Assembly (NCBI RefSeq): GCF_000003815.2
Contig: NC_049994.1
Location: forward strand, 5,459,670 to 5,523,669
From: Branchiostoma floridae
Lineage: Eukaryota; Chordata; Leptocardii; Amphioxiformes; Branchiostomatidae
Direction: 5' to 3'
Length of the DNA stretch: 64,000 nt
The notes beneath the pieces were generated by a model. That model saw only the letters and a program-made list of their open reading frames with translations, ran no database searches and was not told the origin of the DNA. The position numbers and the translations under genes are program-made. Each line of letters opens with the position of its first letter. The stretch's first letter is position 1. Below, one piece after another: positions 1 to 64,000 of this stretch.

Positions 1-100
1 AATGGAAGGTTAAACTTGTTAGTGACCATTTTATTTGACATTTTTTAATATGAATGATATGCTGTCTAAAATTAGAAGATAACTGTCTGTGCAATAATTA

Positions 101-240
101 AGGGCTCGCTCCAAATACCTGTGCACACAAAATTGGGACTGTGCACTTAAATTCTGACGTGATCATAAAATTGGGACTGTGCACCTGTTTGTTGACTGGA
201 TGCACTGGTGCACTTTATATTAACTTTACGTTATGTTACA
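101..240. mobile_element. Fragment of GGGCTCG...AAATAC MITE family
   Basis: Starts with AGGGCTCGCTCCAAATACC and carries repeated GTGCAC words. It resembles the left ends of the fuller elements at 55037 and 60682. No right end is seen. It lies in an LZTFL1 intron. Confidence 0.45.
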
Positions 241-497
241 TATATATATATACAATTGCACACTATTATACCACATTTAGTAATGTACATATTCTTACCT
301 TTTAACTAAAAATTATTTAACTTTTATTATGATATTACGTAAAATCTTATATTTAGCAATAGAGTCTCAGATTCAAGCTCTTGTGACTGTGAGAGACAGT
401 AATGAAGGTTTATGATTGAAAATTGCTGACATTCTGCTTTATTCTATGTTGTATTTATTTCATGTTGATAAATGTGTCCCTCCTTCCTTCTCTCCAG

Positions 498-573
498 ATT
501 GACAGATGACACCTTCACGCTGGATGAAGTGATTCAGATGATGGACAGATTAGAGACAGTAGTTCACAGTGAT
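498..573 (+). pseudogene. Decayed partial tandem copy of LZTFL1 exon edge
   Basis: A polypyrimidine tract and AG at 496-497 precede 76 bases that match the start of the real exon at 620 in all but about ten positions, encoding LTDDTFTLDEVIQMMDRLE. A GT at 574 follows, but splicing from it to 620 breaks the frame. Reading straight on reaches a stop at the second copy's acceptor. The real exon continues 119 bases further, so only the acceptor half was duplicated. It is most likely inactive or a decoy acceptor; a collapsed haplotype or assembly artefact is possible. Confidence 0.75.
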
Positions 574-619
574 GTAAAACCTTTATTTGTTTATAACTCT
601 CTCCCTTCTCTCTCTCCAG

Positions 620-3600
620 ATTGACAGATGACACCTTCACGTTGGATGAAGTGGTCCAAATGATGGACGGGTTAGAGACAGTAGTCCGCAGCGAGGTGGA
701 GTCGGAGCTCATCAACACTGCGCACACCAACGTGCTGTTGCTATGGCAACTGTTCAGCCAGGCGGAGAAATGGCACCTGAAGCTGCAGGCAGACATATCC
801 GACCTGGAGAACAGGTCAGGCATTTCGTTTTTGGCGACGCCTCTGGGGCGGAGGCATTTTCTGTTTTATATTGAATTGTTGGAAAACTGGTGCATATCAC
901 CTAGTTCTGTAAGAGTTGCATACCTTAAGAATTGTGCAAATTTGTCTGAAAGCACCAAACTTGGCACACATGAAGTTTGATATACAGTCAAACCTGTCTA
1001 TAGCGGCCACTCAAGGGACTGGTCAAAATTGGCCACTATAGAGAGGTGGCCACTATAGAGAATATGCTAATGAATTGACCACGAAGCAATAAGTTACACA
1101 TGGTTCTAGTACCCACTGATCTTTATACACATAATACAGTACTATACGTGTACTGCAATGATTGTTACACTATATGTATTAAGAAAACAAAAGCTATAAA
1201 AAGTTTTAAATGTTCTACAGTTGATATTGTCTGAAGAGACCGGTATCGTCATATTTTTTTTATCTTTCGTCTTGTATCCTTTGATACTTCGCCGTCCGTG
1301 TGTTCCCGCTCGCGTTCACACGTCAGATTCGCCCATTATTCTAATGTGGTACTCACAAGAAAAGTCTCGTCATTTTAGACTTATCTTTTAATAGATGTAA
1401 GAATAGAATCCACCATTGTCTGAAGTTCATATCATTTTTATTTATTTATTTATTGGTTTGGCTATACAGGATACACAGCCAGGGCTGCCCAACTAGCCTG
1501 TGGCTATTACAAAAGGCCAACCCTGCTAACAGAAACAGAGACAATACATGTGGATTTGAACAGGATATCATTTTGTCTTTGTAACAATTTATTTAGAAAG
1601 TTTTTGTGATGTAAATTAACCTAAGCGATAGTGTATTAGAACGTAACTTTAACACAATTTACCTCCGTAATATTGGTGTCGTCTATTGACCTTATATGAC
1701 CTCGTTTGTCAGCGGGTATGGGTAGCGCCAGTTTATGAAGTTTTGTTTTGAAAATAAGTCAAAGAGGTTTTAAATCCGGCGTAGGGTGACGATACGGCCG
1801 CTGTATATGGCCGAACGCGTGCCGAAACATAGATCAGCGGTCCGCGTGGCCGTAATCGGCAGTGTTTTTGTACCTGCGGGACCGGAAATCGTGTGGCCGT
1901 GGCCTCGTTGGACAGGTGGCCGCTAAGCCTATTTCTTAATCATTACGAATCCAAGGGACCGACAAAAGTGGCCACTATGGGCAGGTGACTGGTATGCAAA
2001 GGTGGCCGCCAATACAGGTTTGACTGTATTCAAACAAGTATAGATAAAACAGCATTTCAATTTCTGCGCAGAATCCATTTTTATGGTATTTGGGGTCTCT
2101 GCCCTGGTATTGAAACCCAATGACATGAAATTTGGAACAGGGATGCCTATAATTATATAGTCAAAAAAGTCAAAGTTCCTTCCCGCGCCTGATGGCGCAT
2201 AGGGCGGCGCCCATCTCCGTTTCAGTAGCCCTTGGGCCACACAACGCAATCACTACAGCAGGGGGCTAGTCCACTGGTAGTGGTGTGTGTTCAACTTCCA
2301 TACTCTTTCCCGAATGCTGAGTGCTAAGCAGAGAAAGAAGCATGTACCATTTTTAAAGTCTTTGGTATGACTCGGCCGGGGATCGAACTCACGACCTACC
2401 GAATGCAAGGCGAACACTCTACCCACTAGGCCATTGCACCGGTGTTATAATTTTATAACGCATGCACAAATTAAAGTCATATTGACCAGTCCATTTTGGA
2501 TAGATAGGGGTGTTCCAGAAGAGTCCATTCTTGTATGGGGGAGACTTTAAAACAGTCTTTTTGGAATGGGATGATGTTTTGGGGATGGAACAATTTCTAC
2601 AAAAGGTTGATATGAAACAGTATGTTTTTGCATTGGGATGGGGATAGATTGAAGTATGCTGTATTTGCTCAATTTAACACATGTACACATCAAAGTCATA
2701 CCATTTGGTTAAGAGGGACGATTGCTAACCTTTAGACCTATAACTCACCATAACATCAAAACATTTGAGGCTTGCTTTATGTTGTTTTTTGTGTATTTCT
2801 TCCAGAGAACTGTTGGAGCAGATCATGGAGCTGGAGGAAAGGGAATTTGCTGGCAAGGCAGCGGTATGTCTCCTGTAATGCTAGGTCACCTTTATCTGTG
2901 GGGTAACCTATATCTGCTGTTTTAAAAACATTGTGTTTAAGGATACCAAGTTGATGCACATTGGTTTGGAATGGGAATACTTTGAACAACATTGTAGTTT
3001 GATATAACAACGGACATAGGTTACCCCAATTTTTTAGAATATTGCAGTCTGATACAACAATCATCATCATCATCGCCGCACATCACAAATAAAGGTTACC
3101 CCACAGATAAAGGTAAAGTAGCGTTACATGTCTTTGTTCTGAAAAAAAAAATCCTTTGCTGTAGAGAAGTCAGAACTGAAGCTATTGGCCAAAATTAATG
3201 TCATGACTGTAACATCAGCCAAACGAATAAATAAGATGTTGGTTATGTATAAGATAAGAGTAATGAAACAATCTATGTTTTTGTTTCCAGAACACAAAGC
3301 CATCTTTTGACTCCAAAGCTTCCAAGCTGCAACCCCTGAATGAGGGAGGAGGAGCAGCACTGCTACATATGGTAGGGTCAAAGTTTACAGGTTATAGGTT
3401 AAACTGTTGCCTGTTTACAAGATTATACAATAAGTATAAAACTGTTGTGATTGTTGTTAGTTATAAGGAAAGCATTCTTGTTAGTTTCTTCCCAGTTTCT
3501 TTGTTTCTCCTAAGTTGCTAAGTTCAAGCCATGCGATTGTGAGTGATATCAAGTATGAGTTTAACAAATATCCCCTGAAATGACGGCCTCCCTTGTTTGT

Positions 3601-6600
3601 CCAGGAAATTGAACGTTTGAAAGAAGAGAATGAGAAGTTGAGGGAACGGATGAAGTCGGTGGAAGAAAGAGCCACTGGTGTGCTGAAGGATAAATCACGA
3701 CTGGAAAATGAGCTGAGTGAAACACAGGTAAGAATACGGAACATACATTGTCAAATATTTAGTTCATGGCTTTTGAAAAAAAAATTGTTTATCTTTTGAA
3801 TCTTTGTTATGAGTTTGAAATGATGAATACCTCTGGTATTTTGGAAAGTTATGCGTGGCTTAAAAAATCATTTGGGGCATAAGGAGCTCTGATGCACATA
3901 ACCTAAAAAATTAGATGCACAGAAATACTGGTTCAGTGTACACATGAATGCTGATTCAGTACCAAGGACAGGATCGAGTTTGGGAGAGGGTGCATCATTT
4001 AAGTGTGTTGGGCAGGTGCACAACTTTAAAGTGAAGAAGGATCTCAGCAAAAAGATAGTAGAAAAAGAAATAGTACTCTTGTTTGGAGCTTAAGTTGCAA
4101 GCCAAATCCTGAAGTCAATGAAAAGCACATATATATGGTATTTTTGTCCTTTATAGGATGCTCTTGGCCAGGCAAAGACAAGAAAATCTGATAACTCTGG
4201 AGACTTTTCTGACCTGGAAGCACAAATGGCAAAGGTCAAGATGGAGATGTCACAGGTGAGGTGGGCTGAGAAGGAAGGGAGATTATTGAAGGAAATAATA
4301 GTATTCAATGTACAATACATTTATTTGGGCCAATCCCCTTCCTAGGTAGTCTTAATATTGATTGCTTTTGATATGTGAGATGTTTTGTTAAAATCCTACA
4401 ATGTGAAATGGGTTATATATAATTATGTTTAAGCATGGTGAAATGTGTTATATAGAATTATGTATAATGGTAAAATGTGTTATATATGATTATGTATAAT
4501 GGTAAAATGTGTCATATATAGTAATGTGAAATGTTAGGATTATAACTGTACATAATCATAGTATAATTGGACTAGTCCCAAGGGATCCATTGGTGCTTTC
4601 CATGTATTCATTACCCTTTGGTATGTACTCAATAAAAATATAAAGTTGATCAGGTAAAGCATTTTGGAGTTATGGATCCATAATTAAAATGATGCTTTTT
4701 AACTAACTTTTGAATTAAACTAAACAACAAAGAATGTGCCTAATGTTTTGTACCTCCCATCTGTAGGGACTTGATGCAAAGACAATGGAAGCCAAGAGTT
4801 TAGAGGGAGATTTGATCAGCACAAAACACAAACTGTTAGAAGTACAGGAGCACCTGGAGCTGGCTGAGAAGGTGAGGTCTTAGTACATTTGCAACAGTGG
4901 GGAGTTCAAGTAGTGCCAAACAGCCATGCCGATCGGCTGGTTAGCCTTTTTGGCATTGTGGTTTGCACGTTGGATTTGTAATCTGTTGGCCCGGGTTCGA
5001 TACCAAGTGTCGGCATGTTGTTTCTTTCTGTTTCTACTACTTTTTTACATTGGTTCCCACACCACCCCTGTGAGTAACAGGCTAGAACATGTGCTACAAT
5101 GTGAGTAACAGGCTAGAGATGTGCCACACAGGGATATCGATCTCGGAGATTTGAGGACAAATCTTGGAAAGAAAAGGGGGAGTAATGTAACAGTGGGGGG
5201 TTCAAGAAGCACCAAACAGCCATGCAAATTGGCTGGTGAGCCTGTTAGGCGTTATGGTTTATGCATTTCATTTGTGATGCGGCTGCCCATGTTCGGCGCG
5301 GGTTCGAATCCCGGGAGTCGGGATACTGTTCTTTCTTTTTCTACTATCTTGTTGTTTCCCATGACCCTCAGCACTAAAGGAAAGGAAAGGAAAAGAAAGT
5401 GATCTCGATCCAGTTTGAGCTCACTGAAGAGCTATTCTTCCACTGGTTGTGAGACAGACGGACTGGTGCTATGTACAGTATTTACAGGTTCATTGAACCG
5501 GTTAAATTCCCAACAAGCAAAGGAACAGTGGAGCATGGCTTAACGTCCTGTCCTAAGGACCGCAACCCTTTCCAGTAGCGTTGGGTGAGGGACACAGCTG
5601 GAAACAGTGGTTCCGAAGGAGTGAGATGACTCCATCCTCCAATACCTTACCCTTAAGACATGGTGGATAACAACCCTCTACAACACTCCACATGATTTAA
5701 GAAAATACATCAGTTGCTAAAACTTAACAGCATAGTTTCACACATTCAAAAACTTACAAGCCATTTTATCTCTGTTTCTGCAAACGTCTTGACATGCCTT
5801 TCTATTTGTGTCTCTCTTAAGGAGCTGGATAAGAAGTTCCAGGAGACGGGTGCTTACAAGAACATGAAGAAGATGCTGACTCAAAAGAACGACCAGATTA
5901 AGGACCTCAGAAGACGTCTTAGGCAGTAAGCAAATCAAAAGAATCCTTTCTTCACTCCTTCAACCAGCCTCTTCAAATTAATGGATTCTAATCTGTCATG
6001 ATCCAACAAATGTCTTCCTAGTTCACCAAAACCACAAAAAGGCAAACCCAACCTTTTTTCATGGGAAAGTGTGACAGTTATTTTTTTAAATTCAAAAATT
6101 GTGGCAGTTAGGAAATGAATAGTTTGGCCTGGTAGCTGCCTTCACACCTTTGAACACAGGTGGTTGATTCGCCATGCGAATCAATTTGTTTCTGAATGGC
6201 CACAATTTTCAATCAGCAAACAACATATGTAGAAAGAGATACCATTCCGTGTGGAATTGGTGTGTGGGTTTGCCAGATGTTGCATGGACTTTAAGGTGGT
6301 ATCTCACTGCACTTGGGGCACTGGTGCGGCACTCAGAGATAAAGAACAAATTTTCTTACATTTTGTGTACTTGTAGATTGGTAAAAATGACAAAACAGTA
6401 CTGCAGTGAATGAACCCCGCAGTGTCACACCGGTGTCCCAAGTGCAGTGAGGTACCACCTTAAGGTGAACTATTTGGGGTTATGACTGACTGTTTTGAAA
6501 AAGTTCATTGCATTTGGATGGGTGTTCTTTTTGTATCTTATTTCTACACTCCATTCTTCCATTGAATAGTAGCAGATAAACTGTACACTCAAAAATTCTC

Positions 6601-7406
6601 CACTTAGAAGTGATTTCTTTTTATGAACCATTTGTTCGACAGTCAATAATGAATAATTTGCCCCCATGGTATCGCAACCTCTTTCCTCATTTCTAAACTT
6701 CTTTGCCACCTTCACCAGAATATCCCAATCTTTTGTTTGTTCAGACCCCTCAGCGTGCAAAATACCCACTTGCACATTGTAACCACTTTTTCCTTGGTGC
6801 AACTTACTTCTAAACTCAGGTTGCACAGGGTGCAACTTAGATTTTGAGCCCCAGAACTCGATTTTGTTGTCAATTTACTTGGAAGAAATAAATGGACTGA
6901 GGCAGCTCTGTTTCATATCAGCCAAACATGTATGTATTGTATGGTACTACCTTTTTTTTTTTCAGAAATTAGTGAATTGTAGGTGGTGCAACTTGAAATT
7001 CAGTTGTGCAACCTAGTTTTTGCCCCAGGTTGCACACTGTGCAACCTGGCTCAGAAAAATATTTTGTACACTGCCCCTGCAGTGCCCAGTGGCACATAGG
7101 TTAGCAAGTTTCCTTGCTGTTTCAGTAGCAGAGTATATTTTTGCAGGGAGCAATTGCTTTATATGCAATGCTCATTAAGGCACTGCCTCAAACACAGGAC
7201 CCCCATTGTATGTCCCTTCCTAATAAAGGCCTGTGCAGTCCCAACCGAGATGCCCTTCTCAGGCTTGGGGTCTCACAGTTACCAACTATTAGTAATTGGA
7301 ACCAGGAGCTCAACTGTGAGGCTGTTACCAGTTGAGCTATAGGTATATCCTAATAATGACCACAAAACTGTCCTATGTTGTTTCCAGGTACGAGTCTGAT
7401 GACTAA
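620..7406 (+). CDS. LZTFL1: Leucine zipper transcription factor-like 1, 3' part (8 coding exons)
   Basis: Coding exons: 620-814, 2806-2863, 3291-3371, 3605-3727, 4157-4255, 4767-4871, 5822-5925, 7388-7406 (TAA 7404-7406). All have AG/GT borders and matching phases, giving 260 residues after a split Arg. The first residues, LTDDTFTLDEV, then SELINTAHTNVLLLWQLFSQ and EKWHLKLQADISDLENR, match the LZTFL1 helical N-terminal region. ERLKEENEKLRERM opens the leucine-zipper coiled coil, and the end KNDQIKDLRRRLRQYESDD matches the family C-terminus. The known vertebrate protein (about 299 aa) binds the BBSome and controls ciliary trafficking (BBS17). About 40 N-terminal residues are missing because the upstream exons lie left of the window. 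The gene converges on FYCO1. Frame and similarity are seen directly; function is by orthology. Confidence 0.96.
985..2026. mobile_element. Tc1-like TIR element (CAGTCAAACCTG)
   Basis: The left end, TA then CAGTCAAACCTGTCTATAGC, is mirrored by CAGGTTTGACTG then TA on the right. This gives a TA target duplication typical of Tc1/mariner. The subterminal GGCCACTATAGAGAGG motif recurs inverted near the right end. No transposase ORF is visible, so it is non-autonomous. The same family appears at 47107-47591 and, decayed, at 18400-18974 and near 56376. It lies in the LZTFL1 intron after exon 620-814. Confidence 0.8.
2255..2441 (-). mobile_element. tRNA-derived SINE
   Basis: On the minus strand, GGCCTAGTGGGTAGAG matches a Pol III box A, and GTTCGATCCCC (complement of 2378-2388) is a box B at normal tRNA spacing. 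The non-tRNA body runs to about 2255. A functional tRNA is rejected because no acceptor stem closes. It is intronic in LZTFL1. Confidence 0.7.
4892..5398 (+). mobile_element. Two tandem tRNA-derived SINE copies
   Basis: Two units begin with CAACAGTGG (4892) and AACAGTGG (about 5189), each followed by GTTCAAG, a CCAAACAGCCATG block and a tRNA-like part. Box B words are GGTTCGATACC (4994-5004) and GGTTCGAATCCC (5301-5312). Both end in T-rich TTCTTTCT-type tails, and the second runs into GGAAA repeats. They lie in the LZTFL1 intron after exon 4767-4871. Confidence 0.65.
6295..6459. mobile_element. TTAA-flanked MITE
   Basis: TTAA (6291-6294) then GGTGGTATCTCACTGCACTT is mirrored by AAGTGCAGTGAGGTACCACC then TTAA (6460-6463). 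At 165 bp with no ORF, it fits a piggyBac- or Kolobok-type non-autonomous element. It lies in the last LZTFL1 intron. Confidence 0.85.
6751..7073. mobile_element. GTGCAAAATAC MITE, copy 1
   Basis: Ends are CAGCGTGCAAAATAC and its imperfect inverse ATTTTGTACACTG, flanked by CCCCT direct repeats (6746-6750, 7074-7078). The interior has repeated TTGCAC/GTGCAA words. A near-identical copy in the same orientation lies at 33514-33837. Confidence 0.75.
7100..7345. repeat. SINE-like repeat at the end of the last LZTFL1 intron
   Basis: Shares the GGCACTGCCTCAA / GTTTCAGTAGCAG word set with 50781-51010 in inverted orientation. GAACCAGGAGCTCAACTGTG resembles the tRNA-like head seen there. It ends about 40 bp before the last LZTFL1 exon. 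Confidence 0.45.
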
Positions 7407-7745
7407 CAAGGCTGTGCCTTGAGAAGAAGTTGTAACAAATCAGCGGAGCACCGGAAAAATGAGCATCACTCACCTATACAGCATGGTGGAACTTATTTTT
7501 GACAATTAGGGTAGTCATAGTAGATTTTTATTATGAATCTGTTGTACATTTATCAAGGAAAGTGGACATAAGTAGATATTTACAAGCTCACAGAACGTTG
7601 TGGCATTGTAGTGAATGCATAGTAGTCTGATATTAAAGGAATATTAGGCCACACCAATTTAATTTCTTGGTTCTCGGATTCGCTCGCTCCTATTTTTTGG
7701 AAAAAAAAATAAAAATAAAAATTACCACTCAGCAAATTTTCACCA

Positions 7746-8531
7746 TTATTGAAACCATTCACCAACTTTCTGGTGTAGCAAATTGGCCTTTATATTACCA
7801 ACTGGGAGATTTACTTCACCGCTCTCAACATCTGTCGTTGCTGTTGTCAACTCCCTTCCCCTGGTTGAAAGGTTGTCTACAATACCAAAAAGTTCCTCCC
7901 CCACTGGTTCTGAAGTCGCCCTTGCAGACACAGGGTTCAAGCCCACTTCGGTTGTAGCTACATTACAGTTCCTTCCCAATAAACCGTCCAACTTCTTAGT
8001 TACTTCCTTCAAAGATGCAGTTACAGATTTCAAAATGATTGACACTGGTTTGGTCCTTGTGACTTTGTCTGTGTTAACTCCATTCAGAATACATGCTGCA
8101 CATATGTAGTCAAGGTCATTTTCAACAAGAAAAGTACAAGTTTTGTCTGCCAGCTTTGCACATGAGTTATGCCACCATGTAGTACAACTATCACAATAAA
8201 TCCATTGCCCTCCCTCGTCGTGTTCGCTCCCACAATAACAACTGTCACAGTTTTCGCTGGCGGTTACCGCCTGTGTTCTTTCCTTGTGTACGTCGCATAT
8301 GGAATCCTGCTTACCTTGCCTTCTTCTGGTCACTTGGACCCTTTGCTTGCTTTGTTTCTCACCTGCCCTGGGTGGTTTGACTTTGTGCCCTTTCCTTGCG
8401 TCAGGATTTTGTTTATCCATGTGTGTTTCTGTTGCTCCATTTCCCCTTTGCTGCTCTGCGTGTTGTTGGTTTTCCTTCCCCGGCCCTGTATTGCACTGTG
8501 CCCGGCTTCCCTGCCTGGTCGTTATCGGCAT
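7746..8531 (-). CDS. CR1-like LINE ORF1, PHD-finger protein (261 aa)
   Basis: An ATG-initiated ORF of 261 residues. The first 80 residues are basic and low in complexity (KQSKQRVQVTRRRQGKQ). Residues about 95-143 hold a PHD-type zinc finger: CDSCYCG, then CDSCTTWWHNSCAKL, then YICAACI, giving the C4-H-C3 spacing. The rest is Thr/Val-rich with a weak coiled-coil segment. PHD fingers are known in ORF1 of CR1-like LINEs (established family knowledge), which fits the adjacent RT. The reading frame is intact, but the gene runs opposite to the RT. It ends about 20 bp from the left TIR. A host chromatin gene is unlikely given the lack of introns and the element borders. Confidence 0.75.
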   Translation of the reverse strand: MPITTRQGSRAQCNTGPGKENQQHAEQQRGNGATETHMDKQNPDARKGHKVKPPRAGEKQSKQRVQVTRRRQGKQDSICDVHKERTQAVTASENCDSCYCGSEHDEGGQWIYCDSCTTWWHNSCAKLADKTCTFLVENDLDYICAACILNGVNTDKVTRTKPVSIILKSVTASLKEVTKKLDGLLGRNCNVATTEVGLNPVSARATSEPVGEELFGIVDNLSTRGRELTTATTDVESGEVNLPVGNIKANLLHQKVGEWFQ

Positions 8532-9033
8532 CCTGTTTCCTACTCCAGTCGGGTCGTCCTACTTATCTGGGGACTTGTCCTAATGGCTTTTCCTGCCAGA
8601 GGAAACTTTATCCAAGAAAGGGAACTAGTAAGTGGCGCGACCAAAACTCAAGGGAAAAGGCGCTCAGCGCCCCGCCGACATTTCCGCCCGGCTAGCCGCA
8701 GAAACAAGCTAAAAACTAAGCTAAAAACTCACTGAAAGTTACTCGGTAACCTCACACTATCAAAATCCTTTCTGCTAAAACATTTGAGCCCTAAAACATC
8801 CGAGGAAAATCCTGCTGGCGCTTCCTGCCAGGGGAAACTTGACGAAAAACAATATGGCGCCGCCCGAGTCACCTCGTGGTACGAAAGAAAGGGTCACAGA
8901 CCGCCTAATTTTTCGAAAAAACTTCCCGGAGTATCGTAAAAAGAGAACCTAGGACTTCTAATTACTGAAAGTCTACCTAAAACAGACTACAGTTAAAATA
9001 TCAATCGTTTAAAATCGCATAAGTCAGGTTGGT
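8532..9033. promoter_or_regulatory. GC-rich spacer between divergent PHD and RT ORFs
   Basis: Holds two direct copies of TTCCTGCCAG(A/G)GGAAACTT (about 8588 and 8821) and CpG-rich words (GGCGCTCAGCGCCCCGCCGA, ATGGCGCCGCCCGAG). If the minus-strand half is an inverted LINE 5' end, this is its 5' UTR and internal promoter. It could act bidirectionally. No core promoter is demonstrated. Confidence 0.4.
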
Positions 9034-11172
9034 TTGCGAGAGCAAGTCGAGACACGTCCTCTCTCTCTTCACGCATGCGCAATATTGAACTGGGATATTG
9101 ACTGGGATACTGAGATAAGTCACATGGAGGTCTCTCAGGCATGGACAAGGTTCTGCGAACTACTCAATAAGGTGGTGGATGAGTGTATCCCATTGACTAG
9201 AGGAGTCCAAAGACCTAATAAGCTTTACTTGAACAAGCAAGCAATGGAAGTAAAAAACAAGAAAAGGAAGATGTGGTCAAAATGGAAAAGCTCTGGTAGT
9301 CTTGCAGACTTCAGAAGGTATGCAGCAGTAAGAAACTCACTTAGAAGTCTAACACGACAGCTGTGCAGTGAATACGAGCACAGGCTGGTGAGGGATCTTA
9401 AGGACAATCCCAAAAACTTCTGGAGGTACACGAAGTCCCGTCTCAGTACAAGGCCCAAAATAGGTAGTCTGGTCAAACCAGATGGTTCAATGGCACTGAC
9501 AGACTTAGACAAAGCGGAGGTCCTAAACAACTTCTTTGCTAGTGTATTCACGGACGAGAATACATCTAGCATACCCAGAGCTAACGCCAAAACAGTGACT
9601 TCAGTTCTTGACAATTTCGAGATAAGTAGGGAAACTGTAGAAAGGAAGTTATCAGAACTCAACCCAACAAAGTCAGCTGGACCAGACGGTCTTCACTCAA
9701 GACTTCTGAAGGAGCTCGCAAGTGAGCTGTCGTACCCAGTATCAGTTATTCTCAAGAAGTCGCTGGAGGCGGGATGCGTACCAGCCGACTGGAAGACAGC
9801 ACATATAACTCCGATCCACAAGAAGGGTAGCAGACAAGACCCAGGAAACTACAGACCTGTAAGCTTAACCTCCGTGGTTGTCAAGACACTTGAGTCCATC
9901 ATTAGAGATGTACTCGTCGACCATCTTATGGCAAACGAGTTATTTACAGACGCTCAACATGGGTTCGTACCCAAAAGATCTTGTACCACTCAGCTACTGG
10001 TAGTCATGAACGATTGGTCACAGTGTCTAGAGAGGGGGGAACCAGTGGACAGCATCTACTTAGACTTCAAAAAAGCTTTTGATTCAGTTCCCCACAAGAG
10101 GTTACTCGTCAAGCTGCACTCATATGGGATAAGGGGCCATACACTTAAGTGGATACAGGACTTTCTCAGCAACAGGAGGCAGAAAGTAGTTATCAATGGA
10201 GCGCACTCCTCCTGGCGTAACGTCAAGAGTGGAATCCCGCAGGGAAGTGTTCTGGGTCCTACGTTATTTGTTGTTTTTATAAACGACCTGCCGGAGGTTG
10301 TGACCAGTGCAGTGAAGATCTTTGCTGACGATAGCAAAATCTACAGACCGATCCTATGCAAGGAGGATCAGGAAGCGCTTCAGCGTGACCTCCAAGCTGT
10401 GGAAAAGTGGTCGGAGGTGTGGCAACTCCCCTTCAACGCTGGGAAATGCAAAGTACTCCACTTGGGAAGAGGCAACCAAAGAGCAGAGTACAGACTGGGT
10501 GGGCTAATTCTGGAAGAAACCAAAGTCGAGAAAGACCTCGGGGTGTCTGTCGACGAGCAGTTAAAGTTCCACGTTAACACCACAGTCTCAGCGCAAAAGG
10601 CAAACCAAATATTAGGCTTGGTAAAAAGAACCTTCAGTAACTTGGATGAAGTAACAGTGCCCCTCCTCTACAAATCGATGGTTCGCCCCCATTTAGAGTA
10701 TGCGAACGCTGTTTGGGGGCCGCATTTCAAAGTCGACCAGAACACTGTGGAAAAAGTACAACGTAGAGCAACAAGGCTGGTCCCAACACTCAAGTCCTTT
10801 CCGTATAGTGTTAGGCTGGAGAGTTTGAAGCTACCATCACTCCACTATAGAAGAGCCAGAGGGGATATGATACAAGTCTTTAAGTTCCTCACGGGAAGGG
10901 AGAGGGTTAGTGCACAGAGTTTCTTCACCGAGAGTCAACATCAGTCAACTAGAGGGCATCGCTTCAAACTTACGGTGCCACTGGCAAAGTCCTTGGTACG
11001 TCGCCAGTCGTTTGCGGTTCGAGTAGTACAAAATTGGAACTCGCTGCCGGCTGAGGTCGTAGAGGCAGAGTCGGTTAACGCGTTTAAAACGAGGTTGGAC
11101 TTATGTTGGAGTAAGAAGAGATACCACGATCGTCAGGAGGGTGACTACACAGGCGCAGCCTACTTCACCTAG
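9034..11172 (+). CDS. CR1-clade reverse transcriptase, endonuclease lost
   Basis: An uninterrupted frame of about 710 residues ending TAG (11170-11172). The frame is closed by a stop at 9010-9012 and has no ATG at its head, so it is a 5'-truncated ORF2. The pre-RT linker (KKRKMWSKWKSSGSLADFRR, DNPKNFWRYTKSRL, KAEVLNNFFASVFT) is CR1-like. RT motifs follow in order: SAGPDGLHSRLLKEL, ADWKTAHITPIHKKG, NYRPVSLTSVVVK, QHGFVPKRSC, then catalytic block A YLDFKKAFDSVPH, SGIPQGSVLGPTLF, and block C as FADDSK, which keeps the ADD core. The C-terminal region VRPHLEYANAVWGP is typical. The apurinic-type endonuclease is absent. The frame is intact, so the insertion is young. Confidence 0.92.
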   Translation: MREQVETRPLSLHACAILNWDIDWDTEISHMEVSQAWTRFCELLNKVVDECIPLTRGVQRPNKLYLNKQAMEVKNKKRKMWSKWKSSGSLADFRRYAAVRNSLRSLTRQLCSEYEHRLVRDLKDNPKNFWRYTKSRLSTRPKIGSLVKPDGSMALTDLDKAEVLNNFFASVFTDENTSSIPRANAKTVTSVLDNFEISRETVERKLSELNPTKSAGPDGLHSRLLKELASELSYPVSVILKKSLEAGCVPADWKTAHITPIHKKGSRQDPGNYRPVSLTSVVVKTLESIIRDVLVDHLMANELFTDAQHGFVPKRSCTTQLLVVMNDWSQCLERGEPVDSIYLDFKKAFDSVPHKRLLVKLHSYGIRGHTLKWIQDFLSNRRQKVVINGAHSSWRNVKSGIPQGSVLGPTLFVVFINDLPEVVTSAVKIFADDSKIYRPILCKEDQEALQRDLQAVEKWSEVWQLPFNAGKCKVLHLGRGNQRAEYRLGGLILEETKVEKDLGVSVDEQLKFHVNTTVSAQKANQILGLVKRTFSNLDEVTVPLLYKSMVRPHLEYANAVWGPHFKVDQNTVEKVQRRATRLVPTLKSFPYSVRLESLKLPSLHYRRARGDMIQVFKFLTGRERVSAQSFFTESQHQSTRGHRFKLTVPLAKSLVRRQSFAVRVVQNWNSLPAEVVEAESVNAFKTRLDLCWSKKRYHDRQEGDYTGAAYFT

Positions 11173-11174
11173 AC

Positions 11175-11209
11175 ATCATCAAGGTATCATCAAGGTATCA
11201 TCAAGGTAT
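11175..11209 (+). repeat. Three 11-bp tandem repeats ending the LINE
   Basis: The 11-mer ATCATCAAGGT repeats three times directly after the RT stop. Short 3' tandem repeats instead of poly(A) are a known CR1/L2 3'-end trait. They mark the probable LINE end, leaving 11210-11428 as host TIR-element sequence. Confidence 0.7.
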
Positions 11210-11431
11210 ATTATAAGCTCCTTAAAGTGTGGGTACAGGTGCTGTTACTGTACGATAATAGTGTTTTGTACTTTTTTCAAGCTGAAAACTTTTTTTCTTT
11301 ATGTTTTGGATTAGTTGTTACCTTTACCCCAACTATTTTACAATTTTCATTTTTATTTTTATTTCGCCCTCTCGCTCCATATTTTTTATGAAAAAATCCG
11401 TGAACCAAGAAATTAAATTGGTGTGGCCTTA

Positions 11432-14400
11432 TGTAAACTTAATGTGCCCTGGTTTAAAGGCAGCCTTATCGAGTAATAGATATTAAGAAAAGTTTAAGAC
11501 ATAATATTGTCAGTGGCTTAAATGTATTGAGATAATATTAAGAATCCTTAGTGTACATGCATGTGGAACAATTTTTTCAAGAACTTTTTTGAAAGATTGC
11601 ATAGCTTTGTTAAATGTAGAGTATTAAGAATAAGTATATACAAGTTGACGCTACAAATGCACATTGTGATACTAAAACACATGATTGGGTTCCAAGTTAA
11701 TGATTTAGAAAGGTTATTGAAAGTGTACAAGATGACACATTCATTCTGTTATTGGCTTCCAAATGTAATAACATGCAGTAAGTGAACTGTTCTGCCAACA
11801 CCTTGCCCATACGGAAGAGGCAGTATATGTTCAAGATCAGTGAAGAAAGCCTGGATAGCCCAAATCATAGATTAAACTGCTCATGCACAGCAAGATGCAT
11901 TTTGGGTAATATGTCAAAGGTTAGCTGACTGTACTGGTAGAGATCTGATCTTGATTTCTGCTGACGGAATCCAATCGCAATCTCAAACATTACGAGCAGA
12001 ATCTGCAATTCTGACAGAACCGTTCAACTTTGACATGTTTCCCACAATGCATCTCCCTGCACATGTGCAGTTTGATCTTTTAACAAGCTTATTTTCAACC
12101 CTCTCATTTATTGTTCTTGCCCCCTTGCAATGGCAGTCTGTTATCTAACTGCCATGTGTTGTGGTTCAAATGGTTTCTGTGTAGTCCTTGCAATTGAAAT
12201 ATCCCAATGTCTAAACTTGGACATTCCACTGAATGTATTGTAGACTTGTTGTTACATGTGAAGTATATATTAGCCACTTCAGTATTTAATGTAGATAAAA
12301 TATGCCTGATTCCATTTGGAATTTTTTCTCGAATATTTCACCAATGAGATTTTCCTTTGGGGGTAAAGATTAAGTACACTTCTCCAAAAAAGTCTTCTCA
12401 AATTTTATTGTTCAACAATAGAAGATGCAAATTTGGGTCCACTCAGAATTTTGATGTACCCATTTTATAGTTAGTACTGCTGCAGTAAAAGACTTATGTT
12501 TAATAGTCATGCATGTATTTTACTTAGTAGTATGTACTTTCTACTTGTGTACATCAAATCAAAATGTAAAAGACAATTATTGTATGCCGTTAGCATCCTG
12601 CCAAAAAGAGTCAGAATCTGTATTTGTATAATTGTTAGAGGCTATTACATGATATTTTGTTTCCTACATGTCTATGAAAGTTTGCTGCTTTTCAAATCAT
12701 AGACACAATTTTCAGTACATTCCCTACAGTAAAGTAAGTATAGGATGCTTCACTTGCTGCTCATGTCCATAGTCATCCATGACAAGTACATGTAAGGATA
12801 TTGTTAGAATGGAGACTGTTGGAAGCACATTGCAAAATAAAGTTGACTTGTTCTGTCACAGTGTTGGGTCTGTAGCAATGCTCGAAACACAATAATGAAT
12901 ACAATACATAGTAAAGAATAGATGAAAGTTGAATCTCTTCTTCTGGATAAATCAAATTTAATTCAGACGTTTCAAACGACATCCGTCGTTCTTCTTCAGT
13001 GAAATAAAAAAAAAATACATAGTAAAGTCTGGTCTCAATTACCACTAAAGGGAATAAGCAAAAAACAGTCAGCAGATTATTATTGGATTTAGCAGAGTAC
13101 TTTGGACAAATGCTTCTCGACCTTTAACTTTTATACCTATGTGTCAGATATTTTGTGGGAAGGTTCTTTGTTACATGATGCATCATAATACCCCCCAGTG
13201 AGAGTCGTCATGCTTCATTAAAAACTTAAAAATTTCGAAATTAATTTCGAAATTTTAAAAAATTTTGAAATTTTGGAGGAAAATTTCAAAATTTTATGGG
13301 AAAATTTCGAAATTCTCTTGAAAACTTTCGAAATTTTCCTGTACCTACTAGAAAAATTTCGATATTTTCTTGCACCCAATAGCAAAATTTCGAAATTTTC
13401 GATAACTAATAGTTAGTAATACAAGTTAAAATATTTTAGTTAGAGTTGAACAAGGATTTCAAATGAGCTATGCACTTCGTTACTGCATGCTAGACAACTC
13501 TCAAGACAACATAACCTTTATAGCATATGCCATCACAGGATACAACCTATTGAATCATATGAAAGTTATCTTCACTTCATCAACATATCAATTCAGACTT
13601 TGGGTTTATGAGGCGGTAAAACCAGATGTTTGTCATGTCCCTGTAGAAAGACAACAGATATTGTCTAAAGCGACTAGCCGTTTCTATATATTATCAAGCT
13701 ATTTGAGGAAATGTTACCTTGCATACCTATGGCCTTTATGTCCTTTGTTTCCTGTTAGCTATATTGGCTCTTACCTTGCTATCAGTTGCTTTATGTGATG
13801 AACAAATGCATGAATGATCAAAATAAAGCATCAAATAAATAAATTTCAAATGAAGACCTACTCTTTAGGCCACATGCCTATTTTACTATATAGAGCCTGA
13901 GGACGCTATACACCTGCAAACAACAGTTTATGATTCACAATATAAACTGTCACGTAAGAAACTTGGACAATGATAAGTTTAAGTTACCTTTTCAACAATA
14001 CACAACAAAGCTAAGATCGTTAGGTCAATTTTACAATTAAACAAGTATGAGTTGAAAAATGACTGATCTGAAAGTAAGTGGCAACAGCTAAAGGCACCGA
14101 ACACAATGCTGGCCAACGCTTCACTTCAAACGTCAATTTCAAAATTGCAACCCGATGTGTCCAACACGTACGTGAACGTGCATAAATCAAGAACATCATA
14201 CAATCACAACACATTTATGATAACGTATAATGTCTACTCGGGAAAAATTGCAATATCAATACGTCAAGGTGGCTTGTAACTCTTGAAACTGGGTACACAA
14301 AACAGCTGTTGGTGCCATGCAACCTGATTAAAATATTTCAATGGAGAATGCCATCATTCAAAAAGTGTTTTGTGGTTCTAGATCCAATGGTGTCTAAAAT

Positions 14401-17400
14401 GCCAAGACTCTTGCAGGCTTGCATTGGATTTTTTTGCCCACAGCGGAATAATGTCTCTCCAGAGACGAAGGGGATATGTAAGTACTAATACGGCCCCCCG
14501 ACATCAGACATGCACCTCGCTTGTCGAAAAATGTTAATTTAATCGCCTGAGCCAAAAAAAATTTTCGCAAAAAAATACAGTTCTTGCGAAAAAAAATGTC
14601 CGATTTCCCCAGAACCAACTTCATTGCATGCGGGACGGTTCCCCGACATCAACATTCACCTTGCTTGTCGAAAAATGCTAATTTGCTCGCCTGAGCCAAA
14701 AATAGCATTTTTCACAAAAAAAGATGTCCCCAAGTTTCTTTTGGACTTGCGAATAGCTGCAATGACTTTCAAAATAATATCAAGATAAATCTGAACTGCG
14801 CTTCTAGAGATAGAAAAACATATGGACATTTTCGCGCTTGATTGTGAAATATCAATTATACTTTTTGTTTATAGGTGTGTCTGAAAAAAAAACAAGAATT
14901 TCATATGACTGAGCTATGAACTTTTTTATGTTTGAAAAATTGCACTTACCATAACTGCACCTGCTACACCTACGCTACTAATGCAGACCATCATAACTAC
15001 TAACAGAAATTCAGTTGCAGTTGCAGCAATTTATCTACAAAGGTTCTTTAGTCTGTCACATGCATGTGAGGAACTCGAAAAATGCCAAGCCTGCCTATTA
15101 TCAACAATTCACAACAAAGGTAAGTTACCTGTACGTGATGTTCCGTAGGTCAATGAATAAATTAAAAATGAGACAAAAATGACTGATTGCTTCCTTGATT
15201 ATTTAAAACAAAGAGGCAAATAGAGTCGAAGACTCCAAAGTGACAAATACAGTTGAAGACTCCAGTCAAATGCAAATGTACAAGACATGCCGTTTCAAAA
15301 TCTAGCCACCCGCCTTTTTCAACACGTTGTTTGTCAGAAACGCATTATCACAGTAAGCTGTATGTGAAGTAAGCACGCTACGAAAGGACAAACGAAGTTG
15401 AAACTTGAATATCCCATGCGGTTATTTCAGGAAAACAAAGCAATGTCTGAACACCAGTGTTGCTAGGGGCTAGCTGAATCTTGGAACTTGACAAAATAAC
15501 ACCTACTGTGCATGCCGTGCGGTGTACATCCTGACGAAAGACCCCATAGGAGATACCAATTTCTGTCACATTGCTTGCTTGTTAAAATTTACAAAGCACA
15601 AAAAATTTCGAAATTTTCTTGAAAAGAACTAAGCAATGAAGTCTCCAATTTCCTTAGGGCTTTCCAAATAACGTTTAAAGTGGTTGCTGATCATGAGACC
15701 AAGTGGTTGGTTCACATGCCCGTATCCAGGATTTTGTTGGGGGGGGGGGGGGTCTTTTTATTATCTGAGGGACCAGCAAGGCGCGAGTTCCTAGAGGGTG
15801 CAAGATTTAAAATTAAACCTTCTGAAATGGCATTTCCTGCACTTTTGAGTGGATTTCAAAGGAAAATATACCTTAGTTTCCGTTTGACATTATCTTATTG
15901 GACCAAAATCAAAAATTAAGTTCGGATAAGTTGGTTAGGCGTATGATTCAGGTACATGATTAACTGGAATTATTTGCCATTGGTTTCAATAACTCCATTT
16001 CATGGTATCACAGAAATGCTAAACTAAAAATGGTTGCTTAGTGAACTAGGTGTCAATTTGGTTGCTGACATGTGTGTAAATGACACCATGGCAGGGGATT
16101 GCAAAAAAAAGGGGTTACAGGCAGGGATAAACAAGTCCATTAGCCCGATTGTCCAGGACAAGTAAAAGTGCTGTTAGGGCAAGCAGAAGTGCTTCCCCAC
16201 TTGCACGACGGGCAAGTAAGATTTTCCAGATGTGACCCGTTCAAATTACCACTGAGTGTGACAGCACATGGGGCTAAATGCCTGCCTATATTGACCATGT
16301 CATTTTTAAGCCAGTAGAGACATTGATTGTGTTGTTGCTGTCCTCGTTAAACGTCTATTACTTCACTAGACGTGATCTTAACAAAAATGAAAATTTATGA
16401 AAGTGAAAACACATAGAAAAATGTACTTTAAATTTCGGGCAAGTGAAATTTTGGTTCGGGCAAGTAAATTTTTGATGTACTTGCCCGATAGGACAAGAAT
16501 TTTTGAAAACTTGTCTAACCCTGCAGGTAGGGTACGACGATTGGCTAGCATGGGTTCTCAACTAATAAGTATGTAAACTTGGACAGGATGTTGGAACATG
16601 GCTTGTGACTGCAGGTGGTTGCTTGGCCAGGTTTCACTGTTACAGTATGACATGTTTGACTGCCCAATTTAGTGATGGAAATACAAATGTACATGTACTA
16701 GTCAAATATCTCTACTTTGGCATATTAATTATAACAACAGTAAAGAAGGACACAAAAACATCTGTACTCATTCATATTTTACTTGGCACTCTTAACCAAG
16801 AAAGGAAAATTATATGAAGTTTAAAATTCCCACATTTCTGTAATAACTAAACAGCATGTTGACCCCATATTGCCTGTCACATGTTTTCTGTTTGTTGTCA
16901 TTTTTGTCAAAAAGCAATCATTGACTTATTGCATCTGCACAAGAATTCATTGTATAATCATTCTATTATATCTGTACAAGGGAGATAATTTGCCATGGTA
17001 ATATACTCCTGTGCAACAATTCATTATCTGTAAACACCCTATACCCTAAAGTTCTCACTCACTCAGTCACTCATTCTTGCCACATATCAGTCTTTGCATC
17101 ATTGTCCTCCAACTTCTCCTAAAGCTAAAGCTACAAATTTCAAATACTTACATGCATCTTTTTTCAGAAATACCAAGAAAAGACCACGTCTTGGCGCTAT
17201 CACTTGTTATAGTGGTGTATGTACATTCTTAACTCATTAACTGTCGCAGTGAATACATGTATTGTTGTATAAACTGGGCAGTATCTATAATGACAATGAT
17301 AAACCTAATACTACAAACAATTCAGACAGCAATACCTACATCATGCAGGTCTATGAAACCTACATTTTTTGTACTCTCAATGTAGGCAAAAAAATGCATT

Positions 17401-18227
17401 TATTTCAGTTGTATATAAATGGCAAGGCTTTTTGGTCCCTATATACAGTACTGGATGTTTCTAAAAGATTATCAGGAAGAGAAAAGGCAATGTTGCCTAC
17501 CTATTCAATAATTTATTAAGGATGCATGCACTTAAAAGCAAAAAGTAGAGGCCATGGTATGAGTCAATATTGTATGGTTGTTCCAAGGCAAATTTTGCTA
17601 TATTACAATGTCTTTTAGTGATAGCCATTGCTGGTGAAGCTTTTTATCTTTTAAACCATCTAAACCTAAATTACAAAATCTTTAACAAAATAGTATTCCT
17701 TTATTGCATAATTGCATTTTGCTTGCATTACCGGTATCCCTTGACTCGAATCCTGAAAATACATTCTTCTCTTTAGCACAATTCACACTGAGAATATTCT
17801 TTGGAACATCACAAAGTATATCATTTCTGTGCAACAGTTTTGACAATGACTAAAAACACTAACTACATGCATGTACTATACTTTAATTTCACTGTCAAGA
17901 TTTCAAGCACACATTTTCCGTTCAACATCATATGGTTATTCAATATCAAGCTTATAGCACAATACTTACATTGTGCTTGTTAAATATTTGCAAGCATTTT
18001 ATACAAACTTAGGGTAAAACCGTTTCTTGGCATAAAATACTACGTTCTAGATATTTACTATCTACTTCTAATTACACATAAGATATACTACTTTTAACAG
18101 TCTGATTAGACCATATCATTGGTCTCCTCATCATGGTTGCTGAATGGCTGTCGCTAAGCAACACCCTGCTGGCATGCCTGATTGACAACTTGTGAAGGTC
18201 AATGATTGGCTGTTGCCATTGAAACAA
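11432..18227. other. Intergenic region between convergent LZTFL1 and FYCO1
   Basis: No credible gene is seen. ORFs here are short and unlike known families. Contents: AT-rich unique DNA; AAATTTCGAAATTTT palindrome-like repeats at 13210-13420 and near 15600; two degenerate copies of a CCGACATCA...CTTGTCGAAAAATG...CGCCTGAGCCAAAAA block (about 14500-14610 and 14641-14740); a run of 14 G near 15739; the MITE at 16122-16526. FYCO1 3' UTR occupies the right end, with AATAAA on the minus strand at 17700-17705 and 17512-17517 as candidate poly(A) signals. Confidence 0.6.
16122..16526. mobile_element. CAGGG MITE with ACAAGT/ACTTGT arms
   Basis: CAGGGATAAACAAGTCCATT on the left is mirrored by AACTTGTCTAACCCTG on the right. 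The GGGCAAGTAA word recurs in both orientations. A related partial copy lies at 55590-55925 (GGACAAGTCCACTAGTCTGA). Target duplication is not clear. Confidence 0.55.
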
Positions 18228-21200
18228 TTAGCTGCTGGCCTCTGTCACTGGTCTCTTCACTTGCAGCTTGTATGTTAGCTTCTTGGATGTGAACCTGGAA
18301 GTATTAACAAAGAAAAATATTGAAGTAAATTCAAGTATGTCTATTACTATTCTCAGGTTAGCATTACAACAGTTCAAAGTGTCTGAGTTGATAACTGCAC
18401 AGTCAAACCTATACAAGTGACCACCGCAGGGCTCTAGCCAGCTCGAAGTTTTTTTTCCGTCAGCCAATTCCCATTGTCGCGAAAACCGCGAAAACACTAT
18501 TCCAGGAGTTAGAGAGACCGAACTGAGATCTTGAAAAACTGGTTTTTAATGAGATTATCGTATGCGAAAGGGCACCGACACACATTATCAACAATCATAA
18601 CAATAGCAAAACAAACAGTGTGTGGCTTTTACGGCCGTGGACAGCGTCCCCAAGCTGCCTGTAACTTCAACCAAGGATTTTTGTCTGTCAAAGTTGACGG
18701 ATTGGTTTTAAAATTTTTCCGTCAGACGCAGCAAATTTCCGTCAATTGACAGAAAAACGGACGCTGGCTAGAGCCCTGGACCACTGGTACATAAGGACCA
18801 CCTGTACATAAGGACTACCTTGCCAATGTGACCTCTTCTTGGTGCATGGTCCCTTAGATAATTTCCCCCAATGATGCAAGCATTAGGAATTCTATGCATA
18901 GTGAAAATCTGTCCATATATAGAGAAAAGATATTCTCAGTGCCCTGAGTGGTCTTTTTTCAGCAGGTTTTACAGTACTTTATTGACATTACTCTATTAGT
19001 CTTATTTTGTAATGGCATATTAAACAAGCTCAAAGTGGAAGTGACTGCCAATATTCTAAAGGTTTGAGGTCTTTTTGCATTGGAGGTAGGAATAAGCTTA
19101 CATTTATTCAAACTGATGGATGACTGTAGGGCTGGGTACCGGTACAGAAAATTCAGGTCCAGGTCCAGTTCAGGTCCAAAGGATTAGGTCCAGGTCCTGA
19201 CCTGAACCTGGACCTGATTCAGTATGACTCATATCAATGGTCCATTTCACTACAAAGAAATCTGTTCAGCAGAGTATTGGACTTACACTGGTGTTTCAAA
19301 ATCCTACAACGCTAACTGCACCTGTACGATTGACTGTAAAACATGGTAGGAATTACTATAAACTCTACTCTTCTTCACTCTAACTTGTTATTTTCTTCTA
19401 CCAGCAAGCACCAAAATGTGTGAATAACTGATAAAATAATCTGTTGATTTACCAATCGGTCCAACATCCGGTCCACCTAATTTTTTCAGGTCCGGCTTTT
19501 CTGGACCGGTCCAATACGTTTTGTACCGGTGCCCTAGATGACTGTTAACATACCTGGAGTAGGAGTTGTCAAACATCAGAGTGTAGACCCCGGCTCTCTT
19601 GGCGATGAGCTCCCCCTGTACAGCCTGCCTGTGGGAGTTACACTTACACATGGGGATCAGCACCTGGCTGTCTTCATGGGCCTCACTCTCCTTGTAGGTC
19701 ACACTGAAGCCTATGTTCTGGGGAGGAAATGGAAGAATTCATGCGCAAAAGGTACTTCAAATCACCCGGATGGAGGCCTGGCGAGCCTCTGTCCCGTATC
19801 AGCCAAATGGTCATTAACATCATTCACCCGGACGGGTGTGTCACCCCGTAAGGGGCGGCATAACCCGTCGTGTGTAAACATGTGCGAACATGTACAGGGT
19901 TAGCCCTTAGCAATAGCCTACGGCTAGTTGGGCAGCCCTGGCTTTTTGTAAACAGCTGAATAAAAAGGTACAAGTACTCCCCTTGCCTTTTATACTCTCC
20001 AAGCAGAGGTTAGGCTTCGGCTGTTTTTTTACGCTGTTGTTTCTTTGCGCTTTTATTGGGCTTTCTATTTTGTACTGTTTTCCGATAGAAACCCTTCAAA
20101 AAATGTCAAAAAACAGCCGAAGCCTAACCTCTGCTTGGAGAGTATTTAAAAAACAACGCATTTTACCTCTCCAATCAAAGTTAGGTACTAGCCATTTTTA
20201 CCTGGTCCAGTTCTGTTAAGTTGTTTCTTAGAAAAATAATCAAAATAGCTTTTCTTCCACTGGCCATGAAAGAAAAGACAAGAGTATTGTGAAATCTACT
20301 TTTTTTCCACACATGAAATCCTATCCTAAGGACTGCAATCCTTTTCTAGTAGCAAGCATGTTCTATAAATGACCTCCTTCCCTCAATACCAACCATGGTA
20401 AAATCCAAATTTGATATCAGCCCTACAGCTTAGACTATGACTAAACAGACCTATATGATAATGGCAGTCTCTGCCACATAGCAAGTGTGTTAGGCGAGTG
20501 GCAACAGCCAAAATTTAAACTACTTCTACATCTGGGTCCAGACGCAAGACTGTTAATCACATGGATATAACAGGCGACACTATAATTCCGGACAGACATG
20601 CTAAATCCGGACAACCTCTCACTTTTCCAGCTTAGCTTGCTCAGGACAGTTGACATTCCTTATCATGACATAGAAGATGACAACAGTTACGTAGGTAACA
20701 GTGATNNNNNNNNNNNNNNNNNNNNNNNNNNNNNNNNNNNNNNNNNNNNNNNNNNNNNNNNNNNNNNNNNNNNNNNNNNNNNNNNNNNNNNNNNNNNNNN
20801 NNNNNCTTCTATGTCATGATAAGGAATGTCAATTGTCCTGAACAAACTAAAGTGAAAAGTGAGAGGTTGTCCAGAATTAGCATGTCTGTCCGGAATTATA
20901 GTGTCGCCTGTTATATACACGTTACACATTCAAGGACATGCAAACTTTAAATCTCTGATAGTATGGACAAGCTTTATGGATTTGCTGACAGTCTGTGGTT
21001 ACTGTTTTTTCTAACTTCATATCAAAGCAGCATATTTTTTGTGTAAAAACCTACTGAAGTTTCCTGTTTAATAAATATTGATGTATAGTTGTACTGTACC
21101 TTTGGCTCAGTCTGAAACTCCCAGCACAGAACAATGCCTGGTGCCTCCACTAGTATGGGCAGAGCGAAGCTCCTCCCTGCCTTGACTGACATTTCACAGC

Positions 21201-21256
21201 TCCCATCTGTCCTACCCTGGATCTCCTCTACTGACATGGTCAAACTGGTGGTCAGG
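18228..21256 (-). CDS. FYCO1: FYCO1 GOLD-domain exons 21-23
   Basis: Exon 21 encodes [16 protein letters not shown] then [10 protein letters not shown]. Exon 22 encodes [31 protein letters not shown] and [14 protein letters not shown]. Exon 23 encodes [15 protein letters not shown] and the stop. The paired W-x-F and CNSH...GVYxLxFDNxxSR motifs are diagnostic of the C-terminal GOLD beta-sandwich. The small exon 22794-22753 leads in. A hAT MITE lies 9 bp beyond exon 22. Confidence 0.94.
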
Positions 21257-24200
21257 CTGCACACAATAAAGCAGACATCAAGTCATAAGTACAGTCTAAC
21301 ACTACGTGCCTGATAAGTTTTTCGTCAAATCTTCCTGGTTTTCTAAGATAAACTTTCAGCTTTCATCATCATCATCATTAAACATCCTCTATGAGGTGCA
21401 GCCAGTAAAGTTTGACTTCCAGAACAGTCTGTCCGAGGTGGTCAAATACAGGCTCAAAACCTCCCATGTGTAGCCGAATTGGACCTTGTTCCACGATATT
21501 CCATCTGACATGATTCGAACCGAACCCGTGTTCTATTTGGGGTCATCTGAGGTCGTTGTCGGTTAACACTGCTGTCTGGCCTTTTTTCCCAAACTACCTT
21601 GAATTAGCCAAAAAATATAGTTTTTCACCAATATAAACATTTTCTGGACAGTACATCCATGCTATCACTTTGTTTGGGACCTGTAATATTAAGCGAAGCT
21701 ACTGAGGTTTGTTTTGGTGACCTTGAATATCATAAGTGTTGTTTACACCAGTATCAATTACACCTTCCCGCTATCCGTGCAGCATGACATGCGTGCAAAC
21801 ATCGCTTAGGATCGCGACCAAGAAGAGTCCAAATTAACTCATTGACAGCTCAAAATGACCGCAATGGTTTTCTCGAGATTTTTGTTTTTGGGATTTTTAG
21901 AAAATGGCTTCGATTTTGAATTATTGATAATTAAGTGCAAAAAATGCAATTTTTGTCATATTTTCGACTGTAACTTTGCTTGAAATCAAAAATTTAAAAA
22001 AATCCCCCAAACAGAAAGTTTTATTTTCCTCATAGATGACGAAAAATATAAAAATCGAGAACTTTCGCTGACACATGCGGCCTATCTTATCAAGAGTTTG
22101 GTCAAATTAAAGGCCTTTCTGAAAACAGAAAATGATCATCTTTTTGAGCAACATCGAAACAGAACAGCCATTCAAATTCAAACGACAAGATTCAATGTAT
22201 GTAAAATTACTACTTTAATCTTATTTTGAAAACATTTTCCTTGTCAAAACATTTTGTTTACTTTCAAATATATTACGGGTAGCCCAAAGTAGGCCTCCAG
22301 TAACCCGATATTCTGTCAAACACGCATAGCAACGGGAAAGAATACCCTAGCAACCGACTGCCGTGGTCTTCCATCGCTGTGAGAAGTTCCAGAACCTCTA
22401 GACCAGTGTCTGACTCAATAAGTTTTTTCAAGCTTTAGCAATGATCAAAGGTGGCAGAAATCCTGCAGCATTCCCAGTCTCTGCTTGTATCTCACTGGAC
22501 TCAGCTAAATTGCAAAAGGCATTGAATTTTGCAGTGGCACAAACTAGTGCAAATTTTTTAAGAATAAAAAAAATCAGAACTGGCCAAAATGGCACAATCC
22601 TGCAAATCTCTTTGAAACTGACACTGTGGCATTATGTTTGTAAAGGTCAAGTGATCTTTGCATTGCAATGCATTATTGTCAAGGGAAACTTTCAAATTTG
22701 ATATAATAGTACATGTATTATATTTGTTAATTATCCAGTAATTAGAAGATACCTGACCATTGCCCTGATGTAGATGGCATAACTCTTAATCTCCCTTGCA
22801 AAGAAATTTAGTAGATAAGCTACAGAACAGAAAGGATCATAAAAAAATTTGGACAAGTTTCTATAATTTTCTTTGTGGTTTGAACCTAACATCTATCCTT
22901 AGATTAGAGAAGAAGCCTTTATTACCTGGACTCACTGCTGCCCAGGTAGGACTGCCCTGCATCAGACCCTGCAGAGGCTGCAATCTCTTCCTCACTCACA
23001 AAGTCAAAGTTAGCATCTCGCTCATCATGGTCCACAGTATCCTCATCTGAAGGGAGTGCAAACAGAAACAGAGTTGACGTTATTGGTCTTGCAGTGGAAG
23101 AGTCGATTTGACAAAAGTACATATAGAGGAAGGTTAAATTTACCTGGCTGTTGTGAAAAAAAAGAAGATTTGGGATCCCAAAATTTTACTACCCATTAAA
23201 GGTACACATTGTAGAACTCTGGCACCAAAACCTTATTAATAAGTATTCTGAACTTAAGAATCATAACATAATTTTTGCAACTCATTTTAAATAAATTCTA
23301 GTCATTTTCCCCATTTTCAGCCTTGGTAGACATTGCAACAGCATTAGCTGCATCAAGTCTTCTTCTTTTTGGTAGCCTACCAAAAACTCCGCAGTTGGAT
23401 TAACTGGCTGGCAACTCAAGTAGCTGTAATCATGAACATATTTCAGGACATTCTCACTACACAACATAGTCACATTTATATATTCTGAATATTGCTGTAC
23501 AGTATAATATGATGTAGCAAAATAACTTTGAATGTTTTGATCAGTAAGACTCTACTACAACTGTACATTAAGATAAAGCCCATGCACTTACCATCACTGA
23601 GGACCCTGTTGTTGTCCTCAGTATTGCCAGTGTCTCCACCAGCCATGTCTGTGGACCTGCTGTCAAGCTGGCTGTGAAGATGGAAACACTCCTCACAGCA
23701 GCGCGACTTCTTACTGCAACACACAACCAACCATGGTCGATTCAGATTTGTAAACAGACAGATTTGGAAAACTTTAATAAAGCCGAAGCAAGTAAATTTT
23801 GTATATGACATCACTGCGTGCATTGATTTTTGTATGATTTTGGGGGAACAAATTCAAACAAGAAATTTTGCTCCCTAAAATGTCTAAAATATCTAAAATT
23901 GGAAAATATGTTGTATAGTAGACTTGAGTGCACTTGCAGAAGTGACACTAGCTTAATAGTTGTAGAAGCAACATTATTGTAGTAGCCTTGAGTGTAGTTG
24001 GCAACTTAGTGAGTGATGATATACTACACTATACAACATACATTGTAAGTATAACTCTGTACACTTCTTGAATATAAGGAATAAAATTAATCTATGTGAT
24101 GTCATGTTTTGTCGCTTCAATTGTTGTTACAACATTTATGGCTCTCTATAATAAAAATCTAGCCATCTTGTTTTGTTTTTTTCCAGTCCTGTTTTTTTTC

Positions 24201-27200
24201 ACACAGTGGCATTAGATTTTGGAGTCTGCAGAATGTCATCAATAAACGTACTTGCTGTGGCCTAAACTAGAATGTTGCTATTACGTGAAAGTGTAGTTAA
24301 ACATGCTATCAACATGCTATCTTCTACATAGTGAATGGCATCTACAAACCACCAGCTTGGAAGAGAAATAGAAGGAAAGAATAGAGAGTATGATTTTCTA
24401 ATAGTCCCAACACAAAATGTTTTTCATGCCTTTTCTGTTTTGGGGTTAGCTGATTGAAGCATGTAAAAGTAAAGTGCATTTAAAAAAGGCAACCCTCATG
24501 AAACCTCTGATGGAAATAATCTCCAAGCAGATCCTATTATGACATACATATAAGATAGTACTTAACTGGCCAAGGAGTGTAGTCAACCAAGAAGTGTACA
24601 TTTACCATGTAGCCAGACACACTCCTAGGCCGGCTTCACTCTTCTGGCAGCTTTTGATACTATCTTATAATACCGTAGGATCTGCTTGGAGACTATGATG
24701 GAAAGACATGCAGGAAACTTTCACTACGTTACAATCACCAGACACCATTAAACAGGGACAACAGACTTACGTAGATGGCAAAAATACAGAGCTGGAAAGA
24801 AAGAAAAGAGGTTTATGTACAACGTAGTCTGATTTTCTTCAAGAGTTGAAACTCTCATCATTACCATACACTCACTTGCACACAGACAGGTCTATTACTA
24901 TTTAACCATAAGAACAGTATTGATGATTAAAAGAGAAGATATTACAGTCTGATTAGAGTAGAACAGACTAGTTTGGTTGCTAGTACAGAAAAGAAACCAA
25001 TTAAAAGTACATTTCAGTATCTGTTAAACATGGCGTATACTTGGAATAAAAAATTCTGAAAAATCATTGTATACAAAGCAATTACTTGTAAACAGCTGAT
25101 CACCAATGGACCCTTTCAGCCGAATGCGATATCGAACAAATAGAACCCCCTATTCTATTTCGAATACTCGGTCAAAAACAGCCCTAGTGGGACAGGAATG
25201 GGCAAAGAAAAATGCTATGCCTTTTTTGTTGAAGACTATACCGACCAAGTATTGTTGTTTTGGGAAGGGTAGGCGCTACATAGCATTTCTTTCTTCCTGG
25301 ACAGGATGCGCATGTAAAGCAGTGTACGTAGAAGAGATGGGACTCTGCACTAGCAGACTTTGTAGTAGGGTCTTATATTTGACACGTGGTACAAGCTCCC
25401 TCTCCGTGAGTGACCGAGCTGCTTTCTTCTTAATTTGTTTTTTCTCCAAAGCATGTATGCACATGCCATGCATACAACAAACGCAGTAAAAACCCTGTCA
25501 CAGAATCTGATATCATACCCAGATTTACACCTGCATCGACCGCATGTCAGAAACCAGGCACTCCTGCCCACCAACAAGGTAATATCATGGATCACCTACC
25601 GCTTACGCTTTGATTGAAATTATATCACCCTTACCGCGACTATATGGGCCCCCTCCTCAAATGACTGTACCTAGTGGATGTAGCATTCCACAAAGAATGC
25701 ATAACATTTTTCTTCCGCCTGTTCTGAGAGGATTTCAGGGCCCCAAAAGCTAAACTGAAGTCAGCCGGTATCCTCAGCTTGATAGCGGCGGCGGCCATGT
25801 TTTTGCAACTCGCGCCGTTTTTGACCGAGGTTTTGAAATAGAACCCGAGATCGAACAGGGGGCGGGGCATATGGTGTTTGACTGGAAGGGTCCATTGGGA
25901 GGAAGATAGGTGGGAATAATTAAGGGAAGAAGGGAAGGGGAGGATCACTAATATCTGTGATACAACAGGGTTGGTACTACGTTATAGCCAAAGCATTTAC
26001 TTGTACATGCTTGTCAACAAAGATTTAGATCTGAAAAAAATACATTAAAAAACTTGATAATGGACCCTTCCATTGGTAAAGCACCCTTAGTGATGGACCC
26101 TTGCCAAAAACAGTCTTTAAAAAATGAGCAAGCGAAAAAAAAATATTTTATTTGTCTTGTCCTTATTGTACTAGAGGTAATCTAATGCAAATCATTGCTA
26201 GAGAGAAAAGAAGAAGCAACAGAAACAGGAAAATGGTATCATAGGAATGGAAACTTTGTTTCTCCTAAAGGATAACCAAAAACTGCAAAAAAATGTTCAA
26301 AATTAAAATTCTACTAAAAAGCTACTGTAACAGAGAAGACACATTTCATTTTACCTGCCAGTCCCTGACAAAAGCTTAGCCTGAGTTCCATCCTCTGTAG
26401 TGACTGCTGGCTCAATCCTTTCACTTGCTAACCACGGAGTCTGATTTTGATTTGATTTGATTTATTTTGCACAATCTTTAAAAAAGTTAACATAAAACAA
26501 ATTAAAGGATGAAAGTACATGCAGGGGGGAAGAAAAAAGCCTCGTGGCTTGTACAAAGTCTTCCTCCAAAGTAACAAGATTGAATAGACAAAATGGAAAT
26601 AAATTAACAAAATGGAAATAAAGAGTCTGGACCTGCACGTTCTGAACGAGCTTGCTGGTTGGCCCCATTCCTCTAGACCCCTCCCTAATCCCTCTCACAT
26701 GAAGGCTTTTTATCATCATCAACATGGCTGACACGGATGTGGGCACTCCAGCCCCCTCGATTGACGAAAGTAATTTCAGTGTTTAGCAAGTGAAAGGATT
26801 GAGCCAGCCGTCACTACGGAGGAGGGTACTCAGTACAATGTGTTCCAGTCAGAATTGCCCTGAAGAAGGTGACGGACGGTCACCGAAACGTCGGTGAGAA
26901 TAAAGCACTGGTTGTGTAAAAAGAGTCTCTTTATTCAGAGGATGGTACTCAGGCTAACAAAAGCTATCAGATGCAATCTGACACGGCTGACTGTTTACAA
27001 AACTTCTCCAGTTGTTTGAGTAACTTGTGTACTGTGTATTTCACCTGCTGTGTGAGGTCATGATCCAGTGGTTGGAGCAGGGATGGCAGAAGATACGACC
27101 ACACAGTCTGCAGTGGTGCTGGGGAGAGAGGAGAGAGAGTTAACCTTCCATCTGTATTTCTTACAAGTGTTATATCTGGATGATTTGTGTTTTACATGTT

Positions 27201-30200
27201 AGAATTCACAGTAGCTGTGTCCTTGTCTCCTCCCATGGTATTTGGATGTTGATGAAATGAATTAAAAAATGACACTCTCTTAATTTTATTGTAAGATAAG
27301 AAAACCAGCATATTTTTGTAATTGTTGTGATTTGAATTTAAGTAGATTGCACAGAATCATAATGACAATGAAGTACTCATTTAACATAACAGCAAATAAA
27401 GTACTCTCCAAACTAAGGCATGGGCTTTCTTCGGATGTCTTTTTAATTGCCTTTTCTGTGATCCTCTCTTCTTGTCAGTTTTTTTTTGCATTTAATGTAA
27501 AAACTGTCAAAAGGAAAGGCAGACAAAATATGCCTAGCAAGCTGGGGCCTAACCTCTTCTTGGAAAGTACAGAATAGAAGAAACTGTAGGATCTCACCTT
27601 CCTGACAATGATGGAGAAGTCTGTCTTAAGTTTTAAGACGTATTAAGACGGGATACTGGTCTACAGGCAGACAACTTGGGGAAGGCGATGACTGACAGAA
27701 ACCTCTGGGCTGCTACAGTGGTTCAGGTGGCAGGGGAGGAGCAGCACCCGACATAAGTCAAGTAAGTCAAGTCAAGTCTTAAGTTTTTGTTGTCATGATT
27801 AGCCATTCTTCTTGCCAGTTTTATGTACTTTACAAAATACTGACAAAAAGAAAGGCGGACAAAACCTGTCTTGCAAGCTAGGGCCTAACCTTTTCTTGGA
27901 GTGTACAGAGTAGTAACAAGACACTGATAGATGCTCACCTTCCTGACAATGATGGAGAAATCTGTCTCACACTTCATACACTTCTTCACCTCCTTATCCT
28001 CCATCCACCTCTCCCCAGTACGCAGCTTCTGCAGATACTCCAGCTGGTCTGTTTTCTGCCAAAGTTGGTCCTTCTCTCTGCAGAAAGCCAAAACAGTTGT
28101 GAAACAGGATTTTTGTTAATTTTTCATGAACTGTGTTAGACCCTAGTATCATGATACCCAGAATAACAGTGCCACAGACATGGTACAGGAGTGTGTGTAG
28201 TCTATTGGTTAGTCACCCTGCCTCTGTACCAAGATCGTGAGTTCGAATTACGAGGGGCGTTCAATAAGTAATGCCCCTGACTAGGGCTGGGTATCGGTAC
28301 AGCGTACCGGTACAAAACCGTTTTTTCTTATTGGACCGGTCCAGAAAAACCGGACCTGAAAAGATTAGGTGGACCGGATGTTGGACCTATTAGAAAATTA
28401 ATAGATTATTTTATCAGGCATCATATGTTTTGGTGCTTGCAGGTTGAAGAAAATAACAAGAGTGAAGTAGAGTAGAGTTTATAATAGTTTCTACCAAGCT
28501 TTACAGCCAATTGCACAGGTGCAGTTAGCGTTGTAGGATTTTAAAACGCCAGTGTAAGTCTAATACTCCACCCAACAGATTTCTTTGTTGTGAAATAGAC
28601 CATTGGTATGTGTCATACTGAATCAGGTCCAGGTTCAGGTCCGGACCTGGACCTGATCCTTTGGACCTGAACCGGACCTGGACCTGAATGTTCTGTACCG
28701 GTACCCAGCCCTACCCCTGACCCATTTCCCATAGCAGGAGATTAATGAAACTTGACACAGCTATTAGTCTTTCTTTTCATAGGAACCACACAGAGTTATG
28801 CATTTCTCCCATTGTTTGATGCAGCTCTGGACACCGTTTTTGTAGGACACCCCAGGTTGGTCCTCCAACAGATGCCTCATCATTGGCAGAAGAGGGACGA
28901 CCAGGTCTGGGAGCTGTTTCCACAGACTTCCGTACATGTTTGAATTCAGGATGCCAGCGTTTTACAAGGTCATATGATGGGGCATCATCACCATAAGTTT
29001 CTTTCATTTCATCAAAAGTCTCCTTTGGTGTGCGTCCTTTCAAATACAAAAACCGGATCACTGCGCGACGCTCAACTGGCTCCATTTCACACGTGGTCCA
29101 TTTCACACATGACTCAGTTTAAACACCAGTAAATTAGAAAACACAATTAGTTCAGAGCTGTTTTTGCCACATAACCCATAGAGATATGAATCATTACACA
29201 TGCAAAATTTCATCTACATCAAACAACTGGAAGTGGGTTAGGGGCATTACTTATTGAACACCCCTCGTACTCACCAAGCATGCATGAACTGGCAAGGGTC
29301 CCAGTCCTTAGGATAGGATGCTAAGTTCATTGTGCTTGCCAAAAGTGCACTATGGTAATTTTCCTGGTACAATGAACATGTAAGTGAAATAAGGTTAGAC
29401 ATCCAGGTAATAAGAATTTCATAGAAAAGCAGTGTGAGTGAGTCTAACCTGATGAGTTTGATGAGTTCAGTTTTGAGCTCCATGGTGTCTGTTCTCATCT
29501 CCTGTAGCTCACGTTCCTTTTCCTCACACTCTCTCCGCGCATCGCTTAGCTCAGCCTAGAGTGGCACAAAAAACTTTGGTGAGAAACTAAAAAAAATTCT
29601 GGCAAAACTGTGTGTAAATGTCAAATGCATTCATGCCCAACTCCAATTTTTTCTTCTTTTTCTTTTACACTCCCTTTTTTTTCATTATATTAGGAACGAG
29701 CATACACAATGAATTACAAACATTGTCAAATATTGAGACAGGTACTTCCTATCCATTGCTAATCTTTACTTGTTTAATCTAGACACATGGATCAGCACCA
29801 AGGACAAATGCCTTCACACATGGATCAGCACTTAGCAAAGATACTAAGACGCATAGATCAGCACCAAGGACAGATGCTTAAACACATGGATCAGCACCAA
29901 GGACAGATGCCTAAACACATGGATCAGCACTACGGACAGATGCCTAGACACATGGATCAGCACAATGGACAGATGCCTAGACACATGGATCAGCACCAAG
30001 GACAGATGCCTAGACACATGGTTCAGCAAACAGAAACATGGATCAACACCAATGAAAGATGCCTGAACACATGGATCCGCACTAAGATCAGATACCAAGA
30101 CACATAGATCAGCACCAAGGAAAGGCGTCTAGACACATACCAAGGACAGATACCTAGACACATGGATCAGCACTAAGGACAGGTACCTTAACACATGGAT

Positions 30201-33200
30201 CAGCATAATGGATAGAGCCTAGACACATGGATCAGCACCAAGGACAGATGCCTAAACACATGGATCAGCACGAAGGACAGATGCCTAAACACATGGATCA
30301 GCACCAAGGACAGATGCCTAGATACATGGATCAGCACCAGGGACAGATGCCTAAACACATGGATCAGCACCAAGGACAGATGCCTAAACACATGGATCAG
30401 CACCAAGGACAGATGCCTAGACACATGGATCAGCACCAGGGACAGATGCCTAAACACATGGATCAGCACTAAGGACAGATGCCTAAACACATGGACCAGC
30501 ACCAAGGACAGATGCCTACCAGACACATGGATAAGCACCAAGGACAGACTCCTAAACAGATGGATAAGCAACAAGGACAGATGCCTACTAAACACATGGA
30601 TCAGCAACAAGGACAGATGCCTACTAGACACATGGATAAGCACCAAGGACAGATTCCTAAACACATGGATAAGCAACAAGGACAGATGCCTAAACACATG
30701 GATCAGCACCAAGGACAGATGCATAGACACATGGATCAGCACCAAGGACATATGCCAAGAGACATGGATCAGCACCAAGGACAGATGCCAATTTGACATC
30801 CATAAAAATCATCTCACACAAAGATGGAACTTATTACTTTAATCTTAAGAGTTTGGTTCCTCTCTTCATCCAGCATCTTCTTGGTCCTCTGTAAGTCACT
30901 ACTGAGGCTGCTGCACTCCTTGTCTTGACTCTGCAGACTGGACTTCAGCTCATCAACCTACAACAGGACAAAACAACTTCAAATTTTGGTTTGCTTCTGC
31001 CTAGTCATACATATATTAAATATAGCTTATTGGAGATTTCTTTTTACACAACCAATAAATACGCAGACACATGCTTACGTTTTCATGTCATTCAGACATA
31101 GTCTTCAGTACTTCCAACTGAGTTCTACTTCATGCTGCTATAAATATTCTGCTACAGATATTACACACTGATATACCCTCAGTCTCTTTTCAAACTAATT
31201 CTCAGCCTGTTGTCTCACATGTAAAATTATAGCCTGTTGTCTCACATAGTCTTCAGTACTTCCAACTGGAGTTCTACTTCATGCTGGTATAAATATTCTG
31301 CTACAGATATTACACACTGATATACCCTCAGTCTCTATTCAAACTAATTCTCAGCCTGTTGTCTCACATGTAAAATGATTTTTAAAAAGCCAAAACCAAC
31401 TTGTCTTAATATAGCCAACACTGACCATTGTCGCATGTATGTCTCTATGCTTCTATCATGTATTTGCCTTCAGTCTTGAACTTGCAACTTAATCTTTATC
31501 TATATGATAGCCTACAACCAGTAAGGTGAGGTGAGCTTACAATACTTGGCAACAAGCAATATTTCTAACAAGTTAAATGTTAATTCCTCCACTGCCTGAA
31601 GCCCGCTATGGAGGCTACTGTTATGTACAAATGTAGCAATACAACGGAATGCCTTACCTCTACAGTAACGTTCTGTAAGGCTATCCCATGATCCTCCTTG
31701 TCCCCGAGGATCTGTTGTTCAAGATCGCTGATGACATGTTCCTGCAGTGCTGACTTCTCCTGGAGAGACTTCAGCTCCTCCTGCTTCTCCTCAAACTCCT
31801 GAAAAATGTTTTCAATAAAAGTCTTCTTAATCCATCTTTGTTTGGTGTAAACAGTAAATCTTTAAGTGTAACAAATGGTGGTGGGTCAGTGTTCTAGCTA
31901 GCTTGAATTTTTTTCCACCCCTTGATTTTGAGTTTGAAAAATCTGTCGAGTGTGGAAGGCAAGATGATACTAGGGGTCCGAGGGCATGCCCCACTAGAAA
32001 ATTTTGAAATCTATAGACCCTCTGAAATGCTAGTTCCTGCATTTTGAGGGACACAATTTTGTTTATAAGTTATAGGCTCTGCTTAGTTCAATGGCATTTG
32101 TTTTGCCGCTGGGGACAGACAGAAAGTTTTCCCAATATTTTGTATGTTAAGATGTTAATTGAACCAAGCTGAGTCTACCAGCAAAATTTGCCCCTCAAAA
32201 TAAAGGAAATAGTATTTGAAAGGGTCTAGATTTCAAACTTTTTCCCCAGACCCCCCTAGGATTGTGACACACCCCTTTGACAGAATTTCCATTCAAAATC
32301 CAGGGGACAGAAAAAAATCAGGTAGGCTAGAACACTGACTGATGTGAAGCAAACAAAAGAACCAACCTTGAGCACCCCCTGATGTTGCATTGTGTCATAA
32401 CTGATCTGGAACTTGAGCGAGGAAACCTCCTGTTCCAGGGTGGACTGGGACGTTCGCAGCTCATCTTTTGTCCTTTCTAGTTCTGCTTCCAACTTCTGTT
32501 TCAGACTCGTTGCCTCCTCAAGGTTTTCTATAGTGAAAACCAATTATAGATCATCAATAGGCAAACATTTGATAGTAAACGCAGAATATTTCCTTCATCT
32601 CCTTTTTTTTTTAAACTTCCGTTCCAAATGTTTAACATTCAAAATTTTGAATCACATCCAAGTATGAAAAATATCAGATGATTGATAAGAGGAGCGGTGC
32701 TAATTTATGATAATAATATTTCTTATTTTTTTCAGTATCTGTATTATTTGGTGAAAAAATGGTTTCCAAAAAAAATACAATAATCAAAGGTTGATGCCTC
32801 TTACCGACATTCATCGGATGTTGATCATTGTTTGCTTGGAAAAAAAAACAGAATCACAAAAATGATATCAGAGAAAATAGTGTCCAGGGCGTGTGGGGGG
32901 GGGGGTGTCTTTTCACATATACAGGATTTGGACTTGCTGAATGCCAACATTGAACACACAGTATAGGTATTGGAATAAATAAGCTTTTACGATGTGAAAA
33001 CCTCAACATCAATGCTCAATGCTTCTTTCCATTTTTGTTGTTAGGCCATTAGGCAAAAATGGTAAATTGCCAAAAACATCTTTCTTTAGCTCATTCACAC
33101 CAAACAAAAAATAAACATACTTTTACCAAGAAATACTCCTTGACATTGAGGCAAAAATGTCAGCTTTTTCAAAAGCACTTCTTACTTAATATTTCAAAGC

Positions 33201-36200
33201 TATTGCCAAAGTTACAATAAAGTAATTTCTTCACCTTGCAAGCTGGACGCTCTCCTTTCCAGACTCTCCTTCTCTTCTGTAACTGAGGCTAAATGATTGT
33301 CCAGGTCTTTCTTCTCTGTGGCTGCAGCTTCCAGCTTTTCCAGACATTCCGAGCTAGTCTAAAATAGGAAGATATTCAAAGGATACTGTGTCAATACTTT
33401 TGGTAATGCCCTCCTGTAGTTCCAAAATAACTGCTAGAGGGCCTAAACCTACAGCACTTACTCTCAGTACCTAGAGCTATATACCGATATGAAAATTATG
33501 ACCATAGCATGACCAAGCGTGCAAAATACCCACTTGCACACTTGCACATTGCAACCACTTTTTGCTTGGTGCAACTTACTTCTAAACTCAGGTTGCACAG
33601 GGTACAACTTAGATTTTGAACCTCAGAACTCGATTTTGTTGTCAATTTACTTGGAAGAAATAAATGGACCGAGGCAGCTCTGTTTCATATCAGCCAAACA
33701 TGTATGTATCATTTGTACCTTTTTTTCAGAAATTAGTGAAGTGTAGGTGGTGCAACTTGAAATTCAGCTGTGCAACCTAGTCTTTGCCCTGGGTTGCACA
33801 CTGTGCAACCTGGCTTAGAAAAGTATTTTGTACACTGATGTCCATAACACAAGATATCAAGACAGGAAGTTTTGTTGCAGTACCTGCTAGGCCTAGAACT
33901 TGACCTTTGTTTTCCCAAACCCTATACCAAGACACACACACAGACAAAGACAAACAGAACCTACAACATAACCTCCTTGGCAAAGGTAATAAGCTAAAAT
34001 CAAAGTAGCCATTATCTTTTTTCTTTCATTGAAATAGAATTTTTCCTTGTCAAAGATGATCTAATGCCAGTTTTTATCCCCAAGACTAAATTACATGAAT
34101 AAAGCTACAGCAGTAAATTGTTATTCTCTCTGTAGAGAATGACAGAAAAATATGACACTGGCGCGTACAGTGCTAACACCATACAGAAGAGACCCCTACC
34201 TGAAAAAGCCTGCCCTGCAGTTCATTTCTTTCTGTGACTGCTTCGTCCACCATAACCTTCACTTCAGCCAGCTCACTCTCAGCCCTCTCAACTCTCCTCT
34301 TCAGATCTGTTTTCTCCTGATCCACCTTCATCAGTTCTTCTTTCGTTGCCTCTAGTTCGTCTGAAACTTGTTCATAGTCCTTGTTCAAGTCTGTCTTCTC
34401 CTCTTTGGTGGATTCATACTGTGATTGGAGGTGGGTCATTTCTTCTCGCATAGAAAACATCTTTTCTTCATGTTCTTGGAGCATCTTCTTCTTCCTCTCT
34501 TCAAACACCTGTGTCTGTGTCACGTTCTCTTCTTGAAGTCGTCTCATGTCTTCCACCGTTGTCTCCAGCTGTCTTCTTTGTTGCTCCTCTCTTTCTAAGT
34601 CTTGTCGTACTTGCTGGAGTTCCCCTTCTATGGTTCCTTTTTCTTTGGTCACATTCGCAGCTTCCTCCTCAGTCCTTTTTAATTTCTCCTCCAAGTTTCC
34701 CATGTCCTTCTCAAGTTTAGCTTGAGCAGCATTTGCCTCCTCTTGTAGAGTTAGATGATGGCTATTTAGTTCTTTTATGTCCTCATCCCTTGCTTTTAAA
34801 GTAGTAGTAAGCTCAGCTATTTCCTTCTCTAGCGCTCCCTTTTTACCTTCCATCTCTCCAAGCTTTCCTGTCAACTCTTTGATTTTGGACTCCTTCTTTT
34901 CTATTAGGTTCTCCTTTTCCCCCAAGGTAGACCTCAGTCCCAATTCACTGCTCCCCAGTTTCCCTACTGTAGCCTCCAAGTTTTTCAGTTTATCCTGCAG
35001 CTGTTCTACATTGCTAGCCTTCCCTGTTAGCTGCTGTTTTAGGCTACCAATCTCTCCAACAAGTTTTCCCTTCTCGCCTTCCAGTGTTGCAATTCTTTCC
35101 TGTAGCCGTGCTTTCTCCTCTTTTGCTGTACTCTGTCCATCTTCAATCTTCTTCTTCAGTTTTGTTACGTCTGTGTCTTTATCTCGCAGGTCCCTCTTAG
35201 CCTCTTCCAGGCGTCTCTGAAGCTCGTCTTCCTTGTTCTCTAGCCTGCTTACAGACGTCTTGAGGCCTGCTAGCTCCAGCATCACTGCTCTTGCACCTTC
35301 TTGCTCCTCCTTCCATCTCATCTCTAAAGACTTCACCTGGTTCTTAAGCTCCGAACCCTGAGCCTCCTCTGTCCCTAGTTTCATCTCCACGAGCATTCTC
35401 TCCTTCTTTTCTTCCTCAACCTTCCTCTTCAACTCCTCCATGGAGTTTGTCATCTCAAGTTTCTTGATCTCCGCAGTTTCCAGTTTTATCCGCCATTCGG
35501 CGATCTCCTTCTCCAAGTCCTGTACTCTCGCTATATTGTTCGATAACTCCTCCCCAACTCCCTCTTTCTCCTCTATCAAAGCTTTGCAGTGTCCTTCTAA
35601 GCTGGAAACTTTGTCTTCCAGCTCTTTGCATCTATTTTTCTTTCCTACAGAGTTGTCTTCTGATGTTTTTAGCCTCCGTTCTAGATCCAGTTTTACACTT
35701 GAGTGTTCACTCTCTGCTTTTGAGATCTGCTCACTTAGATCTTTGATTCGCTGCGACAGCTTCTGTTCATTTCCACTCATGTTTGATCGCATTTCATCGT
35801 TCTGCATGTTCAACTCGTCCAGCATTCTCTCCATAAGAGAGACTTTCTCTTTACCACCCTCTACCTCTGACTCTAAGTCTCCTACCTTCGTTTTTAGTTC
35901 CATTGTTTCTTTGTCTCTCTGAGTTTTCTCTTCCTGTAGTGTGTCTTTTTCTACTTCTAATTCTGATATCTGGACCTGTAATTTATCAACTGTTTTGTCC
36001 AACTCCTGCTTTTCCTTTTGCAGGGTTTGTGATTTCCCTGTAATTTCTGAAAGAGATGTTTCCACTTGCAGTAGTCTATCTTCTAACTCCTTCCTTGCTG
36101 AATCTAAATGTTGTATCCTTTCTTCATACTCAGTTCTTTCTCTTTCTAGGCTGTCCGCTTTTTCTTTGCTTTCCCCACTACTCATTTCTGATGTCTGTGC

Positions 36201-39200
36201 CTTCAGACGTAGTTCTGCATTTGCCACCTCCATTGCAGCTAGCCTCTTGGAGAATAGTCCTTCTACAGACTCAGCCTTGCTGCTGTAAGTTGTGAAGGAT
36301 CTTTGCACAGACTCAAACTTTTGCTCGTAATTCCTAGCAGCCATCTCAAGTTTCCTTGCACTTTCTTCATCCTTGAGGCTCACCATTGTCTTGTACAGGT
36401 CTGCTTTCCTGGAGATTTCTTCCGTTTTCTTCTCCTGGTTTTCTGTAACTGCTTGTAGAAGGGCTAATCTGCCTTGTAGTTCCTTCTCGCTGTTAGACTT
36501 TTCTTCAATGATTTTCTGTAGATTTTCACACTTCTTTTCTAGACTGTCGACCTGCTGTTCAAGGCTGCGCCTCATTTCCTTCACATGAGCGACCACTTTC
36601 TCAGTTTTCGTCTTCCTTTCTTCCAGTTGACTCTCAAGACCGGCACACTTCTTTTCCATCTCTTCCTTTTGGGCCTTAAGTGTGACGTTAGCTTCTTCGG
36701 CCTCGGTCAATTTGTTCAACATTTCGTGTACCTTGTTGGCGGACTCGAAATGGCTGGCTGCCTTTTGGTCTTTGTCTTTTGCCATTCCTTCCATAGTTGC
36801 TATCAATTCCACATTCTTTGCCTCTAGACTTGCTATTTTCTGTTGCAAACCTTGTAAGCTTCCATCCTTTTGTACGTCAAAAGATTTCTGGGTCTCCAAC
36901 TCTTTTTGGACTGATTTCAGTTCGATTCTCAGTTCGGAGTTTTCTGTATCTTTGCTCTTTATTCTCTCCTGTAGTTCTTGTTCCTTCTCTGAGAAGACCC
37001 TCTCTCTGCTCTCCTGTTGAGTCCTCAATACTTCAACTCTCTTCTGCAAATCTGTGACAGTTGACTCTGCATCTTTTTTAGCCTACAAACATAGTAAAAC
37101 ATGGCTAAATACAATTGAAACTTGGAATACAGCAATTCAGCTACAGTAATGGATACAAACATAATGTTCCTTTTTAAGATCTACATCTATGCATGGGATA
37201 AAAACAATCAACCAAGAAGGTAGGGTTTACATTTTAAAGATCTCATAACTAGAAAAAATATCTAGAATTTTTTGTTTTATTCATAATATTTTGAATGTCT
37301 CGCTAATTTAGTTTAGCATATTTTTGTCCTGTTTTCATGCAGGACTTCAAGCCTAGGGAGGAACATGCAGGAACAACTTTGGACCTGGGCCAAACCCGGT
37401 ATTCTCTTCCTGCAAGTCTCCAAGTACACCATTTTTTGCAATGTGGACCAATGTTGGACTGGGCCACCAATAACAAAATTGCGCACACACAACACAACAA
37501 TAACTGTATTTTCACTGAGGCAATAATGAAATGGTATAACTAGAAGCTTACAGGATGGGTTTAGCTTGGGTCTTAAGTTGTTCCAAGATATCAATATTAC
37601 ACATTGCTAAAAATTCTATTACATACAATATATTATGTAGTAACATTGAGTCACCTTTTCTAGCTGATTTTCCTGTTCTTTCCACATCTTGGTCTTCTCT
37701 TGAAGATAGTCCTCTGATTTCTTAAGAGAAGACTCCAGGTCAGAGATTTTTTTCTGTAGATCTGTCCGGACGTTTGACAATCTGTCCTCCGTGTCAAGAG
37801 CAAGCTTGTTAATTTCTTCATTTTCCGCTTCCAGATCTTTGATCTTTTTCCACAGTTCCCTCTCCTTAAGCTCTGATTGGTCTAGTTGCATCTGTAACAA
37901 AATCCAATTAAAAAAGCATAAATAAAATGAAAGACAACAATGGAAGACAACAACTTCATCACAGCCAAAAATTCAGCACCATGGTTAGTGTGACGGCCAA
38001 TAGATGTCTAAGAATAGAGAAGAAGTAGGTCAAGAGAGCCAGTCCTGACAGAGATGCTAGGAGAGGAAGACGGGCCTTAGGTGCTGCCGTAGCTTTAGAC
38101 ACAGTTGTACGTAGCGTAGGAAGGAGATTAAAAAGGAGTTCTTCTCCAGAGTCGGTTTCCTGACAGTTAGGAACGGCTAATCAGATCTATAATCCATAAT
38201 CACTAGGCTGCTCAGTTGCTTAGTAAAGTAATATCAAAGATGGTTTTGTGGTTATTATTGTAGAAGACAACAACTTCATCACAGCCAAAGATTCAGCACC
38301 ACGGTTAGGAACAATCAATCAGATCTATAATCCACAAATACTAGGCTGTTCAGTTACTTAGTAAAGAATCATCCAAGGTGGTTTTGTGGTTACAATAGTG
38401 GAAGACAACAACTTCATCACAGCCAAAAATTCAGCACCACGGTTAGAAACAGACAATCAGATCTATAATCCACAAATACTAGGCTGTTCAGTTGCTTAGT
38501 AAAGAATCATCCAAGGTGGTTTTGTGCTTACAACAGTGGAAGACAACAACTTCATCACAGCTAAAAATTCAGCACCAAGCCAATCATAGCTATAATCAAT
38601 GATAACTAAGCTGCTCAGTTGCTTAGTAAAGTATTATCCAAGGTGGTTCGTAGCTTAGAATAAGCTTAAAGGTTTTAAGTTCAAATCTCAAGCTGACTAC
38701 AATGTTGTGCCCTCTTGAAACTTAAGGCACTTTACAACTATTTCCCCACTCACATCAGGTGAAAATGAGTATCTAGCTTCAGCCAGGAATATCTTCTCAG
38801 ATGGTACAAAAAGATGAAGGTCCTGTGTTCAAGGAGAGCCACACCTTAATTACATGTACCATATAAATCCCCCCCCCCACTTATTCCTGCTGCAAATGGA
38901 TGAATCCATACAGTTTGGTCTTTTGCAGCTACTATATAAAACTGGCCTGCTACATTCATGCTGGGGTATACTGGTTGAGTGAAACAAAGAAAGACAATTT
39001 ACAATATCCATGAACACTACATCATACTTTGATGATGAAACAATGTCCTACCTGTAGCTCTTGATACTTCTCCTCTTCAGAAGGAGTGGCAGGCAGAGGT
39101 TCCATCATGGGGCTGGATAACTCACTCAGGGTGGCAGGCTGGAACGGTAACCGGTCGTTTCGTTACATCGCCTTTTCGTTACAGTCGATTCGTTACATCA

Positions 39201-42200
39201 CGAAGTCATTTCGTTACACATGGCAAGGTCATTTCGTTACACTTTATTATTATCCTATCTTGGTCGCATGTTAAACGCTATAAGTGTTTTCCTGTTATCT
39301 TTTTCAGGTTGATCTTCCTTGGTTGACATTAGAGACGTGACTGGACACACAATTTTACGTTTGGGTTTTGGTTACATGTTTGTTTTTTATCGTTCGGTTT
39401 TGTTCCGTTCCGTGATACCAATAGACACATATAATTCATCCCTAACACGTCCCTGTTTCTCATATCTCTCTACTAACACTGTTCAGTGTTTCTATATCTT
39501 CAAGAAAGGGTATTCGATTAAGTTTTTACCGGGGAAATGCGAATTCGGGAAAGGTAAGTCGGGGAATAATTTGCGGCTCGGCTCGGTACGTGGTGGGAAG
39601 GAGGACAGTGAACCCTCGAGTCATGCAATGCATGACGGTCTAGCATCAGTTGTCGGCATAAGAATATATTCGCGTGTTGTGAGGATATGTACGGAAACAT
39701 TATATTTTCTCCGTTTAAACGGCACATGGGTAGTGTTTACTAAGAAAATTGCTATGGAGAGATATCAGCCTGAAATATTTAATTTGAAGGGGTATTGAAT
39801 ACCTCTTTTTTGGCAAGTTGTCGGCGCCGAACGGACCGTCAAGAAGCGGTCAGCCTTTTTAATTACCGGAAAACAGAGGAAAACACAGTTAAACACCGGA
39901 AAACACAAGAAAGAGTGTATAATCTACTGAAATACAGTATGTTTTGATGAGTAAACATGACAGGTCGCTATGTTTTGCCACAGAATAATCTACATATGGC
40001 CCTGGAATGAAGAAATCGTCAGAAAATGCATGAGACGACGGGCCGAACCGCCGCCGCCACTCGGCGGACTTGACGTGCTGATTGTGCAAAATTATGTAAC
40101 GTTAACGTTGACGGCTAGAAGAAGCAAGAAATACAGAAAACAGATTCTTATCACAATCCGAGTAAATTCATATATATTATATTGATGCCAATATATAACA
40201 GATTTTTGCACTGAAGTTCGGTAGGTATCAGCTGTCTTGTTGTGAAAGTATCAGACCCCGCTAAACAAACATGTATTCTGCAATGAAAACAAACATGGCC
40301 GCCGGGTGGCGGCGGTCCGGCCCGTCGTCTCATGCATTTTCTGACTATTTCTTCATTCCAGGGCCATATGTAGATTATTCTGTGGCAAAACATAGCGACC
40401 TGTCATGTTTACTCACCAAAACATACATTACTGTATTTCAGTAGATTATACACTCCTTCATGTGTTTTCCGGTGTTTAACTGTGTTTTCCTCTGTTTTCC
40501 GGTAAAAAGTCTGACCCCGTCAGAAGCCCGTGCACGAAAGTGCGTGCCCGCCGATCTAACAACAATAGGTTCTTTACTGCGTGCGCTGTATATCACCGAT
40601 ACTAAAAGCATTTAATCGTGATTTATTGTACTCATCACAGCATATATGATAGATGCTCAAGCTACTACATAACGCAGATAGGTTCCACAGATATAATGTG
40701 TAATCGCTCCTTGGTTCAGATGACCGTTCAAGTATCCACACTGGATTTCGATTTGTTTTGTGTGCGTGGTATGAAATCTTTTCTTAATTAAAAAAATACA
40801 TGTATACCAGAAAGCAGGATATTTCCACAAAAACGAAGTAGATTATGTCACGTATTTTCCTAACAGCCTGTGTATATTGATTTGATCGAACAGTCAGCCG
40901 ACATTTACTAATACATGTACATCGAGCGGGCGCACCCGGCAGTGGACCCGACGGGCCGACATGCAGAGTGGCCCGTCAACGCCTCCATCGCTTAGCGGCG
41001 TTCAATACCTGCCGAAAGAAAGAAAAAGAATTGAATTTTGAGTCCCGGCTTTTTGTTACGACGCAAAGTAATTGTAAGAAGTACTATAACGGCCTGAATT
41101 TAATCTGTAACGAAATGACTTCATGATGTAATGAAATGACTTCATGATGTAACGAAATGACGTGTAATGAAAAGACGATGTAACGAAACGACCTGTATTC
41201 GCTGGAACAATCATGGCATGCTTTTAATAAAACTCACCAAAACAACAACCTGCACATTTTTCTAAGTATCCTTACATTCATCAATCAATTATCATCCTTT
41301 TTATAATTTCTATGTAAAGTTAACATTGTTTCAGGCCTGTGCCACCTTCTTCTGTTAATAAAATCATTGACTGGACAAATGGTTGTCAACATGGTTACTG
41401 TTAAAGAAGAAGACATCTTGTGTATTCCATTACATAATGTAGCAAGTAGCAGGACAGAGCTGGAGGGGCTGGTCATAATGTGTAAGAATGTGTTTGAGTA
41501 AAAATAAACAAAGCATTAGTTTGTTAGGCTAGACCATGTGAAAGTAACCATAATGTATTTACTTGCAAATGATTGATCTTATTCTAGTTTCAGTTGTCTT
41601 TGTAGATGTTTGTAAAAAAAAATCTCACAACTTGAAGCTGAGCCAAGTGATGAAGGTTAGACATCCAGGTAATAAGCTATGCCAAATAGCAATTTGATAC
41701 AATTTTAGAAATGGTCAAAAATCTCAGGTAGAAATACAAGAATCTACTACATTTTGTCAGTGACACTAATCAAAGGTCTGTCTCTTCTTCTCTTATCACT
41801 GACGAAAGGTAGTGGATTCTAACTGAATGGTCTGACCGTTTCCAAAATCATATCCAGTTGCTTGAGTAATTGCTATTTGGTGAGGCTAGTGCTAGTTGCT
41901 ATGGTTACAACATGACCTCTGACCTGTGATGAGAAGCTGCCCAGACTGCTCATACTGGGAGTCCTGCTAGGGGGTCTCCAGTACTGACCAGGGGAACCAA
42001 ACATCTTCCTGGAAAATGTAAAAGAAAAGAAATCAGGTGACAGAAGATTGCTCAATCACCAATCTAGCTGAAGTCATAGTACATGTAGTAAGTTGAAACA
42101 GAAAACACTGTTAGCAACTCTCAAGATATGCAAGCTTTAGCACTTTGGGCATGTGACAAGCCACCGCAACTTAGTTAAGACAAGTCTTCAGGGTACTGTG

Positions 42201-45200
42201 GAAGGAGGGCAATGCCCATGGACAAAAGAATGTTCTGGCAATTCAACAGTACAGAGCAGACGTCAATAAGCCTACTCAAAGACTATATTATTATAATAGC
42301 AAAAGACTTTACTATAGCAAAAGACAGACAAGCCTGGAGACACATCTCTATCTTCATGGCTAACTTATCCACCAAACGACCTGGATGTCAAGGAACTAGG
42401 TACTAGTTAGACAGGTAGTTAAAACAGATACAAAACCAAAAACACTCAAAAAGTTTTCTTACCTGGCAAAAGTTGGCCATGCTGCGTCAAGGTCATGTCC
42501 GTGGGGTGTAAGGTCAAACTGGATGTCGTTCAGGTCATAGAAGTGGTTGACGAGGGCAGAGGATGTCCCATGATGCAACAGCACCGACCGAGGATGATAC
42601 CAATCACTGTAGTGGGAGAAAAATGACTTAGTTACAGCTAACATGGTAACCAGAGTATGCCTGTTGTTCATACCAAAATCACTAGAGGGCACTACTGTCC
42701 TGAAAACTGGAATAAGATACTTTGAACAGACTTGAGAATGACCTTACCTGGTGATCTTGCCATTAAGAACACACTGCTGCACACTGTCAGCCAATCGCTG
42801 GTGGACAAGAGAGTAGCGGAGAAACGCACGGCCTCGACCCAGATTGGTCTTGACCTGTGCAGCAAAATGAAGTAACGCTTAATAACTGACTTTCACAAAC
42901 TTTTCTACAAATTGATAATTTAGATGAGACAAAGCAAAAATGGATGATCAAAAATTTATCTGATGGTTATTTTTATATAAATAAAGGAAGATTTGGTTAG
43001 TGATACTGATACCAGTCTATTACACTAGTGTCACTTTGACTACACTAGTGCACTTCTCAAATACAGGAATGAATGTCTTGTTAGTTGTGATGCCATATTT
43101 TTTCGCTTCAAATCTTGATGGTGTCTACTTTGAAAATTTGCCATCTTGTTTTTTTTTACCCATCTTTTTGCCCTATCTCATTGTTTTTACTGTCAGCAAA
43201 GGATGTCATCCATGAAAATTACTTGCTGTGGCCTAATTTTCTAGCTTGTCTTTTTCTAATGTGTCTGGATAAGTGGTGACATGAATGACTTTTAACAGAA
43301 TTGACAGAGAATCAGCAATATGGACTGTATTCCGAGACCAAAAATACAGGAAACTGACCAAAGGACATGAAAGCAGGGTTGTAGCCAGCACCTGTCCTTC
43401 AGTCCTTTGAAGGAATTTTTCAGCTGGGGACTGAAAAAAAAATTCCCCATTCCGTCCCCTGGGACAGACAAAATTGATATGTAAAGATATAAAAAAAACT
43501 GAAACCCATGTGTTCTTCACCAAAACAGATGCCATTGAACAGCTTAGTCTACAAGCAAAATTTGCACCTCAAAATGCAGGAAATAGTGTTTCAGAGGGTC
43601 TTGATTTAACAATTTTCTGGCACCCAGACCCCCTAGAAATGATGCGCAACGTCACGCCATGCCTTTGGTGCTCGATAGGATTCCCATTCAAAATCAAGGG
43701 GACTGAAAATGATTTCAGGCTGGCTACAACCCTGCATGAAAGCATTGAAGAAGCAGAAGAGATACCTGTAATATCTAGAAAAAAGCCATTTGTATCATCC
43801 TGCAGAAGAGTAAGAACGGTAAAGAGTTTTACCTCATTCTGACTCTTGACATATCTGATGCCATCATTCAGCCCTTTGTTCCCTGCCAGACAGTCACAGA
43901 AGTAGTTCCAGTAGTCCTTCTTCCCACCCAGGAAACTCGACTTCTCTGGACACAACAATGGAATAAAGGGGAAATGTTTATCTATGAGGAACTTTTATTT
44001 TTTTTTTAATGATCATTAGCTTTGGCAACAAGATTATGTTTTAAGGTGTGTGTATTTGTGTGTGTTTGTGTCTGTCCGTGTGTGTCTGTCCGTGTGTGTC
44101 TGTCTGTGTGTGTGTGCATGTGTGTTTGTGAGCAGCACAACTAAAAAAGATTCTGGGCCCCTGTAGGCTTTTTTAGGTATTGCAGTAGAACTTCCATCTT
44201 AAAGTTTGACTTTCTGTATGTGTTCTACACAAGCTACAGTCACAATTTTTGTGAGGTAGCTAGCTTTTGTGCCCAGGAAGTGGTGTAAGGCTGGGCCCAC
44301 TAGCAGCTTCTTTTACACCTGCAGGCGCATCTTTGTTGCAGACTTTGAAAAAAAGTACATGTACGTAAGAAGGCATGCTTCTTTGAATGTTTAGATTTTA
44401 AAACATTTGGTCCTCCTTGAGTATATCTTCATTTAATTTTCTTCAAGTCTTTTAACTTGTCCACTAGGATAAACACATCTAAATAAACTTCTCCTCAAAT
44501 CACATGATTCCATACTTTAAGCAGAGCTTTGATTGGTTGTAATCTTCTAGCCAATCAAAGCAGTTGTCAGATAAGATATACATGTACACTATGTTGGCTC
44601 CACTTAAAAGAAAAGACCTGAGCTGTGCACAATGGATAAATCTGATTTATAGCTCCTTCACTCACTTCAATTAATGACAAGAACACATCAAACATTTCTT
44701 TATCATAATAAACTTTGATAAGATGACAAAGTCTACAGACTAAAGAGATCTTAAGTTGATAAGACAGGCATTTTATGGCACCATAAACTCTGGATAAATA
44801 TGTCTTAGACTCATTTCAAGTGACTCTTAACTATATGACTTAACAATCTGCAACCAAAGATCAAGATGCAATTTTGCATACACTTCTTTTGGATTGGGAT
44901 AATCCATTTGTGCTTACAAGTAGATACGTTTTATGAAGAGCTTGCAGTGAACATTACTTTTTTCATAGATGAAGGAACTTTGAGTAATCATATAAGTTGC
45001 AAAGTTAACCTAAAGCTTCAGCAAAACTGTAATGCAAACCTAAATAGTGATACACACTTTTAAAAAAGGTTTTCTCCTCAGCATAGTAATTATCACCCCC
45101 TGTTCAAGAAATGGTACAGTCCAAATCACCTGATATGGTATAAGTTTAGCGCCCTCAAAGCAAAGCAGCTGTACTCAGCAACAAGCTCAGCTGTACAGGT

Positions 45201-48200
45201 GGCCAACAGTACCCTTCTTTCTTCTTTGTAACAACGAGAGGGCTCACACCAAAGGCATCATGCAGAAGTTTCTCTACATCCTTCTGTCACTGGCAATCTG
45301 CAGTGCCAATGTCATGAGGTGAGGAAACTCTACTCGGATACCCGAACAACCTCCAATCTTCGCTAACTATTACTTAGAGTCCAATCTTCGCTAACTTTTA
45401 GTTAGAGTCAACTGTAAAATAAGCTACAATTTTTAGAAAACTAGCAAAATCTAGCCTCGTTTTTGTCTAAGTATGTTTGATCATAATGGAAAGTAAAAAC
45501 TGATGGACAGCAGACTGACCATGTTTCAGTCAAAATCGATGTGGACAAATATAGATTTCAATTTTCATAGCTTGATAATTAGCATGTCCACGAATGAGTT
45601 TTGCCAGCTGTATTGGTAACTTTGCTGCTAAAATGAATTCAAAACAAAAAGGAAACACAAAAAATCTCATTTTTCGTTACTTACTAATAGTTAACTGCAG
45701 AATAAAAAAACGCATGGAAATCAATACATTTGCTGTGTCTAAAGTTAGTAGAGCCTGGTTAGTAGCTTTATACAATATAAGTGTTTTATCGTTCTTGCTT
45801 GCTGTTGTCATAAGTATGAACCCTCTACTTGGCAGTATGTCAGAAGTAGCTGGAGAACTGGAGATCTCTAGATGTAACATAAGTAGATCTAGAAGAAATC
45901 TGCTCTTATTTTTGACAGGGACAGTGACCTTGGTGAAGATGAGGACTGGATGGTGGGAAACGACCTTCACAACCTGCCCCAGCCCATGATCAGCTCCGAG
46001 CTGACCACACGGCTGTTCCACATCGAGCAGCAGCTGACCAACTTTGAAGGTCAGTAGCAGGCCCTAGCTAGTGCATTTGGGGCCAATACACACCATGCTA
46101 AATCAGTTCCACTAATTTTCAACTAACGTAGTGGTGCATAGTGATAATTATCTACTAATGGAGAAAAATCTGAGCAAATATAAAATATTGATATGACACT
46201 CCAAACTGACAAACTAATTTCATTGTGATGTTAAAAGAATTATGTCCCATCAAGGGTACCCTTATAATGCCAACTTTTTACCCTATAGCAGCTGCTATAT
46301 TTTCAATATTTTCAAGACCCCATTTCACCATCTCCTGATCGTTACCTCATCATATAACTGGTATACTAAAGTAAGATCCTGGCTAAAACCCTGTTCAAAC
46401 CATGTCAGAGAGGAAGATTTAGCAACCCCTCCCTGTAACAATATACCCTGCTACTGAAATAGCGAAGAAACTTACTGCCTCATGTCACAAGTTACATGCC
46501 ACTACGCTGAACAGAAGTCTGAACAAATCTAAACAAACATGTACAAGCGAACACAGGGCTTTAGCCAGCTCGAATTTTTTTTCTGTCAGCCAATTACAAT
46601 CGTCGCGAAAACCGCCAAAATTAATTAGAAGGACTGAACTGAGACCTTGAAAAACGGGTTTTAATGAGATTATCGTATGCGAAAGGGCACCGACACACAT
46701 TGTCAACAATCATAACAATAGCAAAACAAACAGTGTGTGGCTATTACGGCCGTGGATGGCGTCCCCAAGCCGCCTGTAGCTTCCACCAAGGATTTTTGTC
46801 CGTCAAGGTTGACGGATTGGTTTTAAAATTTTTCCGTCAGACGCAGCAAATTTCCGTCAATTGACGGAAAAACGGACGCTGGCTAGACCCCTGAGCGAAC
46901 AAACAAATGCCCTTCCTTCCCCCCCAAAGGAACCATGAGCACCCTGCAGGCTGAGCTGTCTGCCCTGAGAGACCGTGTGCAGGTGGAGCGTGAACAGACA
47001 GGTGCCTCCTTCAACAACCTGAAGCACCTGCTCAATAACGAGTACATCCAGCGCAGGTCTAGTCTGGATGAGGTCAACCTCAGTCTCACCTTCCTCCAGG
47101 TAGGTACAGTCAAACCTGCCCGAGCGACCACCTCTTCTCAGCGACCACTTGGCCATTTCGACCGCTTTTTCTCGGTCCCGATTTATTTTCCCATTGACGT
47201 AATCATTAAGCAACCTTTTCTCAACGACCACCTGGCCAACGCGACCGCGACCGGCCCAAATTGGGACCCATAACGACCGCATCATTTTCAAAATTGAGGT
47301 TTTCATCGATCTTTGATGATAGCTAGCACGATTTTGTGCCGAAATCAGCCGGTTTGCGTCGGATTTTGGGGTTAAATTTACAGTTTACAGTGTGCGTGTT
47401 GTATTTGACATTAAAGACCTGGCTTCTTTGCGTGCGTGCAGTGTGCTTGCTATTTGCCATTAAACACAACGGAAACCATTTATACTTTGCATCGGGCATG
47501 TTTTGAGTCGATACTCTTCTCAGCGACCACCTGTCCAAATCGACCGCTTTTTCCCGGTCCCCCGGGTGGCCGTCTTGGGCAGGTTTGACTGTACATGTAC
47601 AGAACCCAATGTTTCTTTGTCAAACCATCGTTTACAGTTCTTTTATACCTGTCAGACAACAGTTATATGATAGTATGTTTTTGTAATACAAAAGATGGGG
47701 ATTGTTCATTCCTTGAAAAAAACAAAGTGCTGTTCAGTCAAAACTCTGGGTGAGTCCAATTTTTGTGTTGGATATTACACTTTTACTATTTCAAATATAT
47801 TTATAATGACTTCTACCAACACAGATGAACTTTCAAGTTAAAAGATGGGGATGTCCCTGTACTTCAACTGGTACAAGCCAAACAATTTAGCTCCCAGTTC
47901 CAATTAGTTGGTTTAATCCTGGAAATTCAGAATATTTTTTTATTGGAAATTCAGAATATGAAAGATACCAAATTATGGGTCATCTTATATACCATAGCAA
48001 AAGCCAAGTGGATCAAGTGCTCCCTTTGCATCCAGTAGGTTTTGGGCTTGATTCCCTGGTGGCCAAATCACACTGAACATTAGCTACTTCTCTGCTAAGT
48101 AGTAATATAGTACTCTGTACATGGAGAATATTGTAAGTCGAAACTACCATTGCACTACTAGTCCCCCCCCCACCACCACCACACCATAGCCTGAACTTTG

Positions 48201-51200
48201 TTTTGTTACTGTTGTTGCAGTCCCAGCTTCACCAGACAGAGAACCAGACTGGTCTGATGGACCAGATCAGACAGGAGCTGTGTCGTGTCACACCAACTCT
48301 GGGTACGACCTTACATATTATATTTGTAAATTTGTTTAATATGATTTAAAGTATGGTAGCAACCTTCCAATTTCCTATCCAAACAGCAGCTATACCCAAT
48401 AATTATTAAATTTTAACTCGATATTAATTATTTACTCTATCAGTCTATGGAAGTCATTTCTAACCCCTCTTTAATTTTCTTTTTTTCTTTAAATTTAGAA
48501 GATCCATTTTCTTTAAATGCCAATACTCACTTAAGTCATAAAATGGCAGCAGAACAAGCACACAAAGTTGTAAAGTTGGAATTCTAACTTGGTATCCAAA
48601 CACAAAGTTGCAAACTTTAAGCCTTATACCCAAGCCTATCACAGCTACCAAGTCTTTCCTGTCCCTTACAAAGAGATCGGCATGTTTGGATACCAGGCTG
48701 GTAAACTTCACACGGTTGGGTTTTCCTTCACCATACAGGTCTGATTGAGCACCTGACCTCACCTGCGGGACACTACCAGTACACCTGGCAGGAGGCCAAG
48801 CAGGCGTGCGAGGCTGACGGGGGCCGGCTGGCCGAGTATCGCGAGCTGTATGCTGAGTACAGGTGAAATCTCTCACTCTAAACTTGCCAGGAAAACATCT
48901 TTACAGCTGCTGCATGCGGCTGAGCAATTTTGCAAGACATACAAAAATATGTCATTAATATGATGAATCAGATATAAAGTAACTGTCTTACTTAAGTAGC
49001 TGTATGTGTTAGGCAAACAATTCCCTATTGCCTTGGGTTACAGGGTTAGAGGTTCATTTTTCCCTATAAGTTAACCCAGGTCATTATACTCAATGTCCCA
49101 TATGGACCCGCATATACATGTGTAGGTCTCGTTCTCAGGTTATTGTCAACCATTAGTGAGTAGAGGATCTTACAACTCTGGGAATGAGAGCCACCACATT
49201 ACCTGGAGGAATAAACTAACTCACTTTGCTCAGTGGTTTATTCGCTGGTCATAGGAACTGACCTTGAATTAAGACACTGTATACCTTAGGACAGGTCACT
49301 AACCCTATACCGAAAACTTTGACTTCTGAAATGACTTTGGCTTGAAATGACACCTAACCAAGAAACAATCTTGTTTTATCTGTACAGTGTATCTTGTCTT
49401 ACAAAGCCTGTATGTCCCTGTAGGCGTGGCCTGGAGAGGTGCGACTGTGGCTGGCTGGCGGATGGAACGGCCTGGTACCCGATGCACAGCGTGTGGCCCC
49501 AGTGTAAGAACGCCCGCGGCATGCACGTGTGTGAGGAGCAGGGCACCTACAACGCCTGGTGCTGGAAGAAGCTCTCCATCTGCCCCTAGGCACATGGCCA
49601 GCATCCGTCCTTCCATCCTTTGACGGAATTTTCACATGTCACATGATTTGCATCTGATAGCCACAATGCCTATCAGAAGTTCTTTTACTAGTTTCAGACA
49701 AACTGCAACATTTTCATAAAGCTTTTACATGACAAATAAGACCCTTGAGGTTCTCTTATCCTTAAAACTTATATGATCTCTTTTCAAATGTCATTTAGAT
49801 AAAAGTGGCTGAAATTGTTGGTAATACAGATAAAAGAAAATAAAGCACTAGCAATAGTCTTACTTGTATGTGGTCATTCTTTGTAGCAATGTGAAAAGAT
49901 CTATGATAGCTAACTAGCTAACTGAGGTATTCTATGTCCTTACATCACCTGATCAATATGTTATCAAATAGTAGTGAAATACATATCAACTTTCTCTTTG
50001 CTACCTAACCCATAACATCAATACAGTATACGCTTGCATAACTGAAGTATTACTGTAAATGCAGAAATGTTTGCGGTGGTTTTATGTATCGGATTTCGCT
50101 GTGGCCACTTCGCCGTGAACTTAAAACCACCACTAACACTCCATTTTCCCGCTACCACTAAAGTAAATTGGATTTCCCCGCGAACTTAAAGGCATTTACA
50201 GTAAATCGTATCCCTTCCCACGGTGACTTCAAAAGAGTTCTCAATAATAAATTTGAAGGATCAAAGAAGCACACACTACGTACTTGACTTTGAAATCAAC
50301 AAAGCAGAATTTTCTTGTCCTGTCAGCATTTCTGCAACAAGTGTATTGTAAAGTATATCTTTATTACAGTCAAGAACTTCAACATCATAAAAGTTTGCAG
50401 CCTTGTTAGCAATCCTCTTGAACTCTAAAGTCGGGAACCATAAAAACGAACAAACAATCACAAAAGTCATTGTTCTTTAACAATTCAATGCCAGGCATTA
50501 CAACTTGTACAGGAAAGAGCAAGCATGATGTTACTCATCCACAAATTTCACATCGCAGGGATTTTGGCACTCTTGGTAAAGGTGGACTACAGTGGCGTTG
50601 CCAGTACATCTGTTAATACAACAGTTACTACAGATGAACCTCCTGAAGAATCAGCAGTCTCAAATGTTGAGCTAGCTTCACAACTAGGGACAATGGAGCA
50701 TCAGATGTATCTGCTACAAGGTTAGAAAAATTTTATTATAATACATTTTCAGCCTACCATCAATAATAATAGATCAGAGTGCAGCCCTTGGTTCCAATTA
50801 GTCAAGGTAACTGGGAGATCCCAGTTCAATCCTGGTTGGGGCTGCACCTGTCTTTTGGAAGGGACGTTTAATATGGGTGTCCCTTGCTTGAGGCAGTGCC
50901 TTGAGCACGTTAAAGGGTATTAAAGAACAAGCAACCACACCACGTAATAACATACCCTGCTACTGAAACAGCAAGGAAACTTTGCCTTATTTGTTACTAG
51001 GCACTGCATGGGTCTGAATGAAAATATTTTGTACTAAAGATCTTCATTTAAACTTTATTGCTTCTTTATAAATGAGTAATTTTATAACAGTCATATATAA
51101 CTTCACCCTCTGAGGACATACATTATGTATAAGCTGGCTTGAGATCAAAGGAGTATATTGGACTGGCCATAAAAGAAACAACCAGTTAACCTGAAACAAT

Positions 51201-54200
51201 AGTGCCACAAATCATAGCAAACTTGTGAAAGTGTCAGGAACTCTGGTGGTTGTCAGATTAATATGATGATGAATTAACATTTGGAAAGGAAGAAAAACAA
51301 ACGTACATGTATGTATGTATGAAAGAAGGAGGGAAGGAAAGAAAGGAAAAGGGAAAGAAGGAAGGAAAGGGAGGAAGAAAGGAAAGGAAGGAAGGAGGGA
51401 AAAGGGAGGGAGGAAGAAAGAAGGAAGGAAAGGAAGGAAGGAGGGAAGGAAGGAGGAAAGACACAAAGGAAAGATGGAAGGAAAGGGGAAAATTAAAGGG
51501 AGGGAGGAAGAAAGAAGGAAGGAAGGAAATGTAGGAAGGAGGGAAGGAAGGAGGAAAGACACGAAGGAAAGATGGAAGGAAAGGGGAAAATTAAAGGGAG
51601 GGAGGAAGAAAGAAGGAAGGAAGGAAGAAAGGCAGGAAAACAGGTCTTAAAAAGTAAAGATAGATAAAAGGTAAGTAGCATTTTAGAGGCTGTAGGGGTA
51701 GTGGAATGTTATCCACTGTGTCTAGGGCACAGTGTTGGAAGCTAGTCCAACCCTCTCCTTCCACTACCTTTTACTTTTACCTCCCCAACCAAAGTCAGGG
51801 ACCCATTTTTACAACTGGATGGAGTGAGGAAAATTTTGCTAACTACCTTTTCAAAGGGCAAAAAAATTGGTGGCATGTCAGGGGACTCAAAGCCAGGACC
51901 TCCGGGTCCTGGGCTTAACACTCTAAGTCTAACCATAACAGCAACTCAATGCCATCTAACTTGCCATAACTAATTCATACTTTCATGTTTCAGACCAAGT
52001 CAACACATTGCAATTGGAAGCAGAAAATATCTGGAAACAGTTCTTCTTGGCACAGGCACAGAAGCACAAGAAGTTGGCCAACCTGTACACCCAACTAGCC
52101 ACACAACAGGCACAGATAGTAGATGCCATGGACAACATGGTGGAGGCTGTCAGGTCCTTCAAGGCATCTTCAGCTAAAGCTGAACATCTCCAGACAATGA
52201 TGGAAAAAGCTTTTTGCTTTGCGACACCACCTCTCGGTAAGGAAAAGAACAACATTCCTAACCTTCCTTATTCATGGAATCATAGTATGGAGATCCTAGT
52301 TGTTGCCTAGTACCTTGGATCTTTTTATGTGACTTTTATACCTTGTATTATTTCAAATTGCTTCACTGTTTCACTTTCTGATACATGCAATAAAAATGAG
52401 GTAGACACATTTGTGATGCAGTCCTGCCTCCTATCAGCTCTTATTGGAATAACACCTACGTGTAGTGCATTATTTTGAAAAATAGTAAGAAGCAGTCATC
52501 ATTTCCCCAGGGAACTTGCCTCTCCACAAGACACATTTGTGGTGCAGTCATGCCTCCTATCAGCTCTCAATGGAATAACACCTACATCATTTTAAAATAA
52601 AGTGAGAAGCAGTCATCATTTCCCCAGGGCACATCTTCCAGCTTGTCTCTCCTCATCAGCAATAGTACAGTTTAATGGAGGCAGGCACATTTGTAATGCA
52701 GTCCTGCCCCCTATCAGCTCTTAAGGGGAACTAGACCTTTTTTTGTAAAGCATTCTGCAATATTTTAAATACATCAAAAAGTCCAGTTTTTACTTGTTTT
52801 ACGTTAGTCCATCATAGATTAGCGTTTCCACAACATTTGAACTTCACGGCGTTTTGTTGTCAAGCCCGGGAAGTACTGCGACCTTTGACCTCTGTGACGT
52901 ATTCCGACCGCCAACCTCCATACTGCTAAATACGCCAATACGCTATACCACGGCTTTGTCACCACGCTACTCTCCAAATGATGGATTCCGGCGACTTGGA
53001 GGGAGTAAACGAGTTTGAGGGCTTTGAGGAGTACGAGGGGTTTGACCCACAGAATATAACTCCGTACAACTACCTGCCCAGGCGCCCAGCGAGATCGGCC
53101 GAGGAGACTGGGGAGGTCGGCAGGCGCGCCGTTGGAGCTACTTCTGTCGCCCCGTCGACACATCCAGAACTTATCGAGGCTGTCAGCGTCGTCGAATGGG
53201 ACGGGACCGATGTTGAAACCTTTCTTGCGGGAGTTACTACAAACTACGCAGGAAGGCATTGCGCCCCCTCCCCACATTTCAGCTGGACGAACTTGCGGGA
53301 AAAAAAAACTCCTATTTTCGTACGTCCTTAATACGTTTTGTGCCACAGACGAGGTCGTAACAAACTCTAAATGAAGAGTTCACAAGTTACGGTCCACATT
53401 GGCAAGTCCTGGATTGAAAAAGCCGGACTGGAAAACTTTATTTATACGATAAGTTCCCGCGCAGTCAAGATGTGTGCTGGACGTGCGAGCTGGGGCAGGT
53501 TGGTGGTCGGATTACGTCACAGAGGTCAAAGGTTGCGGTACTTCCCGGGCTCGACAACAAAACGCCGCTAAGTTCAAATGTTGTGGAAACGCTAATGTAT
53601 GATGGACTAGCGTAAAACAAGTAAAAACTGGACTTTTTGATGTATTTAAAATATTGCAGAATGCTTTACAAGAAAAGGTTTAGTTCCCCTTTAATGGAAT
53701 AACACATAATTTCCTTAGGACACATCTTCCAGCTTACTCCTCCACATGACCAGTACAGTTTGTCGGAGGCAGACAGGGCATGTAGGGAACATGGTGGCTG
53801 GCTGGCTGAATACTCCCAACTCATTAAACTGGACAGGTAATTAGAGTCTAACACAAGGGCCTACATTTGGGGGTGCCATCAATGCTGTACACTAGAATTG
53901 GCTGACTGGTTCGCTTTGTGCTACATCCAGTAATGCTTAACAATCTGAATGCACCAATTATGCTCTATATTAGATTAGAACAGTCTACAAGTTACATACA
54001 ACTATAACAACTGGTTACTCTTTATCAGTTTCTGAAAAAGGGTATGCAGGTCACTTTAAACTACACCCTTCTTTTTTTCATTTGGATATCAAGAGGACCA
54101 ACTACTAGAGCTTTATTTATGATGCTATGTCGCAAACCTTGTATGCCATCTTCAGTCAATACGTCTGTATATATTAGCCAGTTTTGTATGAATATTTCAA

Positions 54201-56155
54201 GCACATTTGACTTATTGCATCCTTTGTATAAAGAATGGAGATAGCATATCATGTCTGAAGTTCATGGTTACTATAATTCTAATGTTAGGATCTTTAAAAT
54301 TACGGCAGATATTTAATTGCTCTTACAATCATTATAATAGGATGGAGTCTGGACCGTACCACTGTGGTTGGGTAGAGGGAGGAAGAGCATACTACCCAGT
54401 CTGGGAGGAGACTGCTAGTTGTCATGGCAACAAGTGCATCCGCATCAAGACTTGTGACAAAGGAGAGAAACACAGCGCCTGGTGTTTCCAACCCTTGGGC
54501 ATCTGCCCACATACAGTTCACCAAATGACTGAAGGATTCATTCCTTAAGTTAGGCATTATCTTTCAGAACTGCATTAACTTGTGCTAAGATATTTGAGTC
54601 CACTTTACAAATTTGCTCCAGTTTTTAAAAATAAACAGGTTTGCAGTAATATAAGATGGTTTGCACCTTTGTGACATTTTCTGCTACCTTGCGCCATTTT
54701 GCGAATGTTTTTTGTTACAAGAGTAAGACGACTGTTAGCACCCCCTCCACTCTATGTACCTTAGTATAGCCCAACAAGAATATTGACTATGGTGTGCTCT
54801 CTTAGAACTGATGCCTTACGTAATGCAATCTCTAATTTCACTGGACTCTGGAGATTCAATGCTAAGTAACCTACAAAATGAAACAGTTTTCATTTTTCAA
54901 AAAAATTCCCAATTTCAGGCAACAAATTGGCAGCATTTTGGCGCTGATTGGCATTGGCTTGTACCACTTACAAATGTAGTGGTGTAGTCCAGTGAGGTGC
55001 CCACTTTATGCATTAGTTAAGCTACAGGTCAGGGCTCGAAATACTTTTTTCTGTATACATGCACTGGTGCAGGTAACATTGAAAATTACTTGCACCAGAC
55101 AAATTTACCTGCACCACTCTGGTCTTAAGAATTATGAATCATACTAAAATTGTTCAGGAACCATGCATCGCTATCTTTTGTTTCATACTTTATCAATGCA
55201 GCTAATAACAAATGTCCTAAGATGTAGGTGTATATGGATCATGTATAAAACATAGTACATGGACCAGTGCAGGTTAGGTGCAGGTAAACACCAGAAATAC
55301 CTGCACAGCTCCAATTTTACCTGCACTAATCTGCATATGCAGGTGGTATTTCGAGCCCTGCAGGTGCAATATTCATGAACATGTTTGACAGTGAGTGTAT
55401 TACCTTTCTGGTCTGTCTGTAGCAGGATTTCTAGCTTGGCACAGAAGCGGTGCAGAGTTGTGTTGTCATCTGTGATTGGCTCCTGGATCTCTGTGAAGTA
55501 CTGTTGCTTCAACTCAGTGATGCATTCTGGGACAGACACAAAGATGTCAATACAAATGTTGTAATGACACACAAGAGAAGAAGAAAAACAAAAAAGCCAG
55601 GATTGGACAAGTCCACTAGTCTGATTGTCCAGAGCAAATGAAAGTGCTGATCGCACAAGTGCATGTCCTACCCCATTTGCCTGATCGGGCAAGTAAGATT
55701 TTTCCATGAGCGTGATTTACTTGATACAACTTTATGTTACTTTTCACAGTCATGGCATCAAGCATTGGTCAACACAGTAAAATAGAGCCAATGATAAAAG
55801 AATTCCATTGATTGCTGGAAGTGAAAAAAAAATGTCATTAAAATTTCAGGCAAGTGACAAGTTGGTTTGGGCAAGTTCATTTTCTTATGTACTTTTGTAC
55901 TAAGCGAATTTTAGAAAACTTTCCATTCCCGAATAAAACCCCTCAAATGTATGCTTATGTTGTTCCAATTCATATATATAGTGATATGGTTAATGGTTAA
56001 AATAGCAGTTCCAAGCTCTGTGTAGGAAAAATAAGATGGACATGTAAGACCTTAGACTAGAGACTTGTCTTAGACATTAAAATTCAAACCACATTACCTT
56101 CGATGTCTTTGATGAGTTTCTGCACCTGTGGGTTGGGAGGAGGTGCCGTTGCCAT
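18228..56155 (-). CDS. FYCO1: FYVE and coiled-coil domain-containing protein 1, complete (23 exons)
   Basis: Coding exons 5'->3': 56155-56098, 55526-55404, 43945-43833, 42854-42748, 42606-42463, 42008-41924, 39138-39052, 37891-37655, 37082-34200, 33358-33235, 32834-32805, 32527-32367, 31798-31658, 30957-30838, 29555-29449, 28077-27939, 27118-27045, 23713-23592, 23046-22926, 22794-22753, 21256-21100, 19717-19554, 18294-18228 (TAA). The sum is 5406 nt = 1801 aa, with every phase matched. Order: RUN (about 20-182), coiled coil (about 215-1506), FYVE (about 1515-1605), LC3-interacting motif, GOLD (about 1660-1801). Human FYCO1 has the same order at 1478 aa. The known protein links RAB7 and LC3 vesicles to kinesin for plus-end transport. 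Intron 2 (11.5 kb) hosts two opposite-strand genes. The least certain exon is 22794-22753. Confidence 0.96.
18400..18974. mobile_element. Decayed Tc1-like element, host of the MITE at 18427
   Basis: CAGTCAAACCTATACAAGTG on the left and CAGGTTTTACAG on the right are degraded versions of the CAGTCAAACCTG ends. The interior AAGGACCACCTGTACATAAG resembles the fragment at 56376-56560. It lies in FYCO1's last intron. Confidence 0.5.
18427..18778. mobile_element. hAT-type MITE (CAGGGCTCTAGCCAGC), copy 1
   Basis: Ends CAGGGCTCTAGCCAGC / GCTGGCTAGAGCCCTG. Flanks GACCACCG and GACCACTG match 7 of 8, a near-perfect hAT target duplication. It is nested in the older Tc1-like element. It is about 350 bp with no transposase, and the second copy is at 46554-46893. 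Confidence 0.85.
19127..19536. mobile_element. hAT-type MITE (TAGGGCTGGGTACC), copy 1
   Basis: TAGGGCTGGGTACCGGTAC opens and GTACCGGTGCCCTA closes the element. Perfect GATGACTG target duplications lie at 19119-19126 and 19537-19544. The interior is repeated AGGTCCAGGTCC words. It sits 9 bp beyond the FYCO1 exon 22 boundary, just past the GTATGT donor. The same family in the opposite orientation is at 28282-28713. Confidence 0.9.
19990..20153. mobile_element. MITE with 40-bp near-perfect inverted ends
   Basis: TACTCTCCAAGCAGAGGTTA and about 20 further bases on the left are repeated inverted on the right (20111-20151). Related half-ends (GGGGCCTAACCTCTTCTTGG) occur in the 27540 and 27870 duplicates, and AAGCAGATCCTA-type ends at 24519. 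It lies in a FYCO1 intron. Confidence 0.7.
20560..20940. repeat. Inverted repeat flanking assembly gap
   Basis: Sequence left of the 100-N gap (20706-20805) is repeated inverted to its right: ATAACAGGCGACACTATAAT at about 20565 and its complement at about 20892-20915, plus CATTCCTTATCATGACATAG near both gap edges. It is a TIR element or hairpin that likely broke the assembly. The gap length is a placeholder. Confidence 0.7.
20706..20805. other. Assembly gap (100 N)
   Basis: Exactly 100 N, a placeholder for unknown length, between inverted repeat arms. Confidence 1.
21260..22740. other. FYCO1 intron, no recognised feature
   Basis: AT-rich sequence with a GCAGCCAGTAAAGTTTGACTT stretch near 21400 and no ORF, TIR pair or RNA signal that I can support. 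Confidence 0.4.
22926..23046 (-). CDS. FYCO1: FYCO1 exon 19 with LC3-interacting motif
   Basis: Encodes acidic [22 protein letters not shown]. The core FDFV (23008-22997) in an acidic setting aligns with the known human FYCO1 LIR (FDII followed by acidic residues), lying between FYVE and GOLD as in human. It is predicted to bind ATG8/LC3 and tether autophagosomes. A second potential start in the same frame is not relevant. Confidence 0.85.
23592..28077 (-). CDS. FYCO1: FYCO1 FYVE zinc-finger exons 16-18
   Basis: Exon 16 holds [14 protein letters not shown] then [18 protein letters not shown], with the WxxD motif as WMED and the first CxxC. Exon 17 gives [14 protein letters not shown], completing the R-K-HHCRxCG phosphatidylinositol-3-phosphate signature. 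Exon 18 gives [16 protein letters not shown] with the last Cys pair. FYCO1 has RCC instead of the usual RVC, as here. All eight zinc ligands are present. FYVE domains bind PI(3)P on endosomes and autophagosomes. Confidence 0.96.
23781..24262. mobile_element. Harbinger-like MITE (TTA/TAA + GGCCACAGCAAGTA)
   Basis: The right end TACTTGCTGTGGCC then TAA is intact. The left end (TAA then AGCCGAAGCAAGTAAATTTT) is degraded. The internal GATGTCATCC-like words match the copy at 59433-59965 and the fragment ending at 43233. It lies in the FYCO1 intron after exon 18. Confidence 0.6.
24519..24697. mobile_element. MITE with TCTCCAAGCAGATCCTA inverted ends
   Basis: TCTCCAAGCAGATCCTATTA is mirrored by TAGGATCTGCTTGGAGA. 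AAGATAGTA / TACTATCTT also pair further inside. About 180 bp with no ORF, it ends about 75 bp from the candidate FYVE microexon. Confidence 0.7.
24772..24792 (-). CDS. FYCO1: Candidate 21-nt microexon inside the FYCO1 FYVE domain
   Basis: On the minus strand, a TTTCTTTCTTTCCAG acceptor and a consensus GTAAGT donor flank 21 nt between exons 17 and 18. Exon 17 ends with two codon bases and exon 18 supplies one, so inclusion stays in frame and adds seven residues (reads [11 protein letters not shown] across the junction). Without it the Cys-Cys spacing equals human FYCO1. With it the loop gains an LPS segment like those in other FYVE proteins. Both splice sites are seen in sequence; use is inferred. 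Confidence 0.5.
25105..25895. mobile_element. TIR element CCAATGGACCC
   Basis: CCAATGGACCCTTTCAG and CTGGAAGGGTCCATTGG form the ends. Inverted similarity continues through TATTTCGAA...CTCGGTCAAAAAC for about 95 bp. ORFs inside are weak and lack known domains. A short relic (TGGACCCTTCCATTGG) follows at 26059. It lies in a FYCO1 intron. Confidence 0.65.
26372..26963. mobile_element. Inverted-repeat element with hammerhead-like hairpin
   Basis: Arms 26376-26436 and 26783-26833 are inverted copies (GTTAGCAAGTGAAAGGATTG). A third pairing joins 26372-26398 with 26935-26963. At 26860-26889 lies CTGAAGAA, a 6-bp stem GGTGAC/GTCACC and GAAAC, followed by AATAAAGCACTGG. The architecture resembles Penelope-like element ends, which can carry hammerhead ribozymes (family knowledge). 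No RT is present. Confidence 0.5.
27480..27632 (-). pseudogene. Decayed partial copy of FYCO1 exon 16 donor end
   Basis: 27593-27625 repeats the exon 16 donor (CTCACC) and the last coding bases (CTTCCTGACAATGATGGAGA) found at 27934-27963. Upstream MITE-like sequence (AAGCTGGGGCCTAACCT) is also duplicated (27540 vs 27870). Coding similarity stops after about 28 bases. The tandem duplication spans the intron/exon border, leaving a decoy donor. Confidence 0.7.
28251..29267 (-). mobile_element. Mariner element, internally deleted, with transposase N-terminus
   Basis: TIRs CGAGGGGCGTTCAATAAGTA and TACTTATTGAACACCCCTCG are flanked by TA (28249-28250, 29268-29269). A minus-strand frame (29106-28777) encodes [39 protein letters not shown] and APRPGRPSS, the helix-turn-helix region and GRPSS-type linker of mariner transposases. 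The catalytic DDD part is missing. The left TIR region is split by a hAT MITE. It lies in a FYCO1 intron. Confidence 0.88.
28282..28713. mobile_element. hAT-type MITE (TAGGGCTGGGTA), copy 2, nested in mariner
   Basis: TAGGGCTGGGTATCGGTAC and GTACCCAGCCCTA bound the element, with perfect CCCCTGAC duplications at 28274-28281 and 28714-28721. It is inverted relative to the copy at 19127-19536. Removing it with one duplication restores a continuous mariner end. Confidence 0.93.
29784..30796. repeat. 33-bp minisatellite, about 30 copies
   Basis: The unit ATGGATCAGCACCAAGGACA...GATGCCTAAACAC is 33 bp, with a few 36-bp variants, so frames stay open on both strands: [11 protein letters not shown] on plus and [11 protein letters not shown] on minus. 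It sits in the FYCO1 intron between exons 14 and 15 and lacks splice borders. Treated as non-coding VNTR; 29787-30107 and 30227-30796 are the longest runs. Confidence 0.9.
31090..31376. repeat. Two tandem copies of a ~148-bp unit
   Basis: ATAGTCTTCAGTACTTCCAA...CTCACATGTAAAAT occurs at about 31095 and 31245 with few differences. It lies in the FYCO1 intron 13 region with no coding role seen. Confidence 0.8.
31887..32337. mobile_element. hAT-like MITE (CAGTGTTCTAGC)
   Basis: CAGTGTTCTAGCTAGCTTG and GGTAGGCTAGAACACTG form the ends. The interior words CCTCTGAAATGCTAGTTCCT and CCCCCTAG are shared with 43374-43734 and the relic near 15720-15860. No clear target duplication. It ends about 30 bp before FYCO1 exon 12. 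Confidence 0.6.
32805..32834 (-). CDS. FYCO1: FYCO1 30-nt microexon (exon 11)
   Basis: A TTTTTTTTTCCAAG acceptor and GTAAGA donor bound 30 nt, adding ten residues ([10 protein letters not shown] plus a shared codon) between coiled-coil exons 10 and 12. Both sides are phase 1, so it can be included or skipped without shifting frame. The non-heptad, Asn/Pro-containing peptide would break the coiled coil. It is likely an alternative cassette. Confidence 0.65.
33514..33837. mobile_element. GTGCAAAATAC MITE, copy 2
   Basis: A close copy of 6751-7073 in the same orientation, ending AAGTATTTTGTACACTG. Flanks ATGAC (33509-33513) and ATGTC (33838-33842) are a near 5-bp duplication. It lies in the intron after FYCO1 exon 9. 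Confidence 0.78.
34200..37082 (-). CDS. FYCO1: FYCO1 exon 9, 2883-nt coiled-coil exon
   Basis: One uninterrupted 961-codon exon with acceptor TTTGTAG and donor GTAGGGG. It is nearly all heptad-patterned, Glu/Lys-rich coiled coil. A single oversized central exon is also a feature of vertebrate FYCO1, so gene structure supports orthology. The longer total length against human comes from this and neighbouring coiled-coil exons. Long antisense ORFs here are codon-bias shadows. Confidence 0.95.
37935..38670. repeat. ~136-bp tandem repeat array, 4-5 copies
   Basis: GAAGACAACAACTTCATCAC begins units at about 37943, 38263, 38401 and 38537. Each continues with ATTCAGCACCA, CAATCAGATCTATAATCCA and TAGGCTGTTCAGTTGCTTAG. 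The first unit is interrupted by unrelated sequence. It lies in the FYCO1 intron between exons 7 and 8. Confidence 0.8.
39146..41200. mobile_element. 2-kb TIR/foldback element abutting FYCO1 exon 7
   Basis: The identical 8-mer GCTGGAAC lies at 39138-39145 and 41201-41208. Ends GGTAACCGGTCGTTTCGTTA and the inverse of GAATACAGGTCGTTTCGTTA match over GGTCGTTTCGTTACATCG. Subterminal TTTCGTTACA words repeat many times. A second internal palindrome of about 220-bp arms (39840-40064 with 40300-40525) contains CATGAGACGACGGGCCG. No transposase is seen. The 8-bp duplication suggests hAT-like transposition, although the ends are not the usual CAGGG. Confidence 0.85.
41924..55526 (-). CDS. FYCO1: FYCO1 RUN-domain exons 2-6
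   Basis: Exon 2 encodes [20 protein letters not shown] and [17 protein letters not shown]. Exon 3 has [14 protein letters not shown] and [13 protein letters not shown]. Exon 4 has [19 protein letters not shown]. Exon 5 has [20 protein letters not shown]. Exon 6 has the [14 protein letters not shown] linker. Each matches the vertebrate FYCO1 RUN region in order. RUN domains bind small GTPases or kinesin adaptors (family knowledge). The 11.5-kb intron between exons 2 and 3 contains both Link-module genes. Confidence 0.95.
42980..43233. mobile_element. Harbinger-like MITE fragment
   Basis: The right end ACTTGCTGTGGCC then TAA, with CACTAGTGT words and GATGTCATCCATGA, matches the family at 59433-59965 in the same end orientation. 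The left end is not found. Confidence 0.5.
43374..43734. mobile_element. hAT-type MITE (CAGGGTTGTAGCCAGC)
   Basis: CAGGGTTGTAGCCAGC and GCTGGCTACAACCCTG bound it, with perfect CATGAAAG duplications at 43366-43373 and 43735-43742. The interior is shared with 31887-32337. It lies in FYCO1 intron 3, about 100 bp from exon 3. Confidence 0.93.
44047..44125. repeat. TG/CTGTCCG-rich simple repeat
   Basis: Alternating GTGTGTG with TCTGTCCG interruptions in FYCO1 intron 2. Confidence 0.85.
45260..49589 (+). CDS. Secreted coiled-coil/Link-module protein A, nested in FYCO1 intron 2 (243 aa)
   Basis: Exons: 45260-45318, 45919-46049, 46930-47099, 48221-48302, 48739-48862, 49424-49589 (TAG). The sum is 732 nt with all phases matched. 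[16 protein letters not shown] is a clear signal peptide. Residues about 30-150 are acidic then helical ([19 protein letters not shown]), a likely coiled-coil oligomerisation stalk. The C-terminal ~90 residues are a Link module: [20 protein letters not shown], then [15 protein letters not shown], then YNAWCWKK. Link modules bind hyaluronan or related glycans (family knowledge). The usual CDAGW is CDCGW here, adding a Cys. AATAAA at 49839-49844 follows. The gene runs opposite to its host. I recognise no named orthologue. Confidence 0.88.
46554..46893. mobile_element. hAT-type MITE (CAGGGCT..AGCCAGC), copy 2
   Basis: Perfect AGCGAACA duplications lie at 46546-46553 and 46894-46901. The body is highly similar to 18427-18778 in the same orientation. 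It ends 36 bp before Link gene A exon 3, so part of that intron's 3' region is MITE-derived. Confidence 0.93.
47107..47591. mobile_element. Tc1-like MITE at Link gene A exon 3 donor
   Basis: TA (47105-47106) then CAGTCAAACCTGCCC is mirrored by GGGCAGGTTTGACTG then TA (47592-47593). Same family as 985-2026. It begins 8 bp after the exon end, directly behind the GTAGGT donor. Confidence 0.92.
50051..50203. mobile_element. TA-flanked MITE (TACTGTAAATGCAG), copy 1
   Basis: TACTGTAAATGCAGAAATG is mirrored by GGCATTTACAGTA. The interior has GCGAACTTAAA and TTTTCCCGCTACC, shared with 58912-59123. It lies between Link genes A and B. Confidence 0.85.
50525..54548 (+). CDS. Secreted coiled-coil/Link-module protein B, paralogue of A (254 aa)
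   Basis: Exons: 50525-50720, 51994-52236, 53719-53836, 54341-54548 (TAA). The sum is 765 nt with phases matched. The first ~27 residues ([20 protein letters not shown]) form a hydrophobic signal or anchor. A Thr/Ser-rich stretch ([16 protein letters not shown]), a likely O-glycosylated linker, precedes a coiled coil ([20 protein letters not shown]). The Link module spans [20 protein letters not shown] through [14 protein letters not shown] to [12 protein letters not shown]. Intron positions in the Link part match gene A, so they are tandem duplicates. The expected CDAGW Cys is lost (YHCGW), keeping only the shifted one. Exon 50525 has a second in-frame ATG. AATAAA at 54630-54635. Confidence 0.86.
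50781..51010 (+). mobile_element. tRNA-like SINE
   Basis: TTAGTCAAGGTAACTGGGAG...AGTTCAATCCTGG resembles box A/box B, followed by a non-tRNA body (GGCAGTGCCTTGAGCACG, ACATACCCTGCTACTGAAAC) also found near 46435 and, inverted, near 7100-7200. It lies in Link gene B intron 1. Confidence 0.55.
51325..51655. repeat. Polypurine GGAA/GGGA tract
   Basis: More than 300 bases almost free of pyrimidines on the plus strand, built of AAGGAAGG, GGGAGG and AAAGA units, with one ~100-bp internal duplication (ACACAAAGGAAAGATGGAAG and ACACGAAGGAAAGATGGAAG). ORFs across it are compositional. It lies in Link gene B intron 1. Confidence 0.92.
51700..51950 (-). mobile_element. Probable tRNA-derived SINE
   Basis: On the minus strand, TTAGAGTGTTAAGCCCAGGA and CTTTGAGTCCCCTGAC give weak box A/B-like words. 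The other end (CCAACCCTCTCCTTCCACTA) resembles low-complexity SINE tails. It lies in Link gene B intron 1, about 45 bp before exon 2. Confidence 0.35.
52398..52720 (+). pseudogene. Decayed tandem copies of the Link gene B exon 3 border
   Basis: Three units share ACATTTGT.ATGCAGTCCTGCC...CTATCAGCTCT...GGAATAACACCTAC and a TTTCCCCAG acceptor-like end. After the acceptor at 52626-52627, GGGCACATCTTCCAGCTTGT copies the start of exon 3 (53719: GACACATCTTCCAGCTTACT) but carries disrupted codons. The array continues, interrupted by a transposon, into the real exon. They are decoy acceptors, not functional exons. Confidence 0.75.
52725..53690. mobile_element. TTAA element with ~230-bp terminal inverted repeats
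   Basis: TTAA (52721-52724) then GGGGAACTAGACC on the left; GGTTTAGTTCCCC(T) then TTAA (53691-53694) on the right. The arms match for about 230 bp (TTTACTTGTTTTACG, GCGTTTCCACAACATTTGAA, CCCGGGAAGTAC). The 966-bp element is piggyBac/Kolobok-like by its target site. An internal plus-strand frame (52978-53331) is acidic at its start ([17 protein letters not shown]) and lacks a recognised domain. It split a Link gene B tandem unit. Confidence 0.92.
55037..55366. mobile_element. CAGGGCTCGAAATAC MITE
   Basis: CAGGGCTCGAAATAC and GTATTTCGAGCCCTG bound it, with CAGGT on both flanks (5 bp). The interior is rich in TGCACC/GGTGCA words, as at 60682. It ends about 37 bp before FYCO1 exon 2. Confidence 0.88.
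55590..55925. mobile_element. Relic of the ACAAGTCC MITE family
   Basis: Shares GGACAAGTCCACTAGTCTGATTGTCC and internal GGGCAAGTA words with 16122-16526. The ends are degraded. FYCO1 intron 1. Confidence 0.45.
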
Positions 56156-56199
56156 GGTAACGCTGTGCTGTCAGAATAGGTATTGCCTCATGTCTGACC
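56156..56199 (-). promoter_or_regulatory. FYCO1: FYCO1 5' UTR with short upstream ORF
   Basis: A TTCCAG acceptor at 56200-56201 begins this leader, so the true first exon lies further right, past the gap at 56626 or in the 57.9-58.4 kb promoter region. The leader contains an ATG opening a six-codon uORF (MRQYLF, then stop) out of frame with the main start. The main start context ACCATGG is strong. Confidence 0.6.
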
Positions 56200-56625
56200 C
56201 TGGAATACAATATTGCACAATATATGTCTTATATCAAGATTTGTATCAAGATCAATACTGCATATTGTATTGCTAGTTACTATTTGAAATCTATTTGAGT
56301 CAACTCAGTAAAGTCCCTTTCTCATTCACTGAAGATACTTTTCCAGTAACTCTCAACATAGATACACTGTATAATGCAGTCAAACATGTACAAGTGACCA
56401 TCTCTACATAAGGACCATCTGGCCAATGCTCACTTGTGGATAATTTTCCCATTGATACAATTTTGTGACTGTGTCTATAAAAAGTATACTTCTACTACTG
56501 TCAGTCTGCCTATACACCTTTCTCACGCGGCGGCCATGATAGATCGAAGAAGAGGTCAATGAGGCAAACAGACAAAACTTATTTCTAAAATCAGGTCCCA
56601 TTTAGTTTTCCCCCAAACCACACAA

Positions 56626-56725
56626 NNNNNNNNNNNNNNNNNNNNNNNNNNNNNNNNNNNNNNNNNNNNNNNNNNNNNNNNNNNNNNNNNNNNNNNNNNN
56701 NNNNNNNNNNNNNNNNNNNNNNNNN
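56626..56725. other. Assembly gap (100 N)
   Basis: Exactly 100 N upstream of FYCO1's start codon. It may hide a 5' UTR exon. Confidence 1.
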
Positions 56726-57167
56726 TTTTTCTGCACTCCCCTCAGTTCCCAATCCTATACATGTCCAGCTCTAAAATCTATGATAGTCAGTGCAGACCAA
56801 TTTTGCACATACACATGTATCTTTAAGCCCTTCCCACATCATGGTTTCATTGTACACCTTTATGATCAATGGATATTGACCTTTGTGACCAAGTGACGTT
56901 AAATGATTAACTACCGTAGTTTGTTTGGGGGCGTGTACAATCCTGGATCAAAAACAACTTACTTTTCTACATTGTATCTTAAACATGTATTTTTCAAGCA
57001 ATTTCTTGACATAGCGCATGCAAACTCATCAACACGCCAATACTGATCACACCAACATATGTACCTTTATGTATGAAAACGTGGACTCACTGAAATAATT
57101 TTCGTCTGCTTTGGCTAAGAGAATATGATCACTTCCGAAAATAATTTCATCAGGTTGGTAGAATATA

Positions 57168-57424
57168 GGATATGAGAATTCTTGTACACAACCAAAATTA
57201 AACTTACTTGCTTACGATTCGGTGTTTCAGTGATGAATCGGGACGAGGGGGGATACAAACTTGGACACGTTTGGGATAATCTTCTCGTCGCAAAAGCGCT
57301 GCCTACATCGGCTACATATAGCGACGACAAGCAGAACTCCAGTCAGAAGCTCTGAGGAAGGTGTCTGATAGACACCGAAACGTAAGCAAGTAAATTTTGG
57401 TTGTGTACAAGAATTCTCATATCC
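57168..57424. mobile_element. Inverted-repeat element with hammerhead-like hairpin, copy 2
   Basis: GGATATGAGAATTCTTGTAC...GCTTACG (57168-57217) is repeated inverted at 57381-57424. Just inside the right arm is CTGAGGAA, stem GGTGTC/GACACC with a 5-base loop, then GAAAC (57352-57381). Same design as 26860-26889 with a compensatory pair change. Confidence 0.55.
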
Positions 57425-57429
57425 AATAT

Positions 57430-58400
57430 GATCACTGTTTTGTGTATCCCATACTACACAGAACCTCAGCCTCACTGAGTATCTAACATTACAGCTGTCT
57501 AAAAGAAGCCAGAAGATGTTGAACCTCTACATAAGTTACTAAGTATATACAGGTGAAGCTGCTTAATTGTACACCCTATTTGCATTTCGTGCAATTATTC
57601 GAATGGTGCAACAAGTTATCAAGCTGGACTGCACCACTATGGGATTTGTGAACAAACAGAAGAGTGCGATTTTCCGTTGTGCAATTAAGTGGATTCTACT
57701 GTAGTGTCTGTAGATGTACTTAGTAGTGATATCGTTATTAAACATCACAATCTTCTATCACTTTGATTTTACTTCTACTTTATCATCATAAGGGGGTACT
57801 TATGATGATGATGATGATGACTTTATCACCATGACCTGTACTTTGCTTGTAAGGACATAAACGTGTAATAAATTTCTTCCATTCATTATGCACGTGTTGA
57901 ATGCCATGTCCACTCACAGGAGTTTATTTTTTCCTGGTCATGCGACTACCCGCTGACTTCAGAGGGGGAGGGGAGGTTCCAGATAATTTTGGACGGACGA
58001 CATGTCTTTGTTTACACGTTCTATTACAGCGTCTCTCACCAAAATAGTAGGCTTTGAGACACGGGAAAATATCTAATTCTGTTATAGATTAGTCATCTTT
58101 AAGAAAAGTTATCGAATACCTTAAGAAATCTGCCGTAAACCTTGAAAAATCATCACCTCACAGTCGTCTGCGAAGTTAACTTGTCGGTCATGTGACTTTG
58201 TGGATATGGGTCAGACGACTATGAATACAGGGGAGTAAAACTTTGGTTTGAATTATTTAATTTTAAATGATTAGCAGATAAATTTACTCCAAATTTAAGA
58301 TTTAATTTCACTTTAAAATAGTTAAGCTAACAATTATTCAATTATTTTCTTTATAACTCCTCCAAATATTTGTTTTCAAAGGAAGAATTTGTCCCCGAAT
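57430..58400. promoter_or_regulatory. Upstream region shared by FYCO1 and the cyclophilin gene
   Basis: Holds GTCATGTGAC at 58187-58196, a perfect match to the MiT/TFE-type (CLEAR-like) E-box palindrome, and a GATGATGATG run near 57800. The missing FYCO1 first exon is expected here or near the gap at 56626. Transcription starts are not proven. Confidence 0.4.
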
Positions 58401-58418
58401 TCATTTTAGAATCTTCTG

Positions 58419-58508
58419 ATCTCGCGACATTTTGTCATCTCGCGAGAGGTCATGCCTTGAGGTCACGCCATTTTGGAGGAGCAATTTTCAAGGGAGTATT
58501 TTCCCAAG
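58419..58508 (+). promoter_or_regulatory. Core promoter and first non-coding exon of the cyclophilin gene
   Basis: A perfect TCTCGCGAGA palindrome (58438-58447), with a half copy TCTCGCGA at 58420, is a known TATA-less promoter motif. CGCCATTTTGGAG (58466-58478) is a YY1-type initiator site. The sequence runs into CCAAG/GTAAGATTT, a good donor at 58509, so the exon is non-coding and spliced to 63466. It is close enough to FYCO1's 5' side to be bidirectional. Confidence 0.55.
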
Positions 58509-58911
58509 GTAAGATTTTTTCCGTCTTATTATTCAAATTTACCGGATAGTTACTGACACAAAACAGCTTGCATTTGTAGGTCAAGACTTTAAAGAAGAAA
58601 TTCAACGCAAAATTGTTGATGCAAACCCAAGAGTTGTGGAAGAAAAGACGATTGTAAGTGGAGGAAAAAATGTCTCGTGATTTTCTTTGATCTTTTCTTT
58701 ATGAGTTTCCTTGTTTCTTGAGGCCGACTGCTTCCAAATGCGGATACCACGTGTTGTTCTGTTAAAGCTTTTGGATGTAAATTGTTGTTGTTCTCGTTCC
58801 CTATAACTCACAGTAGCGTACAAAATAGAAATTTTATGATTATGATTAAGATAAAGAATGTAGACATAATTTTTCCTTTATCTGCAATCAATTTTTATGA
58901 CCTGAGCAAAA

Positions 58912-59123
58912 TACTGTAAATGCAGAAATGTTCCCGGTGGATTATTGTTCGCGGTTTTCGCGGCGGTCGCTTCACCGCAAATTCAAAACCTCCGCGAAAA
59001 CTTTTCCATACCAGTAAGAGACTACAGTGCATGGTGCTACCGCGAAATTAAAACCACCGCAAAAAGTCAATTTTCCCGCTACCGCGAAATTAAATCCCCG
59101 CGAACTTAAATGCATTTACAGTA
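58912..59123. mobile_element. TA-flanked MITE (TACTGTAAATGCAG), copy 2
   Basis: TACTGTAAATGCAGAAATG and TGCATTTACAGTA ends. The CpG-rich interior (GCGGTTTTCGCGGCGGTC, ACCGCGAAATTAAA) is less decayed than at 50051. The second element of the next entry adjoins it directly. Confidence 0.88.
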
Positions 59124-59368
59124 AGCCCATTCACAGAGATCAGAACGCATGTGCAGGACACAACTTCTAATATGTCAAAGGTAAAGATCCCAAAAATGAA
59201 AATAAAACCCATCTGGCCATTGTTATAATGCAAATGGAAACAATGGTCAAAACCAGGAATTTTTTTTCTTTTTCGAGGCCTTTTAACGGTTGCCTTTAAC
59301 ATATTACCTAGAATTCGTGCCGCCACACATGCGTTCTGAACTCTGTGAAAGGGCTTATTCTTACATTA
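59124..59368. mobile_element. MITE with AAGCCC-TTCACAGAG inverted ends
   Basis: AAGCCCATTCACAGAGATCA and the inverse of AAGCCCTTTCACAGAGTTCA bound it. The inverted pairing continues through GAACGCATGTG and TAATATGT. A related, more decayed copy spans about 59975-60190. Confidence 0.75.
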
Positions 59369-59432
59369 CAATTTACATGCGTTCATACACAGAAGTTATG
59401 GATTTCGTTTTGTTGTTTTTCTCACCAAATAA

Positions 59433-59965
59433 GGCCACAGCAAGTAAATTTTATGGATGACATCCTCTGCAGACTGCAAAAATAGTGCAATAGGGAAAAA
59501 AAAAGATGGGTGAAAAGAAAAAAGATGGCCACATTTTCAAAAATAGGCACCATTAAGTTGTGATGAATGTTGTAACAAGAATTAAAGGGACAAAACATGG
59601 TATCAAAGCCAACAAGGCATTCATTCCATTCAAGACATGTACTGGTGTGGTAAAAATGACACTAGTGTGGTAGACTGGCATCACCAACAAAGTTAGTAAC
59701 CACACTCATGGCTTCCATATTGGTGTCACTTTTACAACTATCCAATTAAGTTTTATTTCTACAACCACAGTCCTGGGTACCTCACAAGTGTCACTTATAC
59801 AAGTACAATTATTAGGCTACAATACAACATATTAGCGTCATTTTGGTACTTTCTCGCCATGTTGACCATCCCTGCAGAAGAAAAAAATTTCTTGTTTTTC
59901 TTCTGAAATCAGGCGAAAATTAATGCGCGCGCTGATGTCATCCATAAAATCTACTTGCTGTGGCC
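59433..59965. mobile_element. Harbinger-like MITE, complete copy
   Basis: TAA then GGCCACAGCAAGTAAATTTT and, at the right, ATCTACTTGCTGTGGCC then TAA. ATGGATGACATCC pairs with its inverse at 59934. TTA/TAA plus GGCCACA ends match those of the composite at 7647-11428, suggesting one superfamily. Confidence 0.82.
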
Positions 59966-60681
59966 TAAACATATTCATGGTTCCGAGAACGCATGTGTAG
60001 TGACAGGAATTGTGTGTAATATGTAGAAGGTGAAGAGCCCTGAGATGTAAACAAATCACGTTTGGGCATTGTTATTCAAATTTAGACAATTGACAGGACA
60101 ATAACTGTTTACAATTCACCTTTGACATATTATCTACAATTCCTGCCACTACACACACGAGTACTCAAAACGATGAAAGTGCTTATTTGATTTCTTGTGT
60201 CAAGGAAGGTCAAAGGTTAAGTTTTTCATGATGATCGACTGCTACAGACTGTATGATGATGATTTTAATGACAGTCATATCTGCAACAGTTAGAAAAATG
60301 TGGGAACTTGTTATCATGTAGGATTTATTGTTTTTTTTACATTGTTTTTTTATCTTTTCATGTTTTATCTATTATGTACTCTATTATTTCCTCAATTTTG
60401 TAGAATTAGAAGCCCCTATTTAGTACATGTATGTAGAATATTGGATAGATATTATACACACTTGTTTGTCTACCAGCATGTTTGTTTTAGTGACAGAAGT
60501 ATTTTACAGTGTCTCAGCTAACAGATGGGGAATTCTCTTATATAAATTATCTCTGATATAAATAGATTGCAGACGAAGTGTTTCAGTTTTTTTTATAGAA
60601 AAACAAGTTCCTTTCATTCACAATAAAGCCTGTTGGAGAGCAGAGGTATCCTCACTTGATTATAGATAGCTTTACAGGGCT

Positions 60682-61026
60682 CGAAATACTGGGTGCATGT
60701 GCGCCCAGGTGCACCCAAAATTGGTGCTGTGCACGCAATTATTTTCAGTAGGTGCACAGGGTGCACCCAAATATTTTCTTAGGTTTATGTATGAAAAGAT
60801 ATCAAAGTATACTAGTATACATCATATTCTTGACATTTAACTTTTATAAAGATAATGAAAAATGTCTGTCATGATACTTGTTTAAGAATTTGATAGCTTG
60901 TAACTAAGTTTTTTTATTAGGTTTTTTACTTAAATTTAAGTGGTGCACCCAAAATTGTTTTGGCGCACCCAATTTTTTAAGCTGGGTGCACCGGTGCACC
61001 TAATCCCAAAAATGAATTTCGAGCCC
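60682..61026. mobile_element. CAGGGCTCGAAATAC MITE, second copy
   Basis: CAGGGCTCGAAATACTGG and AATTTCGAGCCCTG bound it. Flanks CTTTA/CTTTA form a 5-bp duplication. The interior has repeated GGTGCACCC words. It lies in the cyclophilin gene's first intron. Confidence 0.82.
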
Positions 61027-61057
61027 TGCTTTAGAAAGATAAAAACAATGCTTGCAG

Positions 61058-61482
61058 TTGGGAACGGGTTTTCTGCGCGTTAAAAATCTGCGCGCGCGTT
61101 AAAAGTCTGCGCGTTAAAAAATTAAGTTGTGCATTGATGAATTCTTAGTAAGAAAAATGTGACCCCATTATATGATTTTCCATCTGTTACCAGAATTTTT
61201 GGTTTGAAAAGCTCCTAATTTTTTAGGTCCCTTGGGAATAGGTTAATTTGCATATCCAGAAGATTTCAAAATCACTTGAATTTGACACAAATACATGGAA
61301 AAATTACTAATGTGAGGTTTTGTATTGTAAAATATAACTGCTTGAGGCTTTTCTCCATTCTATAAGCTTCATTTCATCTTTTCTCAAGCAGATTGTTTTA
61401 CGTGCAAATGTCAACCATCGTTGCGCGTTAAAACTTTTAACGTTTTAACGTGCAAATTTTAACGCGCACAAAACCCCAACCC
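61058..61482. mobile_element. MITE with GCGCGTTAAAA inverted ends
   Basis: GGGTTTTCTGCGCGTTAAAA at the left and TTTTAACGCGCACAAAACCCC at the right, with further GCGCGTTAAAA copies inside both ends. The interior is unremarkable AT-rich DNA. Confidence 0.65.
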
Positions 61483-63465
61483 CTTGCAGCTAGATTGTGC
61501 GAAGGTTAGAAGTGACTGACAGGTTTTCCTATATTGTTGTATAACCAGCTGCTGCATACCTTCAAAACTGGTATGTTAATGTTGAAGGGCAGCTATATCA
61601 GCTATACAGATACAGAAAATGCTTTTTTCACATACTGCCTAAGTTTTGAAATAAATGTACAATGTATATCATAATTTTTCATTGGCACATATGGATACTA
61701 CATCATGATCTTTCACACCAGTGAACTCCCAAAATTGTCGTTTTTATCTGGAAAGCATTAGATTAATGAAAAAAACACATGCCATAGTCTTAATGCACCA
61801 AGAATATATTGTTATTGATTGTTATTCTATCTATGTCATCATTTGTATTGTAGTTGTTGTTTTTGTCAGCATTGCCAGCAATATTATGACTATGTATAGT
61901 ACATAAGAGCCACAGGCTATGTAGGTAGTTGGGCAGCCCTGGCTGTTTGCCCTGAACAGCCAAACTATCTATAGATAAAATAGAATATAAACTTTCAAAA
62001 TTATTCTGAAAGAAAAATAACTGTCCTCTCTAAATATTGATATTAAAATGATACTATGAGCAGTATGTGTAGACAGTGACAAATAGTTTAACAGCTGATA
62101 ATTTTAACATGATAGGATTGCCCAATAGGCAAAAATTTGAAGGTCTTGTCGTCAAATCTTTAAATCCTTAAATCCCAGGAATGATCTTGATTGTTATTTT
62201 GGGACTTGACAGTTGACTGTTTACCAAGGCCATGTATGAACTGTGACACACAGCCGTGGTTATAAATGATTGTGGTCAGCAGTTATGTGGCCTGATGCGG
62301 ATAACAAGGGGTCAGTTGGTTCTAAAATAGCCTAAAATAGCCCTACAGCATTGACCTGAACCACCCTGGTAAGGTTGGAGGTCAGGGTACTTTGGGAGGA
62401 TTACGGTTGGTATGCATAGCTTGTCAGGGTCTTTATACATGTGTGGACAACTTTGTCACTTAGGATGTAGCTAGTGATATTAGCGGTGTGATGGAAGTGT
62501 TGACATGCCAACTATTATAGGTGTCAGGGTTAACGTTCTAGTCAAGATTTTATTTTAGCGTAGAGGTAATGGCAAGGTAGTGAGGCAAGCAATTGGAATG
62601 GTACTGTGCGGAAGGATTTTTTTATTGTCCTTCCACAATGAAAATGTAGAGTAAATATTTGGCATGATATTAAAGGGTACTCATGAGAGGACTCTGTTGA
62701 TATCACAAAAGTCATGCAATCTGAAGAATGTAAATTGGTAAGTTAGAAGTGGCTCATCATTTTTCATATATGATTTATTGTTCAACAAAATAAACAGGTA
62801 ATTGAGAGCAAAGTACCACTACAAGTACTAGTAGTTGAAAATCAGTGTAGTGGTTCTAATTTTAGCGTAGTGGCCAGTTATGATTTTAGCATAACTAGAA
62901 TCCTGGGTGTACATGTACTTTGAATCAGTTTGATAGGACTGTTTATTTGAATAGCTTTAAGGTCATGTACACTTAGATGACTTTGAGAATAGATGAATAT
63001 TCTTGTCATAGACTCATAGACCAATTCTGACTGTTCATCACAGTTAATGGCCCAATGAGGTCATGGTAATTTGCAGTTCAACCAATGAGAGAGTGGAAAT
63101 ATGTGCATTTTTCTGTTCTATTTTGCATTTCTATGCTTTGATAGAGGTGGGTGTGACTATCGGTTCATTGTCAGGAACATCATGTAGACTTCAAGGAAGA
63201 CTTGATTTTTAGGAATTCAGTTCTTGTTTTCTTGAAGTGTTGTCCAAAAAGAGAATTTAACTGGTGTGTATTCAGACATAACATTGTATAAAGGTTCCCA
63301 AACAAGTCTATGTTTCTGGAGCTTTTCTCATCTACAATACACACAGCGTAATTCGTCCGGAATTTCTCTACCAGGTTGCCGCTTTGAAGTGACGTCTGCT
63401 TGAATGAAGAGGACTAAGTTTTCTTAATTTATGATAATAAAGCTGATGCATTAATTTGTTCCCAG
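61483..63465 (+). other. First intron of the cyclophilin gene, right part
   Basis: A relic GTTGGGCAGCCCTGGCT at about 61930 is shared with about 1480 and 19930. Otherwise I see no ORF, RNA or TIR pair. It ends in a TTTGTTCCCAG acceptor. Confidence 0.5.
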
Positions 63466-63475
63466 GTATTTCAAG

Positions 63476-63536
63476 ATGGCGGGACTGAAACATCGCCCCA
63501 GGTGTTTCTTCGACATCGAAGTCAACGGAACACCAG
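63476..63536 (+). CDS. Large cyclophilin (PPIG/NKTR type), first coding exon
   Basis: After the acceptor at 63464-63465, the short leader GTATTTCAAG precedes ATGGCGG. It encodes MAGLKHRPRCFFDIEVNGTP plus one codon base. RPRCFFDI and the following small turn match the N-terminus of the cyclophilin domain, closest to PPIG and NKTR among peptidyl-prolyl isomerases. Those are nuclear RS-rich proteins tied to splicing (family knowledge); the RS tail would lie beyond the window. The exon ends CCAG/GCATGA, so it uses a non-canonical GC donor if the split Gly/Ala codon is as in the family. The rest of the gene is outside the window. Confidence 0.7.
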
Positions 63537-64000
63537 GCATGAAACTTACACCTACTTTGTTCTACTGGCCTAGTCAAGGCTTGTTTTAAGTACCATCATC
63601 ATGTACCTGTACTGTCTTGTAGGATAACAGCTTTATAGAAACATCACAACCTTAGAAAGGAAAATACAGATACTGTGCTCAAAATTGACGTCATCTTTCA
63701 CTTGACTAGATTTTATTCAACTTTTACTTTGGCAGTCCAGTCTCAGGAGACTGTCATCATTGGGACCTTAATATCTACTGACCTTCCAAAATAAAGGCAC
63801 AAACAAACAAACAAACAAATCTTTTCAATCAAAGGATCTTCAGTTAAAGTTTTGAAAATACGCACTGAGACAAAAGCAATACTCCTTTTACTTTCCGTTC
63901 TCACCTTCATCACAGAGTAAACTCAAAAAGTGAATCGATATTTAAGGAGCAGAGATTTAGTCGTAGATTAATGCACTCTTACATTTGTACTTCTGAAAGT
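63537..64000 (+). other. Second intron of the cyclophilin gene (start)
   Basis: In-frame reading meets a stop at about 63588, so this is not exon. CAAACAAACAAACAAACAAA near 63800 is a simple repeat. Nothing else recognised. Confidence 0.5.

Follow-up and report, generated by a model that had tools for sequence, protein, structure and literature searches.

Two tandem stalked Link-module genes nested in an intron of a FYCO1-like gene belong to a larger gene family of the lancelet Branchiostoma floridae

The window, that is the whole 64,000-nucleotide stretch of Branchiostoma floridae DNA analysed here, carries on its plus strand two genes, g1 and g2, for which the reading of splice sites and open reading frames gives intact models. 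g1 spans positions 45260-49589 (6 exons, 243 amino acids) and g2 positions 50525-54548 (4 exons, 254 amino acids), 45260 being the ATG of g1 and 54548 the final stop base of g2. The eight inferred introns, five in g1 and three in g2, are all GT-AG and in phase. Both genes lie wholly within one intron (43946-55403) of a gene on the opposite strand, and the features of the locus are as follows.

43946..55403, minus strand: intron of the FYCO1-like host gene, 11,458 bp, phase 1, separating two RUN-region exons
45260..45318, plus strand: g1 exon 1, start codon and signal peptide (donor GTGAGG; hydropathy)
45919..46049, plus strand: g1 exon 2, acidic spacer, start of the stalk, RLFHIE motif
46930..47099, plus strand: g1 exon 3, helical stalk (home-made heptad score)
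48221..48302, plus strand: g1 exon 4, end of the stalk and junction LCRVTPTLG with Cys141
48739..48862, plus strand: g1 exon 5, first half of the Link module, with Cys171 (Pfam match)
49424..49589, plus strand: g1 exon 6, second half of the Link module and stop (Pfam match)
49839..49844, plus strand: AATAAA downstream of g1, 250 bp past its stop
50525..50720, plus strand: g2 exon 1, signal peptide, spacer, start of the stalk (hydropathy)
51994..52236, plus strand: g2 exon 2, helical stalk, then the junction FCFATPPLG, which carries Cys140
52723..53691, no strand assigned: foldback element within g2 intron 2, with 195-nt inverted arms, 94% complementary
53719..53836, plus strand: g2 exon 3, first half of the Link module (Pfam match)
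54341..54548, plus strand: g2 exon 4, second half of the Link module, short C-terminal tail and stop (Pfam match)
54630..54635, plus strand: AATAAA downstream of g2, 82 bp past its stop

On the minus strand, exons of the host gene assembled by eye yield a RUN domain at E 7.7e-15. An open frame of 969 aa matches coiled-coil-type families and nothing else in Pfam, each match staying under cut-off; a pattern search finds FYVE-like exon pieces near 27118 and 27980, and GOLD_2 is matched at E 2.1e-4, also under cut-off. As RUN, coiled coil, FYVE-like and GOLD_2 regions occur together in the domain order of FYCO1, the sequence of the host fits a FYCO1-like gene. The preliminary description of this DNA had placed both genes in a FYCO1 intron of about 11.5 kb, in agreement with the 11,458 bp measured here between RUN-region exons. 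It had also located CXCR6 at the 5' part of vertebrate FYCO1, which disagrees with the position toward the 3' part that human CXCR6 presumably occupies, and had proposed that the FYCO1 intron may repeatedly tolerate nested genes, a proposal that is not retained, CXCR6 being an unrelated GPCR gene. A table in PMC3933685 does give FYCO1/CXCR6 as a different-strand nested pair. Homology of that nesting with the nesting of g1 and g2 was nevertheless rejected, and the parallel is held to be coincidental, because CXCR6 is unrelated to the Link genes. The nesting of g1 and g2 in FYCO1 is probably ordinary, incidental and of little weight.

g1 and g2 share the same order of parts: an N-terminal hydrophobic signal, a helical-type stalk, a Cys-containing junction and one C-terminal Link module. 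No Pfam family other than Xlink exceeds its cut-off in either protein, and Xlink does so in one stretch each (g1, E 1.1e-17 and 64.5 bits; g2, E 7.5e-9 and 36.2 bits; curated cut-off 27), and the Pfam search of both finds no CUB, no Ig and no second Link above cut-off; an NCBIfam search with g1 gives no match. When PDB sequences are searched, aggrecan and TSG-6 match both proteins and LYVE-1 matches g1 too, residues 4-69 of TSG-6 aligning without gaps to residues 152-217 of g1. A chance similarity to the Link module is ruled out by the profile E-values and the gene structure. Both proteins look secreted, since their hydropathy peak falls within the first 19 residues and, past residue 40, 15-residue windows reach at most 0.74 in g1 and 1.04 in g2, that is, no later membrane segment is found. 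Two complete antisense nested genes, each encoding a signal, a stalk and a C-terminal Link module, had been claimed from the outset; the in-phase GT-AG models with full open reading frames, together with hydropathy, heptad score and Pfam, bear out this picture.

The stalks of g1, g2 and 11 relatives are called helical by a home-made heptad score used without a null control, and the gene models of g1 and g2 contain no collagen repeats in their stalks. A trimer signature, [RK]hxxhE, is present in five of ten stalks tested, g1 included, each time with R, and is absent from the stalks of g2, C19A, C19B, C2a and C2b. Shuffled versions of the five motif-bearing stalks have it in 2-5% of cases, and the five positives include C17a, C17b and C15, three close relatives that do not count as independent.

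g1 and g2 are paralogues that probably arose by tandem duplication, as judged from their sequences. Their similarity extends over most of their length (BLASTP, g1 47-243 versus g2 49-242, 29% identity over 202 aligned positions, E 1.3e-24), and a phase-2 intron splits the Link module at the same aligned place in both (g1 residue 189). It is this shared site that argues for tandem duplication, because it is missing in all 24 other Link exons listed, every alignment of which crosses residue 189; in relatives whose splice sites were read, a phase-2 intron lies about 24 codons beyond the g1/g2 site. A FastTree analysis of 13 heads and TSG-6 places g2 beside TSG-6 (support 0.54) and g1 beside that pair (support 0.94). 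This absence of a g1+g2 pairing counts against simple sisterhood, but the head tree is given little weight because its branches are long, and sisterhood is kept on account of the full-length similarity and the common intron site. The Link cluster at 22.9-23.06 Mb of C2 was considered as the origin of this intron site and rejected, since its break point differs: in its Link exons the break falls at the second Link cysteine or immediately past it, some six codons beyond the g1 site, as judged only from the ends of tblastn pieces. C2 carries two clusters of this other Link subfamily, at 22.92-22.94 and 23.04-23.06 Mb.

The two genes are not isolated. Searching the genome (513 Mb, 431 contigs) with g1, which gives counts that are lower bounds, reveals at least 24 further Link exons of the g1 kind with E <=6.2e-10, located on nine further contigs and in other parts of C16, so that, g1 and g2 included, such an exon occurs in 26 or more genes or fragments of genes; one of the 24 (C7:18925203) has a stop inside the aligned Link stretch. 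The best matches outside the window are C19 loci, which take the four top places for g2 and the three top places for g1. All nine family heads submitted to Pfam match Xlink with E 0.001 or better, and a profile of these nine heads retrieves aggrecan (6.7e-37), TSG-6 (5.4e-16), LYVE-1 (1.5e-8) and CD44 (6e-5 to 2e-4) from PDB, the sole non-Link match among the 18 PDB sequences up to E 0.1 being a proteasome chain (0.081). The idea of an unusual architecture that had been put forward for g1 and g2 therefore stands, but as that of two out of at least 26 family copies rather than of an isolated pair.

At 12 of the 24 listed loci (four on C19, two on C17, three on C2, and one each on C14, C15 and C3), the Link exon is preceded by a stalk exon with an LCxxTPxxG-like junction at its end. 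Eleven of these stalks are helical, one of them frame-disrupted, and one is collagen. The disrupted one belongs to the C15 locus L018 (G000:C15:1018000-1027000, 4811-5155), where the stalk exon is read in another frame than the junction, and may reflect a pseudogene or a sequence error. The collagen one belongs to the C3 locus L023 (G000:C3:13947000-13956900, about 4317-4725), where 8 + 31 Gly-X-Y triplets are followed by the family junction and the Link exon; as read from its sequence, L023 is a collectin-like layout carrying a Link head. At eight of the 24 loci, the stretch of about 1.5 to 8.5 kb read upstream of the Link exon showed no such junction, L017 having a helical-type frame upstream of its Link exon without the junction; the remaining four (C7:18925203, C2:188540, C2:195459 and C15:794393) were left out of this upstream reading. 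At two C19 loci (L025/L004 and L026/L007), the upstream frame resembles, by eye, a type II membrane anchor, and for this reason the family may include membrane-bound members.

In an alignment of 13 heads and TSG-6, g1 has all four canonical Link cysteines and g2 three of them, with a Tyr at the second and an unusual CHGNKC. All 13 heads have an extra pair of cysteines, one just before GW and one after the third Link cysteine, which probably adds a disulphide, and the third and fourth Link cysteines are separated by 18-21 residues, versus 24 in TSG-6 (hand count). Cysteines also flank the module (Cys141/Cys242 in g1, Cys140/Cys241 in g2). A Cys after the fourth Link cysteine is present in 11 of 11 relatives that have the junction Cys and whose last exon could be read, and absent in the four readable relatives in which no junction was found (C6, two at C7:20.96 Mb, and C7:18.93 Mb). 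This co-occurrence of junction Cys and late Cys suggests a flanking disulphide around the Link module, as in the extended domain of CD44, where the cysteines flanking Link are paired.

Hyaluronan is contacted in TSG-6 by Lys11, Tyr12, His45, Tyr59, Lys63, Tyr78 and Arg81, as given in PMC3937638. g1 retains two of these seven residues (Tyr12 and Tyr59) and g2 only Tyr59, a count that depends on the alignment, g2 having a gap at 11-12. Among the 13 heads, the Tyr78 column is empty in all, and Tyr12 and Tyr59 are each kept in 12. The g1 and g2 heads each carry a net charge of -2; the 13 heads range from -2 to +5, versus +7 in TSG-6. Classical hyaluronan binding by the g1 and g2 heads is doubtful on these grounds, and the missing Tyr78, the lost basic contacts and the probable extra disulphide all point to a mode of binding other than that of TSG-6. 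Since Tyr59 and Tyr12 are so widely kept, a glycan groove of some kind may nevertheless persist, including some glycosaminoglycan binding. The hyaladherin function implied by the preliminary description is doubtful, as most TSG-6 contacts are absent.

When compared with known Link proteins, g1 and g2 do not have the architecture of TSG-6, HAPLN, lecticans, LYVE-1 or CD44, as had been stated before and as Pfam and hydropathy now confirm. TSG-6 (TNFAIP6) is a secreted protein, as g1 and g2 appear to be, and like them has a single Link module, which aligns without gaps to that of g1. TSG-6 however carries a CUB domain at its C terminus and is not stalked, whereas g1 and g2 have a stalk, lack CUB and have lost most hyaluronan contacts. 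HAPLN and the lecticans combine an Ig domain with paired Link modules; although aggrecan is the best PDB sequence match, Ig is absent from g1 and g2 and Link is unpaired. In the type I membrane proteins CD44 and LYVE-1 Link is N-terminal, whereas in g1 and g2 it is C-terminal and not followed by a membrane segment; the likeness is in the cysteines on either side of Link, as in the CD44 extended domain. In layout there is a resemblance to collectins, in which a collagen or helical stalk precedes a C-terminal glycan-binding head, and to type II C-type lectin receptors: the family likewise has a collagen or helical stalk and a C-terminal head of glycan-binding type. The head is however a Link module and not a CTLD, and collagen, absent from g1 and g2, is found in L023. 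Mussel XLINK1 is another invertebrate Xlink protein that is likely secreted, but no coiled stalk is named for it, the word "coiled" occurring 0 times in the main text of PMC12383584.

We consider it fairly probable that g1 and g2 are tandem-duplicated members of a lancelet family of stalked Link proteins, acting as oligomeric, secreted, multivalent glycan binders in a mode other than that of TSG-6. The stalk would oligomerise the chains, most likely as trimers, and avidity would help the Link heads to hold their ligand, a glycan or a matrix component, in another way than hyaluronan is held in TSG-6. With such an extracellular role, g1 and g2 could act as a small soluble collectin or matrix cross-linker in which a Link head replaces the C-type lectin head.

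These proteins could alternatively be true hyaluronan or glycosaminoglycan binders, that is, secreted oligomeric hyaladherins that cross-link matrix by avidity through a rearranged groove. The Link fold, clear by sequence from both Pfam and the PDB profile, and the retention of Tyr12 in g1 and of Tyr59 in both proteins are in keeping with this, as is a statement in PMC12383584 that lancelets developed hyaluronan binding, the Xlink of Ciona binding other glycosaminoglycans (citing a 2010 paper). The empty Tyr78 column in 13 of 13 heads, the negative heads of g1 and g2 and the small number of contacts kept, a number that depends on the alignment, make this reading unlikely. That the family serves innate immunity as secreted pattern-recognition proteins, analogous to collectins and diversifying by duplication, is possible but still improbable. 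The collagen or helical stalk with its C-terminal head and the multicopy nature of the family would fit such a role, and so would the substitution rates of the closest copies (L019, L018, L031, L033), for which dN is close to dS over 63 codons of the first part of the Link exon (dN/dS values 0.057/0.048 for C17a/C17b, 0.021/0.025 for C19A/C19B, 0.130/0.142 for C17b/C15 and 0.141/0.162 for C17a/C15), a hint of diversification drawn from very short sequences. This comparison covers 8 heads of 26, and one of them, C15, may be a pseudogene. Moreover, dN is well below dS in wider pairs (0.147/0.911 for C17b/C3, 0.161/0.347 for C19A/C2a) and between g1 and its seven relatives (dN 0.39-0.48; dS 2.3-2.5 in three, saturated in four).

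This last pattern, of moderate dN with high or saturated dS, also bears on whether g1 and g2 are untranscribed pseudogenes or artefacts of gene modelling. In one relative, C15, the frame is interrupted between stalk and junction. In g1 and g2, however, the frames are open, the splice sites are in phase and a polyadenylation signal follows each gene, which, with their homology along both stalk and head, renders this very improbable. Among the readings of the family as a whole, we tentatively put forward that it could form a lancelet analogue of the collectins, trimeric and either secreted or membrane-anchored, whose Link head with an extra disulphide, borne on helical or collagen stalks, would recognise microbial or other non-hyaluronan glycans. 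If so, recognition of glycans in general would have been a function of the Link fold alongside its vertebrate specialisation for hyaluronan, or earlier than it.

At the level of the domain, the expansion of Xlink in lancelets is already known, as PMC12383584 counts as many as 32 Xlink domains in Branchiostoma belcheri and assigns the majority of Branchiostoma hits to a basal clade with Ciona. A stalked or collagen-stalked Link architecture was not found described in the literature searched, which leaves most subscription journals outside its coverage: on amphioxus Xlink, the parts of PMC11788884 seen mention HAPLN domain pairs only, and the searchable parts of PMC12373286 and PMC4284660 contain nothing on Link genes for the terms tried. 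The stalked Link family, including its collagen-stalked member, may therefore be new as an architecture, although an earlier description is possible. In vertebrates, Link modules are known chiefly for binding hyaluronan, and a stalked family with a rearranged groove offers a direct test of the ligands of the Link fold in early chordates. Its collagen-stalked member would in turn test whether lancelets built collectin-like molecules on another head.

Elsewhere in the window, two further frames were recognised by eye: a 719-aa open frame resembling a non-LTR reverse transcriptase at 9013-11172 and, at 28777-29118 on the minus strand, a frame resembling a mariner-type helix-turn-helix.
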